Assembly: GCA_018432315.1 (NCBI GenBank)
Contig: JAHDLB010000023.1
Coordinates: 62,001-126,000 of the forward strand
DNA length: 64,000 bases
Source: Anaerolineae bacterium
GTDB lineage: Bacteria; Chloroflexota; Anaerolineae; Aggregatilineales; Aggregatilineaceae
Direction: 5' to 3'
In this document: piece after piece, positions 1-64,000 of the stretch
Layout of the letters: each line of letters starts with the position of its first letter
Position numbering within the stretch: the first letter of the stretch is position 1
Translations under genes and position numbers: made by a program
Notes under the pieces: model-generated
Databases searched by the model: none
The model's input: the letters and a program-made list of their open reading frames with translations, nothing else
Told to the model about the DNA's origin: nothing

Positions 1-168
1 GACGATCTGCAGCCCCATTTCGATCGTCCGGTAGTACTCGACGAGCGATTCGAGCGCTTCCCGGTAGTGGCGGACGTTGACCGCCGCGAGCACCTTCATC
101 GTGCGGGCGATCGAATAGAGATCTTCGGCGCTCTCCATTTTGCCGCGCAGAGACTCAAGCGTCTCCAT
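1..168 (-). CDS. atpG: N-type ATP synthase gamma subunit, N-terminus only
   Basis: This is the first 56 residues of the central rotor stalk subunit; the rest lies beyond the window start. The residues read [20 protein letters not shown] and continue with a TMKVLAAVN stretch, the conserved N-terminal coiled coil of F-type gamma subunits. Two ATGs are possible. I chose the one at 168 because a GGAGG lies six bases before it, while the ATG at 174 directly abuts that GGAGG. The gene overlaps the end of atpA by 14 bases and is the last gene of the atpDCQRBEFAG order, as expected for N-ATPase operons. Confidence 0.9.
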
Positions 169-1699
169 GCTCATCCTCCGCCAGGGGGGCGATGGCTTCC
201 TCGATCGTGCCGAGCAGCGCCTCCCGATCGGCCTCGCTCAGTGGCTTTCGCTTGTGGATTCTCTCGTAGAGGTCGGGCTGTTTTCTGGCGGCAGCGGCAC
301 GGATCGCTCGTTCTGCTTCGGCGATCCGGTCCGGGGGCAGAATGTCCAGGGCGCCTTCGGTCACAGCCAGCAGCACGGCGATCTGGTCGGCGGCGGACAG
401 CGGGGCATATTGGGTTTGCTTCAGCGTTTCGCGGACGCGCCGCCCGCGCTCGATCGTCTGGCGTGTCTCTTTGTCGAGCTGTGTGCCAAAGCGCGCGAAG
501 GCTTCTAACTCCTCGAACTGGGTGTAGGACAGGCGCAGGTCGCCGGCCACCGCCCGGAACGCCGGGAGCTGGGCTTTGCCGCCCACGCGCGACACCGACC
601 GGCCAATGTCCACGGCGGGCAGCACGCCGCGTTGGAACAGCGTCGGCGAGAGGTAGATCTGGCCGTCGGTGATCGAGATCAGGTTGGTTGGAATGTACGC
701 GGAGATGTTCTGCGCCTCGGTTTCGACGATCGGCAGCGCCGTCATCGAGCCGCCGCCCAGGTCCGGGTGCAGGTGCGTTGCGCGCTCGAGCAGGCGCGAA
801 TGGATGTAGAAGATGTCGCCCGGAAACGCTTCGCGGCCCGGCGGACGGCGCAGCAGCAGCGACAGCTCGCGATAGGCCCGCGCGTGGTGCGTCAGGTCAT
901 CGTAGATAATCAACACGTCGCGTCCCTGTTCCATGAAGTACTCGCCGATCGAAGTCGCGGCATACGGCGCGTTATATTGCAGGCCGGGCGCGTCCTGCCC
1001 GGTCGCCAGCACGACGATCGTGTAATCCATCGCGCCGTGTTCCTGCAGATCGCTGATCACCTTCGCCACCGACGCATTGCGCTGTCCAATGGCACAGTAG
1101 ATGCAGATCACGTCTTTGTCGCGCTGGTTGATGATCGTGTCCAGCGCGATCGCGGTCTTGCCGGTCTGGCGGTCGCCGACGATCAGCTCGCGCTGCCCGC
1201 GCCCGATCGGGAACAACGCGTCGATCACTTTGATCCCGGTTTGCAGCGGCATGGTCACCGGCGCGCGGTCCATGATGGCCGGGGCGTCCCGCTCGATGGG
1301 CAGGCGATCGGCTGTTCCCAGCAGCTCGCGCCCATCCAGGGGGCGGCCCAACGCGTCGATCACCCGGCCCAACAGGGCCTCGCCGACCGGAATGTCGGCC
1401 ACCCGCCCGGTGCGATAGGCTTCCATGCCGGCGTACAGCCCCTGGTTGCTGTCCAGCAGGACGACGCCCACTTGGCCCGGGTCGAGGTTGAACGCCATGC
1501 CCAGCCGCCCATCGGCAAACTCGATCAGCTCCTGGGACTGCGTGCCGGGGAGCCCCTGGACGTGTACCGTGCTGCTACCCACGCTGACCAGCGTGCCAAT
1601 CTCGTCGACGCGCAGCGCTACATCGTGGCTTTCCAGCACGTGATCCAGCGTCGAGAGCACGTCGCCTACCACGGCGGTGAGTTCTGGCCTGTCGCTCAT
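155..1699 (-). CDS. atpA: N-type ATP synthase alpha subunit
   Basis: This 514-residue non-catalytic F1 subunit forms the alpha3beta3 head with AtpD. The P-loop GDRQTGKT is intact, as are the alpha signature regions around IGRGQREL and [17 protein letters not shown]. Start choice: the ATG at 1699 overlaps the atpF stop as ATGA, which implies translational coupling; the open frame extends further upstream only into atpF. It sits between atpF and atpG. No atpH (delta) gene lies between b and alpha, which is a hallmark of N-type operons. Confidence 0.96.
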
Positions 1700-2517
1700 T
1701 GGGCGCTTGCCTCCGCAGCGTCTGGCTGCGCCGCTTCTTCGGGCGGGCCAGCGGGGTCTGCGATGGTGGGCATGTCGCCTGCCAGCGCCTCGACAACGCG
1801 CTCCTCCAGCAGGTTCAGGTAGTCTCGCAGGTTCCAACCAAGCTGGTAGTCACCCGTTTTCAGCAGGATCCCGCTGATCAGGTCCGCGTTCACGTCGAAC
1901 CGCAGCGCCACGTGATTCCCAACCTGCTGCTGCAGGATATCGGCCAGGCGCTCGCGCGTTTCATCGGACAGTTCGAACGCGCTGTGAATCACCATCTCGC
2001 GCGAATCGGCGAACGAGGTTTCGATCACCTCCGGGGCGACCGAGCGCAGGCGCGAGGCGAACACGTCGACTACGTGCTGCTCCAGCTCGACATCGGCCAG
2101 GTCGGCCAGGGCGCGCCGGATGACGCGGAAAATGTGCTCGCCGACCCGCTCGCGCAGCGCGCGCAAGAAGGCGTCCTTTTCGCGCTGGACGGCGGCCTGC
2201 CATCCGTCGCGCTGCGTTTCCACTTCGGCGCGCATCTCGTCGATCAGCTTCTGGCGGCGTTGTGCGGCGGCTTCCCTGGCCTCGGCCAGCAGTTCTTCGC
2301 GGCGCGCTTCGATGTTCTGGCGTTCCCGGCGATAGGTTTCGGCCTCTTCTTCTGCCCGCTCGCGCTCGCGTTCGGCTTCTTCGATCTGGGCTGCGATGCT
2401 TTCCTCGCGTTTTTCCATTGCGGCAACGATCGGTCCATAGAGAAAACGACGCAGGAGCGCGACCAGGATCAAGAAGTTGATGATTTGAGCGCCGAACGTG
2501 AACCAATCGATCTGCAT
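1696..2517 (-). CDS. atpF: N-type ATP synthase b subunit with delta-like C-terminus
   Basis: This 273-residue peripheral stalk subunit has an N-terminal membrane segment (about residues 5-30), a long charged coiled coil rich in Glu/Arg (about 35-150), and a C-terminal globular part. Around residues 150-245 the C-terminal part (RLRSVAP, then [20 protein letters not shown]) resembles the C-terminal domain of the delta/OSCP subunit. Classical b subunits have about 160 residues, so this one is about 110 longer. With no atpH nearby, the extension probably replaces delta as the link to the top of alpha3beta3. The domain match is inferred by eye. The start follows the atpE stop by two bases, and its stop overlaps the atpA start. 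Confidence 0.9.
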
Positions 2518-2519
2518 GG

Positions 2520-2798
2520 TTAGCCTCCTGCCTGGGCCACCACGTAGTCCCAAAACGGGTTGAAGAAGATGATGATCATGGCGACGACGAAGCAGTAGAT
2601 GGCCGTCGATTCGATGAGCGCCAGCCCGACGAAGAGCGTCCGGCTGATGTTGTTCGACTCGTCGGGCTGTTGGGCCATCGACGCCAGGGCCTGAGCGACC
2701 GCCCGCCCTTCGGCGAGCGCCGGCGCGATCGCCCCGAGCGCCATGGTCAACCCTGCCACGATGATCGAGCCAAGACCGATAACGGTTGTCTGTTCCAT
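2520..2798 (-). CDS. atpE: N-type ATP synthase c subunit with Na+-binding residues
   Basis: This 92-residue two-helix membrane protein forms the ion-carrying ring. Helix 1 ends GAIAPALAEG with Glu30 at the position of Gln32 in Ilyobacter tartaricus c. Helix 2 carries Glu63-Ser64-Thr65 and Tyr68, matching the E65-S66-T67 and Tyr70 Na+ ligands known there. Having two carboxylates (Glu30 and Glu63) plus the hydroxyl ligands is typical of N-ATPases. The GDES-type loop is QQPDESNN. Upstream bases GGGAGGAACTCAGAA give a good ribosome site. It is likely the most highly translated gene of the operon, as c is needed in many copies. Confidence 0.95.
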   Translation of the reverse strand: MEQTTVIGLGSIIVAGLTMALGAIAPALAEGRAVAQALASMAQQPDESNNISRTLFVGLALIESTAIYCFVVAMIIIFFNPFWDYVVAQAGG

Positions 2799-2824
2799 TT
2801 TCTGAGTTCCTCCCGAACAAAGCG

Positions 2825-3490
2825 TTACGATTTCGTCGTCGCAGATGCGATATACACCGTAGCGAGGACGGCAAAAATGTAGGCCTGAATCTGGCCGATG
2901 AGCAGGCCCAATATCTCCAGAACGACAGGCACCAGCAGCGGGACGATGGACAGTAAGATCGCGATCAGAATGCGCCCGCTCATGATGTTTCCGAACAAAC
3001 GCACGGCCAGCGCCATCGTGCGCGAAAGCTCGGAGATGATGTTGAACGGCAGCATCAACGGCGTGGGCTCGATGTAGTTGCGCAGATAACCGAGCACCCC
3101 GCGTTCCATGATACCGAAGACCGGCACCGCGACGAAGACGCAGATCGCCAGCGCTGCCGTCGTCGACAGCGACCCGGTGGGGGCCGAGTAGCCAGGGATG
3201 ATGCTCAGCAGATTGGACATGGAAATGAAGAGGAACAACGTGCCGATGAAGGCCATGTAACGCCCCGGGTCTTGCTGCGTGATGTCCCGGATCTGGCTGC
3301 GCGTGAGCACCACCACCGTCTCGAGCAGGTTCTGCCAGCGCGAGATGCGGGGGCCGCTCGACAGATTCCGCGTGACCAGCCACGCGCCTCCCACCAGGAT
3401 GATCATGACCAGCCAGGAAAAAACGACGGTTGCGTTGAGCGTGACCGGCCCAAGATCCCAGACCGTGATTTCATCAGGACTCAATTGCAC
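2825..3490 (-). CDS. atpB: N-type ATP synthase a subunit
   Basis: This 221-residue polytopic stator subunit forms the ion half-channels against the c ring. The essential arginine is Arg164 in the motif ALAVRLFGNIMSG, equivalent to E. coli aArg210. Further conserved features are the GYSAPTGSLSTTAALA segment and a C-terminal helix containing QIQAYIFAVLATVYI. The start overlaps the end of atpR by 17 bases. Cells would use it to couple ion flow to ATP synthesis or, as suggested for N-ATPases, ATP-driven ion export. Confidence 0.95.
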   Translation of the reverse strand: MQLSPDEITVWDLGPVTLNATVVFSWLVMIILVGGAWLVTRNLSSGPRISRWQNLLETVVVLTRSQIRDITQQDPGRYMAFIGTLFLFISMSNLLSIIPGYSAPTGSLSTTAALAICVFVAVPVFGIMERGVLGYLRNYIEPTPLMLPFNIISELSRTMALAVRLFGNIMSGRILIAILLSIVPLLVPVVLEILGLLIGQIQAYIFAVLATVYIASATTKS

Positions 3491-3785
3491 GCGCCTTCAC
3501 CTCCTCTTCAGATGATTTTTGGGGTCGCACCCACCGGGACATCACCATCCGGGCCAGGACGAAGCCCAGGACGGCAACGAACAGGCGCTCCAGGTGCTCC
3601 CCGGCGATCACGTAAAACCCCGCGAGCGTTATCACGCTGCGTCCGATAAAACTACCGGCCAGCAGCAGCGCCGGGTACCGGGCGCTCTGCATTCTCTGGA
3701 GAGTCAGCCACAGGCCGCCAAAGAACACCACTCCCAGGGCGGCGCCCGCGAGCAGTGACAGCACGTAGTATCCGGAATCACTCAT
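3474..3785 (-). CDS. atpR: N-ATPase accessory membrane protein AtpR
   Basis: This 103-residue protein has three predicted membrane helices and sits exactly where AtpR occurs in N-ATPase operons, between atpQ and atpB. A helix containing GSFIGRSVITLAGFYVIAG places a conserved-type arginine inside the membrane, in keeping with the proposal that AtpR contributes to assembly or gating around the c ring. The gene overlaps atpQ by eight bases and atpB by 17. The name rests mainly on position, size and the buried Arg, since the family is poorly conserved. Confidence 0.85.
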   Translation of the reverse strand: MSDSGYYVLSLLAGAALGVVFFGGLWLTLQRMQSARYPALLLAGSFIGRSVITLAGFYVIAGEHLERLFVAVLGFVLARMVMSRWVRPQKSSEEEVKARAIES

Positions 3786-4109
3786 CGTCGTCGTCCGTAT
3801 CCTGACCTATCGAAGCGCGCTCTTTCGACACCCAGTACCACGCGTTCAGGCATCCGATCACCAGGCCCACCGTCAAGAGGGTCAGCCGCCACGAGAAGGC
3901 CGCCGGCACGCGCGTCTCCAGCCACGCGCCCACGAGCACGCCGATCACCGTGGGGATGGCGATGGACCATCCGACCATGCCGAACGTGCCCAATCCGAAC
4001 CAGACGCTGCTGGTTGGATCCCGGCGCCGCGCGCGCGCCCGGCGGCTGGCTTTGCGACCGATCTCGGATGCAAACTTATTCCGTGGTGTCTGGTCTTCTG
4101 CCTGTTTCG

Positions 4110-4113
<4 letters not shown>
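3778..4113 (-). CDS. atpQ: N-ATPase accessory protein AtpQ (AtpI-like)
   Basis: This 111-residue protein has a very basic N-terminus (RKASRRARARRR) followed by two membrane helices with GMVGWSIAIPTVIGVLVGAW and LLTVGLVIGCLNAWYWV. This is the layout of the AtpI/AtpQ assembly factors, which help build the c ring and may handle Mg2+. It lies second after the F1 genes in the order atpD-atpC-atpQ-atpR, diagnostic of N-ATPases. The C-terminus is an acidic DTDDDDE tail. Its start overlaps the atpC stop. Confidence 0.86.
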
Positions 4114-6414
<2,301 letters not shown>

Positions 6415-6903
6415 ATGATCATGACCAAAACACCCGCTGCCTCGCAAAACACCCGCCGCATCGCGCCGCGTTTTCTGTTGGGGGCGGTTATCCTGGCCGG
6501 CCTGCTCGTGCTGATGCAGCTTGCTCGATTTGTCGTGCCAGGGCTGAAGCTCGACAATCCGCCGGTGAAGCAAACCGTAACCTGGGACTCCACAGAAACA
6601 GCGCGCCTGTGGGAGACGACCTGCGGCGACTGCCATTCGAATGAGACAGTCTATCCCTGGTATTCGTACGTTGCGCCAGCCGGCTGGCTGGTCGCGCACG
6701 ATGTGCACGAAGGGCGCGATCACCTGAATGTCTCCAAGGATTCCCGCGTTGATGTGGGCGAGATGATCGAAGTTGTCCGGGAGGGCGAAATGCCCCCGCA
6801 GGTTTACACGATCATGCACCCGGACGCCAAACTGAGTGATGCGGAGAAACAGGCGCTCGTCGACGGTTTGCGGGCCACCTTTGGCACAGGCAGCGATGGC
6901 TAA
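6415..6903 (+). CDS. Haem-binding domain protein, membrane-anchored, single CxxCH
   Basis: This 162-residue protein has an N-terminal membrane helix (about residues 18-38) and a single c-type haem motif CGDCH at 70-74. The surrounding pattern (CHSNETVYPWYSYVAPAGWLV, then DVHEGRDHLN and a late MPPQVYTIMHPDAKLS) is that of the Haem_bd family, small periplasmic monohaem proteins of unknown electron partners. An ATG at 6415 and another at 6421 are both usable; AAGGA ends four bases before the first and ten before the second. The gene faces away from atpD and lies behind the TTTAAG array. A strong terminator follows at 6972. Confidence 0.82.
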   Translation: MIMTKTPAASQNTRRIAPRFLLGAVILAGLLVLMQLARFVVPGLKLDNPPVKQTVTWDSTETARLWETTCGDCHSNETVYPWYSYVAPAGWLVAHDVHEGRDHLNVSKDSRVDVGEMIEVVREGEMPPQVYTIMHPDAKLSDAEKQALVDGLRATFGTGSDG

Positions 6904-6971
6904 ACCGGCGTCAGATCGTAGAAGGCGACGGTTCGCGCCGTCGCGAAGGTGGGTTGAATCGACATTCTGCT

Positions 6972-7007
6972 GCCGGGTTGAGTTCGGTGCTCAGCCCGGC
7001 GTTTTTT
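6972..7007 (+). terminator. Rho-independent terminator
   Basis: GCCGGGTTGAG at 6972-6982 pairs with CTCAGCCCGGC at 6990-7000 (one mismatch), followed by a run of six T. It ends the monohaem gene transcript. Confidence 0.85.
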
Positions 7008-7029
7008 CATCAGCCTCATTTTACGAGCA

Positions 7030-7057
7030 TTTAAGGTGAATTTGAGCGTGTGTTAAG
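7030..7057 (+). promoter_or_regulatory. Second phased TTTAAG repeat array
   Basis: TTTAAG at 7030-7035, TTTGAG at 7041-7046 and GTTAAG at 7052-7057 again have exact 11-bp spacing. A TAGACT at 7079-7084, 21 bases after the last repeat, could be the -10 of an activator-dependent promoter lacking a -35. It precedes the operon that ends with the two-component genes, suggesting autoregulation. Confidence 0.65.
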
Positions 7058-7115
7058 CACCGGGCGGGCGATAGCCGGTAGACTGCCTGTGTAACCGTCA
7101 AGGAGGAACACGCGC

Positions 7116-7529
7116 ATGAAAATGACATCGACCAAACGCTTCGCAGTGCGTACTGCCCTCGTAACAAGTACCACCCTGGCGACCGTTATCGGGGCACAGG
7201 CGCTGGCTTCGATCGATGAGGCGGCGCGCGCGCAACCCATCCCCGCGCCCACGATCGCACCTGCCGATCCCGTGCTGCAACCCACAACCGCAACCGGACA
7301 GCCGGTTTCCGCCGCTGTGCCGAATGTCGTCATCCTGCGCCATGCCGGCGAGGTCAGCGCCCCCGCGATCAACGTCGAGCCTCAGGCTCCGGCGCGTCCA
7401 TCGGCCAGCGTGGTCAGCGGATCAGCCGCTCCGATCCTGCCGCCGAACCCGGTCCAGATCGCGCCGCCTGCGCCGGTTGTGCAGCAGGTTGCCGCGCAGC
7501 CCGCGCCTGTCACCCGATCGAGCCGCTAA
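7116..7529 (+). CDS. Exported Pro/Ala-rich protein of unknown function
   Basis: This 137-residue protein begins with a signal peptide-like stretch (basic MKMTSTKRF, hydrophobic core to about residue 35, Ala-rich end near ARAQ). The mature part is dominated by Pro, Ala, Val and Gln with no Cys, suggesting an extended cell-envelope or periplasmic linker. I recognise no family. A strong AAGGAGGA lies upstream, and the stop overlaps the ApbE start as TAATG, so the two are translationally coupled. Being next to ApbE it might be a flavin carrier, but I see no [S/T]GA[S/T] attachment motif, so this is not supported. Confidence 0.7.
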   Translation: MKMTSTKRFAVRTALVTSTTLATVIGAQALASIDEAARAQPIPAPTIAPADPVLQPTTATGQPVSAAVPNVVILRHAGEVSAPAINVEPQAPARPSASVVSGSAAPILPPNPVQIAPPAPVVQQVAAQPAPVTRSSR

Positions 7530-8458
7530 TGTCCGTCTTCATCACGGCTTTTCGGGCGTTCGGCAGCCAGGTCAACATCTGGCTGGATACGGCCACCCCG
7601 GCGGCGGACGGCGCGCCGGTGCTGCGCCAGGTTCCCGGCTGGCTGGCGGATATTGAGGCCGCGCTCTCGCGCTTCCGTCCCGACAGCGAATTGAGTCGCC
7701 TCAACCGGCGCCCGCGCGAATGGGCGGACGCGAGCGAAACGATGCTGAGCAGCCTGGACGCCGCGCTGCGCGCCGCGCGGATTACCGGCGGGCGGGTAAC
7801 GCCGCTGGTGCTGCGCGCCCTGGTCGCGGCGGGCTATGACCGCAGCTTCGAGGAAGTGGCCCGGGCCGGCGAGGCGGGCGACCACGCGACGCCGGTGCCC
7901 GCGAGCCGCTGGGAAGCCATCCAACTGGATCGCGCGGCGGGCCGTGTCTGGCTGCCGGATGCGATTGACCTGGGCGGCACGGCGAAAGGTTGGGCCGCCC
8001 AGCAGATCGCACAGCGCCTCGCTGCGCACGGCCCGGCGTTGGTGGACTTGGGCGGCGACATCGTGGCGCAGGGCAAACCCTGGACGGTCCACGTCTTCGA
8101 TCCCTTCCAGCCGGAAACGCCGTTTGCCGTGGTCGCGCTGCACGACCGCGCCATCGCTACCAGCGGCACGGATTACCGCCGCTGGGGTGCCGACCGGCAT
8201 CACATCATCGATCCCCACACCGGCGCTCCGGCCCGGACGGATGTCGTCAGCGCCACCGTGATTCACCCCGACGCGGTGCTGGCGGAAGCCCTCGCCAAAG
8301 CGGTTGTGCTGCAGGGCAGCATCGCCGGCCTGGACTGGCTGGCGCAGCACGAGAGGGCCGCGGGGCTGGTCTTTGACCGCATAGGCCGCGTCCTGGCGAC
8401 CGAGAATTTCCAGGCCTATCTCACTCAAACCCAAACCCATACTCAAAAAGGAGCATAA
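7529..8458 (+). CDS. apbE: FAD:protein FMN transferase, ApbE family
   Basis: This 309-residue enzyme transfers FMN from FAD onto a Thr or Ser of an acceptor protein outside the cytoplasm. Conserved blocks are the N-terminal FGSQVNIWL and LSRFRPDSELSRLN, the central DLGGTAKGWAAQ and DLGGDIVAQG, and the HHIIDPHTGAPAR segment near residue 230, all in family order. The metal-binding region reads VLAEALAKAV, somewhat degenerate. No clear signal peptide is visible. It is coupled to the preceding gene and probably flavinylates a redox protein of the local haem-membrane system, though no obvious acceptor is encoded nearby. Confidence 0.9.
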   Translation: MSVFITAFRAFGSQVNIWLDTATPAADGAPVLRQVPGWLADIEAALSRFRPDSELSRLNRRPREWADASETMLSSLDAALRAARITGGRVTPLVLRALVAAGYDRSFEEVARAGEAGDHATPVPASRWEAIQLDRAAGRVWLPDAIDLGGTAKGWAAQQIAQRLAAHGPALVDLGGDIVAQGKPWTVHVFDPFQPETPFAVVALHDRAIATSGTDYRRWGADRHHIIDPHTGAPARTDVVSATVIHPDAVLAEALAKAVVLQGSIAGLDWLAQHERAAGLVFDRIGRVLATENFQAYLTQTQTHTQKGA

Positions 8459-8461
8459 CCC

Positions 8462-9667
8462 GTGAAACGCCTGTCCTCGTTCATCCCTGTCTTGCCCTTG
8501 CTGTCCCTGATGATCTCGGTTCTGCCGTTTTCCGGGGCTGTCCATACGGCCCGCGCGCAATCCGGCGACGACCTGATCGTACTCAACGATTCGACGCCCG
8601 GCATCGATGTCGTCATCAACCCCAGCCCGGATACCACCGGCGTTATCGGGGTGGAGATAAACAACGCTTCCGTTACCGTGACCGATGCCGTCGGTAACCT
8701 GGTTTTCGAGACTGTCGATCCGGCTGTGTCCGGGCTGGAATTCAGCTTTGCGCCGAACGCGGGGACGCACACGCTGACGATCAACCGGCTGCCGGGCGCG
8801 ACGCAGGGCTATGCCCGAATCGCGGCCCTGGCGGAGATGACCGCCCTGGAAACGACGCCGAAGTTGGTCACCAGCAGCACGCTGTCCCCGGCTCAGGAAG
8901 CGGACTTCCCGCTGAACGCCAGCGCGCCGTCGTCGGTGGTACAGGTCACCGCGCCGGATGCCGCAACCGTCACGGCTCGTTTTCCCGGTGCGCCAGTCAC
9001 CGCGCAGTTGGTGGACGTGAGCACGAGCCGCACGCTGGCGACGCTCACCGGCAGCCTCATCGACGGCGTTCGCTTCACGATGGACGGTGGCAGCTACGAG
9101 TTGGTGCTGCTGAACAACAACGCCGCGCGCGAGACGGTGGCGAACGTCAGTGTTGTGCCTGCCCCGGCTTCGGACTTCGAAACCCTGGTGGCCCAGGCCG
9201 AGACGTCGGCCACAACGACCATGACGAACACCGGCCCGGCCAGTTCGAACGCAGGCAGCGCCGTCCAGGATGCCCGGTGTACCCTGACCATTACGGCCAG
9301 TTCCGTGAATATGCGCAGCGGGCCGGGGATGGGGTACAGCGTCCTGGATTACGCCTTTCGCGGCGAAAACCTGGCCGTCGGTGGCGTGAACCCGGAGAGC
9401 GGTTGGCTGCTGGTTGGCACGGATACCGGGTCAGCCTGGATGTCCAATGAGGCAGGCACGCTGGCGGGAGCCTGTGACAACCTGGCTGCTTACGACATCC
9501 CCTATCGCGCCGCGCCGACGCCCCAGGTCACGATCCAGCAGCCGCAGGTGCCGGTATACCGTGATGATGACGACCATGATGATTACGGTGACTACGACGA
9601 CGATCACGATGACGATCACGACGATGATCATGGTGACGACCATGATGAGCACGATGACGACGACTGA
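8462..9667 (+). CDS. Exported SH3b-domain protein with Asp/His-rich tail
   Basis: This 401-residue protein starts from GTG behind an AAGGAG. A signal peptide spans about residues 1-33. The central part is beta-rich with no clear family. A bacterial SH3 domain lies near residues 270-335, shown by LTITASSVNMRSGPGMGYSVL and a later SGWLLV. The last 35 or so residues consist almost entirely of Asp and His in repeats of DDDHDDDH type, a likely metal-binding tail (Zn, Ca, Cu or Fe). The tail DNA is made of GAT/GAC/CAT/CAC repeats and may vary in length between strains. Position between ApbE and a ferric-reductase-like protein suggests a role in metal binding outside the membrane. Confidence 0.82.
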   Translation: MKRLSSFIPVLPLLSLMISVLPFSGAVHTARAQSGDDLIVLNDSTPGIDVVINPSPDTTGVIGVEINNASVTVTDAVGNLVFETVDPAVSGLEFSFAPNAGTHTLTINRLPGATQGYARIAALAEMTALETTPKLVTSSTLSPAQEADFPLNASAPSSVVQVTAPDAATVTARFPGAPVTAQLVDVSTSRTLATLTGSLIDGVRFTMDGGSYELVLLNNNAARETVANVSVVPAPASDFETLVAQAETSATTTMTNTGPASSNAGSAVQDARCTLTITASSVNMRSGPGMGYSVLDYAFRGENLAVGGVNPESGWLLVGTDTGSAWMSNEAGTLAGACDNLAAYDIPYRAAPTPQVTIQQPQVPVYRDDDDHDDYGDYDDDHDDDHDDDHGDDHDEHDDDD

Positions 9668-9688
9668 TCGTAACGCCTGACGACGACC

Positions 9689-9718
9689 GGGGTGGGCAGC
9701 TTTGCCCGCCCCTTTTTT
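9689..9718 (+). terminator. Terminator or attenuator inside the redox locus
   Basis: GGGGTGGGC at 9689-9697 pairs with GCCCGCCCC at 9704-9712 (one mismatch) and is followed by six T. It lies just before the haem membrane protein gene, so it probably lowers expression of the downstream genes relative to the SH3b gene. Confidence 0.8.
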
Positions 9719-9732
9719 AAGGAGGAACTGTC

Positions 9733-10452
9733 ATGAACCGGGAAACAGGATGGTTCGATCTTTTCTCGCTTGTGTTCACCGTCATCATGCTTGTCCTGGT
9801 CGCCACTTGGACAATTCAGGGCGAGTTCCTGGCGCGGGTTCTGGACATCGACCGCTCGATGACCTGGCAGCTCATCCGCTCCACCGGGCTGATGGCCTAC
9901 ATCCTGTTCACCGTCTCGGTGATTTGGGGACTGGCGCTGAGCAGCAAAGTCGTCAAGGACTGGTCACCCGGCACGCTCTCCATGCTGCTTCATGCATCGG
10001 TGTCGTGGCTAGGGACCGGCTTCGCCGCCATCCACGCGCTGCTGCTGTTGTTCGATGAATACGTGACCTACACGGTGCCCGAAATCCTGCTGCCGTTCGG
10101 CGGGCCGTATCGACCGCTGGCTGCCGGCCTGGGCACAGTGACGTTCTGGATGATGCTGCTGGTCGCGCTGAGTTTCTCGGTCAAGAAGCGGTTGGGACAC
10201 GGGCGCTGGAAGCTGCTGCACATGAGCAGTTACGCCGGATTTTTCATGGTGACGGCCCATGCGCTTTTTGCCGGGACGGATGCTGGTAGAATAGGATTCC
10301 AGGCGATGGTCGGGCTGGCGGTGCTGGCTGTCGTCGTCCTGACCGGCTACCGCATCGGGGCCGGGAAACCGTCCAGGCCCGCGCACAGACCGGCCAGCCC
10401 CGCGCGTGCCGTGCGCGAGCCGCGCAAACAGGCATCACAGCAGGAGACGTAA
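9733..10452 (+). CDS. Ferric-reductase-like haem b membrane protein
   Basis: This 239-residue protein has about six membrane helices. Four histidines, His87 and His101 in one helix region and His163 and His176 in another, give the paired spacing that ligates two haems in ferric reductase/MsrQ/NOX-type transmembrane domains. There is no flavin or NAD domain, so electrons must come from a separate partner; the ApbE upstream hints at a flavinylated one. The C-terminus is a basic Pro-rich tail. AAGGAGG precedes the ATG, and the stop abuts the GTG start of the response regulator. Confidence 0.8.
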   Translation: MNRETGWFDLFSLVFTVIMLVLVATWTIQGEFLARVLDIDRSMTWQLIRSTGLMAYILFTVSVIWGLALSSKVVKDWSPGTLSMLLHASVSWLGTGFAAIHALLLLFDEYVTYTVPEILLPFGGPYRPLAAGLGTVTFWMMLLVALSFSVKKRLGHGRWKLLHMSSYAGFFMVTAHALFAGTDAGRIGFQAMVGLAVLAVVVLTGYRIGAGKPSRPAHRPASPARAVREPRKQASQQET

Positions 10453-11157
10453 GTGGCCGAAATACTGATGATCGAAGATGATCCGCTGATTATCGAACCC
10501 GTGCTGGAAGCGCTGCACCATGCCGGGCACACTGTCATCACCGCGCGCGACGGTAAGCGCGGATTGGAACTGGCGCTCAGCCGCCAGCCGCACCTGGTTC
10601 TGTTGGACATCATGCTGCCCGGCATGGATGGTTGGGAAGTCTGCAAAGCGATCCGGACCCAAAGTACGGTGCCAATTCTGATGGTGACGGCCCTCAACGA
10701 CGATGTCGATCGTATTCTCGGCCTGGAATTGGGCGCGGACGATTACCTGACCAAGCCGTTCAACACGCGCGAGTTGCTGGCGCGTGTGCGGGCGACGCTG
10801 CGGCGCGTCGAATTCGAGCACCGCGACGAAAAGCCGCCCGCTGTGCTGCTCATCGGTGATGTGCGCCTGGACCTGGAAGCCCGGCGCGCGTTCAAAGGGA
10901 CTCTGGAACTCACGCTGCGCTACAAGGAATTCGAACTGCTGAGCCTGCTGATGAGCCGGGCCGGAGAAGCGGTCAGCCGGGCGGACCTGTTCGACGAGGT
11001 GTGGGGGATTGAGTGGCTGGGCGATACGCGCACGCTGGATGTACACATCCGTTGGCTGCGCGAGAAGCTGGAAGCCGACCCCAGCCACCCGGTTTACGTC
11101 CAGACGGTGCGCGGCGTGGGGTATCGTTTCATTGCGCCCGGTGAGGTGGCCTCGTGA
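10453..11157 (+). CDS. OmpR-family response regulator
   Basis: This 234-residue protein has a receiver domain (1-120) with acidic pocket Glu8-Asp9-Asp10, phospho-acceptor Asp52 in LLDIMLPGMDGW and Lys101 in the LTKPF motif. A C-terminal winged helix (about 135-230) follows, with LRYKEFELLSLLMSRAG and the recognition region TLDVHIRWLREKLE. It starts with GTG directly after the previous stop. Its stop overlaps the kinase start, as is usual for such pairs. It is the natural candidate to bind the two TTTAAG arrays. Confidence 0.95.
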   Translation: MAEILMIEDDPLIIEPVLEALHHAGHTVITARDGKRGLELALSRQPHLVLLDIMLPGMDGWEVCKAIRTQSTVPILMVTALNDDVDRILGLELGADDYLTKPFNTRELLARVRATLRRVEFEHRDEKPPAVLLIGDVRLDLEARRAFKGTLELTLRYKEFELLSLLMSRAGEAVSRADLFDEVWGIEWLGDTRTLDVHIRWLREKLEADPSHPVYVQTVRGVGYRFIAPGEVAS

Positions 11158-12626
11158 GGTGGCTTTTCAGTCTGCGCATTCGCCTGATCGTGCTCTACAC
11201 CGGGCTGATTCTGCTGGGGTTTGGCGGGCTGGGGCTGTGGGCGGGCCAGCAGCTCGAAACTGCTGCCGAAGAAGATTTCGAGCATCGCGCCGAGAGCGAG
11301 GTCGCGATTGTGGCGCGGGCGCTGGCCGAACCGGTCGATCATTACCTCGAAAACGAAATCGACCAGAGTGGCGTGATGGGCGTGCTGCAAAACTATGCCC
11401 AGCAAGGCGGGAGCCACCTGACGCTGATCAACAACCAGGGCCGGGCCTGGCTTTCGACGCTGGGGCCGGTGGCGGAGTTGCCCACTGCTGATTACCTCAC
11501 CCTGCCGGAGATCATCACCGCGCGCGAGAACCGGATTACGCACGAAACGCGCCTCGATGCGGGCGATCACTGGATGATTTACACCGCGGCGCCGATCGTC
11601 GAAGATGGACGCGTGATCAGCATCGTACAGCTTGTCCTGCCGCTCGACGACGTGCAGGCTTCGGTCCAGCAGCGGTGGGCCACCCTCGCCTTGGGGATTG
11701 GCGGGCTGGGCGCGGTTGCCATTCTGCTCAGCATCGTGATCTCGGCCTCCCTGACCCGCCCCTTGGCCCGGCTGCGCGGGGCGGCGCTGCGCATTGCCGA
11801 GGGGGATTTTTCGGCGCGGCTGCCCGACCGGCGGCGCGACGAGATCGGCCAGCTTGCCAACACGTTCAACATGATGGCCGGGCAGGTGCAGGCCATGATC
11901 GAGGAGCAGCGCGCGTTTGCCAGCAATGCCTCGCACGAACTGCGCACGCCGCTCACGACGATCGGGCTGCGCGTCGAGGCATTGCTGTCCGGCACGGCTG
12001 ACCCCGAAAAGCACACGCGCTATCTGCACGAAATCGGGGCCGAGATTCAGCGGATGCGCCACCTGATCGATGATTTGATCCTGCTCTCTCGCCTGGATGC
12101 CGGCTCGGTGGAGATCGGGCGCGACGTGGTCGACCTGCCCCGGTTTGCGCGCCAGATCATTCACGAGATGGACGAACAGGCCCGCGCGCGCGGCATCACC
12201 ATCACCCTGGAAGCCGACCCGGCGCTGCCCCCAGTCCATGCGAACCTGACGCATCTGCACGTCGTCTTCCGCAACATCCTTGACAATGCGATCAAGTATA
12301 TGGGCGAAGGCGGGCCAACTGGCGCGGCTCCCTGCATCCACTGGCAGATACGGCACGAGGATGGCTCGCTGGTATCGCGCATCACCGACAATGGCCCCGG
12401 CATCGCGCCCGATGACCTGGACCGGGTGCTCCAGCGCTTCTACCGCGCCGACAAATCCCACTCGCGCGCCGTGCCGGGGGCCGGTCTGGGCCTGTCCCTG
12501 GTAAGGTCGATCGTGGATGCCTACAGCGGCACCTTCACGCTGACCAGCCCGGGTATCCGCCAGGGAACGACGGTCCGGATCGCCTGGCCGGTGACACCGC
12601 CCGCTTCTCCTCAGGCGCGTGCCTGA
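11154..12626 (+). CDS. Membrane sensor histidine kinase (HAMP, HisKA, HATPase)
   Basis: This 490-residue protein starts at GTG overlapping the regulator stop as GTGA. It has a membrane helix at about 8-30, a periplasmic sensor region (35-175) of no recognised type, a second helix (about 178-200), and a HAMP (200-250). The phospho-accepting His261 lies in ASHELRTPLTT. The ATP-binding domain has N box NILDNAIKYM, G1 DNGPGIAPDD, F box RFYRADKS and G2 GAGLGLSLV. It is complete and presumably active. The sensed signal is unknown; the gene context suggests metal or redox stress in the envelope. Confidence 0.95.
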   Translation: MRWLFSLRIRLIVLYTGLILLGFGGLGLWAGQQLETAAEEDFEHRAESEVAIVARALAEPVDHYLENEIDQSGVMGVLQNYAQQGGSHLTLINNQGRAWLSTLGPVAELPTADYLTLPEIITARENRITHETRLDAGDHWMIYTAAPIVEDGRVISIVQLVLPLDDVQASVQQRWATLALGIGGLGAVAILLSIVISASLTRPLARLRGAALRIAEGDFSARLPDRRRDEIGQLANTFNMMAGQVQAMIEEQRAFASNASHELRTPLTTIGLRVEALLSGTADPEKHTRYLHEIGAEIQRMRHLIDDLILLSRLDAGSVEIGRDVVDLPRFARQIIHEMDEQARARGITITLEADPALPPVHANLTHLHVVFRNILDNAIKYMGEGGPTGAAPCIHWQIRHEDGSLVSRITDNGPGIAPDDLDRVLQRFYRADKSHSRAVPGAGLGLSLVRSIVDAYSGTFTLTSPGIRQGTTVRIAWPVTPPASPQARA

Positions 12627-12636
12627 ACGGTTGGAT

Positions 12637-12649
12637 CGGGCAAAGCCCG
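12637..12649. terminator. Short hairpin between convergent genes
   Basis: CGGGC and GCCCG flank three A between the kinase stop and the stop of the convergent YeeE gene. The five-pair stem and lack of a T run make it a weak terminator candidate. Confidence 0.3.
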
Positions 12650-12651
12650 TG

Positions 12652-13887
12652 TTAGCCGCAGCCGCCGCTGGTGGGGCCGCTCTTGGCCTTCATCTTGACC
12701 TTCGGCGTGTACTCCAGCTCGAACTCGTGCAGAAGGGGCCGCGCAAAGGAATAACGCGATCCCAGCGCCGACGAGAACGAATAGACCAGTTGATCGCGGC
12801 TGGTGTCCGCTGGCGATTGCGCTGCCTTGAACTCGGCGCTGGCGAAGGTGTCGATCCAGCCGTTGATGCCGCCTTCGAGGATGTAGACGTTGGGCACGCT
12901 CTCCGCCACCAGGATCTTCCACGCCTCGGTGGCGTCTTCCTCCCCGTTGCTCATCACCACCGTCAGGGTATTGGCTGGCTCGCCGCGGAGATCGTCGGTC
13001 TGGGCCTTGATGTCCGCGAGGGGCACGTGCCGGGCGTCGAGCAGGTGGAACAGGTTGTATTCCGCCTCGTCGCGCACGTCGAGCATGACCAGGTTCAGGC
13101 GCTTGTCGTACATCTTTTCGAGCAGCTCGCCGGGGTGAATCTGGACCTCGCGCTGGGCCAGTAGCGCTTCTTGCTCGTCCGCGATCCACTCCCAGCGGTC
13201 CTCGGTGGTGGGCTGGCCGATCACCAGCACCACGGCGGCCAGTGCCACCAGGCCGCCTGCCGCCGCGAATCGCCAGCGCGGACGCTCGGACGGCGCCGTT
13301 TTGTTGCCGACGATCTTCTCGACGATTTCGCCGCCGTAGAAGATCAGCAGCGCCATGATCGTGATGCCCAGCACGACGATGCCGGTCGGCAGGCCCAGCA
13401 TCTCCGGCAGCGTGTAGCGCCCCATGTAGGATGAGTTGAAGAAATCCTCGAACAGCCCCACCGTCTCGCCGAACAGGAAGATGCCGAAAAACGCGCCCAG
13501 TGTGAAGAACAGGCCATCCAGTTTGAGCGTGGCCGCAGCGACCAGCGACGTGCCGGGACAGAATCCGCCGACGATGAAGCCGACGCCCATGATCAGGCCG
13601 CCCACGATGCCGGGCCAGAGGTACGTCGGGTTGACCCAGATCATGTTGTAGTCGAGCAGGCCGAGCGCGGTCGCCAGGAAGATCAGGATCATCGCCGTGA
13701 CGATGGCGGTGAACATGACCTTGAGCACGGTCAGGTCTTTGAAATAGAACTGCGCCGCCAGTTTTTTCGAGTTGCCGAAGCCGGAGATCTCCAGCACGAA
13801 GCCGAACGCGAACCCGATCAGCAGGTAGACGATGTAGGAACCCCAGTGGCCGAGGAAATCCGTTAAGGTGAGCGGAAACGGCGTCAT
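12652..13887 (-). CDS. YeeE/YedE sulfur transporter fused to Cys-less rhodanese domain
   Basis: This 411-residue protein is a membrane domain (about 1-225, many helices) with the family motif GGFCPGTSLVAAA, a linker helix, and a C-terminal rhodanese domain (about 265-370). YeeE/YedE proteins import thiosulfate or related sulfur compounds via conserved Cys. The rhodanese fold is clear (LNLVMLDVRDEAEYNLFH, later NVYILEGGINGW), but the active-site loop reads VVMSNGEEDA, with Ser where catalytic Cys belongs. The chain ends in SGPTSGGCG, putting a lone Cys in a flexible Gly-rich tail. I chose ATG 13887 because TAGGAGG, lying in the stop of the preceding gene, precedes it by seven bases. It is the last gene of the minus-strand cytochrome operon. 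Confidence 0.88.
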   Translation of the reverse strand: MTPFPLTLTDFLGHWGSYIVYLLIGFAFGFVLEISGFGNSKKLAAQFYFKDLTVLKVMFTAIVTAMILIFLATALGLLDYNMIWVNPTYLWPGIVGGLIMGVGFIVGGFCPGTSLVAAATLKLDGLFFTLGAFFGIFLFGETVGLFEDFFNSSYMGRYTLPEMLGLPTGIVVLGITIMALLIFYGGEIVEKIVGNKTAPSERPRWRFAAAGGLVALAAVVLVIGQPTTEDRWEWIADEQEALLAQREVQIHPGELLEKMYDKRLNLVMLDVRDEAEYNLFHLLDARHVPLADIKAQTDDLRGEPANTLTVVMSNGEEDATEAWKILVAESVPNVYILEGGINGWIDTFASAEFKAAQSPADTSRDQLVYSFSSALGSRYSFARPLLHEFELEYTPKVKMKAKSGPTSGGCG

Positions 13888-13897
13888 GATGGGCCTC

Positions 13898-14461
13898 CTA
13901 ATTCCACAGCTTGCGAACAAAATACGCCAGGGCGTAGGCTCCGCCAAAGACGGCGAACATGAACGCCCAACTGCCCACCGACAGCACCGCGCCGCCTGAC
14001 AGCGCCTGGCCGGACGTGCAGCCGCGCGCCAGCCGGGCGCCGTATCCCATGAACGCGCCGCCGACGAAGGCCATGACCCAGCGCAGCCGGATCGGCACGC
14101 GCGGCCCGCGATTGGTCTCGACCTTCAGGCGACCGTGCAGCCAGCCGGACGTGAAACCGCCGATCACCACGCCGATCGTCACGAACACGACCCAGCTATC
14201 GAGCGGGTTGCGGTCGCCGCCGGCCATCTCCAGCAGGTAGGGCGTGGTATCGACGTGGTCCGGAACGATCGCGTCCTCGACGACCACCAGCAGCCGGTTC
14301 ATGCCGCCCGAGGCGCCCAGCCCGTTGCCGGTGATGAAGAAGGCGAGGAACAACACGATGCCCAGCAGGATGCCGCCCACGTACGGGTGCACGTAGGGTT
14401 TTGCTGCGCGCCGCAGCCAGGATGAGCTGCGCGCTTCTCGTGTGACGGATTGTGTAGCCAT
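13898..14461 (-). CDS. YeeE/YedE family membrane protein
   Basis: This 187-residue protein has about four membrane helices and the family Cys motif GARLARGCTSGQALSGGA near residues 142-160. It pairs with the downstream YeeE-rhodanese protein as the two halves of a full-length YeeE-type channel, a split arrangement known in this family. The likely substrate is thiosulfate or another small sulfur anion entering the cell, inferred from family and the neighbouring cytochromes. Its ATG directly follows the stop of the multiheme gene. Confidence 0.88.
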   Translation of the reverse strand: MATQSVTREARSSSWLRRAAKPYVHPYVGGILLGIVLFLAFFITGNGLGASGGMNRLLVVVEDAIVPDHVDTTPYLLEMAGGDRNPLDSWVVFVTIGVVIGGFTSGWLHGRLKVETNRGPRVPIRLRWVMAFVGGAFMGYGARLARGCTSGQALSGGAVLSVGSWAFMFAVFGGAYALAYFVRKLWN

Positions 14462-17209
14462 CTATGCTTCCTCCGGGGACTCATGACCTTCAAGCTCGCC
14501 CCAGCCCGTGATCATCGACTTGATCCCGGTGACAGGCGTGCGTTCGGTGGTGGTCAGATAAACGTGCATGACGATGAACGCGGCGAACGACCAGGCGATC
14601 AACGTGTGGAAGGGCGCCAGGATAGTGAGCCCGCCCAACCGGTCGGCCACGTCGGGCCAGGTTTGGGCGCCCCACATCAGCGCGCCGGTGATCACCTGGA
14701 GCGGCAGCAGCACGTTCAGAATCGCCAGGTAAGTCACCTGCTGCAGCGGGTTCATTTTGCGTCCGGGCGTCCGTTCGAACGGGTGCGGCTCGCCGCGAAA
14801 GATGCCGCGCAGGTAGTACAGGGCCTGGGCAAATGCCTGGCCGAAGAAGCCGTGCGGTTCGGGCAGATACTGGCGGATCTCGCCGCTTGCTAGGTGATAG
14901 AACGCCGCCAGCGCCGCGTTGATGACCAGAATGGCCGCCAGGACGTTGTGCACCACGACCACGTAGCGGAAGCTGAACATGCCGAAGATATCCGGCTTGT
15001 GGATGACCAGCCCGGTGAAGAGCAGCAGCAAGATCAGCACGGTTTGCAGCCAGTGCCACTGGCGCTCGTAGACCGAGTACATATACTCGCGGCGGTACGC
15101 CTGCGGCGCGTGCTGCAACGTCTGGCGGCGCGCAGCCAGGTAGCGCAGGCCGCTGTGTGCGCTGACGCCCGCGACCACGCCCAGGAACATCAGCGCGCCG
15201 AGCGCATCCACCCAGAAGACGCTGTCGTGCCCAAAGACGTACAGGCCCAGTTCGTCGCTGTTGTGGCGCGGCTCGAAGTACAGCGCGCCATCGTCGACCA
15301 CCAGCTCGCCGCCCGCCGCAACGTCCGCGCCGCCGGCAAAGCCCGGCAGCACGCCGTCCGGAATCGACCCGGCCAGCAGCACGCGCGAGGCCAGCCGCGA
15401 GTCCGCGCTGTGGCAGGTGTCGCAGTCTTTGATCGCCCACTCGTCCGTCGTCACGTTATGGCTGATCGTGTAAGGCCGCACCTCTCCCTCGATCCGCGGT
15501 GCGTCCAGCCCCCGCGCTTCGAGTCGGGCTGCGATCAGCGCGACCTTGGCCTCGTTGTCGAGCACCAGCTCGCCGTCGTCCAGGCTGCCGCTGCCATCGG
15601 CGTCGAAAGCCTGCACGACGTCCGGGTGATAAGCGTCGCCTTCAAGCCACGCGGCCCGCAGGTCGCGCAGCGGAACCGGGCGCGCCGGGTCGCCATAGAC
15701 CCAGAACCAGGTCGTGACCAGGTTGTGCGGCGCCAGCGTCAGCGTGCCGTCCGCCTCTTCGCGTGGCAGCAGGACGGGAGCAAAGCCGGTGTACAGGTCA
15801 GGATTGTCGGTTCCGCCCACGCTGGTCACCCCGCGGCATTCGGTTTTTGCCGTTCCATCCACCGTCAGCACCGTCCAGTCGTTGGACTGGCGGGCCGGGC
15901 CGAACAACTGCGGGATGTGGCACGTTTCGCAGCCAAGCGCCGCCGTGTGGCGGTCCAGGTAGGGCAGCCAATCGTGCCCGGCGCTCGCATCGTGGCACGA
16001 CTCGCAGCGGCGGAGCGTGTTGTCGAGATCGGGCGCGAGCGGGCTTTGCGCGCTGTTCCCCTTGGCGAACTGGTGCACCGGGCGGTAGAGATACTCGCCC
16101 AGGTCGATCCGGCGCGGATCGAACAGCAGGTGATCGAGCTGCTCGTCGCCGGCCTCGCGGTAGTAAACCGGGTTGTTCAGCGCGAAATGGCAGTTCACGC
16201 ACTCGACGGCGCGCTCGGCGTGCACGTCGAACGAGCGCGTCAGGTCATTCTTGCCCGCGAAGTTCGTGCCCGTGATCGCCAGCGGCTGCGGCGAGAAGAC
16301 CTGCCCGGTCGTCGCCGTGCCCGGCTGCGCTGTCTCGCACCCGTCCAGCACCAGCGGAATCTGGTTGTCGGTGTGGACCTGCCCGTGACACAGGCCGCAG
16401 TTCTCGGTGTCGGGGTCCTGCAGGGTGATGGCATCCTGGCTCAGCTCGCCTTCCGCGGTGAAAGCCTCCCCGTTCCAGCGCCACGCGCCGCCGTCCTGCT
16501 CCACGATGCCCGTCCCGGCCAGGGTGGCCGTGTTGGCCCAGGCGAATTCGCCCGCTTCCAACGCCGCGATGCGGGCTTCGTTGTCGGGACCCTCCATGTG
16601 GCACAGGAAGCAGTTCATCTCCACGACGCCGGACTCTGCCCAGTCCCAGGGAGCCAGCGCGCCGGTCGCCGGGTCGACGATCTGCGTTTCGGTGCCGGCG
16701 GCCTCGCCCGTCAGATCGGCCAGTGGCGTGCCGTCCCGGTTGTAGACTGCCGGCCCGCCGCCCGCGTGATACAGGCCCAGCGTCTGGATCCACTCGGCAG
16801 TGGTGAGGTCGATTCGCTCGTCGCCCTCCGGCGAGAGATAGCGATAGGTGAGCGGGTCCCAGCGCCCGAACAGACCAGGGCTGGTGTCCCACGGCTGGAA
16901 ACCGCCGGTGCCGTAGTCCTGCAAGCCAACGTCGGCGTGAAAGCTGTGCTCGGCGATGAACGCGGTGTCGTGGCAGGTGCCGCAGGTTTGCATGGTCGAG
17001 ACGGGCTGCCCGCTTTCGAGCACGTTCTCGCCGTTGGCGTCGAGCAGGGGGAAGGTGGGGTGCAGCGGCGAGCCGCCTTGCGCCCCTGCGGGATTGGCGC
17101 CGCCCACGAGCAGGGCGGCAGCCACCGCCGCCGCGCCCAACACCCCCATCACAAGGTACGCATGCTGCCGGATCGTTCGATTGATGCTCATCGTGCCCCC
17201 GCGTTTCAT
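14462..17209 (-). CDS. Heptaheme cytochrome c fused to cytochrome b561-type domain
   Basis: This 915-residue protein has a signal or anchor helix (about 17-42) and seven CxxCH motifs beginning at residues 76, 200, 271, 337, 402, 427 and 596. An EF-hand-like loop DADGSGSLDDGE sits at 536-547. The last 270 residues hold about five membrane helices with paired His typical of dihaem cytochrome b (HWLQTVLILLLLFTGLVIHK; VVHNVLAAILV; HTLIAWSFAAFIVMHVY). Such a protein can pass electrons between quinol and periplasmic haems. The start at 17209 overlaps the upstream stop as ATGA; ATG 17191 is an alternative. The next gene upstream encodes an octaheme enzyme, the probable redox partner. Confidence 0.88.
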   Translation of the reverse strand: MKRGGTMSINRTIRQHAYLVMGVLGAAAVAAALLVGGANPAGAQGGSPLHPTFPLLDANGENVLESGQPVSTMQTCGTCHDTAFIAEHSFHADVGLQDYGTGGFQPWDTSPGLFGRWDPLTYRYLSPEGDERIDLTTAEWIQTLGLYHAGGGPAVYNRDGTPLADLTGEAAGTETQIVDPATGALAPWDWAESGVVEMNCFLCHMEGPDNEARIAALEAGEFAWANTATLAGTGIVEQDGGAWRWNGEAFTAEGELSQDAITLQDPDTENCGLCHGQVHTDNQIPLVLDGCETAQPGTATTGQVFSPQPLAITGTNFAGKNDLTRSFDVHAERAVECVNCHFALNNPVYYREAGDEQLDHLLFDPRRIDLGEYLYRPVHQFAKGNSAQSPLAPDLDNTLRRCESCHDASAGHDWLPYLDRHTAALGCETCHIPQLFGPARQSNDWTVLTVDGTAKTECRGVTSVGGTDNPDLYTGFAPVLLPREEADGTLTLAPHNLVTTWFWVYGDPARPVPLRDLRAAWLEGDAYHPDVVQAFDADGSGSLDDGELVLDNEAKVALIAARLEARGLDAPRIEGEVRPYTISHNVTTDEWAIKDCDTCHSADSRLASRVLLAGSIPDGVLPGFAGGADVAAGGELVVDDGALYFEPRHNSDELGLYVFGHDSVFWVDALGALMFLGVVAGVSAHSGLRYLAARRQTLQHAPQAYRREYMYSVYERQWHWLQTVLILLLLFTGLVIHKPDIFGMFSFRYVVVVHNVLAAILVINAALAAFYHLASGEIRQYLPEPHGFFGQAFAQALYYLRGIFRGEPHPFERTPGRKMNPLQQVTYLAILNVLLPLQVITGALMWGAQTWPDVADRLGGLTILAPFHTLIAWSFAAFIVMHVYLTTTERTPVTGIKSMITGWGELEGHESPEEA

Positions 17210-18651
17210 TCAGAACCCTTCGCGCCGGCGTTCCGCCCGCCCCAGCGCATCGGATCGCCCAGGTAGCCCAGGGCTTCCCAATTCATCCGGCTGTCCGCAC
17301 TGTGGCAGTCGGAGCATTTGAGGGCCAGCTCCGCCGGGGCCACCATATGCGTGATCGGCCAGTACATCTCCGTCCAGGTGAAGCCGTACTCGCCGCTGTA
17401 GTCCAGGCCGGTCGCGTCCGATCCGAGCTGCGCGGCCAGGTCCCAGTTGAATTCGGTCCAGTAACCGCCTTCACCAACGGTCTTGGGCACCAGGAGAATG
17501 TTATTGACCGTGTCGTAAATCTGGTTGGCGCGATGGATCTTGAACGGCCAGATCTTGGCGTTGGGATCGTCGATGTCACCGATCGGATCGTTGATCCGCG
17601 TCACTTCGTTGGGGTCGATAGGATCGCCCAGCAGGTATCGCTCGGCGGTGCCGGCATACCAGTCGTAAGCGGGGATGAAGTCGCCTTCGTAGATGAAGCT
17701 GCCTTTGATCTTCAGATACGAGTGCTGGTCTTCGGGCAGGTCCTGCCCGGCAGCCGACCAATCCCACACCATCTTGGTGGGCTCGCGCCGCGCGCCCGCC
17801 GGGATGTGGCACGTCTGGCAGGCCACCGAGTCGGTGTGGGCGTTCACGCGGGCGTCATCGTGCGGCGCCGCGTCGTGGCAGTCGGTGCAGGCCACCTGGT
17901 TGGCGTTATCCACGCTGACCGAGATCGAGCGGCCTTTGATGTCGTGATCGGCAGTCTGGTGACAGTCGGTACACTGGAAGTCGTGGCGGCCCATGTGCAC
18001 GTCGAGCGCTTCGTCCGGGTAGTAGAGGGTTTCGTCGAGATCGCCGTGCTTGACCGCGTCGCCACCGCCCCCGTTGAAGTGACAGTAGCCGCAGTTTTCG
18101 CGCGTGGGCAGGCCGACGCTCTGAGCCGCTGCGACCAGGTCGACTCCATCGGCGGGCAGGCCCGACGCCGCTTTGGCATACTGGCCCGATTGGTCGTGGC
18201 ACACCAGGCAGTCGACATCGTCTTCGGTGGCCGTCTCGATGAAATCGGCCCCTTCCCAGCCATACCCCGCGTGACAGCGGGTGCAGCCCGTCCAGTTGGA
18301 CTGAATGCCGATGCAGAAGTTATTGAGCACGTTAGCTTTGCCGGTGGACACCGGCTCCTCCCGCCAATCGACCTCGACCGGGGGCGCCTGCCACGTCCAG
18401 TGGTTGGTGCGCATCACTTCGGTGGCGGCATCGTCGTGGCAGTCGAGACAGGCGAGCGTGACGTCACCGCCGGTTTCGAACGGTCCCTTCAGCAGCGCGC
18501 TGTGATCGGTGGCCGGGCTATCCTTGGGAACGTGGTCCCAGGGGTTGGTCGCTGCTTCCGATTCAGGTTGAAGGACCAGCACCACCGGCACGATGACGAT
18601 CAGCGCCGTGCCGATCAATCCCAGAACCCAGATGTATTTGAAGTCTCTCAT
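17206..18651 (-). CDS. Octaheme c-type cytochrome, tetrathionate reductase (OTR) family
   Basis: This 481-residue protein is anchored by an N-terminal helix (about 7-28). It has eight CxxCH motifs starting at residues 68, 123, 148, 187, 227, 255, 278 and 446. The arrangement, the NNFCIGIQSNWTGCTRCH block at 111-128, the long haem-free stretch (290-440) and a final CSDCHSADSRMNW resemble the OTR family, whose Shewanella member reduces tetrathionate and also nitrite or hydroxylamine in vitro. The true substrate here is open. Neighbouring sulfur transporters favour a sulfur oxyanion. It is coupled to the heptaheme/cyt b gene by a four-base overlap, so the two likely form a membrane reductase or oxidase. 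Confidence 0.85.
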   Translation of the reverse strand: MRDFKYIWVLGLIGTALIVIVPVVLVLQPESEAATNPWDHVPKDSPATDHSALLKGPFETGGDVTLACLDCHDDAATEVMRTNHWTWQAPPVEVDWREEPVSTGKANVLNNFCIGIQSNWTGCTRCHAGYGWEGADFIETATEDDVDCLVCHDQSGQYAKAASGLPADGVDLVAAAQSVGLPTRENCGYCHFNGGGGDAVKHGDLDETLYYPDEALDVHMGRHDFQCTDCHQTADHDIKGRSISVSVDNANQVACTDCHDAAPHDDARVNAHTDSVACQTCHIPAGARREPTKMVWDWSAAGQDLPEDQHSYLKIKGSFIYEGDFIPAYDWYAGTAERYLLGDPIDPNEVTRINDPIGDIDDPNAKIWPFKIHRANQIYDTVNNILLVPKTVGEGGYWTEFNWDLAAQLGSDATGLDYSGEYGFTWTEMYWPITHMVAPAELALKCSDCHSADSRMNWEALGYLGDPMRWGGRNAGAKGSE

Positions 18652-18670
18652 GGGCTGTCGTCATAACCTC

Positions 18671-19009
18671 TCAGGATTGCGATGGGGAATCCAATACGCC
18701 AGCCTGACGTTCGAGCACCTCGCGCAAGATGCGGCGCATGTCGTCCAGCACATCCAGGATGCGCGGATCGGTCAGGCTGTATACGACCACGGACCCGCTG
18801 CGCTCCGAGGTAACCAGCAGACGCTGGCGCAGCAGGGCGAGATGCCGGGACACAGTCGGCTGGGGCATGTCGAGCAGGTCGGCCAGCGCCGTGACGTGCA
18901 TCGGCTGCTCGCCGAGCGCATAGAGGATCTGAATGCGCTTGGGATCGTTGACCGACTGGCAGATGTAATTGTGCAGGAGCTGAATTTCTTCCAGGGGAAT
19001 GAGCGGCAC
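18671..19009 (-). CDS. ArsR/SmtB-family repressor of the cytochrome-sulfur operon
   Basis: This 112-residue winged-helix protein has a clear DNA-reading segment VTALADLLDMPQPTVSRHLALLRQ and the wing SERSGSVVVYSLTD. It has one Cys only (Cys17), so the two-Cys persulfide switch of SqrR/BigR is not evident. The start is GTG at 19009, behind AGGGGG. It lies 19 bases upstream of the octaheme gene on the same strand and is probably the first gene of that operon, autoregulated through the GAATAT palindrome at 19039. Confidence 0.88.
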   Translation of the reverse strand: MPLIPLEEIQLLHNYICQSVNDPKRIQILYALGEQPMHVTALADLLDMPQPTVSRHLALLRQRLLVTSERSGSVVVYSLTDPRILDVLDDMRRILREVLERQAGVLDSPSQS

Positions 19010-19038
19010 GATGGCCCCCTTCGTTTATTCGCACATCC

Positions 19039-19054
19039 GAATATGCTTATATTC
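19039..19054 (-). promoter_or_regulatory. ArsR-type operator palindrome
   Basis: GAATAT and ATATTC form a perfect inverted repeat around GCTT, 30 bases upstream of the ArsR start. AT-rich hyphenated palindromes of this size are typical ArsR-family operators. ATTCG half-sites flank it on both sides. Confidence 0.6.
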
Positions 19055-19258
19055 TCCTGTATTCGGGGCTGCTCGTTAGCGATGTTTGTCACGAATGGCA
19101 TGTGCCAAAAATCACTTGTTGGGGGCGCGCCGCGGCGCAGGCTCGCGCCACGAAGAGTATTACACATGCAAATTTTTTAGGGTCAAAATATCACTTCTCG
19201 CCGCGCCAACATGATCGTAGACTGGGACTATGGCTTCTGTTTTCAGGGAGAGCAGGCG

Positions 19259-20605
19259 ATGAAGCGCGTGTTGGCGGTCTTGTTGATCATTCTGCTGGTG
19301 CCGGGTGTCTCGATCGCGCAGGATGACGATTGCCCCGTTCAGGTGCAACGTGTCTTGGCTAACGTCGCGCGCGACTGCGCGGGCACCGAGCCGGGCCAGG
19401 CGTGTTTCGGACATGGGCCGATCGAGGTGACGACGCGTGAGGGCGGCGGCGCGTTCGGAGCGGCGGGCGACATCCTGGCGCTGGACGAGACGTGCTGCAT
19501 GCGCCTGGCTGCGCTGCAAGCGCCGGACGAATGGGGTGTCGCGGTGATGGAGGTCGCGCCTGATGTGGGCGAGCACAGCCTGACCGCCGTTCTGTTGGGC
19601 GAGGTCGAGATGCAGAACGCGGCCAGCTTCTTCTCCGAGCTTGAAGTGCGCGTCGAAAGCGACACGCCGGTTTACGCCGGGCCGGGCTCGCATTACGATA
19701 CCGTGGCCGGTGTGGTGGCGGGGGATGTGTTGCATGCCAACGCGTGCAACTGCACGCAGAACTGGCTGCGCGTGCGCCTGCCGAGCGGCGAGATTGGGTG
19801 GATCCCCGCCCGGCGAGCCACCGTGCTCGGTGAGGTCGATAGCCTGCCGGTCGCTGCTGAGGACTCGCCGATTTACGCGGCCATGCAGGCGTTCACATTC
19901 CGCAGCGGCACAGCGGAACCCGCCTGTGCGTCAGCGCCGGAGAGCGGCATTCTGATCCAGTCGCCAGCCGGTGCGGAGGCTGCCCGCCTGTGGATCAACG
20001 GCGTGGACATTGTCGCCCGCGCAACGCTGTTTCTCCAGGCGATGCCGGAAGGCGAGTTCAGCATCGAAGTGCTGGATGGCGAAGCCATGATCACGGCGGA
20101 TGACGAGACGATCGCGGCTCCCGCGGGGGTGCGCGTGGCGATCCCGCTGTCGAGCGGTTATGCGCCCAGCGGTCACATGCGCGTCGAACCTTATGCGGCG
20201 CCGGATATCGAAAACCTGCCTTTCACCCTGCTGCCCCAGGCCGTGGACACGGTGCCCTTCGACAATCCCGATCCGCTGCTGGTGGGGCAGAAGGCGTGCA
20301 CCGTCGTTTCCGATCGCGGGGAAACCATCTGCGCGCTCCATTTCGTGAACCTGGATGGCGACGCCATCGTGCGGCTCGAGACGGAGTTCGTCTACGCTGC
20401 TCAGGGAACGTGGGAAGGCAGCAGCCACGAGACCCCGGCGATCATCGAGGGCGACACGGTTTCCGGCGACCTGGCGTGGCCGGTGTCGTGCTCGTTGGGG
20501 GGCGCGAACTTCATCGGCCCGGTGATCTGGTCGGTCACCATTGCCGATGAATCCGGACACGTCAGCGAACCGTTCGAGGCCAGTTTCAACTGCGTCGATG
20601 GGTAG
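19259..20605 (+). CDS. Exported SH3b-domain protein of unknown function
   Basis: This 448-residue protein has a cleavable-looking signal peptide (MKRVLAVLLIILLVPGVSIAQ). An SH3-like repeat near residues 120-190 contains VYAGPGSHYDTVAGVVAGD and WLRVRLPSGEIGWIPARR. The remainder is beta-rich with scattered Cys pairs (ETCCMR, NACNCTQNW), compatible with disulfides in a secreted protein. ATG 19259 was chosen because of CAGGGAG just upstream and because it gives a signal peptide; the frame opens 48 bases earlier. Divergent from ArsR, it shares no evident function with it. Confidence 0.8.
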   Translation: MKRVLAVLLIILLVPGVSIAQDDDCPVQVQRVLANVARDCAGTEPGQACFGHGPIEVTTREGGGAFGAAGDILALDETCCMRLAALQAPDEWGVAVMEVAPDVGEHSLTAVLLGEVEMQNAASFFSELEVRVESDTPVYAGPGSHYDTVAGVVAGDVLHANACNCTQNWLRVRLPSGEIGWIPARRATVLGEVDSLPVAAEDSPIYAAMQAFTFRSGTAEPACASAPESGILIQSPAGAEAARLWINGVDIVARATLFLQAMPEGEFSIEVLDGEAMITADDETIAAPAGVRVAIPLSSGYAPSGHMRVEPYAAPDIENLPFTLLPQAVDTVPFDNPDPLLVGQKACTVVSDRGETICALHFVNLDGDAIVRLETEFVYAAQGTWEGSSHETPAIIEGDTVSGDLAWPVSCSLGGANFIGPVIWSVTIADESGHVSEPFEASFNCVDG

Positions 20606-21213
20606 ACATGTCCCCATCGCCGGAGATGTCCAGACCTGTGCTGGCCGATCTCCTCAACTGTCCGGTGACCGGGAACGTGCCCTGGGGATTGACGTCCTCA
20701 TGATTGCAGAATCCACCTGAAAGGCCAGTCCCTGCTCTGCCCTTGCCGGAGTCCTCCGGTCGAGATAGACACAGTTCAAACATGAGTAGTGGTGAACAAT
20801 TGACTGATAGCGGCTGCTCAACTGCCCCCATCCCCTGGCCCCTTCCCCCACGCCAGGCGGAGGGAAGGGGAAAAACCGCCTTCCCCACCTTGTGGGGGAA
20901 GGATTGAGGATGGGGGACAAAACAGGCATCAGTCAAAACCTCGCCACTATCCAAACGTGATCCACTCGGGAACACCTGCTCGCCCGATAGACCTGGTCCA
21001 TTTACGTTTGCCCTCACAACGAATTAACGTGTTATAGTAGTATGGCGCTTAAATTATCAAGGCCGCGCGCTGTTCTTAGCCGTTTGTACGATCGCTGGTA
21101 TGAACGGATCGGCAAGCTGATAGAGGTCGACCAAAGGAGGTGTCCGCCTGGAGGATCTGAGATCGAACCTTGCCAGTAAGAAACACCAGACTTTTAGCTA
21201 GAGGAGCAATTCA
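20606..21213. other. Intergenic region carrying a MITE and the promoter of the sugar importer
   Basis: This 608-base gap has no convincing gene. The left and middle parts hold the MITE copy at 20787-20949. The right part, around 21008-21038, has TTGCCC and TATAGT 19 bases apart, a weak promoter candidate for the ABC genes. AAAGGAGGTGT near 21130 resembles a ribosome site but leads to no recognisable coding frame, and TAGAGGAG before 21214 serves the binding protein. Confidence 0.5.
20787..20949. mobile_element. MITE, copy 1 (TA-bounded inverted-repeat element)
   Basis: This is a 163-bp non-coding unit nearly identical to the one at 47535-47699. It begins TAGTGGTGA and ends with the complementary TCGCCACTA. 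TTGACTGAT near the left end is mirrored by ATCAGTCAA near the right end. The middle has a C-rich and a G-rich arm (CCCCATCCC and GGATGGGG) able to fold back. TA at both ends fits Tc1/mariner (IS630)-type target duplication. Confidence 0.8.
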
Positions 21214-22170
21214 ATGAACACCAGAACAGTAAGAATTCTACTCCCCCTTTTTGTTGTCATGATGCTGCTGCTGCCGCTTGGCCCGGCCGCCGCCCAGGAT
21301 GACACGCTGCGGTTCTGCCTCGCTGTGCACGACGACCCGACCGGCTCTTTCTGGTCCGTGGTGGACCGCGGAGCCAAGGATGCCGCCGCCCTGTATGGCG
21401 CTGACCTGACCTCTGGCGGCAGCCTCGACCCCGTCGTGCAGACGCAGTTCGTCGAAGACTGTGTCGCCCAGAACGTAGACGGGATCGTTGTGTCGCTGGC
21501 GAACCCCGACGCGCTGCGCGATTCCGTGTTGTCGGCGACGCAAGCCGGCATCCCGGTCATCACCATCAATTCCGGTGTCGATGTCTTCAGGGAACTCGGC
21601 GCGCTGACGCACGTCGGCCAAACCGAACTCGTCGCCGGGCAGGGTGCGGGCCTGCGCTTTAACGACCTGGGCGCGAGCAAGGTGCTGTGCGTGATCCACG
21701 AAGAAGGCAATATCGGCCTCGAAGAACGCTGCGACGGGCTCACCGAAACGTTCAACGGTGAGGTGGAGCGCTTCAACGTGGCGACGACCGGTGTCGCTGA
21801 CCTGGCCGGTACGTCCGGCACACTCCAGGACAAGCTGATCTCGGACGACAGCATCGACGCTGTGCTGACGCTGAACCCCGATGTGGCGGTCGCGGCGCGC
21901 GATGCCATGGCGGCAGCCGGCACGGAGCAGATGCTCGGCACGTTTGACCTCAGCCCAGACGTGCTGCAGGCGCTCGTTGACGGCGAGATGGTGTTCGCCA
22001 TCGACCAGCAGCAGTACTTGCAGGGCTACCTCCCGATCGTCTTCCTGGCGCTGTACAACCAGAACGCCAATGTCGTTGGTGGTGGTTTGCCTGTGCTAAC
22101 CGGTCCCGGCTTTGTGGACGCCAGCAACGCCGCAGCGGTGATTGATCTCTCCGCCGCCGGAACGCGCTAG
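21214..22170 (+). CDS. Sugar ABC transporter periplasmic binding protein, RbsB type
   Basis: This 318-residue protein has a signal peptide (1-28, ending PAAAQ) and the periplasmic-binding-protein type I fold: FWSVVDRGAKDAAALYG, DGIVVSLANPDALRDSV and VITINSGVD in the first lobe, AVLTLNPDVAVAARDAM in the second. It would deliver a monosaccharide or related small molecule to the permease at 22330. RBS AGAGGAG precedes the ATG. A stable hairpin follows at 22191, commonly used to keep binding protein levels above those of the membrane parts. Confidence 0.9.
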   Translation: MNTRTVRILLPLFVVMMLLLPLGPAAAQDDTLRFCLAVHDDPTGSFWSVVDRGAKDAAALYGADLTSGGSLDPVVQTQFVEDCVAQNVDGIVVSLANPDALRDSVLSATQAGIPVITINSGVDVFRELGALTHVGQTELVAGQGAGLRFNDLGASKVLCVIHEEGNIGLEERCDGLTETFNGEVERFNVATTGVADLAGTSGTLQDKLISDDSIDAVLTLNPDVAVAARDAMAAAGTEQMLGTFDLSPDVLQALVDGEMVFAIDQQQYLQGYLPIVFLALYNQNANVVGGGLPVLTGPGFVDASNAAAVIDLSAAGTR

Positions 22171-22190
22171 CCACTGACTCATAAACCTGT

Positions 22191-22220
22191 GCAGGAGAAG
22201 GGGGTGGCCTCTTCTCCTGC
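22191..22220 (+). terminator. Intercistronic hairpin after the binding protein gene
   Basis: GCAGGAGAAG and CTTCTCCTGC are perfectly complementary around a ten-base loop. No T run follows, so it is more likely an mRNA-stabilising or attenuating hairpin than a full terminator. Confidence 0.6.
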
Positions 22221-22329
22221 CTGAGCCTGGGCGCCCGGCGTGCTGGCGGCTTTTCGACGCGGCACGTGCGGCGGATCAACTATTGCGTCGCCTTGTCCCG
22301 CTTTTAGCACAGACGAGATTGAATAGATT

Positions 22330-23418
22330 ATGACAACACACGCACAACCATCATCCGACGAGCGCGTCGTTAGAGTGGGTATGGCGCGCCGGTCTCTTGC
22401 CAGCCCCGAAATCGGGGCCATTGTTGGCGCGACGGTCATCGCGGTATTTTTCTCGTTCATCGATCCCGACACCTATCCCACCATCACCGGCGCGGCCCGC
22501 ATCCTCGATCCGGCGTCGACGCTCGGCATTATGGCAGTGGCGGTCGGCCTGTTGATGATCGGCGGCGAGTTCGACCTGTCAGCCGGGGTCATGACCGGGT
22601 CGACCGGGCTGGTCGTCGGGCTGCTCGCCACCGAAGTCGGGATGAACGTGTGGTTCGCCATCGCGTTGTCATTTGTATTTGCCATGGCAATCGGCTTCAT
22701 CAACGGCTACATGGTCTTGCTGACCAAACTGCCCAGTTTCATCGTGACGTTGGCGACGTTCTTCATCCTGCGCGGCATCAACGTCGGCGTCACGCGCCAC
22801 TTCACGGGCCAGGTGCGCGTCAGCAACATCGATGGCGTCGCGGGCTTCGAAGCGAGCCGCGATTTTTTCAACACCGAATTCACGTTTATGGATACCACGT
22901 TTCGCACAGCCATCATCTGGTGGATCATCATTGCGGTGGTTGCGACCTGGGTTCTGCTCCGCACGCATTACGGAAGCTGGATTTTCGCGGTCGGCGGGGA
23001 TGTCGAGGCGGCGCGCGGCGTCGGCGTGCCGGTCAACCGGGTCAAGATCGCGCTGTTCATGACCACGGCGGGCGCGGCGTGGCTGGTCGGGGTCATGACG
23101 TCGCTGCGCCTGCGGTCCGCCCTGTCGAGTCAGGGCATCGGGCAGGAATTCGTGTATATCATCGCCGCCGTGATCGGAGGCTGCCGCCTGACGGGCGGCT
23201 ACGGGTCCGTGATCGGGGCTTCAATCGGCGCGCTGATCTTCGGCATGACGCGCGTCGGCATCACCTTCGCCGGGTGGGATACGGATTGGTTTTACACCTT
23301 CCTGGGTATCATGCTGTTGGTGGCGGTACTGCTCAACAACTTCACGCAGAAACAGGCGTCGAAGGTCCACGCGCCACTGAGCCGGCTGGACAACGAAGAA
23401 GACGTGGGCGGGGAGTGA
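22330..23418 (+). CDS. Sugar ABC transporter permease, RbsC type
   Basis: This 362-residue protein has eight to ten membrane helices of the RbsC/BPD_transp_2 family, with the typical [18 protein letters not shown] stretch, the [17 protein letters not shown] segment and the late [21 protein letters not shown] motif. The charged N- and C-termini are cytoplasmic. Its stop overlaps the ATPase start (TGATG). It should work as a homodimer with the ATPase encoded next. Confidence 0.92.
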
Positions 23419-24224
23419 TGGCGATGGAACAACCGATCATCGAAATGCGGGGCATCTCCAAGATGTTTGGCAGTGTGATCGCGCTGCGCAACATCTCGAT
23501 TTCGGTCAGCCCTGGCGAAGTGACGTGCCTGCTCGGCGACAACGGTGCCGGCAAGTCGACGCTGATCAAAATCCTGTCCGGCTTCCACCGACCGACCGAG
23601 GGCCAGTACCTGTTCGAGGGCAAACCGGTCGCGTTTTCGTCACCGCGTGAGGCGCTCGCGCTCGGCATCGCCACCGTCTACCAGGACCTGGCGCTGATCC
23701 CGCTGATGTCGATCTGGCGCAATTTCTTCCTGGGGTCCGAGCCGAAAAAGGGCCGGGGACCGTTCACACGCTACGACATCGAGTTCGCCAAACGCACCGT
23801 GCGCGACGAGATGGGCAAAATGGGCATCGATATCCGCGATCCGGAACAACCCGTCGGCACGCTGTCCGGCGGCGAACGGCAGTCGCTGGCGATCTCACGC
23901 GCGATCTACTTTGGCGCCAAGGTGCTGATCCTGGATGAGCCAACCGCCGCGCTGGGGGTGAAGCAGGCCGGCACCGTCCTGAAATACGTCGTCCAGGCCA
24001 AGTCACGCGGGCTGGCGGTGATCTTCATCACCCACAATCCGCACCATGCCTTTGTGGTCGGCGATCGCTACATCATCCTCAAGCGCGGGCGCGTCTACGG
24101 CGAGTGGCACAAAGACGAGGTCGAACGCGACGTGCTGATTCGGGGCATGTCCGGCGCGGATGAGCTGGACGTGTTGAAAGATGAGCTTGACCGCACGTTG
24201 AACCAGGAGATGTTGGCGACGTAG
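23418..24224 (+). CDS. Sugar ABC transporter ATP-binding protein (single-domain RbsA type)
   Basis: This 268-residue ATPase has Walker [10 protein letters not shown], the signature LSGGE, Walker [12 protein letters not shown] and the switch His in FITHN. RbsA/MglA ATPases usually have two tandem domains (about 500 residues); this one has only one, as in the FrcA-type subgroup. Translation starts at the ATG overlapping the permease stop. It completes a three-gene importer and is the only ABC ATPase in the window. Confidence 0.92.
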
Positions 24225-24277
24225 AACAGGCGAGGGCCCTGGTGTCAACTGCGAACCGCCAGTAAAGGACAAACTGA

Positions 24278-25453
24278 ATGACGACGATTGGCATCGGCGT
24301 GATCGGCATGGGCTGGATGGGGCAGACCCACAGCCGGTCGTATACGTTGATTAAGGACCGGTTTTATGACGCGGGGATCACGCCGCGACTGGTGATCTGC
24401 GCGGATTCCGTCGAGGCACGCGCCAGGCAAGCCGCCGAACGCTTCGGTTTCGAGCGCTTCACGACGGACTGGCGCGACGTGGTGAACGACCCGGACGTGC
24501 AGGCCATCAACGTCACCGGGCCGAACGGGATGCACCTGGAAGCGAACCGGGCCATTGCCGCGGCGGGCAAACACATCCTGTGCGAGAAACCGGTCGGGCG
24601 CTTCCCTGAAGACACGTTGCAGTCGTATCAGGCGGCAAAAGAGGCCGGGGTGATGACCCTGGTTGGTTACAACTACCGTTGGGCGCCGTTGGTGCAGTAC
24701 GCCAGACAACTGATCGAGGCCGGCGACCTGGGCACGATCACGCACTATCACGGGCGCTTCCTCAACGGCTACGCCAGCAACCCCAGTGGGTTCCTCTCGT
24801 GGCGGTTTTTGGGCGAGCAGGGGCTGGGCACGCTTGGCGACCTGATGTCGCATGCGATCGATATGGCGCTGATGCTCAACGGCCCGGTGCGCAACCTGGT
24901 CAGCAACCGCGAAACGTTCATCCGCCAGCGCCCGATCCCCACGCCGGGGATGGTGTCCCATTACGAGGCGGCGACCGGCGACCTGGAAAAGGGCGCGGTC
25001 ACCAACGAGGATTACATCAGCGCGTTGGTGCACTTCGCGAACGGCTCGCACGGCATTCTCGAATCGTGCCGCGTGATCAATGGGGCCCGGTGCGATATGT
25101 CGTTTGAGATTCACGGCACACGGGGCGCGCTCAAGTGGAACTTCGAGACGATGAATCAGTTGCAGTTCCAGCGCCGCCGCGACGATAACCCCGCCGAGGA
25201 CGGTTATACAACGCTGCTTACCGGCCCAGCGCATCCCTATCACAGCCGGTTCAATCCCGCCTGGGGGACCGGCCTGGGCTATGACGATCTCAAGGTAATC
25301 GAAGCGTTCAAGTTCCTGGAGTCGGTGGCGACCGGCGTCCCGGCGGAGCCCGGCCTGGCGGCGGCGGCCCGGGTGGCGCGCATCCAGCAGGCGATCATGC
25401 GCTCCTGGGACTCTGGGCGCTGGGAAGACGTCGAGGGGATCGACATGCTCTAG
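24278..25453 (+). CDS. Gfo/Idh/MocA-family sugar dehydrogenase
   Basis: This 391-residue NAD(P)-dependent oxidoreductase has an N-terminal Rossmann motif [16 protein letters not shown], the EKP catalytic lysine motif (CEKPVGR, near residue 105) and the [14 protein letters not shown] segment with the likely catalytic His. Family members oxidise or isomerise sugars and inositols. Located 53 bases after the importer ATPase on the same strand, it likely begins breakdown of the imported sugar. Its stop codon shares a CTAG with the stop of the convergent BTAD regulator, leaving no space for a terminator between them. Confidence 0.9.
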
Positions 25454-28400
25454 CGAACCAGCGCCTGGGCCTCTGCCAGAAGCGGCATCTCCAACCCTTC
25501 AGTGAACCCGGCGAGTACGGCGCTCAACGTCGGATGCGCCTCGCTGGCTCTGCCATCTTCAAACAGCAGGCGACATAGACTCATCGCCGCGCGGAGTTCC
25601 AGAAGCCGGGCATTCTGCTGCCGCGCGATCGCGATTGCCCGTTGGTATTGTTTCTCTGCGCCATGACGGTTGCCGGTTAGCCTCAGGATATCACCATGGA
25701 TGCGGCCTATCTCCGCTGCATGCTGGCGTTCTCCGGTCTTCTCGACGACCGCCTCCGCTTCTGTGATCTGCGCGAGTCCTTCCTTCACGCGCCCGGTGTT
25801 CGCATGGGCCCAAGCGAGTTCGGCCAAACGCAGCGGGACGAGGTGCAGATTGCCCTGCGCGCGCGCCATGCGCAGCGCTTCCAGCAGCAGGTCAATTCCT
25901 GCCTCGTACTTGCCTCGCTGGAGCAGCGCTGATCCGCGAAAGCCCGGTGGAAACGGGTGCCAGTGTTGGAGCCCGTGCTCCGTTGCGACAGCCTCCAACG
26001 CCGCGGCGATCGCCTCGAGCGCGTCAGGCATATCCAGAAACTGGTGGCACAACCCGCTGAAACCCAGTGCAAAAGCCTGCGCTGTCGGAGCCTCAAGCGC
26101 TTGCGCCAGCCTCAGCGCAGCGGCGATGCCCTGCAGACCCTGCTCCGGGTAGCCCAATAGACAGCGGACATAACTCACGTGCGAGAGCGAGGAAATCTCC
26201 AGGTCGACGCCGAGAAACGTGTCGGAGCCAGGATTCATGTCTGTTTTTGCCAGCGACATCACGCGCTCGGCCTTCTCCAGGGCGCGCGCGAAGCTCCCCG
26301 TGAACATCAGCGATGTTTCCAGGGTGGCAAGGGCCATGATCTCTGCTGATCGGTCGAACTGCTGGGCGAGTTCCAGGGCCTCTTCCGCGATGCGCTGTGA
26401 TCTGTCCCATTCGTCATTCCCATAGAACAGGCTCAGGATCAGGAGAATCTGGAACAGCTCCTGGGGCGCGTCGAGCCGGGTTGCCAGCATCCGCACGTGT
26501 TCAGCCGCCCCTTGGACCTTATCGCTCGTCCAGCCACAGACAACGACTGTGGGCGGCACGAGGCACATCGACAGCGCAAGCTCCAGACCGTCGCGCTCGC
26601 CCGACGGCGGTACGTTGTCCAGGTTGCAGCGTGCACGCTCGAACGTCGCCAGCGCTTCGTGATGGTAGCCGGCGAGGGCATAGATATGCCCAAGACCCGC
26701 GCAGCTACTGGCGATGAGATCGAGACGATGATGGTCTTGAGCCCAGTGCCATGCGGCGCGCAGATTGTCGATATCCGGCAGTATGTCCTCGAAGGTAATC
26801 TGCGCCTGGCCGCCATCAGGCGGGTGTTCGAAGGCGTGAAGCATACCGAGATAGTATTGGGCATGTCGTTCCAAAGCGAGTCGTTCCTCGGCGGGGTGGG
26901 TGCGAAGCCGCTCGTAGGCGAAATCTCGGAACAACTGGTGCATATCGAAACGCCGCGTGAGATGGTTCGCGCTCACGAGTGACTGGTTCACCAGAGACGC
27001 CAGGGCGGTCACCGGGATGGAGGCTACGGCCTCGGCTGCATCGAGGTGGAACCCGCCCCGAAACACGGAAAGGCGCATGATCATGCGTTGCTCCGCTTCA
27101 GACAGCCGCTGCCAGGCGTTTTCAAACAGCGCGCGGAGGCTCCGGTGCCGCGGCTCTGCCGGGGCATATGTGACCTCCAGCTCCGTGAGCGCCTGCATGA
27201 TCTGCTGGCAGGACATGATACGCAGCCACGACGCCGCGATTTCGATGCCGAGCGGCAGCCCTTCCACAAGCCTGCAGATTTGCACGATGCCAGCCGGATC
27301 GTCGCGATGCGTAAATGCAGGCCGGACGCGCCGCCCGCGCTCCACGAACAGTTGAACCGCGCTGTAGGTTTCAAGACGGTCTGTCTCTGCGCTTTCGGGG
27401 TGCGGCATGCCCGCCAGCCAGAACGGCCATTCCCAGCTCAGATTGAGCGCCCGCCGGGAGGTGAGGAGCAGTTTACAGTTGGGAGCGTTCGCCAGGATTT
27501 CCTCGATGATTCCGGCAGCGTGGGCCAGTTGCTCGAAGTTGTCCAGCACCAGCAGCAAATGTCGCTCGCCAAGATAATCCAGCAGTTCGTCACGCGGAGA
27601 CGTTTTCCCTTCCTGGAACCGCAGGCCGAGCGCGCTGGCGATGGTGGCGATGAGTGTTTCGGCTGTGGTGACAGAGGCTAACGGGACGAAGAAGACACCG
27701 TCCTCGAAGTCGTTTGCATGGCGCCGCGCCACCTCGATCGCCAGCCGCGTCTTTCCGCAGCCTCCGGCCCCGACGATCGTGATCAGCCGGCAAACCGGCT
27801 CGCTCAGTTTCGTGGACAGTTCCGCGATCTCGGATTCGCGTCCCACGAATGACAGCGGTTGCGGAGGCAGGTTGCACGTGAGCTTGAGGGGATGAGTGAT
27901 GCTGTCACGCTCATCCGGCGGGGGCACGTCGCTGACCAGAAGGCGCTCGTGCAGGCGGGTTGTCTCCATCGATGGCACCGTATTGAGTTCGTCCCGGAGC
28001 AGGCGCTCGCATGTCCGGTATTGGGCCAGGGCAGCGGCTCGTTGGCCGGAGTAGGCGAGCGCGCGCATGAGGTGCCGGTGCGCCTCTTCGCGCAGGGGAT
28101 CGATCTGCAGAACGCGCGCTGCGAGAGCGGCGCCCGTTGCGAAGTCCTGCCGCGCCAGTGCGCCTTCGATCAAGCGATCGGCTGCGTTGAAGAACAGAAA
28201 GCGCAGCCGGTCACGCTCCAGTGATGCCCACTGCTCGAAACCCGCGCTGTCCACATAGAACCCCTGCAGGAAGTCCCCCTGATAGAGCGCCAGCGCGTCC
28301 TCCAGCACGGTTTGATCGTCGATCCCGCCCGGGGTCAGCGTGGCCCGTAGGCGGGTTTCGAACTCGGCGGCGTCGAGATACGGGCGGCGGTCCGGTCGAA

Positions 28401-28695
28401 CCGAAACGTTCTCGCGCGTGATGTCGAGATGCGGCGCGGCCATCTGGCGCAGGTTGTTCAGCGCGACGCGCAGATTCGCCAGCGCGCGGTCTTCAGACAG
28501 CTCTGGCCAGAACAGATCCGCCAGCAGCAGCCGCGCCTGCGGGCGGGCCGTGCAGGCGAGATAGACCAGCAGCGCGCGCACTTTCTGCGAGACGAATCCG
28601 CTCGCTGGCTGCCCGTCCTGGCGGATCGCCAGACCCCCCAGGGTCCGAATCTCCAGGGGGCTGATGGAACGCGACGAGTCGGGCAGGTCGTCCAT
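25450..28695 (-). CDS. Large BTAD/NB-ARC/TPR transcriptional regulator
   Basis: This 1081-residue protein has, in order, an OmpR-like winged helix (about 10-105: [15 protein letters not shown], later [10 protein letters not shown]), a BTAD helical domain (110-255), an NB-ARC type ATPase (about 290-560) with Walker A GAGGCGKT and Walker [12 protein letters not shown], and a long helical TPR-like region to the end. This is the AfsR/SARP-like plan: an ATP-controlled activator whose C-terminus senses a ligand or protein. I chose ATG 28695 since the winged helix begins 13 residues later; the frame extends 60 residues upstream without similarity. The target is probably the beta-propeller gene on the other side of the palindrome at 28858, or its own gene. 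Confidence 0.9.
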
Positions 28696-29037
28696 AAACG
28701 AGCTCTGAACGCTCTCTAAACGCGCGCGGACTATGATGAAGATGAGTGATCCTGCTCGCCTGTGCGGCAAGCGAGCACTCGTGGTACTGCGGGCATCCGG
28801 ATCGACATGGCGCGCTTCGGATGCCCCAGGTCCGGCGTAGTTGGCTGCGTGGGGCGCAATGAGTCTTGTACTCATTGTATTACAACTTTGGCCGGAATCG
28901 GTCGGTGTTCCGGATGCACTGGCAGGTGAACAGGGCCTGGGGGTGGTCGCGTGGGCGAGCGCTGGTTACCGTCCGGCGCTCGCCCGGAGTGCTTACTCCA
29001 TCTTCGTCGAACGGTACGAAAGTGAGGAGGTTTTGCC
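28696..29037. promoter_or_regulatory. Divergent control region with AATGAGT palindrome
   Basis: This 342-base gap separates the BTAD regulator (minus) from the propeller gene (plus). At 28858-28876 the arms AATGAGT and ACTCATT are perfectly complementary around CTTGT, a dimer-binding operator candidate. I could not assign -35/-10 boxes with confidence. GTGAGGAGG just before 29038 is the ribosome site of the propeller gene. Confidence 0.5.
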
Positions 29038-30060
29038 ATGAACGCTCGCTGTTCAAGACTGATTCTGTGCGTTACGTTAATCGCCGCGCTGGCGGTGGGG
29101 CTGGTGCCTCTCGCAGGCGCGCAGGAGGGGCCGGCAATCACGGTGGATTTCGCCATGCACGAAGGCAATCCTGTGCTGGCTGCAGGCGCGCCAGGGACAT
29201 GGGATAGTATGGTGGTGAGTGAGCCGCGCGTAATTCACCACGACGACTTGTTTCACATGTTCTTCTACGGGGGGGATAACCCGGAAGCGCCAACCGGTAT
29301 CGGCTACGCGACTTCGCCTGACGGCATCGTGTGGACCGAGTACGAAGGTAACCCGGTCTTCACGCCTGAAATGGCGGGAACGCCCGGTGTCCGCAGCGAG
29401 GTCACGTACTTCGACGGCGAGCAGTGGGTGATGCTGTTCAATCCTGGCGAAGGCTGGGACGCAGCCGACATCTACCTGCGCGCGACCGCACCCGCTCCAA
29501 CCGGGCCATGGACCACCGAGCCGGACACTGTGTTGGCAGCGGGCAGCGAAACCGAGTGGGACACCGGCCCGTTTTCGGTCGAATCGGTCGTCTCAACGGA
29601 GGATGGATATAGTCTGTATTACGGTCCCATGAACAACCCGGCGTTCGGTATGGCGACTTCGACAGATGGCATAACCTGGACCAAAGTCGACGATGCGGAA
29701 ACCGCCGAGAGTCCGTATGCCACGAGCGATCCGGTCTTCGCCGTTGTGAACGCCGGAAGCTGGGCGCAGACATGGATCGGTGCGCCTGTCGTGCGACACC
29801 ACGCACGAGGCTACGACATGTTCTTCACGGGCACGAACGACTTTGCGACTTCCGGTATTGGGTACGCCTACAGCGACGATGGGATCACCTGGGCCGTGCT
29901 GCAGGAGGAAGCAGCTCTTGTCGATTCCAAGAACCTGGCGGTCGTATCGTCGGTTCTGGAAGTTGACGGCACGGTTTACGTGTACTATATCGAATGGGAT
30001 ATCCTGGCCGGCGTGCCGTATGGAATCGGTGTGGTGACCGGCACGGTGACGTGGGAGTAG
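29038..30060 (+). CDS. Secreted five-bladed beta-propeller, glycosidase/sialidase-like
   Basis: This 340-residue protein has a signal peptide (1-29, ending GAQ) followed by repeated blades. Three near-identical Asp-box-like units recur: YATSPDGIVWT, MATSTDGITWT and YAYSDDGITWA, matching the SxDxGxxW pattern of sialidase-like propellers. SEPRVIHHDDLFHMFFYGG at the start of a blade resembles GH32/43/117/130 propellers. No catalytic set can be named with confidence, so it may bind or cut a glycan outside the cell. It is a single-gene unit followed by a hairpin and by the convergent lacI gene. Confidence 0.75.
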   Translation: MNARCSRLILCVTLIAALAVGLVPLAGAQEGPAITVDFAMHEGNPVLAAGAPGTWDSMVVSEPRVIHHDDLFHMFFYGGDNPEAPTGIGYATSPDGIVWTEYEGNPVFTPEMAGTPGVRSEVTYFDGEQWVMLFNPGEGWDAADIYLRATAPAPTGPWTTEPDTVLAAGSETEWDTGPFSVESVVSTEDGYSLYYGPMNNPAFGMATSTDGITWTKVDDAETAESPYATSDPVFAVVNAGSWAQTWIGAPVVRHHARGYDMFFTGTNDFATSGIGYAYSDDGITWAVLQEEAALVDSKNLAVVSSVLEVDGTVYVYYIEWDILAGVPYGIGVVTGTVTWE

Positions 30061-30111
30061 GGGGAAGACTCTGCTGAAGAGGAAGCGCGCGTGTCGCGTG
30101 AAATTACAGCC

Positions 30112-30144
30112 GCGCCCCACCGGGGGTACGGGCCGGTGGGGCGC
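30112..30144 (+). terminator. Hairpin between the propeller gene and convergent LacI gene
   Basis: GCGCCCCACC at 30112-30121 and GGTGGGGCGC at 30135-30144 form a perfect ten-pair stem. No T tract follows, so its strength as a terminator is uncertain. The rest of 30061-30288 shows no gene. Confidence 0.55.
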
Positions 30145-30288
30145 CCGCGCGGAAAGCGAGCGCAATCGCCGTCCCGGCATTGCTGCAGGCGCCGGCAGGC
30201 GCAATGGGGATCGGTGAATTCTGCGCGGGTGTCGCCGGGGCCAACGTCACCGGGCCGGCTGCTCCGTACGCAGCACTATTTTCTTCTG

Positions 30289-31299
30289 CTAGGTTCGCAG
30301 GGGCGGTGCCGTCGATTCCCGGACAACCAGCTTGGTAGGGAGAGTCATCTGAATCACCGGCGAATCGTCACCCCGGATTCGGCGCAGCAGAATCTTGGCG
30401 GCTTTCTGCCCCAATTCGTATTTGGGCTGAAGGATGGTCGTGAGGCTTGGCGTGGAGTAACTGGCTAACATCATGTCGTCGAAGCCAACCACCGATAACT
30501 CCTTGGGCACCTCGATCTGATGTCGCTGTGCATAGCGGAGCACGCCCAAGGCCATCAGATCGTTGAAGGCGAAAATCGCTGTTGGGGGCTTTTTGTGCTG
30601 GAAAATAAACTCAGCCCCTTCGTAGCCCGAGCCGGGTAGTTCGTCCCCATCGGTGTACACCAGGTCCGGATCGACCTCAATTCCCGCGCAGTGCATGGCA
30701 TCTTTCGCCCCGGCCCAGCGTCCCTGGATGGTTTCGTGTTCCAGGTTCGACACCACGAACCCGATGCGGCTGTGGCCCAGAGCGAGCAAATGCTCGACGG
30801 CTTGCCTGGCTCCTCCATAGTTGTCAGAGACAACCGAGTCAGTCTCAAGCGAGGACAGGGCGCGATCAACCACGACGATGCAGTACCCATCGTCGAGGAG
30901 CTGCTGCAAATGCGGCGTGATCTGGCCGGGGCTCACGACCGTGAACCCGGCAGCCCGTTGTTGGTACAACAGATCGAGATGGCCGATCGCTTTGGAGGGC
31001 TGTTCGTCCGTATCGCACAATACAGCGACGAACCCTTGAGAAAAACAGACATCCTCAACGCCCTTAGCCATTTCGGCAAAAAAGGGATTCTTGGAATCCG
31101 GTATCAGAATCCCAATCGTAGGGTTTTCGCTTCGTCGCAGGTGGCGGGCCAACGCGTTAGGACGATACCCCAGTTGTTCTATCGCCTGGTGAACGCGCGC
31201 CTCAAGCTCCGGGCTGACGTAGGCGCTGCTATTCAACACCCTGGATACGGTAGCGATCGATACGTTGGCCAGATCGGCGACGTCCTTGATGGTGGTCAT
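30289..31299 (-). CDS. LacI-family transcriptional regulator
   Basis: This 336-residue repressor has the N-terminal helix-turn-helix IKDVADLANVSIATVSRVLN, the hinge YRPNALARHLRR and a periplasmic-binding-like sensor domain (60-330), ending in the typical LPTKLVVREST. It is divergent from the importer and catabolic operon starting at 31591, which it most likely controls through the perfect palindrome at 31417, placed at the transcription start. The inducer should be the sugar or polyol handled by that operon or a derivative. Confidence 0.94.
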   Translation of the reverse strand: MTTIKDVADLANVSIATVSRVLNSSAYVSPELEARVHQAIEQLGYRPNALARHLRRSENPTIGILIPDSKNPFFAEMAKGVEDVCFSQGFVAVLCDTDEQPSKAIGHLDLLYQQRAAGFTVVSPGQITPHLQQLLDDGYCIVVVDRALSSLETDSVVSDNYGGARQAVEHLLALGHSRIGFVVSNLEHETIQGRWAGAKDAMHCAGIEVDPDLVYTDGDELPGSGYEGAEFIFQHKKPPTAIFAFNDLMALGVLRYAQRHQIEVPKELSVVGFDDMMLASYSTPSLTTILQPKYELGQKAAKILLRRIRGDDSPVIQMTLPTKLVVRESTAPPLRT

Positions 31300-31385
31300 A
31301 TGCCCTCTTCAGGATCGGTGATGCTGCTCGACCAACTGCCGTGAGCATTATACTACAAGACAGACTGAAAACTTCGGCAATATGC

Positions 31386-31414
31386 TTGACAGCCGTCTAA
31401 ACCTATCATATGCT
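31386..31414 (+). promoter_or_regulatory. Sigma-70-type promoter of the importer operon
   Basis: TTGACA at 31386-31391 and TATGCT at 31409-31414 are separated by 17 bases. The LacI operator begins two bases after the -10, so bound repressor would block open-complex formation. Confidence 0.75.
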
Positions 31415-31416
31415 AA

Positions 31417-31440
31417 GAAAAGGTTTTCGTAAACCTTTTC
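31417..31440. promoter_or_regulatory. LacI-family operator
   Basis: GAAAAGGTTT at 31417-31426 and AAACCTTTTC at 31431-31440 are perfect inverted repeats around TCGT. It lies at the predicted transcription start between lacI and the importer operon. Confidence 0.75.
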
Positions 31441-31590
31441 ATGGCGGTCTCGCCAAACTGCGCGTCGAGTTTCTCCTCGGGTTGGTATGTGTTTCGAAAA
31501 GGGAGGTGACCACGAAAAATCCAGCCGGCAACAAGCGACCATCATTTTGGCAACTGGAACACTGAAATATCTGCATTAGGAGGTATCACG

Positions 31591-32931
31591 ATGTTGAAAC
31601 GGCTTATTAGCCTTACTGTGGTTCTGTCGTGTATTTTACTCCCACTCTCCCTCGCACAAGCCCAGGACGGCGTTGATTGGGACGCTGAACTGGGCGATTG
31701 GTCCGGCAACACCCTCAAGATCCTCATGGTCGGCGACCCGTGGGTGACCGCCTTCGATGACATCAACCCTTTGTTCGAAGAACTCACCGGCGCTAACATC
31801 GTGTTGGATGCTTACGGGTACGATCAAACCCATGAGAAGGAAGTCCTGGTCGGTACGTCGCAGAGCAGCGACTACGACGTGATCGTCTTCGACGCGCCCT
31901 GGGTGGGTGAATTCGCCGAGGGTGGGTTTGTCGAAGACCTGACCCCTTACCTCGACGCGACCGATCCGGCGATCATCGCCTGGGACGATTTCATGCCGTC
32001 CTTCATCGACGTGGTGACCTGGAAAGAGCAGATCACCGGTGTCCCGTTCGGTCCCTATATCCTGCTGAGCCACTACCGGACCGACCTGTACGAAGAAGCA
32101 GGCCTTGAGCCGGCTGAGACCATTCCCGATTTCGTAGCCAATGCTCAGGCCCTGACCAAGGACGGGATGTACGGCGCTGCGCTGAACTACCAGCGCGGCT
32201 CACCGATCGGTCAGGCCTGGTTCGAGTATATCTACGCCTTTGGTGGCAAGCCTTTCGAGAGCACGTATCCCGGCTCGCCCGATCCGTATGCGGATATGAC
32301 CCCGCTGCTGGATTCGCCTGAAAGCATCGCGGTTGTCCAGTTCTTCAAGGACATGCTCGACTATGTGCCCATCGGTGCCGAGAACGTGGCCTGGGATGAG
32401 CGCGCGACCCTGTTCGCCACCGGTCAGGTTGCCGCGGTGAACGCGTGGACCGTCCGCACGCCCGGCTTCGCCAATCCTGAGCAGTCGATCGTCGTCGACA
32501 AATTCGCCACAGCAATGTTCCCGCATGCTGAAGGCGCGGAGCCTTCACCGCCGCTGGGTGGCTGGGCCATGGGTATCAACAAGTTCTCCGAGCAGAAGGA
32601 CATGGCCTGGGACTACATCAAATGGTTCACCAGCCAGGACACCCTCAAGCAGTTCGTCCTGGCCGGCGGCCCGCCTGCCCGCATGTCGCACATGGAGGAT
32701 CCTGACATTCTCGCTGCCCAGCACTGGATCCCCACTGTTGCGGAATCCGTCCCCTACACGTACGCCGATTGCCGCCCGCGCATCCCAGAATCCAGCGAGA
32801 TCATCACCACGATTGGTAACTATGTCTCGCAGGCTGTCGTGGGTGAAATGTCTGTGGAAGATGCGATGAAAGCGGCGGATGAGGATATCGCCACGCTGCT
32901 CAAGAACGCTGGTTACGTCGTCAACCAGTAA
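31591..32931 (+). CDS. Carbohydrate ABC transporter substrate-binding protein, MalE type
   Basis: This 446-residue extracellular binding protein has a signal peptide (1-25, ending LAQAQ). The family-1 pattern is visible: NTLKILMVGDPWVTAF near the start, DVIVFDAPWVGEFAEGGFVEDLTPYL, the GVPFGPYILLSHYRTDLYEEAG block and GGWAMGINKFSEQKDMAWDYIKW. A strong AGGAGG is seven bases before the ATG. It is the first gene of the LacI-controlled operon and is followed by a strong hairpin at 32949 that should make it more abundant than the permeases. Confidence 0.93.
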   Translation: MLKRLISLTVVLSCILLPLSLAQAQDGVDWDAELGDWSGNTLKILMVGDPWVTAFDDINPLFEELTGANIVLDAYGYDQTHEKEVLVGTSQSSDYDVIVFDAPWVGEFAEGGFVEDLTPYLDATDPAIIAWDDFMPSFIDVVTWKEQITGVPFGPYILLSHYRTDLYEEAGLEPAETIPDFVANAQALTKDGMYGAALNYQRGSPIGQAWFEYIYAFGGKPFESTYPGSPDPYADMTPLLDSPESIAVVQFFKDMLDYVPIGAENVAWDERATLFATGQVAAVNAWTVRTPGFANPEQSIVVDKFATAMFPHAEGAEPSPPLGGWAMGINKFSEQKDMAWDYIKWFTSQDTLKQFVLAGGPPARMSHMEDPDILAAQHWIPTVAESVPYTYADCRPRIPESSEIITTIGNYVSQAVVGEMSVEDAMKAADEDIATLLKNAGYVVNQ

Positions 32932-32948
32932 GCATAGTTCATCCATTC

Positions 32949-32976
32949 GGGTAGCCGGAAGTCATTCCGGCTACCC
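32949..32976 (+). terminator. Partial terminator between binding protein and permease
   Basis: GGGTAGCCGGAA and TTCCGGCTACCC form a perfect 12-pair stem with a four-base GTCA loop, followed by ATTTTCTTT. Part of the transcripts should stop here. Confidence 0.85.
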
Positions 32977-33012
32977 ATTTTCTTTGTTGCAGGCGACTGA
33001 GGGTTGATAGCG

Positions 33013-33894
33013 ATGGCTGCTAACCGAAGAATCCGAAATCTCTTTTTGGCTCCAGCCATAATTTACCTGTTGTTCATGTCGATTTATCCTCTCATATATT
33101 CGCTGTACCTGAGCACAACACGAAAGAATCTGTCGCGGCCCTACCAAAAAGGGTTCATCGGTTTCGATAACTATTCGAATCTGATCACCAACGATTTGTT
33201 TCGAACTGCCATCGAGAACACAATCGTGCTCGCGGTGGCGTCGATCTTGATTGAGTTGATCATCGCCTTTTTCATTGCCCGGCTGTTCGTTGCCATCTCG
33301 GATGTGCCGGGAAGTTCCATCATCCGCACCGTGTTCATCCTCCCGATGATGCTCACCCCGGTCGTCTCGGGCCTGCTTTGGTCGTATATCCTGAGCCCTT
33401 CGCTGGGGATCGCCAACCACATTCTGCGCGAGTTAGGCCAGGCACCCTATCCCTGGCTTGCCTCGTCCGATACGGCGCTCAAGTCGGTCATCATGATCAA
33501 TGTCTGGCAATGGAGTCCGTTTCTCATGCTGCTCATGCTGGCCGGGCTGATGTCGATCCCGCGCGAGCAGTATGAGGCGGCAGCCATGGACGGGGCCAAT
33601 ATCCTTCAGGTGGTGCGTCACATCGAAATGCCGTTTCTGCGCAACGTGGTCCTGATCGGCATCATCTTCCGCGTCATCGACAACTTCAGGCTGTTCGACA
33701 TTATCTACGTGACGACGCGCGGGGGCCCAGGTAGCGCTACCGAAGTGGTCACCATGTACGCGTACCGCGAAATGTTCGGGTTCTTCAACGTGGGATACGG
33801 ATCAGCCGCAGCGGTCCTCATTCTGATCATGGCCAACATCGTGACCTTAGTCCTGAACCGCTTTATCCGGGGAGAGGAAGGCAATGTACGCTAG
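33013..33894 (+). CDS. Carbohydrate ABC transporter permease, MalF type
   Basis: This 293-residue protein has six membrane helices and the EAA loop EQYEAAAMDGANILQVVRHIEMP, which docks to the ABC ATPase. I prefer the ATG at 33013 over the TTG nine bases earlier because GAGGG lies at a suitable distance. The end overlaps the second permease by 11 bases. No ATPase gene accompanies the pair, so a shared MsmK-type ATPase elsewhere must energise it. Confidence 0.92.
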   Translation: MAANRRIRNLFLAPAIIYLLFMSIYPLIYSLYLSTTRKNLSRPYQKGFIGFDNYSNLITNDLFRTAIENTIVLAVASILIELIIAFFIARLFVAISDVPGSSIIRTVFILPMMLTPVVSGLLWSYILSPSLGIANHILRELGQAPYPWLASSDTALKSVIMINVWQWSPFLMLLMLAGLMSIPREQYEAAAMDGANILQVVRHIEMPFLRNVVLIGIIFRVIDNFRLFDIIYVTTRGGPGSATEVVTMYAYREMFGFFNVGYGSAAAVLILIMANIVTLVLNRFIRGEEGNVR

Positions 33895-34708
33895 AAAACG
33901 ATTGAAAAAGGCCGTCCTCGTTGTGGTGGCCCTGGTGCTGACCATTCTCAACATTACGCCGTTGATCTGGACTTTCATGTCGGGCTTCAAGACGCGGCTG
34001 GAGATCTTCACCATTCCGCCCGTTTGGATACCGAAAAGCCTGAACCTGGCGAACTATGAGGCCATTTTCGACAAGCGCCTGCACAACCTGGAGAACTCGG
34101 TCGCGATTACGGTGGGCAGCACAGCCGGCGTGCTCCTCATCGCGGTCCCGGCGGCGTTCGCCCTGACCGTCTTCGCCATGAAGAACAAGAAACACCTCGA
34201 GTTCTGGATTCTGAGCACGCGCATGATGCCCCCGATTGCCGCGGCCATCCCGCTCTATCTCGGCATCAAGGAGATCGGGCTGTACGATACCCGGTGGGGC
34301 GTGATGCTCATCTATATCGGCTTCAACCTGCCTTTTGCAATCTGGATGGCGACTACGTTTATGAGGCAGCTTCCCGGAGAGATTTTCGAAGCAGCCCTGG
34401 TGGATGGATGTTCGTGGCCCCAGGTGCTGCTCCGGATCGCCGTGCCGCTGTCTGTGGGCGGCCTCTCGACGGTCGCCATCTTCACGGCGTTGTTCTGCTG
34501 GAACGAGCTTTTGCTGGCGGTCTTCCTGACCAGCAGCAACGCCAAAACCTTCACCGTGGTTTTGACGGAGTTCGTCGGTCAGACCAATATCGTCTGGGAG
34601 CTGATGGCGGCGGGCGCGGTCATTCAAATCGTGCCGATCGTGATTCTCACGTTCTTGACGCAGCGTTACATCGTCGCCGGCCTGACTATGGGGGCGGTCA
34701 AGCAGTAG
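33884..34708 (+). CDS. Carbohydrate ABC transporter permease, MalG type
   Basis: This 274-residue protein has six membrane helices with a typical MalG start (ITPLIWTFMSGFKTRLEIF) and the EAA loop PGEIFEAALVDGCSWPQVLLRIAVPL. The C-terminus QRYIVAGLTMGAVK is the conserved end of this family. It forms a heterodimer with the preceding permease. The first gene of the catabolic set begins 115 bases downstream, an interval with no visible gene. Confidence 0.93.
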   Translation: MYARKRLKKAVLVVVALVLTILNITPLIWTFMSGFKTRLEIFTIPPVWIPKSLNLANYEAIFDKRLHNLENSVAITVGSTAGVLLIAVPAAFALTVFAMKNKKHLEFWILSTRMMPPIAAAIPLYLGIKEIGLYDTRWGVMLIYIGFNLPFAIWMATTFMRQLPGEIFEAALVDGCSWPQVLLRIAVPLSVGGLSTVAIFTALFCWNELLLAVFLTSSNAKTFTVVLTEFVGQTNIVWELMAAGAVIQIVPIVILTFLTQRYIVAGLTMGAVKQ

Positions 34709-34823
34709 CGCCGTCCAGTGAGTTCGCTCGCAGTGGCATCTATCCGGGAAGTCGTCACGTGCGGCGAGCCGGAGTCGATGTTCTGAGTACCCTTGCTTCA
34801 ACCTTTGAGGAGGATTCGTCAGA

Positions 34824-35570
34824 ATGAGTAGGACAGTATTGGTCACCGGTGCATCGAAGGGCATCGGGCGCGCCATTGCGCTGGGCATGGCCGACCGGGG
34901 ATACGATGTGGCCATCAACGACATCGCTTCCGAGAAAGCGGGTTTGGACACATTGGCGACAGAGATCCAGGAAAAGGGCCAGCGCGCCCTGCCGGTTGTG
35001 GCGGACATCAGCAACCAAGAGCAGGTCGACGCCATGTTCCAGAAGATCTTCAGCGCGTGGGAAACGCTCGACGTGCTGGTCAACAATGCCGGGATCCTCA
35101 CCGTAAGCCTGGTCGAGAATCTGCCGGAAGAAATCTGGGATCGGGTTTTCGACGTCAACGCCAAGGGCACGTTCCTGGTCACCAAGGCGGTGATCCCGCA
35201 TATGAAGGAGCGGCGTTCGGGCCGGATCATTCACATCGCGTCCATCGGCGGCAAACACGGCGGACCGGGCCAGGCGCACTATTGTTCGTCGAAAGGCGCC
35301 GTGATCGAGTTCACGCGCGTGCTGGCGATGGAACTGGGCGAGTACGGCATCACCGTCAACGCGGTTTGCCCGGGCATCATCCTGACCGAAATGGGCCGGA
35401 ACAACCTGGGCACCCAGGCGGAAATCGACGCCTGGACGCAGAAGACCTGCCTGAAGCGCCTCGGCGAGCCGGAGGATGTCGTCGGCTCGGTCGCGTTTTT
35501 CGCCGGTGAGGATTCAGCCTACATCACCGGACAGTCGCTGAACGTGTGCGGGGGAATCATTTTCTACTAA
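34824..35570 (+). CDS. Short-chain dehydrogenase/reductase
   Basis: This 248-residue classical SDR has the NAD(P)-binding motif TGASKGIGRA (residues 8-17), NNAG, a catalytic Ser in IHIASIGG and the catalytic pair YCSSK. The shape fits polyol or sugar dehydrogenases such as those acting on sorbitol or xylitol; the exact substrate is not readable. RBS GAGGAG precedes the ATG. It begins the catabolic part of the LacI operon together with a second, zinc-type dehydrogenase at 38720. Confidence 0.92.
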   Translation: MSRTVLVTGASKGIGRAIALGMADRGYDVAINDIASEKAGLDTLATEIQEKGQRALPVVADISNQEQVDAMFQKIFSAWETLDVLVNNAGILTVSLVENLPEEIWDRVFDVNAKGTFLVTKAVIPHMKERRSGRIIHIASIGGKHGGPGQAHYCSSKGAVIEFTRVLAMELGEYGITVNAVCPGIILTEMGRNNLGTQAEIDAWTQKTCLKRLGEPEDVVGSVAFFAGEDSAYITGQSLNVCGGIIFY

Positions 35571-35588
35571 ACACTGAGGATAGAATTC

Positions 35589-36410
35589 GTGGCACTCGAT
35601 GGGTTCGTGTTCGACCTGGATGGCACCGTCTATCTGGGTGAGGCGGCGCTGCCCGGCGCCGTCGAGACGATCGCTCACCTGCGCGCGCGGGCCAAGCGCG
35701 TGCTCTTCGTCAGCAACAAACCGCTTCAGCCGCGCCAGGCGTATGCCGACAAGCTGACCCGGCTGGGCATCCCCGCCGGGCCGGACGACGTGATTACCTC
35801 GGGCTACGTGCTCGGCTATCACCTGGCGCGCCACTTCCCCGACCTGGCGACCTACGTGATCGGCGAGCCGGCGCTGCTGGACGAGCTGCGCGCGCATGGC
35901 CTGCACATCCTGGGCGAGTTCGATGACCAGGACCCGAAGGAGGTTATCCAGCCGGACGGCGTCGATGCCGTGGTCGTTGCCTTCGACCGCACGCTGGACT
36001 ACCGCAAGCTGAACACCGCCTATCAGGCGCTGGTGCGCGGGGCGCGCTTCTTCGCCACCAACGCCGACAAGACCTGCCCCATGCCCGGCGGCGGCATCCC
36101 CGACGCCGGCGCGACCATCGCCGCTCTCGAACACCTCACCGGGCGCAAGCTGGAACTGCTGGCGGGCAAGCCCTCGGCGCTCATCATGGAGGTTGCCCTC
36201 AGCCGGCTGGCGCTGCCGCCGGAGCGCTGCCTGATGGTCGGCGACCGGTTGGAGACGGATATGCTTATGGGCCAGCAGGCGGGCATGAAGACCGCCGCCG
36301 TTCTCAGCGGCGCCTCGACTCGCGCCGACGTGGCGCGGATGGAACGCCAGCCGGATTTCGTATTGGAGAACATCGGGGAAATACCGCACGTCTTGCGCGA
36401 CCTGTTGTGA
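35589..36410 (+). CDS. HAD-superfamily phosphatase, NagD/PGP-like
   Basis: This 273-residue HAD protein has motif I DLDGTVYLG near the N-terminus, FVSNKP for motif II, a class IIA cap in the middle and MVGDRLETDMLMGQQAGM for motifs III/IV. Members hydrolyse p-nitrophenyl phosphate, glycerol phosphate or other small phosphates. It starts at GTG 35589 behind GAGGA. In this operon it may dephosphorylate an alditol or glycerol phosphate made or used by the dehydrogenase at 37383, which is inference. Confidence 0.9.
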   Translation: MALDGFVFDLDGTVYLGEAALPGAVETIAHLRARAKRVLFVSNKPLQPRQAYADKLTRLGIPAGPDDVITSGYVLGYHLARHFPDLATYVIGEPALLDELRAHGLHILGEFDDQDPKEVIQPDGVDAVVVAFDRTLDYRKLNTAYQALVRGARFFATNADKTCPMPGGGIPDAGATIAALEHLTGRKLELLAGKPSALIMEVALSRLALPPERCLMVGDRLETDMLMGQQAGMKTAAVLSGASTRADVARMERQPDFVLENIGEIPHVLRDLL

Positions 36411-36432
36411 TTCGTCCCCTGGAGGAGAAAAA

Positions 36433-37290
36433 ATGCCTGAGTTTGGCGCACATGCTTTTGTCTGGATACCCGACTGGACTCCCGAAGCCGGCAATTACGC
36501 AATCGCCCAGGCCGGCAAGGTCGGCTACGACTTCCTGGAGATTCCCCTGCTGAAGCCGGCCCAGTTCAACCCGGCAGATCACAAGCAGGCCATCGCCGAG
36601 GCCGGCATTGACGTCGTGGCGTCGCTGGTCTTACCCCGCGATTCGCACATGCCGCACGAGCCGGAGAAGGCCAAGCGCTTCCTGTTCCTGGCGATGGACA
36701 AGCTCGAAGCGGTTGGCGGCAGCTATCTCTGCGGGTGCATCGGCTTCGCGCACGGGTTCATGACGGGCGCGCCGCCCACCGATGAGGAAATCCGGGTGAT
36801 CACCGACACGCTGGGCGAGGTTGCTGCCGAAGCACAGCGGCGCGGCATACGGCTGGGCCTGGAAGTCTGCAACCGGTACGAAACCTACGTGTTCAACACG
36901 CTGGAAGACGCGCAAAAAGTGGTGCGCGCCGTCCGGGAGATGGGCTTCCCGAACATCGACGTGCACGCCGACACCTACCAGATGACCATCGAGGAAGAGG
37001 GATTCTACAAGCCCATCGTGGGCTGCGCCGACACGCTCGGCTATATGCACATCAGCGAGAGCCATCGCGGGCTGCCCGGTACCGGCACCGTCAACTGGGA
37101 CGAGGTCTTCCGCGCGATGGTCGATGCGAAGTTCACCGGCCCGCTGGCGCTCGAATCGTTCGCGGCGATCAACGAAGACCTCATCGCGGCCACGTGCCTG
37201 TGGCGCCCGCCGAACCGCCCGCCGGACGTCCTGGCAGCGGAGGGCTTGCGCTTCATGCGCGAGAAAGCGGCGGAATACGGGCTCGAATAA
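36433..37290 (+). CDS. Sugar isomerase/epimerase, tagatose 3-epimerase-like
   Basis: This 285-residue TIM-barrel protein carries the four metal ligands expected of the D-tagatose/psicose 3-epimerase group: Glu in LGLEVCNRYETYVFNT, Asp in DVHADTYQM, His in MHISESHRG and Glu in ALESFAA. Both Glu residues act in proton transfer at C3. RBS GGAGGAG lies close before the ATG. It fits a pathway interconverting ketoses made by the two dehydrogenases of the same operon. Confidence 0.9.
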   Translation: MPEFGAHAFVWIPDWTPEAGNYAIAQAGKVGYDFLEIPLLKPAQFNPADHKQAIAEAGIDVVASLVLPRDSHMPHEPEKAKRFLFLAMDKLEAVGGSYLCGCIGFAHGFMTGAPPTDEEIRVITDTLGEVAAEAQRRGIRLGLEVCNRYETYVFNTLEDAQKVVRAVREMGFPNIDVHADTYQMTIEEEGFYKPIVGCADTLGYMHISESHRGLPGTGTVNWDEVFRAMVDAKFTGPLALESFAAINEDLIAATCLWRPPNRPPDVLAAEGLRFMREKAAEYGLE

Positions 37291-37382
37291 CCGGGCCGGT
37301 TCGTCTTCTGAATCACGCCCCCTCTGCCGGCTGCGTGCCGAGGGGGAGGTTGCTACCGGAATCAACGTCGAGGAAGGTTCGC

Positions 37383-38642
37383 ATGTCACAAAATGTCCCC
37401 ATCATTATCGGTCCCGATGCGGTTCGCCATCTGGTCGCGTTCTGCCAGGAGCTTCCCTCCCAGCCCATCACGCTGGTGTCTGACACGAACACCTACCGCG
37501 CCCTGGGGGAACGGATTAAGGCGGCGCTGAAACAAGCCGGGCTGCCGGTTATCTCGATCGTGCTCGAAGGTGAGGAGGTGATCGCTGACGAGAAGTATCT
37601 GATCCAGACGATGGTGCAGGCGCCGCCCGTCGACCAGGTATTCGTCGCTGTCGGCAGCGGGACCATCACCGATATCACCCGCTACGTGAGCTTCCGCACC
37701 CGCAACCCGTTCATATCGGCGCCGACCGCGGCATCCGTGGACGGGTTTGTGTCGACCGGGGCGCCGCTGGTGGTTGGCGGGTTGAAGGACACGGTCAAAG
37801 CCCAGGGACCGATCGGCGTGTTCGCCGATCTGCCTACCCTAATGGCTGCCCCGCCGGAGCTTCGAGCCGCGGGCTTTGGCGACGTCATCGGCAAGACGAC
37901 CGCCCTGGCCGACTGGCGGCTGGGGCACCTGCTATGGAGCGAGCCGCACGATGCCGAAATCGAGCGCCGGGTCCGGCACGCCATGGCGAGTTGCTTCGAA
38001 TCGACGGACGACATCGCCAATGGCTCCGACCAGGGTCTGCGCCACCTGATGGATGCCCTGATCGAAACCGGCCTGTGCATGCTGGCCGTCGGAGACTCAC
38101 GACCGGCGTCCGGAGCGGAACATCACTGCTCGCATTACTGGGAAATGGAGCTCCTCAAAGAAAACAAACCGGCCATTCTCCACGGCGCCAAAGTTGGCTA
38201 CGCTGCCATGCTCGTCGCCCAAGTGTACGACAAGGTCCGCGCCCTGACCCAAGACGACGTGCGGCAGTTGGTAGAGAACGCGCCGTTTCGCGGCCACGAC
38301 GGCGAGCTAGCGGACATCCGGCGCATATACGGATCCGGCGCTGGGGCGATCCAGAAAATCCAGGAACCGTTCCTGTCCCTGACCGAGCAGGAATACCGGC
38401 AGTTGCAGGGGCGTATCGTCGAGAATTGGCCTGCTATTCGCGAGATCGCCGAGACGGTGCTGCCCGCTTCAGCCGTGGCGGAACTGCTGGAGCAAGTCGG
38501 CGCGCCAACGGATTGGCGGACGCTGGGCCTGGAAGAGCACATGATCGAGCCGGCGCTGCTGTACGGACACTATCTGCGCAACCGGTTCACCGTGATCAAG
38601 CTCTGCCGGTTTCTTGGGATCGACACGCGGCCCGCACCATAA
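37383..38642 (+). CDS. sn-glycerol-1-phosphate dehydrogenase-like (AraM/EgsA family)
   Basis: This 419-residue Fe-ADH_2 family enzyme has an N-terminal nucleotide domain (PITLVSDTNTYRALGERI, VFVAVGSGTITDITRY) and the metal-binding part containing PTAASVDGFVSTGAPL, GFGDVIGKTTALADW, GAEHHCSHYWEM and ILHGAKVGYAAML, where Asp and two His hold Zn or Ni. Archaea use this enzyme for ether lipids; B. subtilis AraM makes glycerol-1-phosphate. The sugar-operon context leaves open another polyol phosphate substrate. I chose ATG 37383 with AGGAAGG upstream; the open frame extends back into the epimerase gene without similarity. Confidence 0.87.
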   Translation: MSQNVPIIIGPDAVRHLVAFCQELPSQPITLVSDTNTYRALGERIKAALKQAGLPVISIVLEGEEVIADEKYLIQTMVQAPPVDQVFVAVGSGTITDITRYVSFRTRNPFISAPTAASVDGFVSTGAPLVVGGLKDTVKAQGPIGVFADLPTLMAAPPELRAAGFGDVIGKTTALADWRLGHLLWSEPHDAEIERRVRHAMASCFESTDDIANGSDQGLRHLMDALIETGLCMLAVGDSRPASGAEHHCSHYWEMELLKENKPAILHGAKVGYAAMLVAQVYDKVRALTQDDVRQLVENAPFRGHDGELADIRRIYGSGAGAIQKIQEPFLSLTEQEYRQLQGRIVENWPAIREIAETVLPASAVAELLEQVGAPTDWRTLGLEEHMIEPALLYGHYLRNRFTVIKLCRFLGIDTRPAP

Positions 38643-38719
38643 CAGCGATTTGGGACAGTTCGTTTTTTAGCACACCGGAAGTTGTGTCCGGTCAGAAAAC
38701 GTAACGTGAGGAGATAAAG

Positions 38720-39742
38720 ATGAAACAAGCGGTGATGGTTGAGCCGGGAAAAATCGAGTTTCGACAGGTTGAGCGTCCGGTGCCGGGCCCAACCGAAGTG
38801 ATCATGCAAACCAGGCGCATCGGAGTTTGCGGCTCGGACATTCACGTATACCACGGGCTGCACCCGTACACGGGCTATCCGGTCGTCCAGGGGCATGAGC
38901 TGGGCGGCATCGTGGCCGAGGTAGGCAGTGAGGTCGAGGGGCTCGCCGTGGGCGACCTCATCACGATCATGCCCCAGGTCACGTGTGGCGAATGCTATCC
39001 CTGCCGGCATGGGCAGTACCACATCTGTGAATCGCTCAAGGTCATGGGCTTCCAGACCGGGGGCGCCGCGCAGGAATTTTTCGCCGTGCCGGCCACGGCT
39101 GTGATCAAACTGCCCGCGTCGATTTCCCTCGATCAGGCGGCGATGATCGAGCCCATCTCGGTTGCGGTCCACGCGCTGGCGAGAGGCGGCCCGGTAGAAG
39201 GGCGGAACGTGGTCGTGCTAGGGGCCGGCACCATCGGCAACCTCACCGCCCAGGTCGCCAAAGCATCCGGAGCGAAAGCGGTCATGATCACGGACCTGAG
39301 CGAGTACAAGCTCCAGAAGGCCACAGAGTGCGGCATCGACTTTGCGATCAACACGGCCAACCAGGATCTCGAGCAGGCGATTCTGCACCACTTCGGCCCC
39401 GATCGCGCCGACCTCATCCTGGAGTGTGTGGGGGTGGAGGCGACGGTGACTCAAGCGATCGCGTCCGCGCGGAAGGGAAGCACGATCGTCATTGTGGGCG
39501 TCTTCGGCGCGAAACCCCAGGTGGACCTTGGACTGGTCCAGGATCGCGAGTTGAGTCTGGTCGGATCGCTGATGTACCAGAAGGCAGATTATGAGCGGGC
39601 CGTGGATCTGGTCGAGGCGGGCAAGATGCACCTCGACGAGCTGGTAACACACCGCTTCGACTTCGACGATTACCTGGACGCCTATCACACGATCGAGCAG
39701 TCTGGCGGCCACTACATGAAGGTCATGATCGATCTCGAGTGA
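38720..39742 (+). CDS. Zinc-dependent alcohol dehydrogenase (sorbitol/threonine DH-like)
   Basis: This 340-residue medium-chain dehydrogenase has the catalytic zinc motif VCGSDIHVYHG and GHELGG, a structural zinc site TCGECYPCRHGQYHIC with four Cys, and the NAD motif VLGAGTIGNLTAQVA. The sequence fits the sorbitol/polyol or L-threonine 3-dehydrogenase branch. RBS GTGAGGAG precedes the ATG. It is the last gene of the LacI operon, followed by a strong hairpin shared with the convergent GH2 gene. Confidence 0.92.
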   Translation: MKQAVMVEPGKIEFRQVERPVPGPTEVIMQTRRIGVCGSDIHVYHGLHPYTGYPVVQGHELGGIVAEVGSEVEGLAVGDLITIMPQVTCGECYPCRHGQYHICESLKVMGFQTGGAAQEFFAVPATAVIKLPASISLDQAAMIEPISVAVHALARGGPVEGRNVVVLGAGTIGNLTAQVAKASGAKAVMITDLSEYKLQKATECGIDFAINTANQDLEQAILHHFGPDRADLILECVGVEATVTQAIASARKGSTIVIVGVFGAKPQVDLGLVQDRELSLVGSLMYQKADYERAVDLVEAGKMHLDELVTHRFDFDDYLDAYHTIEQSGGHYMKVMIDLE

Positions 39743-39906
39743 CGGCGGCAGGGCGATCTTCGGCAGTGGGATCCGCTCCTGGGTGCGCGAATTCGATCAT
39801 GCTGTTCAAGGGATAGAGTTGATCGGTCCCCCGTACAACAAGACAGGAGTCTGCAATACTCAACGTCAAAAAGGGGACGATCAGATGAGCCGACGAATAC
39901 TCAGGT

Positions 39907-39939
39907 TCAGACACGCCGCTTTTTGGTGGGCGTGTCTGA
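39907..39939. terminator. Bidirectional hairpin overlapping the GH2 stop
   Basis: TCAGACACGCC at 39907-39917 and GGCGTGTCTGA at 39929-39939 form a perfect 11-pair stem, extended by outer CAGG/CCTG. The stop codon and last codons of the minus-strand GH2 gene lie inside it. The interval 39743-39906 holds no gene. Confidence 0.75.
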
Positions 39940-42723
39940 GCCTGGGCACACGTGTTGGCGATGGGGGGATCCTGGCGCCGAACAGGCTAACGCAATCGAC
40001 CCATCGAGAAGCGTTGTGGCGATAGGATCGACGCCTGGGGCTCCGTGAAGCAGCCGAAAAGTGGTTAGCACTGACGTCCCTTTACCATAATGACGTTGTG
40101 CAAGCACAGCCACATTTTTGTGTACCCACCCAAGAAACATGCCGGCGTGTACGTGCGCTTCAAAGTCCTGCCGGCCAAATCCACTCAACACGTACTCGGG
40201 TGTGACGTCCTCGAACGCAAAGTCGATCAACGGCCCGCCGGGCAGATTCTGAAAAACCCCACCGCGACGGAGCCACGTAAACGACGACACCCAGTCGCCC
40301 GCCCAATAGGTTCCCTGGCGGAGGATCTGCCGCGCGTATGGAAAGCATGGTTCAATCACCTGCTGTCCGGGCGCGCAGGCAGGAATGCTGTCGGGTTGGT
40401 CGGCGAGCAGCACCAGGCGTCCCCCCTCGCGCACGTAGGCTGTGAGCGCATCGTCGAGCTGGCGTGCCAGGGCGAGGTCCGCTTTCTCGAGCGCAGACGT
40501 CGTGACATATCCCAGGGCCTCACAGTATTCCCGCAGCTCGTTGTTCGGCGTCCACAGCGAAACGTCAGGCAGGGCTGATTGCTGCCGTGCGGGAACGACG
40601 GTCAGTGTCAGATGGTTCGTCGCCAAAGTGCTGTTCGGCCTGGAAACCAGCTTGACGGTGAGCCTGATGCGTTGGCCGGTTTCGACCGGCGGCGCATCAA
40701 AGGCGATATCGTCCAGTGCGATGACGTCGCCGGGGGCCAGGGTGGGCACCGGTACAGCACCGCCGATGTCGTGATCGTCGATTTGCCACTGAAGCACTGC
40801 GCTTTCGACTGGTTCGTTACCCCCATGTGCAATCTGCAATCCAATGCGCGCCGTCTCGCCGCTCCAATATGCCGCCCGTCTCGCCGTTGGAAGTACAACG
40901 GTATCTGCGTTCAGCGAAGCCAGCGCATCGAAAAAGACCTTCGGATGTCGCGCCATATCGAGCAGGCCGTTCGCTTCCCAGTGGACGTCGGTGAGTTCGG
41001 TGATCACGTAACCGGCAAGCTGTGGGCGGCATCGCATCGATTCGATCTCAACCTTCAGTGCTTGATATTGCTGCCACTGAGTCGCGTCTACCAGCGCTTC
41101 CCAATCGCCAAACACGCGACCCAGGTGCCAGTCGGCAAACCGGCCCTGCACACCGTGCGGATAGGCAATCCCATCTCCCCAGTCCATTCCCGTCTCGCAC
41201 CACCAGGGTTCGCGCCCGTCGCGGTCGGCGAGAAGGTTGAGATCGGGCAATCCCCAGTTGCCAAACTCCGAGACAATCAGTGGCTCGTCTCCTGATCGCA
41301 CCGCATCGCCATAGGGGCTGAATGTCCAATCAGCACGATGAGCGAATTGCCCGATAGTCTCGTCCCAGTCGCGGCGATGCTCGGGCATGGCGCGATAAAA
41401 GTGATAGTCCTCGATATCCGTCTGGATATGGAAGTTCGGCCAGCAAGCCGAATTGTCGATCACCAGCCGCAGCGGATCACGGTCCTTAAGCCAGTGGTAC
41501 ATGCCCTGCAGCCACTGCCGGTGTGACGCATCATAAACCAGGTCCGTCCCCCAGTCCTCGTTGACGATCGTCCAGATGATGATCGACGGGTGGTTGAAGT
41601 CGCGCGTTACGGCGCCTTCAAGCGTTTCTTGCAGCCGCGCCTGTGCAGCGGGCGTTGATCGCCCGGTGTTCGGGATATCGAGCCAGACCAGCATGCCTGC
41701 CCGGTCGGCTGTCGCCAAATAGCGGGGGTCGGGGATCTTGATGTGGCAGCGGACGCAGTTCAGCCCCATCGCCTTCGCTTTGCGGAACTGGTCCTCTAAC
41801 AGTTCTTCTGATGGAGGTGTACAAATGGTGTCGAGATAATAGTCCTGGTCCAGCACCCCTCGCAAATACAACAGGCTGCCGTTCAGGTAGAGTTTTCCGT
41901 TGCGGGTTTCGATCGTGCGAAAGCCAAAAGTCTCTTCGATCTCGTCACAAACCCCCTGTTCGCAAACCAGCGCCGCGTGATAGCGATAGAGGTGCGGCGT
42001 CTCCGGCGACCAGGGGCGCGGATCGGGCACTACCTGAGTCGGTTCCAGATGCCGCGTGCCGGGCGGCACCGGATGCTCATCCTCGAGCACGGTCGTCCCG
42101 TCGGGGGTTTGAACCCGGACGCGCAGCGTCCCTGGGTGGCCCTCGTTAGGCGTGGACAAAGCGATGCGCGCGCGCAGTTCGCCGGTTTCGAGAAGCGGGG
42201 TGAGCGTGATCCGGTCGATGTGTCCTGGCGACCGGGCTTCGATCCATACACTCTGCCAGATGCCGCCCAGCACGCCGTACCAGCTCTGTTTGCCATGCGG
42301 GATCTCGGAAAATGGGAAGTCGGGAAAGCGTTCCGCGTTGTCCGACGGGGCACTGACACGGACCCTTAAATCGTTCGTCTCGCCGTAGCGAAGAAACTCG
42401 CTCGCGTCCAGCTCGAAGGGCAAATAGCCGCCTTCGTGCGTGCCGGCGGGCTGCCCGTTGATCCAGATTTCAGCGCGGTAGTTGACCGCTCCGAAGTGCA
42501 GGACGACCGCTCGGTCTGTCCAGGAATCAGGCACCGGGAATGACCGGCGATACCATCCCGTGCCGGCAGCCTCGCGTAGGTCGTCGAACTGGGCCTGCCA
42601 CGGGCCGGGCACCTGGATCGTTCGCCACGCCGTGATGTGGTTCGTGGCTGCATAGTCCACATCGCCATCGCGATCGAAGTAGAACTCCCATGCGCCATCA
42701 AGCGGCATGCGTTCTCGTGCCAT
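39907..42723 (-). CDS. Glycoside hydrolase family 2 (beta-galactosidase/glucuronidase-like)
   Basis: This 938-residue enzyme has an N-terminal jelly roll (about 1-170: MPLDGAWEFYFD, WYRRSFPVP, LHFGAVNYRAEIWINGQ), an Ig-like domain, a TIM barrel (about 270-600) and a long C-terminal extension. The acid/base Glu is in IIIWTIVNEDWG; the nucleophile Glu is probably in LIVSEFGNWG. No signal peptide is seen, so it acts inside the cell on imported oligosaccharides. ATG 42723 with AGGAGG upstream was chosen over an upstream frame extension. It ends the operon started by the permease at 46258. The substrate linkage cannot be read. Confidence 0.9.
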   Translation of the reverse strand: MARERMPLDGAWEFYFDRDGDVDYAATNHITAWRTIQVPGPWQAQFDDLREAAGTGWYRRSFPVPDSWTDRAVVLHFGAVNYRAEIWINGQPAGTHEGGYLPFELDASEFLRYGETNDLRVRVSAPSDNAERFPDFPFSEIPHGKQSWYGVLGGIWQSVWIEARSPGHIDRITLTPLLETGELRARIALSTPNEGHPGTLRVRVQTPDGTTVLEDEHPVPPGTRHLEPTQVVPDPRPWSPETPHLYRYHAALVCEQGVCDEIEETFGFRTIETRNGKLYLNGSLLYLRGVLDQDYYLDTICTPPSEELLEDQFRKAKAMGLNCVRCHIKIPDPRYLATADRAGMLVWLDIPNTGRSTPAAQARLQETLEGAVTRDFNHPSIIIWTIVNEDWGTDLVYDASHRQWLQGMYHWLKDRDPLRLVIDNSACWPNFHIQTDIEDYHFYRAMPEHRRDWDETIGQFAHRADWTFSPYGDAVRSGDEPLIVSEFGNWGLPDLNLLADRDGREPWWCETGMDWGDGIAYPHGVQGRFADWHLGRVFGDWEALVDATQWQQYQALKVEIESMRCRPQLAGYVITELTDVHWEANGLLDMARHPKVFFDALASLNADTVVLPTARRAAYWSGETARIGLQIAHGGNEPVESAVLQWQIDDHDIGGAVPVPTLAPGDVIALDDIAFDAPPVETGQRIRLTVKLVSRPNSTLATNHLTLTVVPARQQSALPDVSLWTPNNELREYCEALGYVTTSALEKADLALARQLDDALTAYVREGGRLVLLADQPDSIPACAPGQQVIEPCFPYARQILRQGTYWAGDWVSSFTWLRRGGVFQNLPGGPLIDFAFEDVTPEYVLSGFGRQDFEAHVHAGMFLGWVHKNVAVLAQRHYGKGTSVLTTFRLLHGAPGVDPIATTLLDGSIALACSAPGSPHRQHVCPGSDTPTKKRRV

Positions 42724-42797
42724 AAACCGTGTGCCTCCTGCGTAAAAAGATAGCCCCAGCGCGATACCGGGGCTATCAACTGGTACCTGCGAAAGAC

Positions 42798-44147
42798 TTA
42801 CCGGCGACGCCCGCCGAGCAGTTCGTTGACCCGGTAATCGATGTCCGCCAGCACAGATTCCGCATCCTTGCCGGTCAGCCATGACGCCTGGAGCTCTTCG
42901 GCGATGACGTCCATGTTCCCCCGCTGGTTCGGAGCAGGGGGCACAGCGCGCGCGATGGATGCCGTCTCGACGTATTCGGACCGGTGCGGCAGGGCTTCAT
43001 ATTCCGCACTTGCCAGCACGGACGTCCGGATGGGCATGTGTCCCGTTCGCGCCCACTGCAGGTTGTTGTCGTAGAGGAATTTCAGGAACTGCAGGGCGGC
43101 TTCCTGCTTGGCAGGATCGGGATCGGGCTGGACTGGCATGACCCACATGTGCGAATCCGACCAGGTCGCCGGCACGTCGTAGAGAGTCGGGAAATCGCGG
43201 ACGACATAGCTCATCAGCGGTGTGTCAGGATTCGCCGCCTGTGCGTTGTAGGAGTCCACAACCCACGTCCCGTTGATCATAACCGCCGCTTCGCCAGCCA
43301 GGAAGTCCTGTTCGGAAACGGAGTAGTCCGCATCCTTGGCGGCGTGGTTATTCTCGTAAATCCACAGCAGCAGATCGAGCGCTTCGCGTCCGGCGTCCGT
43401 GTCGAACATGGCCTGAGTGCCCTCTTCGTCGAACACGTCGCTGCCTTGCTGCCACACGATCGTCTCGAAGAAGCGGACGACCATGGGATCATCGACGCCG
43501 GCCATGCTGAAATACCGCTTGCCGGTCGTTTCCTTGACCAGTTGGGCGTGCTCTTCGAGTTCTGCACGGCTGGTGGGCAGGATCGGCTCGCCGTTATCGT
43601 CGACCAGCCCGGCTTCGGCCATCAGGTCGACATTGACGTGCCACAGCAGCGCGTGCACGTCCCACGGCATAGCATACACCGTGCCGTCATAGGATGCGGC
43701 GTCGAGCGCGTTTGGCGTGAAGTCGTTCACATCGATGCCAAACTGCTCGAAGCCCTCGTCAAGCGCCATGACGAGATCGCGCGAGGCGTAGTCGAACAGC
43801 GACAGGCGATGCAGCACGGCGATGTCGGGCGGGTTGCCGCCGGCAAAGGTGCTCGACAACTGATCGTAGTAGGTGAACCAGTCGATGTTCTGCGTCTCGA
43901 CGGTAATCCCAAATTCGTTTTCGGCATTGAAGTTGTTCGTCAACACCTGGATGATCCCACATTCACCGGTGGCCTGCGCCAGGTCGGTGACGCCGGCATA
44001 CTCATCGGAGCAGCCGCCAAAGAACCGGTAGAACGTGATTGTCGTGCCCTCTTGCGCCTGCGCGGTGCTCAGCGCGGGCAGGGCGCTGGCCGCCATGGCG
44101 ACCAGCAAGGTGAACACCAGAAATGCTTTCCAATTGGGCTTTTTCAT
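42798..44147 (-). CDS. Carbohydrate ABC transporter substrate-binding protein
   Basis: This 449-residue MalE-type binding protein has a signal peptide (1-31, ending AQAQ), the binding-lobe motifs NPPDIAVLHRLSLFDYA and YAMPWDVHALLWHVNVDLM, and a late GEAAVMINGTWVVDSY. RBS GGGAGAA precedes ATG 44147. It lies after the two permeases and before GH2, the reverse of the usual binding-protein-first order, so it may be transcribed partly from its own upstream gap (44148-44278), in which I see no clear promoter. Confidence 0.92.
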   Translation of the reverse strand: MKKPNWKAFLVFTLLVAMAASALPALSTAQAQEGTTITFYRFFGGCSDEYAGVTDLAQATGECGIIQVLTNNFNAENEFGITVETQNIDWFTYYDQLSSTFAGGNPPDIAVLHRLSLFDYASRDLVMALDEGFEQFGIDVNDFTPNALDAASYDGTVYAMPWDVHALLWHVNVDLMAEAGLVDDNGEPILPTSRAELEEHAQLVKETTGKRYFSMAGVDDPMVVRFFETIVWQQGSDVFDEEGTQAMFDTDAGREALDLLLWIYENNHAAKDADYSVSEQDFLAGEAAVMINGTWVVDSYNAQAANPDTPLMSYVVRDFPTLYDVPATWSDSHMWVMPVQPDPDPAKQEAALQFLKFLYDNNLQWARTGHMPIRTSVLASAEYEALPHRSEYVETASIARAVPPAPNQRGNMDVIAEELQASWLTGKDAESVLADIDYRVNELLGGRRR

Positions 44148-44278
44148 TTGCGTTTTCTCCCATAAGGTTCTGATCGGTCGATCGTTACGAGTGTGAAACA
44201 ACCATGTCGTATCGGAATGTTTCTTCGTTGCCTCCCTTCGAGCTATCTTTCCCGCAGCGTGATGCAGACTATCCTTTG

Positions 44279-45130
44279 CTAGAAACGCCCGCCCATGCGG
44301 ACGCCTTGAATGATGTAACGCTGGAAGACAATGAAGACGATCAATATGGGCGCGCTGGCCGTGACGGCTGATGCCATGAGGAAGCCCAGGCCCTCCGTTT
44401 GGGCAAACGTGCCCTGTAGACTGCCCAACCCGACCGTCAGGGTATACATGTCCGTTCGTGTGGCGGACACCAGGGGCCACAGGTAGTCATTCCAGGTCAG
44501 CACGAACGTGAACAGCCCCAGCGTGGTCAGCGCTGGAATCGAGAGCGGCATCATGATGCGCGCATACACGATGAGCCGGTTCGCGCCATCCAACTTGGAA
44601 GCTTCTTCGATGTCCTGCGGAATGGCCTGAAAGAACTGCGCCATCAGGAAGACGCCCAGCGGAAAGGCCAGGCGCGGCAGAACGAGGGCTTGATAGGTGT
44701 TGTGCATTTCCCACGCCGAAAACATGGTGTGCAGGGGAATGAACACCGCCTGCTCGGGGACCATCATCCCCGACAGCACGAAGATATACATCAGCTTCTT
44801 GCCCTTGAACGGAATCCGGGCGAACGCGTAGCCCGCCAGTGACGCCAGCACCAGAGTCAGGATGGTCGTGCTGGCCGAAACCACCATGCTGTTGGCAAAC
44901 CAGCGTGGCACGTCCGATACATTCAGGATGTCCTTGTAGTTTTCGAGCGTGAACGGGTCGGGGATCAGTCCCCTGGTCGATACTTGCAGCACACTATTCG
45001 GCTTGAGCGACATGGCGATCACCCAGACGATAGGCGCGATCCATACGATGCTCACGACAGTCAGCAAACCGAGTAAAGACCAGGTGCCGAATCGTCTCCG
45101 CAAACTGCCGGGAATCACCTGAGCCAACAT
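44279..45130 (-). CDS. Carbohydrate ABC transporter permease, MalG type
   Basis: This 283-residue protein has six membrane helices, a typical WIAPIVWVIAMSLKPNSVL start, the EAA loop PQDIEEASKLDGANRLIVYARIMMP and the family-specific C-terminus FQRYIIQGVRMGGRF. It directly abuts the preceding permease gene. It forms the second half of the importer translocation channel. Confidence 0.93.
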   Translation of the reverse strand: MLAQVIPGSLRRRFGTWSLLGLLTVVSIVWIAPIVWVIAMSLKPNSVLQVSTRGLIPDPFTLENYKDILNVSDVPRWFANSMVVSASTTILTLVLASLAGYAFARIPFKGKKLMYIFVLSGMMVPEQAVFIPLHTMFSAWEMHNTYQALVLPRLAFPLGVFLMAQFFQAIPQDIEEASKLDGANRLIVYARIMMPLSIPALTTLGLFTFVLTWNDYLWPLVSATRTDMYTLTVGLGSLQGTFAQTEGLGFLMASAVTASAPILIVFIVFQRYIIQGVRMGGRF

Positions 45131-46258
45131 CTATGCTTCCTCCTCTTGTGTGAGCCAAATCTGTACGATTGACGTTCCCAGCATGAAGAGGAACAGGATC
45201 ATGGACATGGCGGACGCATAGCCCAACATCCAGTCTCGAAAGCCCGTCTGATATATCTCCAGGACCAGGACGCGTGTCGAGCCTGCGGGCCCGCCGCGCG
45301 TCATCAGGTACACCTGCCCGAATATCTGGAACGAAAACATCACCTGGAGGACGACCACAGCCACCGTGGTCCGTTTCAACAGAGGAAGCGTCACGCGGAA
45401 GAAATTCACCAGCGGCCCGGCGCCGTCCAGCTTCGCCGCTTCGTACACCTCTGAAGGGATGTCTTGCAGCCCGGCCAGAAACAGGATCATGTTGAAGCCC
45501 ACCGTCCACCACAGCGTCGTGATCACGATGGCGGGCATCGCCAGATCCTTGTCCGTCAGCCAGGCGATGGGTTCCGCTCCAAAGATCTCGAGAAAGTGCG
45601 CCAGAATGCCTTGCCGGGGGCTCAGCACCATCACCCAGATGAGCGTGACGACGGAAACCGAGAAGATGTAGGAAGAGAAGAAGATGGTGCGGAACAGCCC
45701 CATGATCGGCCAGGGACGGTTGAGCGCCACGGCCAGCAAGAGCCCCACGATCACAATCGATGGCGTCGAGAGGACGACGAAATAGAGGGTGTTCTTGGCC
45801 GCTTCACGGAACAGCTCGTCTCCCCAACGTGCGGCGCCATCTTGTGGGTGGAGGCCCAGAATGCCGGCGAAAATCGCCACGGCGCTGACGAACAAGACAA
45901 CCGCTGCGATCCGTCCGATCCGGTCGCGCCGAACGAGCCACCAGAGCACCACGGCAGTAAGCGCAAGGCCCGCAACACGCAGGATCAACTGATAGGGGAT
46001 ATCCCACTGTAGATTGTTCCATAGAAGAGAGCGGTAGTTTTCCAGGCCAACGTACTCGCGGTGCGTGCCAACGAGCTCCCATTCGTGCAGGCTGATATAC
46101 AGGCCGCGAAACAGGGGATAAATCCGAAACAGGAAATAGACAACCACAAACGGCAGCAGAAAAAGATAGCCCGCGATAGTATCGGCGAACCGTTCTTGGA
46201 CTGATTTCAAGGAAGAAGGTGGCGCGGCGGCGATTGAGGCGGGTTGAACATTGTCCAT
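45131..46258 (-). CDS. Carbohydrate ABC transporter permease, MalF type, with extra membrane region
   Basis: This 375-residue protein is longer than usual (about 290-310) because of an insert around residues 85-150 that adds two hydrophobic segments (LALTAVVLWWLV and IAAVVLFVSAVAIFAGILGL). Similar long MalF forms with extra helices are known. The EAA loop is PSEVYEAAKLDGAGPLVNFFRVTLPLL. It is the first gene of the operon, with AAGGAGCGG before the ATG and a good promoter at 46306-46334. Confidence 0.92.
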   Translation of the reverse strand: MDNVQPASIAAAPPSSLKSVQERFADTIAGYLFLLPFVVVYFLFRIYPLFRGLYISLHEWELVGTHREYVGLENYRSLLWNNLQWDIPYQLILRVAGLALTAVVLWWLVRRDRIGRIAAVVLFVSAVAIFAGILGLHPQDGAARWGDELFREAAKNTLYFVVLSTPSIVIVGLLLAVALNRPWPIMGLFRTIFFSSYIFSVSVVTLIWVMVLSPRQGILAHFLEIFGAEPIAWLTDKDLAMPAIVITTLWWTVGFNMILFLAGLQDIPSEVYEAAKLDGAGPLVNFFRVTLPLLKRTTVAVVVLQVMFSFQIFGQVYLMTRGGPAGSTRVLVLEIYQTGFRDWMLGYASAMSMILFLFMLGTSIVQIWLTQEEEA

Positions 46259-46284
46259 ATTCTCCGCTCCTTGTGTTTCATAAA

Positions 46285-46334
46285 AATATGCTACTTTTCA
46301 TATTCAGCGTATAAGAAAATATCCCGAATGTCAA
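46285..46334 (-). promoter_or_regulatory. Promoter with inverted repeat for the GH2 operon
   Basis: On the minus strand TTGACA (46329-46334) and TACGCT (46306-46311) lie 17 bases apart. Just downstream, AATATG and CATATT at 46285-46304 form an inverted repeat with an eight-base spacer, covering the likely start site. The regulator encoded divergently at 46468 is the likely binder. Confidence 0.6.
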
Positions 46335-46385
46335 TATATGGAAGAGAGTTTCATCGACATTTCGGCGTAAATCACTGGAGTGGAC

Positions 46386-46443
46386 TTGACTATTTCACAT
46401 ATCCCCTATAAAATATCGATTGAGTGCTTCATGTTATCATGAA
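46386..46443 (+). promoter_or_regulatory. Promoter and palindrome of the divergent regulator gene
   Basis: TTGACT at 46386-46391 and TAAAAT at 46409-46414 are 17 bases apart. A perfect palindrome, TTCATG and CATGAA around TTAT (46428-46443), sits downstream of the -10 and suggests self-control. Confidence 0.6.
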
Positions 46444-46467
46444 ATAAATGGTGAGCGAGGAAGCAGC

Positions 46468-47409
46468 ATGGTCGATTCTCTAACTTCGAAAGGTCCCATT
46501 CTAAGTATCGATGTGCATTCACCCGAAACACAGCAAGTGCTCAAAGCTTTAGCCTCCGACACTCGCGTTCGCATTCTGGACCTGCTGAGTGATCAACTGC
46601 TCAACGTGAGCGAGATCGCCGAGGCCCTGGACATCCCCCTTTCGACGGCCAATTTGCACATCAAAGGTCTGGAAGAAGCCGGGCTGTTGTTGACTGAGCT
46701 CAAACCTGCCTCGCGGGGACTTCAAAAAGTATGTGCGCGAGCGTATGAGATGGTTGTCATTCAACTTCCGCGCAGCCACTCACGCCATCAAAATACTGCC
46801 GAATTCACCATGCCTGTCGGGGCTTACGTCGACTGCAACGTCGCGCCGACCTGTGGTTTGGCAGGTGAATCAGGCATCATCGGCATGTTTGATGATCCCG
46901 CCTCATTCTATGAGGCCAGTCGAGTGAGTGCCCAGCTTCTGTGGTTCCATTACGGCTATGTGGAGTATCGATTTCCAAATCGACTGCCTTCCCAAACGGC
47001 ATTGGACAGCCTTAACCTCAGCCTGGAGGTCTGTTCTGAGGCTCCGCTGCATGATGACGATTGGCCATCTGATATCACGGTTTGGATCAATGGTGTCGAG
47101 CTGGGTACGTGGACCAGCCCGGCGGATTTTGGCGGGCAACGCGGGGTGTTGACACCGCCTTGGTGGGAAAGCTGGAATTCTCAGTACGGGCTGCTCAAAG
47201 TGTGGCAGGTCAATCACGATGGCAGTTACCTGGACGGTATGCGCCTGTCATCTGTCACATTGAAGGACTTGCAGATTTCGGAAAATGATTACATTGCCGT
47301 CCGGATTGGAGTCAAGCCCGACGCTACGCATGTCGGTGGGATCAACATTTTTGGAAGCCGGTTTGGAAACTATCCGCAAGATATCAAGTTGAGTTTTCGT
47401 TACCCTTGA
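46468..47409 (+). CDS. ArsR-like winged-helix regulator with C-terminal beta-sandwich domain
   Basis: This 313-residue protein has an ArsR-type winged helix at about 20-95 (QQVLKALASDTRVRILDLL, VSEIAEALDIPLSTANLHIK) joined to a C-terminal part of about 190 residues (120-313). That part is rich in Trp, Gly and aromatic residues, with stretches such as ITVWINGVELGTWTSPADFG and YIAVRIGVKPDA that look like a jelly-roll, carbohydrate-binding-like fold. A DNA-binding domain on a sugar-binding sandwich suggests direct sensing of an oligosaccharide. It faces the ABC-GH2 operon across a control region with two inverted repeats. RBS GAGGAAG precedes ATG 46468. Confidence 0.82.
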   Translation: MVDSLTSKGPILSIDVHSPETQQVLKALASDTRVRILDLLSDQLLNVSEIAEALDIPLSTANLHIKGLEEAGLLLTELKPASRGLQKVCARAYEMVVIQLPRSHSRHQNTAEFTMPVGAYVDCNVAPTCGLAGESGIIGMFDDPASFYEASRVSAQLLWFHYGYVEYRFPNRLPSQTALDSLNLSLEVCSEAPLHDDDWPSDITVWINGVELGTWTSPADFGGQRGVLTPPWWESWNSQYGLLKVWQVNHDGSYLDGMRLSSVTLKDLQISENDYIAVRIGVKPDATHVGGINIFGSRFGNYPQDIKLSFRYP

Positions 47410-47534
47410 CGATGGCGTATGTTATGCGAGCTTGCCCCTGGTAGTGGAGCAAACGGGTGTCCGTTATACTCCAGGAAAGGGAGCATGAGAGATGGTCAAA
47501 CAAAGCTGAAATAGACACGACTTAATCTGACAGG
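47410..47534. other. Short non-coding interval before the second MITE
   Basis: Between the regulator stop and the MITE lie 125 bases in which I see no gene or clear terminator. It probably marks the left side of the mobile-element debris. Confidence 0.4.
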
Positions 47535-47699
47535 TAGTGGTGAACAATGGACTGATAGCAGTTGCTCAACTGCCCCCCATCCCCTGGCCCTTTCCCCCAC
47601 GCCAGGCGGAGGGAAGGGGAAAAACCGCCTTCCCCACCTTGTGGGGGAAGGATTGAGGATGGGGGGACAAAACAGGCATCAGTCAAAACCTCGCCACTA
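47535..47699. mobile_element. MITE, copy 2
   Basis: This 165-bp element matches the copy at 20787-20949 almost base for base, including the outer TAGTGG/CCACTA ends and the inner TTGACTGAT-like/ATCAGTCAA pair (here GGACTGAT on the left). Two small length differences lie in the C- and G-runs. It abuts the tnpB fragment, which starts two bases later. Confidence 0.82.
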
Positions 47700-47701
47700 T
47701 C

Positions 47702-47947
47702 ATCTGGCACTTCGAGTACAAGGCACGGCTGGCAGGTGTGCCGGTGGTCGCGGTAGATCCCCGCAACACCTCGCGTACCTGCCCGACCTGCGGGCACATC
47801 GACCGATGCAATCGACCTGCTCAAGCCACGTTCTCCTGTGTGTCGTGCGGTTTCTCTGGACGGGCCGACCACATCGCGGCGATCAATATTGGTCGCCGGG
47901 GCGCTGTAAGCCGCCCAATCGTCTCGGATACGCCCCCTGTGGCGTAG
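47702..47947 (+). pseudogene. tnpB: tnpB remnant of an IS200/IS605-type element, C-terminus only
   Basis: The reading frame gives about 81 residues from IWHFEYKARLAGVPVVAVDP through the zinc ribbon CPTCG...CVSCG and ADHIAAINIGRRG, the conserved C-terminal end of TnpB (RNA-guided nuclease of IS605 elements). About 300 N-terminal residues, including the first catalytic Asp, are missing, so it is not functional. The break coincides with the MITE edge. The hairpin at 47962 is the remnant of the element's right end. It is convergent with the GH63-like gene. Confidence 0.85.
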
Positions 47948-47961
47948 CGCCAGGGACAAAG

Positions 47962-47982
47962 CCCCCGGCTTTAGCCGTGGGG
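47962..47982 (+). repeat. Right-end hairpin of the IS200/IS605-type element
   Basis: CCCC-CGGC pairs with GCCG-TGGGG around a TTTA loop (one bulge). Such a fold just after tnpB is the right-end/omega-RNA 3' structure. The bases GGTTGCTTAC follow, then apparently chromosomal sequence. It overlaps the last codons of the convergent GH63-like gene. Confidence 0.65.
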
Positions 47983-49683
47983 TTGCTTACTTGCCAGGAT
48001 CAGAAAGACACTCGATGTCCATGAATATGCCCGGTCGCGCAGCCCTTCACCGGTGAGCGCGTCGAAATTCTCTGCCATGCCGCTGCGGTCGACCATTGCA
48101 CAAAATCGACGACTCAGCTCTTGAACAAACGCGACTTCGCCGACCGCGTTGAGGCCATCGACCAGCAGCATGGTCGATGGCGCCCAGATCGGGCCGCGCC
48201 AGTAACCGTCCGCCTGGTAGTATGGACTGCGCAGCCGTTCAGTCGCCAGGCCATGGTTGGTCAAGAATGCGTTGGGTTCCTTGAGGCCGGCGACCAGATG
48301 CTGGATCACGTCGGCAGGCAGGCGCTTCCCCAGCAGAAGGGGCAGGTAGAGGATAAGGCTGTCGGAGGGAATCTCCTCGTGGCTGCGCGCATGCCGCGCG
48401 ACGAAGTGATCCTCGCGCCAAAAGGCTGTGAGCAAGTTCCCCAGCAGATCATCGGCCTTGCGACGCCACTGCTCGGCATCGATGGCGTGGTCAAGCTGCC
48501 CGGCGATGTCGGCCAGCACATCCATCTGGTAGACGAGAAAAGCAGCCAGGTCCGGCGCTTCGACGGGAACCCCGTGCGCAAAGACGGTGGCATTATCCCA
48601 TCCCGAGTCGTTGCCGTGATTGTACTCCGGCAGCCCATCTCCGTCTGTATCTCGATAATGGAGCCACCAGTTGGTCCAGCGACAGAGCGGGGCGTAGGCT
48701 TTGGCGAGATGCTCCTGGTCGAAGGCATGACTCCGTTCGAGCAGCCGCCGCAGCGTCCAACCGTGGATGGGGGGCTTGACGAAGTTCCACACGCTTTCGA
48801 CATCGTTGACATAGTCGGGCAGGGCGCCGAATTCGTCCTGGGCATCGAACATGACCATGAACTGATCCCATGCGAGAGCGGGATTCTTGTCCGCCAATGC
48901 GAGCGCGTTGAAACAGTGATCCCAGCTCCAGACGTTGTCCATCCAGTTCTTGGACATGTACATCGCCGGGCGGCGCAGCACCCCCTCCGGCGCCACGACG
49001 CACGACCAGTTGACGTACGCCGCGTTACGTCGCGCCTCGGCGAGTTCGCCCGGCACGCCAACCTGTTCGGCTTCCCACTGTGCAAACTCGCGCTCAACCG
49101 CCTGTACGCACGCATCGAACGGCTCGGCATACGCGCGCGGTTCCCAGCTCGACCGGTATTCTTCGATGGCGCACTCGAATGTTCCTTGACTCGTTGGCAG
49201 CAAGTCGATCTGCACGTAGCGGTTGGATAGATCATCCCATGGCGCGTCGATAGACGGCGTGCCTTGCAGCGAGGTCAGCATGTACTGGCGAAAGGCTCCG
49301 CGGATATTCACCGACCAGCGGTGTTCTCCGGCCTGTGTAATCGTGTCGTAGACCCAGCCTTCGCGCGTTGGCATGGGCTGGCGTGTCAGCCGGAGGCCGG
49401 CTCCTTCGCCGCGCACCCGGATCACCTTCGGCTCGGCCATGCAGATTTCGACGGCGCCCTTCGCGGAGACGAGCCGCAGCAGGGTGGGCGATGCATCTTC
49501 GGTCACCGGGACGGGGGTGCTGCCGTCCAGCACTTCGACACGGAAGAGAATGCGATGGGCCACGCCGCCACGTACCGTGCGCAGGTAAAGCCCTTCTTCC
49601 ACGCCAGGCTCTGCCGCCAGGTGCGAGAACGCCATGTACGAGCCATAGCGACTAAAAGGGACACGTTGGAGATCGAAAGGCAT
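47971..49683 (-). CDS. GH63-like (alpha/alpha)6-barrel glycosidase
   Basis: This 570-residue protein has an N-terminal beta domain (about 1-230) and a C-terminal helical barrel (about 250-565) with WMDNVWSWDHCFNALAL, DTDGDGLPEYNHGNDSGWDN and YWRGPIWAPSTMLLVDGL, typical of GH63/mannosylglycerate-hydrolase-type enzymes acting on alpha-linked mannosides or glucosides. The Asp in DSGWDN and a late Glu are the likely catalysts. The final residues ASKQPHG are encoded by IS right-end sequence, so the natural C-terminus seems replaced. ATG 49683 fits GAGGAT upstream and removes an unrelated leader. It is the last gene of the third importer operon. Confidence 0.85.
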   Translation of the reverse strand: MPFDLQRVPFSRYGSYMAFSHLAAEPGVEEGLYLRTVRGGVAHRILFRVEVLDGSTPVPVTEDASPTLLRLVSAKGAVEICMAEPKVIRVRGEGAGLRLTRQPMPTREGWVYDTITQAGEHRWSVNIRGAFRQYMLTSLQGTPSIDAPWDDLSNRYVQIDLLPTSQGTFECAIEEYRSSWEPRAYAEPFDACVQAVEREFAQWEAEQVGVPGELAEARRNAAYVNWSCVVAPEGVLRRPAMYMSKNWMDNVWSWDHCFNALALADKNPALAWDQFMVMFDAQDEFGALPDYVNDVESVWNFVKPPIHGWTLRRLLERSHAFDQEHLAKAYAPLCRWTNWWLHYRDTDGDGLPEYNHGNDSGWDNATVFAHGVPVEAPDLAAFLVYQMDVLADIAGQLDHAIDAEQWRRKADDLLGNLLTAFWREDHFVARHARSHEEIPSDSLILYLPLLLGKRLPADVIQHLVAGLKEPNAFLTNHGLATERLRSPYYQADGYWRGPIWAPSTMLLVDGLNAVGEVAFVQELSRRFCAMVDRSGMAENFDALTGEGLRDRAYSWTSSVFLILASKQPHG

Positions 49684-49844
49684 AATATCCTCACCTGTCA
49701 GCCGCGCGATTGCGCGGGGAGTTTTTGAGCCATCTGGTTTTGCTGCTAAGATTGACGTCGGCAGCAAGCGGTGATGGACGGCTGCTCCCTGAACCACCTC
49801 GCGGTGATCAAACTCAGGAAGCAGCGATCCTATTTCTGCCAGCA

Positions 49845-49893
49845 GGGGGAGAGTGGGCCGCAGGTGGCAATCTGGCAGACCCACTTTTCCCCC
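49845..49893 (-). terminator. Hairpin between binding protein and glycosidase genes
   Basis: GGGGGAGAGTGGG at 49845-49857 pairs with CCCACTTTTCCCCC at 49880-49893 with one bulge, around a 22-base loop. It lies just after the binding protein stop and may terminate part of the transcripts. The rest of 49684-49909 has no gene. Confidence 0.6.
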
Positions 49894-49909
49894 TCACGCC
49901 CAGGCTGGA

Positions 49910-51163
49910 TCACCCGCCCAGCATCGCGGCGATTTGCGGTCCCGCGTTCGAAATCGCTTCGTCCACGGACGCCTGCCCGGTCAGCGCTTCCTGCATCATC
50001 AATTGGACGACTTCGGAAACTTCCGGCCAGTTAGGCAGCGGTCCGCGTGCGCGGGCGTACTGCATCTGATCGAGGAAGACGGCCATGTTCGGGTCTTCTG
50101 TCGAGAACGTGGTTTGCTCTTCCGGCAGCTCGCGCGAGGGCAGGAAGCCCAGCCCGGCGTACCAGTCCACGATATTTTCGGGCGCCTGCGTAAAGGTGAT
50201 GAAGTCCCACGCGCAGTCTTGCACGTCGCTGTTGGCGAAGATCGAGAAGTTCTCGCCGCCCATGCCGTTGGCTGGCTGGCCGTCCTCAGGGTAAGGAACC
50301 CCCGCAACGGTGTATTCCAGGTCCGGCACTTCGGCTTCCAGGCTGTTGATCACCCAGGGGCCGTTGATCATCATCGCGGCGTTCCCGGCCATGAACTGCC
50401 CGGGGATGTCGCCAAAGCCATAGTTCACGACCTCGGGCGACATGTACCCGTTCTCGACCAGATCGACATACAACTGCAGCGCAGCGCGTCCACCTTCGCT
50501 GTCCAGGCTGTCGATATCCTCGCCTGTCTGCTGTACGAACGGCAGCCACATGAAAGTCGCCGTCTCGTTGCGCTCGCCGAGGAGCGTGATGCCATACTGA
50601 TTGTTGTCGGGGTTGGTCAGCGCGGCAGCCCATTCCATGAGGTCGTCCCAGGTCTGGGGCGGGTTGCTGACATCCAGCCCGGCTTCTTCTGCCAGCGCAT
50701 TGTTGATGAACAGGGCCAGCGTGTTGCTGCCGACCGGCACGCCATAGTTGTGCCCGTCCCACATCGTCGACGACCACGGGCCATCGTAGTACGCGTCCGC
50801 CTCGCTCCATTCCGCGACCCGATCATCCAGCTCGGCCAGCACGCCTTGCGCGGCGAACATGGCGAAGTCAGGGTTGTCGATCACAGCGATGTCGGGCGTG
50901 TTCCCGGCGAGGATCGCGGTCGAGAGTTCGCGCTTGAAGTCGGCGGTTGGGATCGAGCGGATATTGAGCGTGCACGCGTCCTGGCTCGCTTCCCACAGTT
51001 CCTTGAAACGAGCGACGGTTTCGGCATTTGTGCCGGTGTCGCCCCAGTAGTGCCAGATCGTCACCTCCTGGGGGCCATCCTGCGCGTTGGCGATTGAGAC
51101 GCCGCCGGTGGCGACTGCCACCAGCGCCACAATGAGCAATAGACTTGTGAATCGTGATTTCAT
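49910..51163 (-). CDS. Carbohydrate ABC transporter substrate-binding protein
   Basis: This 417-residue MalE-type lipoprotein-free binding protein has a signal peptide (1-27, ending SIANAQ). Typical motifs are VTIWHYWGDTGTNAETVARFKELWE, TPDIAVIDNPDFAMFAAQGVLAELDD and AMMINGPWVINSLE. ATG 51163 sits at the start of the signal peptide. It follows the two permeases, and a hairpin follows it before the glycosidase gene. Confidence 0.93.
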   Translation of the reverse strand: MKSRFTSLLLIVALVAVATGGVSIANAQDGPQEVTIWHYWGDTGTNAETVARFKELWEASQDACTLNIRSIPTADFKRELSTAILAGNTPDIAVIDNPDFAMFAAQGVLAELDDRVAEWSEADAYYDGPWSSTMWDGHNYGVPVGSNTLALFINNALAEEAGLDVSNPPQTWDDLMEWAAALTNPDNNQYGITLLGERNETATFMWLPFVQQTGEDIDSLDSEGGRAALQLYVDLVENGYMSPEVVNYGFGDIPGQFMAGNAAMMINGPWVINSLEAEVPDLEYTVAGVPYPEDGQPANGMGGENFSIFANSDVQDCAWDFITFTQAPENIVDWYAGLGFLPSRELPEEQTTFSTEDPNMAVFLDQMQYARARGPLPNWPEVSEVVQLMMQEALTGQASVDEAISNAGPQIAAMLGG

Positions 51164-51260
51164 GACTGATATCCTTTGTACTATTGAGCGTTCTCCAAAT
51201 GAGATTGGGTGACGGTGCGAAAAGGGATTATCCGACGTGCTGCGCTCCTTTCTCCTCATC

Positions 51261-52148
51261 CTATTTCACCGAGCCTGTGGTCAGGCCGGTGACGAAGTAG
51301 CGTTGCAGGGCCAAAATGATGATGACGACCGGGATCGCGATGATGGTGGAAAAGGCCATGACGCCTTCCCACCGGATGCGGTAGTAGCCAATGAAGTTGT
51401 AGACGCCCAGCGCCAGCGGGTGAAGTTCCTGGTCTTGGAGAAACGAAAGCGAGAAGACAAAGTCTCCCCAGCCGACCAGGAATGCGAAGAGCGTGACCGC
51501 GATCAGGTTCGGGCGGACCATCGGCACAATGACCCGGCGCAGCGCGCCGAACCGTGTCGTCCCGTCGATCAGCGCCGCTTCCTCCAGATCGCGCGGCACT
51601 TGCAGAAAGCCGGTGCGCAGGATCAAGATGCAGAACGGCAACGTCAGCGCAGCGTCCGCGATGATGACCGAGCTGTAGTTGTTGGTGAAGTGCAGCTCTC
51701 TGAAGAAGATGAACATTGGAATGACGAGCAACACTTCCGGCAGCATCTGCGTGACGAGCAGCAGCATCATGAAGATGTTCGAGCCGCGCAGCCGGAAGCG
51801 CGCCAGTCCATAGGCAGCAGGTACCGCGAAAAGCATCGTCAGGACCATCGTGCCCGCGCCGATGATCAGCGAGTTCTTCATATACCGCAGGCCATCGACC
51901 GGGATCTGCGTGCCTTCCGGCGGAGAGCCGAACATCTCTTTGTAGATTTCAAGATTGACATCGCGTGGCAGGATGAGCGGCGGATCCCGCATGATGTCAG
52001 CGGGGTCTTTGATCGACGTCGATACCATCCAGAAGAGGGGGAAGATGTACGCGATGGTGGCGATCAGCGCGATTGTGAAGAGCACGCCCTTGGTCACGCG
52101 CTTGCGAGTGCGCTCGGTGCGATAGAGTCGAATCCACTCGGCGGCCAT
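51261..52148 (-). CDS. Carbohydrate ABC transporter permease, MalG type
   Basis: This 295-residue protein has six membrane helices and EAA loop PRDLEEAALIDGTTRFGALRRVIVPM. The C-terminal LQRYFVTGLTTGSVK is the classical MalG ending. ATG 52148 overlaps the previous stop (TGATG); a GTG three bases earlier is also possible. It pairs with the permease encoded upstream. Confidence 0.93.
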   Translation of the reverse strand: MAAEWIRLYRTERTRKRVTKGVLFTIALIATIAYIFPLFWMVSTSIKDPADIMRDPPLILPRDVNLEIYKEMFGSPPEGTQIPVDGLRYMKNSLIIGAGTMVLTMLFAVPAAYGLARFRLRGSNIFMMLLLVTQMLPEVLLVIPMFIFFRELHFTNNYSSVIIADAALTLPFCILILRTGFLQVPRDLEEAALIDGTTRFGALRRVIVPMVRPNLIAVTLFAFLVGWGDFVFSLSFLQDQELHPLALGVYNFIGYYRIRWEGVMAFSTIIAIPVVIIILALQRYFVTGLTTGSVK

Positions 52149-53092
52149 CACATTCCCTCTTCATTGGTCGTGCGGACGTAGAACACGGCCACGACCAGCA
52201 GCATACCCAGCATGATCACGCTGATCGCGGCGCCTTCGCCGAAGTTGAAGCGGTTGAAGGACTCGCGATAGGCCAGGGTGGGCAGCACTTCGGTGGCGTT
52301 CACCGGGCCGCCGCCTGTCATGACCCAGATCACATCAAACACGCGCAAGGTGTAGATGAAGCCGAGCATCAGCGTGGCGAGGATCGTCGGCTTCATCAGC
52401 GGCAGCGTCAGGCGCGCGAGCTTTTGCCAGCGGTTTGCGCCATCCACAGTGGCCGCCTCATAGATGTCTTCCGGCAGGCCCGTCAGGCCGCTGGCAAGCA
52501 GGATGACGTTGAACGGGATGCCCAGCCAGATATTGGTGAGGATGACCGTCAGCAGGGCGTAATCCTGGTTGAGCAGCCAGCGCACCGGCTCGTCGATCAG
52601 GCCGATCTTCTCCAAAAAGAAATTGATGAAGCCGAAGTCGTAGTTGAACATCCACAGGAAGATCGTGCCGCTGACGATCGGTGGGATGCGCCAGCCGGAG
52701 AGCAGCAGCCCGCGAAATATGTGCCGCAGCGGGAAGGCTTCGTTCAAAATGATCGCGAGCGCCAGTCCGATTATGAACTGGAAGAACACCGAAGCGACGG
52801 TGAAGACCAGCGAGTTTCGCAGCGCGATGGGGAAGGCGGGATCGGCGAGCACGCTCTCGAAATTCGCCAGCCCGATGAAGGGGCGCTCGCCCCTCGACAG
52901 CGTGCCGAGTGTCACTTCCTGAAACGCCATCCGGATCGTGTCGAAGAGCGGGTACCCGACGGTGATCAGCAGAAAAACAGCGGCTGGCAGCAGGAACAGA
53001 TACCCCGCGCGCTCGCCTTGGAAGAGCCTTCTTGGCAACGCGCTCACTGCGATCCGGCCTCTGGATGATGAGATCTGATCAGCTTGGTGCAT
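52148..53092 (-). CDS. Carbohydrate ABC transporter permease, MalF type
   Basis: This 314-residue protein has six membrane helices (first at [23 protein letters not shown]) and EAA loop [27 protein letters not shown]. The start at 53092 lies inside the end of the lacI gene (14-base overlap), so both are on one message. As in the other two MalEFG clusters, no ATPase gene is present. Confidence 0.92.
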
Positions 53093-54149
53093 GGCCCTGT
53101 TGCCCCTGTTTCGTGCGGGGATGGGTTGTGGTGTCGCGTGTAATGAGCTCGAACGGCAGGAACACTTGCTCCGGGGTGAAGTCATCGGACTGCAGCATTC
53201 GCAGCAGAATCTTCGCTGCCCGGTAGCCGCGCTCGAAGTTCTGCGAGTCGAAACCTGTCAGCGCAGGCGCCAGCAGCCCGGCGCTGGCTTCACCCGCGAT
53301 CCCGACAATCGACAGGTCATCCGGAATCCTGAGGTCGTGATCGAACGCGGCGCGGTAGACGCCTCCGAGCGTTGCCGCGTAGGATACCACTAACCCTGTC
53401 ATGTGCGGCAGCTCGTCCAGAAGCTCGATAAACCCCTGATACATGCCTTCAACAGAGTAGGGGACCTCGCGCACCGCTGCCGAAATGTTGAGGTGGCGGC
53501 AGGCTTTTTCATACGCGCGAATACACTGCACGGGTGCCGTGTTGCCCTTGTGTCGCCAGCGCGCCGGGAAGGTCAAAAAGCCGATGTCCTGGTGGCCTAG
53601 CTCCGCGAGGTGCTCGAATGCCGTGAAGATCGCCGTCTCGTAATCGATGTCGACGAAGCTCAGCCCGGTGTTGTCCTCACAGCTTCCAATCAGCACGAAC
53701 GGATAGTTGTTCTCGCGCAGAAGCTCGACTCGCCAATCGTGCAGGCGTACCTGCATCAAAATCAGGCCGTCCGTTTGTCGTCCGCGGTACAGGTTGAGCA
53801 GACTTTGTTCGGAAATCGGCGCGGTGATGAGGTTGAAAAAGTAATCCTCTTCTGTCGCGGCGCGCGCCGCGCCGGTCAGGAATTCCAACTCGATTTGGGT
53901 GCTGACATCGTCCCATGGATACAGCATCGTGATCGTGCCGGTCTTGCCGGAACGGAGGCGCTGCGCTTGCGTGTGAGGCGTGTAGTTGAGGTCCGCGGCT
54001 GCCTTCCAGATTCGCTCGCGTGTTTCCTCAGGGATGGAGACACTCGTGTTGTTGCTGAGCACGTAGGAGACGGTCGTGCGAGAAACGCCTGCTAACCTGG
54101 CAACATCTGTCTGTGTGGGCGGGGAAGGCCGAGCACCTTTGTTCGGCAT
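53079..54149 (-). CDS. LacI-family regulator leading its own transport operon
   Basis: This 356-residue regulator has the helix-turn-helix [21 protein letters not shown], the hinge [13 protein letters not shown] and a sensor domain. It is the first gene of the operon, followed by two permeases, a binding protein and a glycosidase, and its promoter overlaps a tandem repeat of TGTCACGTGTCAC, so it most likely represses its own operon. ATG 54149 is preceded by GGAAGGA; the upstream ATG at 54170 lacks a good ribosome site. Confidence 0.93.
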
Positions 54150-54170
54150 GGTGTCCTTCCAAACTATCAA

Positions 54171-54197
54171 GTGTCACGTGTCACTGTCACGTGTCAC
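54171..54197. promoter_or_regulatory. Tandem LacI operator
   Basis: The 13-mer TGTCACGTGTCAC occurs twice in direct succession (54172-54184 and 54185-54197). Each unit contains the palindrome CACGTG in a TGNCACGTGNCA frame, so two dimers could bind side by side. It lies just downstream of the -10 of the minus-strand promoter. Confidence 0.7.
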
Positions 54198-54198
54198 C

Positions 54199-54228
54199 AG
54201 CATAGCACGAGTCAATGTGCCAGGTCAA
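54199..54228 (-). promoter_or_regulatory. Promoter of the lacI-led operon
   Basis: On the minus strand TTGACC (54223-54228) and TATGCT (54199-54204) are 18 bases apart. The -10 is identical to that of the other LacI operon at 31409. Confidence 0.65.
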
Positions 54229-54652
54229 GAGAAATCAGTGGAGTCATGCAAGCAAGGACCGTGCTCGCTTGTGGTGTCTCGGCATTTGTCTGAAGCATCC
54301 ATTAATGGTGACTTTCGTTCATGAATGTTGGCCATCATGCTACTGCATCGCCTTAGGGTGTTACAGACGATCATGACACCACCAGTGGTGAAATCATCCG
54401 GGAATGGGACCATGTTTTGGCTCGGACTACGCTGAGACTTTCGCCGCTCGTGGACCAATAACCTCGTGGCCTTGTTTTGGCCTTACGGGATCGAGAGCAT
54501 TTAGGGGAATCAGTAGAACTATCTATAAGCGGTCATAGAAAAAACCGATACCGCTTGTGATGTCCTTCACTTATCCGCGATGGGCTCACCCACTATAGTT
54601 GTCTTCAGAAGTCAAGCATTCGGTTAAGTTATGAACTTCTTTGGAATCCCGG
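54229..54652. other. AT-richer intergenic interval
   Basis: This is 424 bases without a recognisable gene, visibly poorer in G and C than its surroundings. A small minus-strand frame exists but resembles no family. TATAGT at 54594-54599 may be a -10 for the plus-strand redox cluster; the corresponding -35 (TTATCC) is poor. Confidence 0.4.
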
Positions 54653-55255
54653 ATGGATGCCCAAATTCTCGAGTGCGCCAGGCTGCAGGCAGAAATCTGC
54701 AAAGTATTTGGCAACGCCAACCGCATCTTGATTCTGTGGGTGCTGGGCGATCGGGAGCTATCTGTAGGGGACATTGCTGAAGCGATCGATTCTTCTATGC
54801 AAAACACATCCCAACACCTTCGCCTGATGAAAGACAAAGGAATCCTGGTATCGCGCCGGGAACAGCACACGATCTTGTACTGTGTGGCTGATCATGAGTT
54901 GATGGAAGGCTGCCGGCTCTTTCAGGTTGCGCAGTATGGAGATACCGCAAACGCTCGTGTAAGCAATCGTCAGAAATACAACCATCAGGAGGATATACCA
55001 ATGTCGAACATCGATCTCTCCGCTATCGAAGCCGCCAAAGTCGTCGACGCACGCGGCAGCGCCTGCCCTGGGCCGCTGCTCGAAGCCAAGAAAGGCATCG
55101 GCGCTATTCCCGTAGGCCAGGTGCTCGAAATCTGGTCCGGCGATCCGAACACCAAGAACGACATTCCCAAGTGGGCGCAGAAAGTCGGTCATGAGTATTT
55201 AGGGGCTCTTGCAGCGGATGGCTATGACCGGATCTTCCTCAAGCGCTCGAAGTGA
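54653..55255 (+). CDS. ArsR-family domain read in frame into a TusA sulfur carrier
   Basis: One open frame of 200 residues holds an ArsR winged helix (about 1-95: CKVFGNANRILILWVLG, VGDIAEAIDSSMQNTSQHLRL, wing SRREQHTILYCV), a linker (96-116) and a complete TusA domain (117-200). The linker DNA contains AGGAGG seven bases before an internal ATG (55001), so TusA can also be made alone. No stop codon separates the two parts. The ArsR part has four Cys (ILEC, EIC, LYC, EGC), which could sense sulfur species. ATG 54653 is chosen; TTG 54641 is an alternative. It is the first gene of the Qmo-like cluster and its likely regulator. Confidence 0.75.
   Translation: MDAQILECARLQAEICKVFGNANRILILWVLGDRELSVGDIAEAIDSSMQNTSQHLRLMKDKGILVSRREQHTILYCVADHELMEGCRLFQVAQYGDTANARVSNRQKYNHQEDIPMSNIDLSAIEAAKVVDARGSACPGPLLEAKKGIGAIPVGQVLEIWSGDPNTKNDIPKWAQKVGHEYLGALAADGYDRIFLKRSK
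55001..55255 (+). CDS. tusA: TusA-family sulfur carrier (internal start)
   Basis: This 84-residue protein, if translated from the internal ATG, has Cys22 in ACPGPLLEAKKG, the CPxP motif that carries persulfide sulfur in TusA. The fold continues with VGQVLEIWSGDPNTKNDIPKWAQKVGHEYLG. The upstream AGGAGG is the strongest ribosome site in this cluster, so most TusA is probably made in free form. It would hand sulfur to or from the Hdr/Qmo-like proteins and the DsrE protein at 60836. Confidence 0.85.
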   Translation: MSNIDLSAIEAAKVVDARGSACPGPLLEAKKGIGAIPVGQVLEIWSGDPNTKNDIPKWAQKVGHEYLGALAADGYDRIFLKRSK

Positions 55256-55265
55256 GCGATCCCTC

Positions 55266-55733
55266 ATGGCAACTGCGTCAGAGGACATGAAAATTCTGAT
55301 CCTGGCTACGCTGTCAGGTGGCTATGCCGGGGCCGACGCGGTGGGACAGTTGCATGCTTCTTATGCGCCCAATACGTACATCCTGCCGGTGGTCTGCCCG
55401 GCTATGTTCCCTGAAGATTTCTATCTGCGCGTGTTCGAGCGCGGCATCGATGCCGTCCTGGTGATGTACAGCGGCACCGACTGCCCCTACAAGGGCGGTG
55501 CCGAACGCACCGCGCAGCTCATCAACAAGGTCTATCCCTTGATGACCGAACGCGGGATCGATACTCGGCGGCTGCGGCTGGTGGCGATTTGCACGGTTTG
55601 CACCAGCGCTTTCATGCGCGAGGTCGCCCAGATGAACCAGACCCTGGCCGAGATCGGCCCGGTGCGCAATGAACTCGCCGCGGCGGTGGCCGCGCAGGCG
55701 TCTTTATCCAGCGACGAGGTGGGCCAGCCATGA
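55266..55733 (+). CDS. MvhD/FlpD-like iron-sulfur electron-transfer protein
   Basis: This 155-residue protein resembles the small subunit that links hydrogenase or formate dehydrogenase to HdrA. It has the fold pattern AVLVMYSGTDCPYKGGAERTAQL and RLRLVAIC. Cys44, Cys73, Cys109 and Cys112 are the likely cluster ligands. In QmoB of sulfate reducers an MvhD domain is fused to HdrA; here it is a separate gene just before the first HdrA, with a four-base overlap. ATG 55266 removes an upstream stretch that overlaps the tusA end. Confidence 0.8.
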   Translation: MATASEDMKILILATLSGGYAGADAVGQLHASYAPNTYILPVVCPAMFPEDFYLRVFERGIDAVLVMYSGTDCPYKGGAERTAQLINKVYPLMTERGIDTRRLRLVAICTVCTSAFMREVAQMNQTLAEIGPVRNELAAAVAAQASLSSDEVGQP

Positions 55734-57064
55734 CCGTAAAAAACGTACATGTCGATGTGCTGGTGGTGGGGGGCGGCATCGCGGGGATGCAGTCGGCGTT
55801 GGACCTGGCCGACCAGGGCTATCGCGTGGCGCTGGTCGAAAAGGAACCTAGCATCGGTGGCAAGATGATCATGCTGAGCAAGGTCTTCCCGACACTGGAC
55901 TGCTGTAGCTGCATCACCACACCCAAGATGTCCGCCGTAGCACACCACGACAATATCGAGCTGCTGACCTACTGCGACGTGCAGGCGATAGGCGACAGGC
56001 CCGGTGGCGGCTTCGTGATCGACGTGGTGCAAAAGCCGCGTTATGTCGATATCGATACGTGCACGGGCTGCCGCCAGTGCGAATACGTCTGTCCGATCGA
56101 TCTGCCGTCGCAGTTCGACAGGGAACTGGGCGCGGTGCGCGCGATCCGCGTGCCGTTCTCGACGGCTGTTCCGCAGAAGGCGTTTCTCGATATCGACAAC
56201 TGCATCCTGTGCGGCAAGTGCCAGCAGGCTTGCCCGGTCGAAGCCATCGACTTTGCGCAACAGCCGGAGACGTTCACCGTAGAAGCGGGCGCGATCATCC
56301 TGGCGACCGGGTTCGAGCTGACCCCTGCCGGTGCCAAAGCCGAGTACGGCGCGGGCGAGCTGCTCAACGTGGTCGATGCGCTGGTGATGGAGCGCCTGCT
56401 CGCGCCCACCGGCCCGTATGGGCACGTGCTGCGCCCGTCTGATGGCAAGGAGCCGGACTCGATCGCTTACGTGCAGTGCGCCGGCTCGCGCGACAAGACG
56501 CTCGGCGTCGAATACTGCTCGCGCGTGTGCTGCATGTACGCCATCAAGCAGGCGATGCTGCTCTCCGGCGCGCTGCCGCTGGCCGATATCACGATCTACT
56601 ACATGGACATCCGCACATTCGGCAAAGGCCATGAGCAGTTCTACCAGAACGCCAAAGCGATGGGGATCGAGTTCGTCAAAGGGAAGGTGGCGCGCATCAC
56701 AGAAGATGAAGACAAGAACCCTGTCGTGCGCGTGGAGTTGATCGAAGACGGTTCCAAAGTCGTCGAGCGCGCGCACGACCTGGTCGTGCTCTCGGTCGGG
56801 ATGCTGCCGGGCTACAACCCCAAGTCTCTCTACGGGGTGCCGGTCGCGGACGATGGCTTTGCCGCAATCCCCGCGCCGAATATCCGGCCCAGCGTCACGC
56901 CAAAGCCGGGGATTTTCGTCACGGGGGCGGCTGCCGGGCCGATGGATATCGTAGACAGCATCGTGCTGGCCGGCGCGGCTGCTGCCGAGGCCGCCGCGTA
57001 CCTGGAAGAAGTCCGCACGCCATCGCCGCAGCGCGCGGCAATCGAGGAGGCCGTCCATGCCTGA
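55730..57064 (+). CDS. HdrA/QmoA-like flavin iron-sulfur oxidoreductase
   Basis: This 444-residue protein has an FAD motif VVGGGIAGMQSALDLADQG at the N-terminus, the HdrA-typical CCSCITTPKMSAVA loop, two 4Fe-4S motifs (CTGCRQCEYVCP and CILCGKCQQACP, about residues 107-170) and C-terminal flavin-binding stretches including VTGAAAGPMDIVDSIVLAGAA. Length matches QmoA rather than the longer HdrA of methanogens. It would pass electrons between the second HdrA and the membrane subunit. Start overlaps the MvhD stop. Confidence 0.88.
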   Translation: MTVKNVHVDVLVVGGGIAGMQSALDLADQGYRVALVEKEPSIGGKMIMLSKVFPTLDCCSCITTPKMSAVAHHDNIELLTYCDVQAIGDRPGGGFVIDVVQKPRYVDIDTCTGCRQCEYVCPIDLPSQFDRELGAVRAIRVPFSTAVPQKAFLDIDNCILCGKCQQACPVEAIDFAQQPETFTVEAGAIILATGFELTPAGAKAEYGAGELLNVVDALVMERLLAPTGPYGHVLRPSDGKEPDSIAYVQCAGSRDKTLGVEYCSRVCCMYAIKQAMLLSGALPLADITIYYMDIRTFGKGHEQFYQNAKAMGIEFVKGKVARITEDEDKNPVVRVELIEDGSKVVERAHDLVVLSVGMLPGYNPKSLYGVPVADDGFAAIPAPNIRPSVTPKPGIFVTGAAAGPMDIVDSIVLAGAAAAEAAAYLEEVRTPSPQRAAIEEAVHA

Positions 57065-59105
57065 GCCACGATCCAATGGTGACGTCCGAATTGGTGTTTA
57101 TGTCTGCTACTGTGGCGGCAATATCAGCGATGTAGTGGACTGCGAGCAGGTCGCTGCCGCGCTGCGCACGCTGCCCAACGTGGTGGTGGCGCGCACCGAT
57201 ATGTCGATGTGCTCCGATGCCGGACAGGCCCTGATCGAGACTGACATTCTCGAGCACGGGATCAACCGGGTGGTGGTTGGGGCATGTGCCCCGTCTTTAC
57301 ACGAGCGCACCTTCCGCAACACGATCGCGCGCGCGGGCCTGGACGCAGGGCTCAATCCTTACCTCTACCATCACGTGGGCTTGCGCGAACAGGTGTCGTG
57401 GGTGCACCAGGGCAACCCGCAAAAGGCCACCGAGAAAGCGATCCGCCTGATGATGGCCGGGATCGCCAAAGCGCGCATGCTGGAACCGCTGGAGCCTACT
57501 GTGCTCGACGCGGAACAGCACGCGCTGGTGATCGGGGGTGGGGTGGCAGGTCTGCGCGCGGCATGGGACATCGCGCGGCGCGGCATCCGCGTCACCCTGA
57601 TCGAAAAGTCGCCGTTCCTGGGCGGCCACATGGCCCAGCTCGAGACGACGTTCCCCGCCGGCGAGGACGCGCGCGCCGCCTTGGGCGACCTGATCGACCA
57701 GGTGGTAGCGCACCCGTTGGTCACGGTGCATACACGCGCTGAACTGACGGGTGTGAGCGGCTACGTCGGCAACTTCCAGGCGCAGATCACGCAGCAGTCG
57801 CGCGGCGTCAGCCAGGGATTCACGCACTTTGCCGAGGCGGCGGAAGTCTGCCCGGTGGAGGTGCCGGACGAATTCGACTATGGGATGACCACGCGCAAGG
57901 CAATCTACCGCGCGTATCCGGGCGCATACCCTGACCTGCCTGCGATCGACTGGGCGCACTGTGACGCCTGCGGCAAATGCCTGAGCGTGAACGGGACAGG
58001 GCTCGACCTGGAGAACAAGCCCGCCACGTTCGATCTGAACGTGGGCGCGTTCGTGGTAGCCACCGGCTTCCGGCCCTACGAGCCGCGCCGGGGCGAATAC
58101 GGCTACGACGAACATCCCGAGGTGATCACGCTGCCGCAGATGATCCGGCTGTTGGCGCTGGCCGGTGATGGCCCCGATCTGCTGTGGAACGGGCGCACGG
58201 TCAAAAACGTCGCGTTGATCCACTGCGTGGGCAGCCGCGAGATCCCCGGCGTGCACGAGCCCCAGCCGGACGGACAGGTCAACGACTACTGCTCGCGCGT
58301 GTGCTGCACGGCGACGCTGCATCTCGCCACTGAACTCCGCGAGCGCTACCCGCATCTCAACATCTTCGACATCCACGAGGATATCCGCACCTATGGGCGC
58401 GGCCACGAGGACATCTACACCGAGGCGGCAGCCAACCGCGTGGGCTTCCTGCGCTTTCACGGCGACGAGCGGCCCGATGTGCTGCCGGCGCCTGACGGTG
58501 ACAGCAGCCCGCTGCTCGTGCGCGTGAAGGATTATCTGACGTGGGGCGAGGAACTCGACGTGCCCGCCGACCTGGTCGTGCTGGCGACGGGGATTCTGCC
58601 CAGCCCGGTGGACGACATCATCAGCCTGCTCAAGATATCCGCCGGGACGGATCGCTTCCTGCTGGAGGTGCATCCCAAGCTGCAGCCGGTCGAGACGGCG
58701 GTGCCCGGCGTGGTCCTGGCGGGCACGGCGCAAGGCCCGATGAACATCCAGGAGGCCAGCGCGGCAGCGTCCGCGGCGGCGGCCAAGGTGGCGGTCTTGC
58801 TGGGCCAGGGATCGGTCAAGCTCGAGCCTTTCGTCGCGCGGGTGAACCATGCCCTGTGCGACGGGTCCGGCGAGTGTGTGGCGGTCTGCGCCTACGAGGA
58901 CGCCATCACCCTGCAAACCGTCAGCGATAACGGCCAAACAGCGCAAAAGGCGGTGGTGACACCGGCCAACTGTGTGGGCTGCGGTGTCTGCGTGAGTGCC
59001 TGCCCCAACCACGCGATCGATGTGCAGGGGTGGACGCTGGCGCAGTACGACGCGATGCTCGACGCGCTGGCCGCGCCGCTGCCTGTTCTGGAGAGTGCAA
59101 CATGA
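57057..59105 (+). CDS. Second HdrA-like protein (QmoB-like)
   Basis: This 682-residue protein has the N-terminal HdrA domain (IGVYVCYCGGNISDVVD, RTDMSMCSDAGQ), an FAD motif VIGGGVAGLRAAWDIARRG near residue 158, a degenerate internal cluster motif CDACGKC, flavin stretches, and two C-terminal ferredoxin motifs: CDGSGECVAVC, in which the second Cys is Ser, and CVGCGVCVSACP. The first may hold a 3Fe-4S centre. QmoB proteins are of similar size but carry a fused MvhD domain, which is separate here. It overlaps the first HdrA gene by eight bases. Confidence 0.88.
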   Translation: MPEPRSNGDVRIGVYVCYCGGNISDVVDCEQVAAALRTLPNVVVARTDMSMCSDAGQALIETDILEHGINRVVVGACAPSLHERTFRNTIARAGLDAGLNPYLYHHVGLREQVSWVHQGNPQKATEKAIRLMMAGIAKARMLEPLEPTVLDAEQHALVIGGGVAGLRAAWDIARRGIRVTLIEKSPFLGGHMAQLETTFPAGEDARAALGDLIDQVVAHPLVTVHTRAELTGVSGYVGNFQAQITQQSRGVSQGFTHFAEAAEVCPVEVPDEFDYGMTTRKAIYRAYPGAYPDLPAIDWAHCDACGKCLSVNGTGLDLENKPATFDLNVGAFVVATGFRPYEPRRGEYGYDEHPEVITLPQMIRLLALAGDGPDLLWNGRTVKNVALIHCVGSREIPGVHEPQPDGQVNDYCSRVCCTATLHLATELRERYPHLNIFDIHEDIRTYGRGHEDIYTEAAANRVGFLRFHGDERPDVLPAPDGDSSPLLVRVKDYLTWGEELDVPADLVVLATGILPSPVDDIISLLKISAGTDRFLLEVHPKLQPVETAVPGVVLAGTAQGPMNIQEASAAASAAAAKVAVLLGQGSVKLEPFVARVNHALCDGSGECVAVCAYEDAITLQTVSDNGQTAQKAVVTPANCVGCGVCVSACPNHAIDVQGWTLAQYDAMLDALAAPLPVLESAT

Positions 59106-59407
59106 CACTAACCCGCGAAGAAGCCAAACAGCGCACGGCGATCCTCAAGCAGGTGCGCGACCAGCACCAGGAGACGGTCGACCGCACGCGGGCCCGGCTC
59201 AAAGACCAGCAGACGGTGCGGCGGCAGATCTGCCAGCAGTTGCGGGGTGGGCCGAAGATCGTGCCCGAGATCGCGGAAGCGACCGGCCTGCCGGCGCATG
59301 AGGTGCTGTGGCATATCACCGCGATGAAGAAATACGACCTGGTGGTCGAGGTCGGGCAGTGCGGCGAGTACTACCAGTACGCGATGGCAAAGGAAACCGA
59401 ATCATGA
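59102..59407 (+). CDS. Small winged-helix-like protein in the Hdr/Qmo operon
   Basis: This 101-residue protein has an N-terminal charged helix (EEAKQRTAILKQVRDQHQE) and a C-terminal winged-helix-like part (ICQQLRGGPKIVPEIAEATGLPAHEVLWHITAMKKYDLVVEVGQCGEYYQY). It overlaps both neighbours by four bases (ATGA at each side), so it is made in step with the complex. It could be a regulator or a structural or assembly part of the complex; I cannot decide. It has two Cys and no cluster motif. Confidence 0.78.
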   Translation: MTLTREEAKQRTAILKQVRDQHQETVDRTRARLKDQQTVRRQICQQLRGGPKIVPEIAEATGLPAHEVLWHITAMKKYDLVVEVGQCGEYYQYAMAKETES

Positions 59408-60567
59408 GCACACGTGTCGACCCGATCCTGCTGGACGAGATCAAAGACTACGGCGCCATCAACCCGGAAGCCTGCTTCAACTGCGGCAACTGCACCGCGA
59501 TCTGCCCGCTGACGACCGATGACCATCCTTTCCCGCGCAGCACGATCCGGCAGCTCCAGATGGGGCTGCGCGACCAGTTGCTGGAGAGCGCCGATCCCTG
59601 GATGTGCTACTACTGCGGCGACTGCACGCGCACGTGTCCTAAAGGGGCCGAGCCCGCCGAAACCATGATGGCAGCGCGCCGCTGGCTGACCGCGCAGTAT
59701 GACGGGTCGGGCTTGGGCGCGAAGCTGTATACGTCCGAACGGGCGGTGTTCCGGCTGGTTGCGCGCTACGTGGTGCTGACGCTTGTCGCGTTTATCGTAT
59801 ACCACGCCCTGACCGGCTTCGACCGGATCGTGACCGACCGCGTCGAGCTGAACACGTTTGCGCCGGTGATGTTGGTGTGGGCGTTCGTGTTGGTGCACTT
59901 TGCGTTCCTGGGCTTCCGGCTGGGCAAGAATACGCTGAACATGGCGAACCGGGTCATGCGCTCAACCAGCGAGCAAGTGAAGATTCCCCTATCGGTGTAC
60001 GTCAGCGAGTTCAAGGCGTTCGTCACGCATTTTGTCACCCAGAAGCGCTGGCGCGACTGCAACGACGTCGATCACAGCCGCTGGCTCAAGCACCTGCTGC
60101 TGGTTTCGGGCTACGTCACGATGCTCGTGTTGATCGTGCCGCTGTTGTGGTGGTTCCAGACCGACAACATCTACCCGGTGTATCACCCGCAGCGCTGGCT
60201 TGGCTACTACGCGACGATCGTGCTGCTGTTCGCGTCGGTGGAAATTCTGATCGGGCGGTATCGCAGACGCGAGGAGCTCCACCGCTTTTCGCACCCGACA
60301 GACTGGCTCTTCCCAACGTTCATCCTGGTGAGCTCGGTGACCGGCATCCTGGTGCACATCTTCCGCTATGCCGGGTGGGCCTGGCCGACGTACATCATGT
60401 ACGTGGTGCACCTGATGGCGGTGCTTGCCATGCTGGACACCGAGGTCGGTATTGGCAAGTGGACGCACATGATCTATCGCCCGCTGGCGATGTACCTGGA
60501 CGCCGTCAAGAAGCGCGCCCGGCAGGAGAAGTCCGCGCCGGAGCTGGCCCCGGCTGGCACGGACTGA
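59404..60567 (+). CDS. HdrC-cytochrome b fusion, QmoC-like membrane subunit
   Basis: This 387-residue protein has an N-terminal HdrC-type ferredoxin domain with CFNCGNCTAICP and CYYCGDCTRTCP (about residues 24-80), then six membrane helices of the NarI/HdrE type with His residues suited to two b haems (for example HFAFLGFRLG, HLLLVSGYV, HIFRYAGWAW, HLMAVLAML). This is the composition of QmoC, the quinone-facing subunit. No HdrB gene accompanies the operon, consistent with a Qmo-type rather than a heterodisulfide reductase complex. ATG 59404 overlaps the previous stop. Confidence 0.9.
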   Translation: MSTRVDPILLDEIKDYGAINPEACFNCGNCTAICPLTTDDHPFPRSTIRQLQMGLRDQLLESADPWMCYYCGDCTRTCPKGAEPAETMMAARRWLTAQYDGSGLGAKLYTSERAVFRLVARYVVLTLVAFIVYHALTGFDRIVTDRVELNTFAPVMLVWAFVLVHFAFLGFRLGKNTLNMANRVMRSTSEQVKIPLSVYVSEFKAFVTHFVTQKRWRDCNDVDHSRWLKHLLLVSGYVTMLVLIVPLLWWFQTDNIYPVYHPQRWLGYYATIVLLFASVEILIGRYRRREELHRFSHPTDWLFPTFILVSSVTGILVHIFRYAGWAWPTYIMYVVHLMAVLAMLDTEVGIGKWTHMIYRPLAMYLDAVKKRARQEKSAPELAPAGTD

Positions 60568-60632
60568 TCGCCCGGCCTGGCGCGCTGCCGGCGCTATGAT
60601 CCTCCGGCGCTGGCCGGGTGTGGAGGAGAATC

Positions 60633-60764
60633 ATGACCACTGAAACAGGTTTGTTCTGGCTGATCCACCTTTTTATCGGCGTGGTGCTGCCTGCCATGAC
60701 GTTCTTTGGATGCTGCAAAGAGAAAGACGACAGCGAGATCCCGTCCGATTTCCAGCCCGGATGA
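60633..60764 (+). CDS. 43-residue membrane peptide between qmoC-like and dsrE-like genes
   Basis: The frame reads MTTETGLFWLIHLFIGVVLP, then AMTFFGCCKEKDDSEIPSDF and a PG end. It has one membrane helix, a pair of adjacent Cys at its cytoplasmic edge and an acidic tail. A strong GGAGGAG lies seven bases before the ATG, which is why I regard it as real. A GC-rich fold-back sequence (CCCGGCC and GGCCGGG about 40 bases apart) precedes it. It may be a small subunit of the QmoC-like complex; this is inferred only from position. Confidence 0.65.
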   Translation: MTTETGLFWLIHLFIGVVLPAMTFFGCCKEKDDSEIPSDFQPG

Positions 60765-60835
60765 GGCGCGCGGGGGATAGCTGTCTGAACGAACGGTCCA
60801 GACTCGATAGCTGATATTAAGGAGAAAAATAGAAG

Positions 60836-61207
60836 ATGAGTGAAAACGGAAGCGGCCCGATGGTCGTCATCTGCAACAGCGACAGCGCGGGCGTGATGCC
60901 CACCTTCATCATGGGGGCGTCCGGTGTGGGCATTGGCGAGGACGTGCTGATGTTCTTCTGCCCGAACGGTGCCAACGTGCTGCTGAAGGGCGAGCTTGAG
61001 AAGTTCCAGGGCAAGAAGGGCCTGCCCGACCCGGTCGAGCTTTTCAACACGATCCTCGACGAAGGCGGGCGCATCATCTTGTGTGAGCTGGCGCTTGAGG
61101 CCAAGGGAATCAGGAAAGAGGACCTGCGCGACGAACGGATCGAGATTTTGAACGCGCCTTCGTTCCTGCTGGCGGCTCAAGGCGCGGGGATCACCCTGAC
61201 GTTTTAG
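60836..61207 (+). CDS. DsrE-family sulfur-relay protein
   Basis: This 123-residue protein resembles DsrE/DsrE2-type proteins. Cys83 lies in LCELALEAKGIRKEDLRDE, the position of the conserved sulfur-binding Cys; others are at 13 and 42. No membrane helix is present. These proteins receive or deliver persulfide sulfur together with TusA, which is encoded at the start of the same cluster. RBS AAGGAG precedes the ATG, and a terminator at 61236 follows. Confidence 0.87.
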   Translation: MSENGSGPMVVICNSDSAGVMPTFIMGASGVGIGEDVLMFFCPNGANVLLKGELEKFQGKKGLPDPVELFNTILDEGGRIILCELALEAKGIRKEDLRDERIEILNAPSFLLAAQGAGITLTF

Positions 61208-61235
61208 GCCGCTGCGCGATCCAATCTGTGGGTTT

Positions 61236-61259
61236 GGGGGCAGGGGCAACTCTGCCCCC
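61236..61259. terminator. Terminator between convergent dsrE-like and LysR genes
   Basis: GGGGGCAG and CTGCCCCC form a perfect eight-pair stem with an eight-base loop, suitable for both directions though with a short T tract. Confidence 0.7.
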
Positions 61260-61270
61260 GTATTTGTTTG

Positions 61271-62194
61271 CTAGCGCTCGGCCAGCCGCAGCAGGTCGGC
61301 GTTGGCAGGATCGTGCACAAAGCCCCAGAAGGCTTCCACCGCGCGGTGTGACTCGCGCACCTCCGACCGGATCAAGAAAACCTTGCGGTGCAAGTTGAAG
61401 CCCGCCACTGGCACTTCAACCACGGTTCCTTTGTCTATCGCCCAATCTGCAGCCAGGCGTGACACGAACGACACGCCAAAGCCCACCTCGACGGCTTTGA
61501 CAATCGCCTCGGAATTGCCCACTTCCAGGCAAATATCCATATCGTCGAAGGTGATGCTGTGTTTGCCCAACTCGGCGAGTAAGGCGCGGTGTGTGCCCGA
61601 CGTTGGCTCGCGGATGATCAAGGGCGTTTCCAGGAGCTCCGACGGCTCGATCGACTGCCGTGATGCCCAGGGGTGGGTGGCAGGTACGATGAGAATAATG
61701 TGGTCGTTGAAAAACTCCTGACATTCCATGCCGTCACCGCACGCATCATAGCTGACGACTCCCAGATCGGCTTCTTCTTTGAGGAGCTGCGGCACAACGA
61801 GCGGCGATGTACACCTCATGACCGAAATATTGACGCCCGGATGCTGCTCATGAAAACGCGCGGCGAACTGCGGCAAGACGTATTTGCCCGTGGTCGTGCT
61901 GCACGCGATGCGTAGTTGACCCCCTATTCGATCTTCCACGGATTCCATCAGTTGCTGGATTTCGAAGGCGTCGTGAACCAGCTTGCGCGCGCGGGGAAGC
62001 AGCAGAGTGCCGGCTTCAGTCAAGCGCAGCACTCTGCCGGAGCGATCGAACAACTCGACACCCAGGCCACGTTCCAGCGCCTTGATATGATGGCTGATCG
62101 TCGGCTGGGTGAGGCTCAGTTGTATCGCCGCCTCGGAAAAGCTCATCCGCTGAGCAACGTGCAGAAATGTCTGTAATTTTGTCAAGTCAATCAT
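61271..62194 (-). CDS. LysR-family transcriptional regulator
   Basis: This 307-residue regulator has an N-terminal winged helix (MIDLTKLQTFLHVAQRMSFS, SEAAIQLSLTQPTISHHIKAL) and a substrate domain with QLRIACSTTTGKYVLPQF near residue 92. The sequence is of the CysB/CbbR-like general type. ATG 62194 fits the usual LysR start; ATG 62206 is possible. It is convergent with the dsrE-like gene. Whether it controls the sulfur cluster or the downstream minus-strand genes cannot be read from sequence. Confidence 0.93.
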   Translation of the reverse strand: MIDLTKLQTFLHVAQRMSFSEAAIQLSLTQPTISHHIKALERGLGVELFDRSGRVLRLTEAGTLLLPRARKLVHDAFEIQQLMESVEDRIGGQLRIACSTTTGKYVLPQFAARFHEQHPGVNISVMRCTSPLVVPQLLKEEADLGVVSYDACGDGMECQEFFNDHIILIVPATHPWASRQSIEPSELLETPLIIREPTSGTHRALLAELGKHSITFDDMDICLEVGNSEAIVKAVEVGFGVSFVSRLAADWAIDKGTVVEVPVAGFNLHRKVFLIRSEVRESHRAVEAFWGFVHDPANADLLRLAER

Positions 62195-62227
62195 CGCTTG
62201 TCTCATTCCGAGAATCTAGCCGGTGGT

Positions 62228-62467
62228 TCACCAATCCGGCTGGTTGCTTCGGTAGGGTCGCCGTGCCAGTCTATCGGCCAGGCGGTTGACCGCGGTCCAT
62301 CCGTCTGGCCTGTGCAGGCTGAGGATCAGGATCATCATGGCCGATGTCAGGCACCAGGCGCAGGTCGCCCCGGTTACGAACGGCTCCAGGAACGTCAGGT
62401 AGATGGAAAACACGGTGCCGAACAAGTATAGGCCGAGTAACAAGGCCAGCACGAACGCCTTTCTCAT
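62228..62467 (-). CDS. Half-length VKOR-like membrane protein with CxxC
   Basis: This 79-residue protein has two membrane helices. YLTFLEPFVTGATCAWCLTSAMM matches the last part of vitamin K epoxide reductase homologues, with the active CxxC at Cys36-Ala-Trp-Cys39. A normal VKOR has four or more helices and an extra Cys pair in a loop, both absent here. RBS GGGGAGG precedes the ATG, which overlaps the stop of the DUF364 gene, so it is a genuine coupled gene and not debris. It may act in thiol oxidation with another partner. Confidence 0.72.
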   Translation of the reverse strand: MRKAFVLALLLGLYLFGTVFSIYLTFLEPFVTGATCAWCLTSAMMILILSLHRPDGWTAVNRLADRLARRPYRSNQPDW

Positions 62468-63231
62468 ACATCCTCCCCAAATGCGGTTCCTTCCCGACTC
62501 ATGGTGACCAGCCGCACACCAGCCCGGTGAACCTGGCGGAAATTGGCCCCTTGTTTGATGGCGGCCAGCACGCGGTCGATGTCCGTAACAACCGACCCGG
62601 ATAGCAGGTCGATACCATGTTCGAACAACAGGGGGCTGAGCGGCGTACTCGGTCCCAAGAGCAGGACGGTCGCCGCCGGACTGCACAGATGTAGCAGGTT
62701 TTCCAGGGTGTGATTGACCAGACTCATGCTCGTGATAGCGACGATGTCGGCTTGCGGCAGAATGTCCGGCGCGGCTTCGGCGGGCAGTTCGTCATCTTTG
62801 GGCTGAAGCTCCAGCACAAACAGCCGCTCGAGGCGGGATCGCAGGGCTGGGATGAACGGAAAACTGCCGACCAGCGCGATAGTTTTTCCCTGGCCACGGG
62901 CAGCAATCACCTCTTCGGCGTTCACATCATGCCAGCGATCTGGTTGAGGCAGCAGCAGGGCATTGATCGCCGCCACACCGATGCTCACCAGGGGGGGCTG
63001 TTCCGAATGGGCCAGCCGCGCCAGTTCCCGTGCTGAGAGCGCATGCAATTGTCCCGCTTGAGGAACATCGGGGTTCGCCGAATGGTTGTGCGGCCCGGTT
63101 ACCGTTGACGCCAACCCGCAGCGCACCTGCCCATCCGACCGGATTACAACGGCTGTCCAGTGCAGCCCGATGCACACATCGAGCACATCACCGTCGGGAA
63201 GTGCCGCCAACAGATCATCAACTAACTGCAT
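62464..63231 (-). CDS. DUF364-type putative metal-chelating protein
   Basis: This 255-residue protein contains GKTIALVGSFPFIPALR near residue 115 and QADIVAITSMSLVNHTLENLL, as in the DUF4213/DUF364 family, proteins often found near iron or molybdenum metabolism genes and of unknown activity. Its stop overlaps the VKOR-like gene. RBS GAGG lies five bases before ATG 63231. It follows a NifX-like protein gene by 120 bases, an interval without an evident gene. Confidence 0.85.
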   Translation of the reverse strand: MQLVDDLLAALPDGDVLDVCIGLHWTAVVIRSDGQVRCGLASTVTGPHNHSANPDVPQAGQLHALSARELARLAHSEQPPLVSIGVAAINALLLPQPDRWHDVNAEEVIAARGQGKTIALVGSFPFIPALRSRLERLFVLELQPKDDELPAEAAPDILPQADIVAITSMSLVNHTLENLLHLCSPAATVLLLGPSTPLSPLLFEHGIDLLSGSVVTDIDRVLAAIKQGANFRQVHRAGVRLVTMSREGTAFGEDV

Positions 63232-63351
63232 GTTACCTCGTTGACGTAGATGTGGGCCAGGATGTTATGCCACATTTCACGCAGCGCCCGGCTGATTCGA
63301 TCATCAGGCACGTAAACCTTGCTCGTCCGGGCCGGCAGGATACAGTCTCGC

Positions 63352-63756
63352 CTAGTGAAGCCGGTCTGTATAATCGGTCAGCGTGCCGCCAAGATAAGCC
63401 TTGACCGCTTCTTCGGCACTGGCAAGGTCGGTCACGAAGGGGCGGATGTTGGCCTGTTCCATGGCGAGGTACGCTCCCCGTCCCATCCCGCGCACGATGA
63501 TCACGTCGCAGTCCTGGATCGCGTCGATCATGCGCGCGTGCTTGGCATCCGAGTGTGCGCCAAAGCCATGCCCGCGCGGATCGTCTTCCGATTCGTGCTC
63601 GTGATCCTGATGCGCGAATTGGCGGTGGCCCACCTTGTCGCGCAGTTCTTTCGTGACGATTGTTCCATCTTCGATGGTAAAAACGAGGTAGTAGGGTGCA
63701 CGGCCAAAATGCTGGCTGATGGTCTGGCTGTCTTCCGTGATGACTGCAATTTTCAT
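63352..63756 (-). CDS. NifX/NifB-C-like FeMo-cofactor-binding domain protein
   Basis: This 134-residue protein begins MKIAVITEDSQTISQHFGRA, the signature of the dinitrogenase iron-molybdenum cofactor biosynthesis (Nif3X/NifB-C) domain, and has a His-rich insert (HQDHEHESEDDPRGHGFG) around residues 49-66. Such single-domain proteins occur in many non-diazotrophs and may bind Fe-S or metal-sulfur clusters. No nif genes are near. RBS AAGGAAAG precedes ATG 63756; the frame extends upstream into the MBL gene without similarity. Confidence 0.85.
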   Translation of the reverse strand: MKIAVITEDSQTISQHFGRAPYYLVFTIEDGTIVTKELRDKVGHRQFAHQDHEHESEDDPRGHGFGAHSDAKHARMIDAIQDCDVIIVRGMGRGAYLAMEQANIRPFVTDLASAEEAVKAYLGGTLTDYTDRLH

Positions 63757-63799
63757 GTTCGGTTTCTTTCCTTCTAGGTGTTTGCTGACCTGACTGCAC

Positions 63800-64000
63800 T
63801 TAACCCACCGCTGAGTCAGCGGGGGATTGGAACTCGAGAATGGTGCCCGTGCCGATGGAGACGAAGTCGTCGCCATATGCCTCTGCGAATGCCGTAATGG
63901 CCTGCTCGCCCGTGCAGTGACAGGGACCGACGCGTTCCACACCCAGGCGGCGGAACGCCTGGATAATGGATGCGATCTCGGCGCGGGTCTTGTCCTTCAG
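63800..64000 (-). CDS. MBL-fold metallohydrolase, C-terminal part
   Basis: The visible 66 residues start beyond the window and include RRLGVERVGPCHCTGEQAI and FAEAYGDDFVSIGTGTILEF, the characteristic end of MBL-fold hydrolases in which His and Cys follow GPCHCTG. Such enzymes commonly sit beside NifX-like and DUF364 genes in anaerobes. The N-terminal metal-binding part (HxHxDH) is outside the window. Confidence 0.8.
   Translation of the reverse strand: MKDKTRAEIASIIQAFRRLGVERVGPCHCTGEQAITAFAEAYGDDFVSIGTGTILEFQSPADSAVG

Follow-up and report, generated by a model that had tools for sequence, protein, structure and literature searches.

A Qmo-like gene cluster with a CxxC-bearing MvhD-fold subunit between TusA and DsrE genes in an Anaerolineae bacterium

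The locus is located near the end of the window, by which we mean the whole 64,000-nucleotide stretch analysed, and consists of genes for a TusA sulfur carrier, an MvhD-like protein, two HdrA-like flavoproteins, a small winged-helix (wHTH) protein, and an HdrC-cytochrome b subunit, followed by a DsrE-like gene (Table 1). This head-to-tail order, proposed in a sequence-only reading of the DNA, was found complete, as were the overlaps of a few bases it described from the mvhD-like gene to the hdrC-cytochrome b gene, which amount to 4, 8, 4, and 4 bases with the start codons chosen; tusA and mvhD do not overlap. The ArsR/SmtB-type frame has no stop before tusA and runs in frame into TusA, and an AGGAGG at 54987–54992 precedes tusA's own ATG. 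Compared with two relatives, the cluster genes have dN values of 0.07–0.44 against dS values of 1.4–2.6 or saturated (not computable), indicating purifying selection. A VKOR gene also occurs in the neighborhood of the cluster within the window.

Table 1. Features of the locus, in coordinates of the window.
Feature	Coordinates	Strand	Best evidence
ArsR/SmtB-type regulator	54653..55000	+	NCBIfam HTH_metalloreg 63.7 bits, cut-off 55 (for ORF 54641-55255)
TusA sulfur carrier, CPGP motif	55001..55255	+	PF01206 2.3e-18
MvhD-fold subunit with CxxC	55266..55733	+	PF02662 5.4e-18
HdrA-like flavoprotein, QmoA size (444 aa)	55730..57064	+	NF040770 1.6e-145, residues 5-427
Longer HdrA-like flavoprotein (682 aa)	57057..59105	+	NF040770 1.3e-176
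Small winged-helix protein (wHTH)	59102..59407	+	PF12840 8.6e-08
HdrC-cytochrome b membrane subunit (QmoC-like)	59404..60567	+	NF038018 qmoC 197.9 bits, cut-off 300
DsrE-like sulfur-transfer protein	60836..61207	+	PF13686 2.7e-08, PF02635 6.8e-05
LysR regulator	61271..62206	-	NF040786 254 bits, cut-off 250

The QmoA-size HdrA-like protein has an FAD motif, two [4Fe-4S] motifs, and further HdrA-type cysteines, matches a solved HdrA chain (2.2e-118), and has 14 cysteine columns that are each conserved in 85 of 85 aligned cluster copies. The 682-aa protein is composed of an N-terminal domain, an FAD region, and a C-terminal ferredoxin region, with no fused MvhD. The QmoC-like protein contains two [4Fe-4S] motifs and six hydrophobic segments, and its His231 and His356 (numbering from 59401) are kept in 69/69 copies. 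The sulfur-accepting cysteine of the TusA CPxP motif is invariant (93/93, taking the best TusA of each locus), and the DsrE-like protein has one conserved cysteine column (15/15 aligned copies). The wHTH gene, whose product may be a regulator or a subunit, has a counterpart at this position in 71 of the 80 named loci, which are the best 80 of 581 matches found with the cluster sequences.

The MvhD-like subunit is predicted to retain the MvhD fold: its model (pLDDT 90.7) superimposes on 5odc_D with a Z score of 18.9 and an rmsd of 2.2 over 137 residues, the best row outside MvhD reaching 8.3. It carries a CxxC motif (C109 and C112, codons 55590–55601) that occurs in all 97 cluster copies, counted as ORFs for which the MvhD-like profile is the best family; 95 of these were long enough for column counts. 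The motif occurs in neither of the two canonical MvhD proteins of the window genome and in none of five complete MvhD domains of Apr-linked QmoB, a sixth QmoB (L165) having been left out because its sequence ends at the motif. The canonical N-terminal cysteine pair is found in none of the 97 copies, and the first of these cysteines is missing in 94/94 rows that cover its position. No copy keeps more than three of the five canonical cysteines, which we take to be [2Fe-2S] ligands; three remain in 37 copies, two in 36 (the window protein also keeps two), one in 18, and none in 6, one of the latter being a fragment. Five uncut copies (L062, L064, L084, L085, and L120) have the CxxC but none of the five canonical cysteines. 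In the alignment, the subunit lacks the full canonical cysteine set, and in the 37 copies with three canonical cysteines, the Desulfobacterota type among them, a cluster that uses one CxxC cysteine is conceivable. The description of the locus as the parts of QmoABC with a separate MvhD was accordingly correct as to the separate protein and incomplete as to its cysteines: what is new here is an MvhD-fold subunit that has an invariant CxxC and never the canonical N-terminal pair. A selenocysteine version of the motif was found in none of the 97 copies, a count of open frames that stop-broken copies would escape, and a TusA-MvhD fusion, considered as evidence of contact, occurs in none of the ORFs with profile matches.

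The gene set is recurrent across phyla and is not an oddity of the window genome. The complete six-gene order tusA-mvhD-hdrA-hdrA-wHTH-qmoC, whose co-occurrence, with dsrE added at the end, the earlier reading had proposed as a check, occurs in 63 of the 80 named loci (best of 581 matches, a choice that favors completeness), titled with ~12 bacterial phyla plus archaea. Eleven of the 17 incomplete loci were judged to be cut by contig ends (L088, L089, L093, L094, L099, L106, L118, L125, L136, L138, and L158), and six are not clearly explained in this way (L105, L114, L120, L135, L141, and L143); L135 has neither TusA nor MvhD, though ~2 kb of upstream sequence is present. Two draws of 400 genomes of the phylum were treated as one sample, since their handles agree. 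A profile search found a QmoC-like protein outside an apr locus in 20 of the 400 genomes; a 21st match (G169) lies in an apr-qmo locus (L162) and was excluded. AprA occurs in none of the 20, and dsrA exceeds the cut-off in one. The order is complete in 17 of the 20 Chloroflexota loci, window included, so that the full set is unseen in three of these genomes, owing to broken hdrA frames (L063) or contig ends (L167 and L171). Distances of the TusA, MvhD-like, and HdrA-like proteins co-vary over 80 loci (r 0.66–0.89, above all 999 permutations), as shared descent of linked genes would produce even without contact.

TusA lies ahead of the cluster in 74 of the 80 best-matching named loci, and a DsrE-family gene is located within 8 kb in 69 of the 80. 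The suggestion that the complex exchanges electrons with carrier-bound sulfur gains from these associations as far as the genes are concerned, and the evidence supports a Qmo-like set that is independent of Apr/Dsr and associated with sulfur-carrier proteins; that TusA persulfide is the substrate is what we infer, as are assembly of the complex, TusA as its partner, and the redox chemistry. A YeeE/YedE gene adjoins the cluster in two relatives (G018 and G397). A general link with this sulfur importer is weak: 7 of the 20 genomes with a QmoC-like protein (0/13 of family f34) have a Sulf_transp match over the cut-off, against 81/400 overall. In place of the membrane part, 15 loci with Desulfobacterota or Deltaproteobacteria titles have a short HdrC plus another protein, which in the representative scanned is a CCG (HdrB-like) protein; quinone is therefore not the universal partner. 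The cultured Desulfosarcina cetonica (L096) has the gene set of this short-HdrC type.

The locus had been described as without apr, sat, or dsr genes, which, going by profile matches to AprA and dsrA, extends to the whole window genome and for sat applies to the locus only, as one clear sat gene is located at C24. The AprA C-terminal profile PF12139 had no match in the window genome; all 14 control genomes were also silent, but the profile does match in 6 of 400 genomes of the phylum. The broad flavoprotein family PF00890, present in 14/14 controls, has 24 matches in the window genome. One of the two full-length matches is SdhA (C35, which also has Succ_DH_flav_C); the other, at C26, is weaker and belongs to a set that includes DAO and CCG proteins. 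The siroheme sulfite reductase profile PF03460, found in 11/14 controls, and dsrA TIGR02064 had no match in the window genome. The intact aprBA-sat set that would indicate ordinary sulfate/sulfite metabolism was thus not found, and that metabolism is rejected for this genome even though sat is present. The cluster's TusA is the sole TusA match in the genome. A profile search of the contigs found no CCG-domain HdrB within the cluster; the genome's four CCG proteins are all on other contigs, where they accompany a LUD/LutB protein (C61), a [NiFe]-hydrogenase (C66), MTHFR (C30), and DAO/FAD proteins (C26).

The cluster shares two HdrA-like flavoproteins and an HdrC-cytochrome b subunit with Apr-linked QmoABC; it differs in that its genome has no AprA match and in the additional TusA, DsrE, and wHTH. 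Membership in QmoABC is not borne out: the QmoC-like protein scores below the NCBIfam cut-off, MvhD is a separate protein here but a fused domain in six Apr-linked QmoB (one cut near its end), the five complete ones of which have no CxxC, and in a quick tree of QmoA (106 rows given, two dropped by the program) 84 cluster sequences form one clade (support 100) and the small, single-phylum sample of six Apr-linked QmoA another (support 97). HdrABC-MvhD complexes (with MvhAG, FdhAB, ElpAB, or MetFV) have HdrA and MvhD in common with the cluster, as judged by relationship to solved chains. Unlike the cluster, they have HdrB, and their MvhD has the canonical cysteines; the cluster has a quinone-type membrane subunit instead. 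In MvhD/ElpC, the [2Fe-2S] is near the bifurcating FAD of HdrA (PMC12350162). The sulfur-oxidizing sHdr system, which has a lipoate-binding protein, likewise combines Hdr-type proteins with TusA and DsrE (PMC6776052), whereas the window cluster has no HdrB. The YTD cluster (yedE, tusA, dsrE, and two to three conserved hypothetical genes) shares TusA and DsrE, along with the YedE-family gene in the two relatives above, but the accessible sections of its description name no Hdr/Qmo genes (PMC12998232). In the titles, abstract openings, and passages covered by literature searches, which did not extend to subscription journals or preprints, neither the gene set nor a CxxC MvhD is described.

We propose, with confidence evenly divided, that the cluster encodes a TusA-persulfide:quinone oxidoreductase in which a dithiol lies beside the HdrA flavin. 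Such a membrane-attached flavin/Fe-S complex of the Hdr/Qmo type would move two electrons between TusA sulfane sulfur and the quinone pool. DsrE, along with the neighboring importer in the two relatives, would deliver sulfur to TusA, which would dock at the MvhD-like subunit; there the CxxC dithiol would replace the entry role of the [2Fe-2S], taking up or releasing sulfur and passing both electrons on to the flavin of HdrA. Electrons would then pass through the two HdrA-like subunits to the HdrC part of the QmoC-like protein, cytochrome b, and quinone. Given this mechanism, the direction from sulfur to quinone is downhill and is our first choice, held with modest confidence; the reverse is second. 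Bifurcation driven by persulfide is improbable in our judgement: the two HdrA flavins would split the TusA/CxxC pair, one electron going downhill to quinone and the other uphill to ferredoxin or, via an NfnL/GltD-like insert in the f34 variant, to NAD(P)+. If true, it would constitute a new flavin-based class, spread over many phyla, in which a dithiol replaces [2Fe-2S] entry.

A complex working reductively, in which quinol, or NAD(P)H where the variant has the insert, reduces TusA sulfane sulfur to sulfide, would serve cytoplasmic sulfur respiration or act as an electron sink. This is possible though doubtful. Loci named Bacteroidales and Elusimicrobia, lineages usually regarded as anaerobic fermenters, carry the cluster, and the QmoA-like protein of L065 carries the NAD(P)H-type NfnL/GltD-like insert, with proteins of similar size (905–917 aa) in five other f34 loci. 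Transfer from quinol to persulfide, however, is uphill without an extra drive, and a heme-copper oxidase occurs in 15 of the 20 phylum genomes with a QmoC-like protein. Other carriers have the names of groups that are typically anaerobic, so that oxidase content does not decide the direction.

Two further explanations are less likely. HdrA-like Qmo proteins of type II QmoAB(C) are also found without Apr and Dsr (Neukirchen et al. 2023, PMC10504309), and the cluster could be an Apr-independent member whose partner is another soluble oxidoreductase, TusA and DsrE serving only regulation or cofactor biosynthesis. We regard this as unlikely, as the CxxC and the fixed TusA neighbor favor a sulfur-carrier substrate; word searches of that paper's main text gave no MvhD and located TusA nowhere but in the legend of a figure and the title of a cited work, and its passages on type II name no TusA/MvhD-CxxC/wHTH/DsrE set. 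Least probable is a sensor or repair system for redox or sulfide stress outside energy metabolism. The dithiol subunit, the VKOR near the window cluster, and the ArsR, LysR, and wHTH proteins point toward regulation: the ArsR-like family comprises 22 proteins in 21 other loci, 14 of them 0.6–0.8 kb ahead of the MvhD-like gene, and 12 loci, window included, have a LysR-related gene that follows the cluster and is encoded on the other strand. But a cytochrome b and several flavin/Fe-S subunits would be costly for a sensor, and the type of adjoining regulator varies among lineages (ArsR, LysR, CRP-like by sequence, and sigma-54 type).

The seven-gene set may constitute a widespread, overlooked route of sulfur metabolism, for which the CxxC offers a one-motif marker. 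If the proposed TusA-persulfide:quinone oxidoreductase is correct, an Fe-S electron-entry subunit would have been converted to a thiol type with its fold unchanged, and microbes without apr/dsr would still be connected to zero-valent sulfur through respiration. Surveys by gene markers would overlook this connection, since HdrA and QmoC parts readily pass for methanogen-type Hdr or the Qmo of sulfate reduction.

The ORF listing and profile matches confirmed the arrangement described in the sequence-only reading: the mvhD-like, two hdrA-like, winged-helix (wHTH), and qmoC-like genes lie at the given positions (55266-60567) and overlap by a few bases, with TusA and DsrE at the flanks. In profile searches, the window proteins matched the TusA family at 2.3e-18 and the FlpD/MvhD family at 5.4e-18, and the HdrA-like pair matched NF040770 (1.6e-145 and 1.3e-176); the winged-helix protein and DsrE were also recognized by family. 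The QmoC-like protein scored 197.9 bits, short of the 300 required by the equivalog cut-off. Compared with two relatives, the cluster genes are under purifying selection. The tusA gene of the window has its own AGGAGG, and the open frames around TusA in the two nearest relatives (L081 and L082) span only 98 and 90 codons.

Coordinates of the cluster, its surroundings, and the compared loci
Location	Strand	Feature
Window 12655-18651		Split YeeE/YedE-type sulfur transporter with rhodanese domain; two adjoining genes match cytochrome c7-like families, one having a b561 domain and one Cytochrome_cB
Window 54641-55255		ArsR-type gene without a stop before tusA; same frame continues into tusA
Window 55001-60567	+	Six-gene cluster
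Window 62228-64000 and L001:10464-15122	-	Run downstream of the cluster; VKOR, DUF364/DUF4213, and Nitro_FeMo-Co matched; then metallo-beta-lactamase-fold, ParA/MinD-like, and radical-SAM-like genes (judged by eye)
L055:3494-10416 (window genome, C66)		HdrC-, CCG-, HdrA-, MvhD-, and [NiFe]-hydrogenase genes together
L059:5430-17244 (window genome, C30)		Very long HdrA-like proteins (1025 and 1497 aa) bearing MvhD-like pieces, plus MTHFR and CCG protein
L065:12238-14943		QmoA-like protein with inserted Fer4_20/Pyr_redox_2 module, NfnL/GltD type

The cluster had been read as lacking apr, sat, and dsr partners. In the 5.69-Mb window genome (99.4% complete; window at C21:62001-126000), this held for apr and dsr, in that profile searches gave no match to PF03460, dsrA, or the AprA C-terminal family (silent in 14 control genomes too, yet found in six other genomes of the phylum); it did not hold for sat, of which one clear gene is present. 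The broad family PF00890 had 24 matches, two of them full length: SdhA and one within a DAO/CCG set. The cluster TusA is the sole TusA found in this genome. Besides the cluster, the genome carries other Hdr sets: that of L055 with a [NiFe]-hydrogenase and that of L059 with an MTHFR, the latter an unusual methylene-THF-linked set.

Among 400 genomes of the phylum, 21 matched the QmoC-like protein at a threshold of 1e-20. One of these, G169, carries an apr-qmo locus (L162) and is the sole overlap with the six of 400 genomes having AprA. Since dsrA rose above cut-off in just one of the other 20 (G089), 19 of the 20 have neither AprA nor dsrA; the full six-gene set was observed in 17 of the 20. 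Seven QmoA-like sequences also served as queries against a collection of named genomes and gave at least 587 stretches; confirmation upheld 581, from which we retained the best 80. By record title, most being metagenome-assembled genomes, these best 80 belong to Chloroflexota, Desulfobacterota and other "Deltaproteobacteria," Planctomycetota, Acidobacteriota, Bacteroidota, Elusimicrobiota, Armatimonadota, Verrucomicrobiota, Margulisbacteria, Fibrobacteres, Aminicenantes, FCPU426, and archaea, with some single assignments (e.g., Heimdall, Archaeoglobales, Fimbriimonadaceae) resting on 3-6 kb contigs. All six genes are present at a Thermoproteota locus (L144).

Synteny profiles derived from L055-L072 together with the window showed that the gene set recurs, being complete in 63 of these best 80 of 581 loci and in 17 of 20 Chloroflexota loci (the window plus 19). 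By gene, the best 80 contain TusA in 74, MvhD-like in 79, QmoA-like in 80, QmoB-like in 79, wHTH in 71, and QmoC/HdrC in 67, and 69 have a DsrE-family gene no more than 8 kb away. Distances of TusA, MvhD-like, and QmoA-like proteins co-vary across 80 loci (r 0.67, 0.66, and 0.89; reached by 0 of 999 permutations), as linked genes would show.

A quick-method tree with long branches placed 104 sequences, the Apr-linked ones from Chloroflexota only. In it, the 84 QmoA-like proteins from clusters group as one clade (support 100), eight cluster QmoB-like proteins a second (100), and six Apr-linked QmoA a third (97). We class the cluster with the Hdr/Qmo kind and outside QmoABC. Searches of an open-access library turned up no description of the gene set.

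The MvhD-like subunit differs from canonical MvhD in its cysteines. The canonical copy of the window genome (L055), our internal control, has the motifs CNWC, CTGR, GC, and QCHY, without a CxxC toward its C-terminus; the L059 copy is alike. A C-x-x-C follows the last strand in all 97 cluster copies, and the first N-terminal canonical cysteine occurs in none of the 94 covering that position. The second is retained in 40 of 97; the counts for the C-x-GR, GC, and DCH positions are 38, 41, and 82. Of five possible positions, three are kept in 37 copies, two in 36 (including the window's), one in 18, and none in six, one a fragment. Across 25 diverse copies, the only invariant residues are L11, G27, Y33, G60, G70, R102, C109, and C112. 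In five complete Apr-linked QmoB proteins, cysteines occupy four canonical positions and the new CxxC is missing; a sixth protein ends at the motif. The structure model (mean pLDDT 90.7) resembles MvhD (Z 18.9, rmsd 2.2, 137 residues; top row outside MvhD, 8.3), with the CxxC between strand 103-107 and helix 113-130. In solved complexes, the [2Fe-2S] of MvhD/ElpC is close to the bifurcating FAD of HdrA (PMC12350162). From this location and the CxxC on an MvhD fold, we infer a dithiol entry port, most strongly for the five uncut copies without other canonical cysteines; a [2Fe-2S] cluster is conceivable in copies retaining three.

The QmoC match is short in 15 loci whose titles name Desulfobacterota or Deltaproteobacteria, and in these a CCG-type protein (domain scanned in representative L113) comes after the wHTH/HdrC region. 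Within one Chloroflexota family, L065 carries the NfnL/GltD-type insert; five other loci (L067, L069, L070, L073, and L074) have proteins of similar length (905-917 aa) at the QmoA-like position, and L068 and L071 the 460-aa form. Because of the CCG/short-QmoC variant and the insert, the TusA-MvhD-HdrA-HdrA core is taken as constant and its electron partner seems changeable: quinone, disulfide, perhaps NAD(P)H. In L092, L093, L097, L098, and L108, the next gene in the same orientation after the cluster is MetF-like (scanned as MTHFR in L093), a hint that the complex may be tied to C1 metabolism.

The data establish the gene set and how well it is conserved, the MvhD fold, the altered cysteines, and the absence of Apr/Dsr matches. 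The cluster proteins may assemble as one complex, whose substrate would be TusA persulfide, or sulfide with TusA, and whose electrons may pass from CxxC through FAD, Fe/S, and cytochrome b to quinone. Redox grounds favor oxidation by quinone, the somewhat likelier direction; heme-copper oxidase in 15 of the 20 QmoC-like genomes agrees with it. Anaerobic lineages may run the complex differently.
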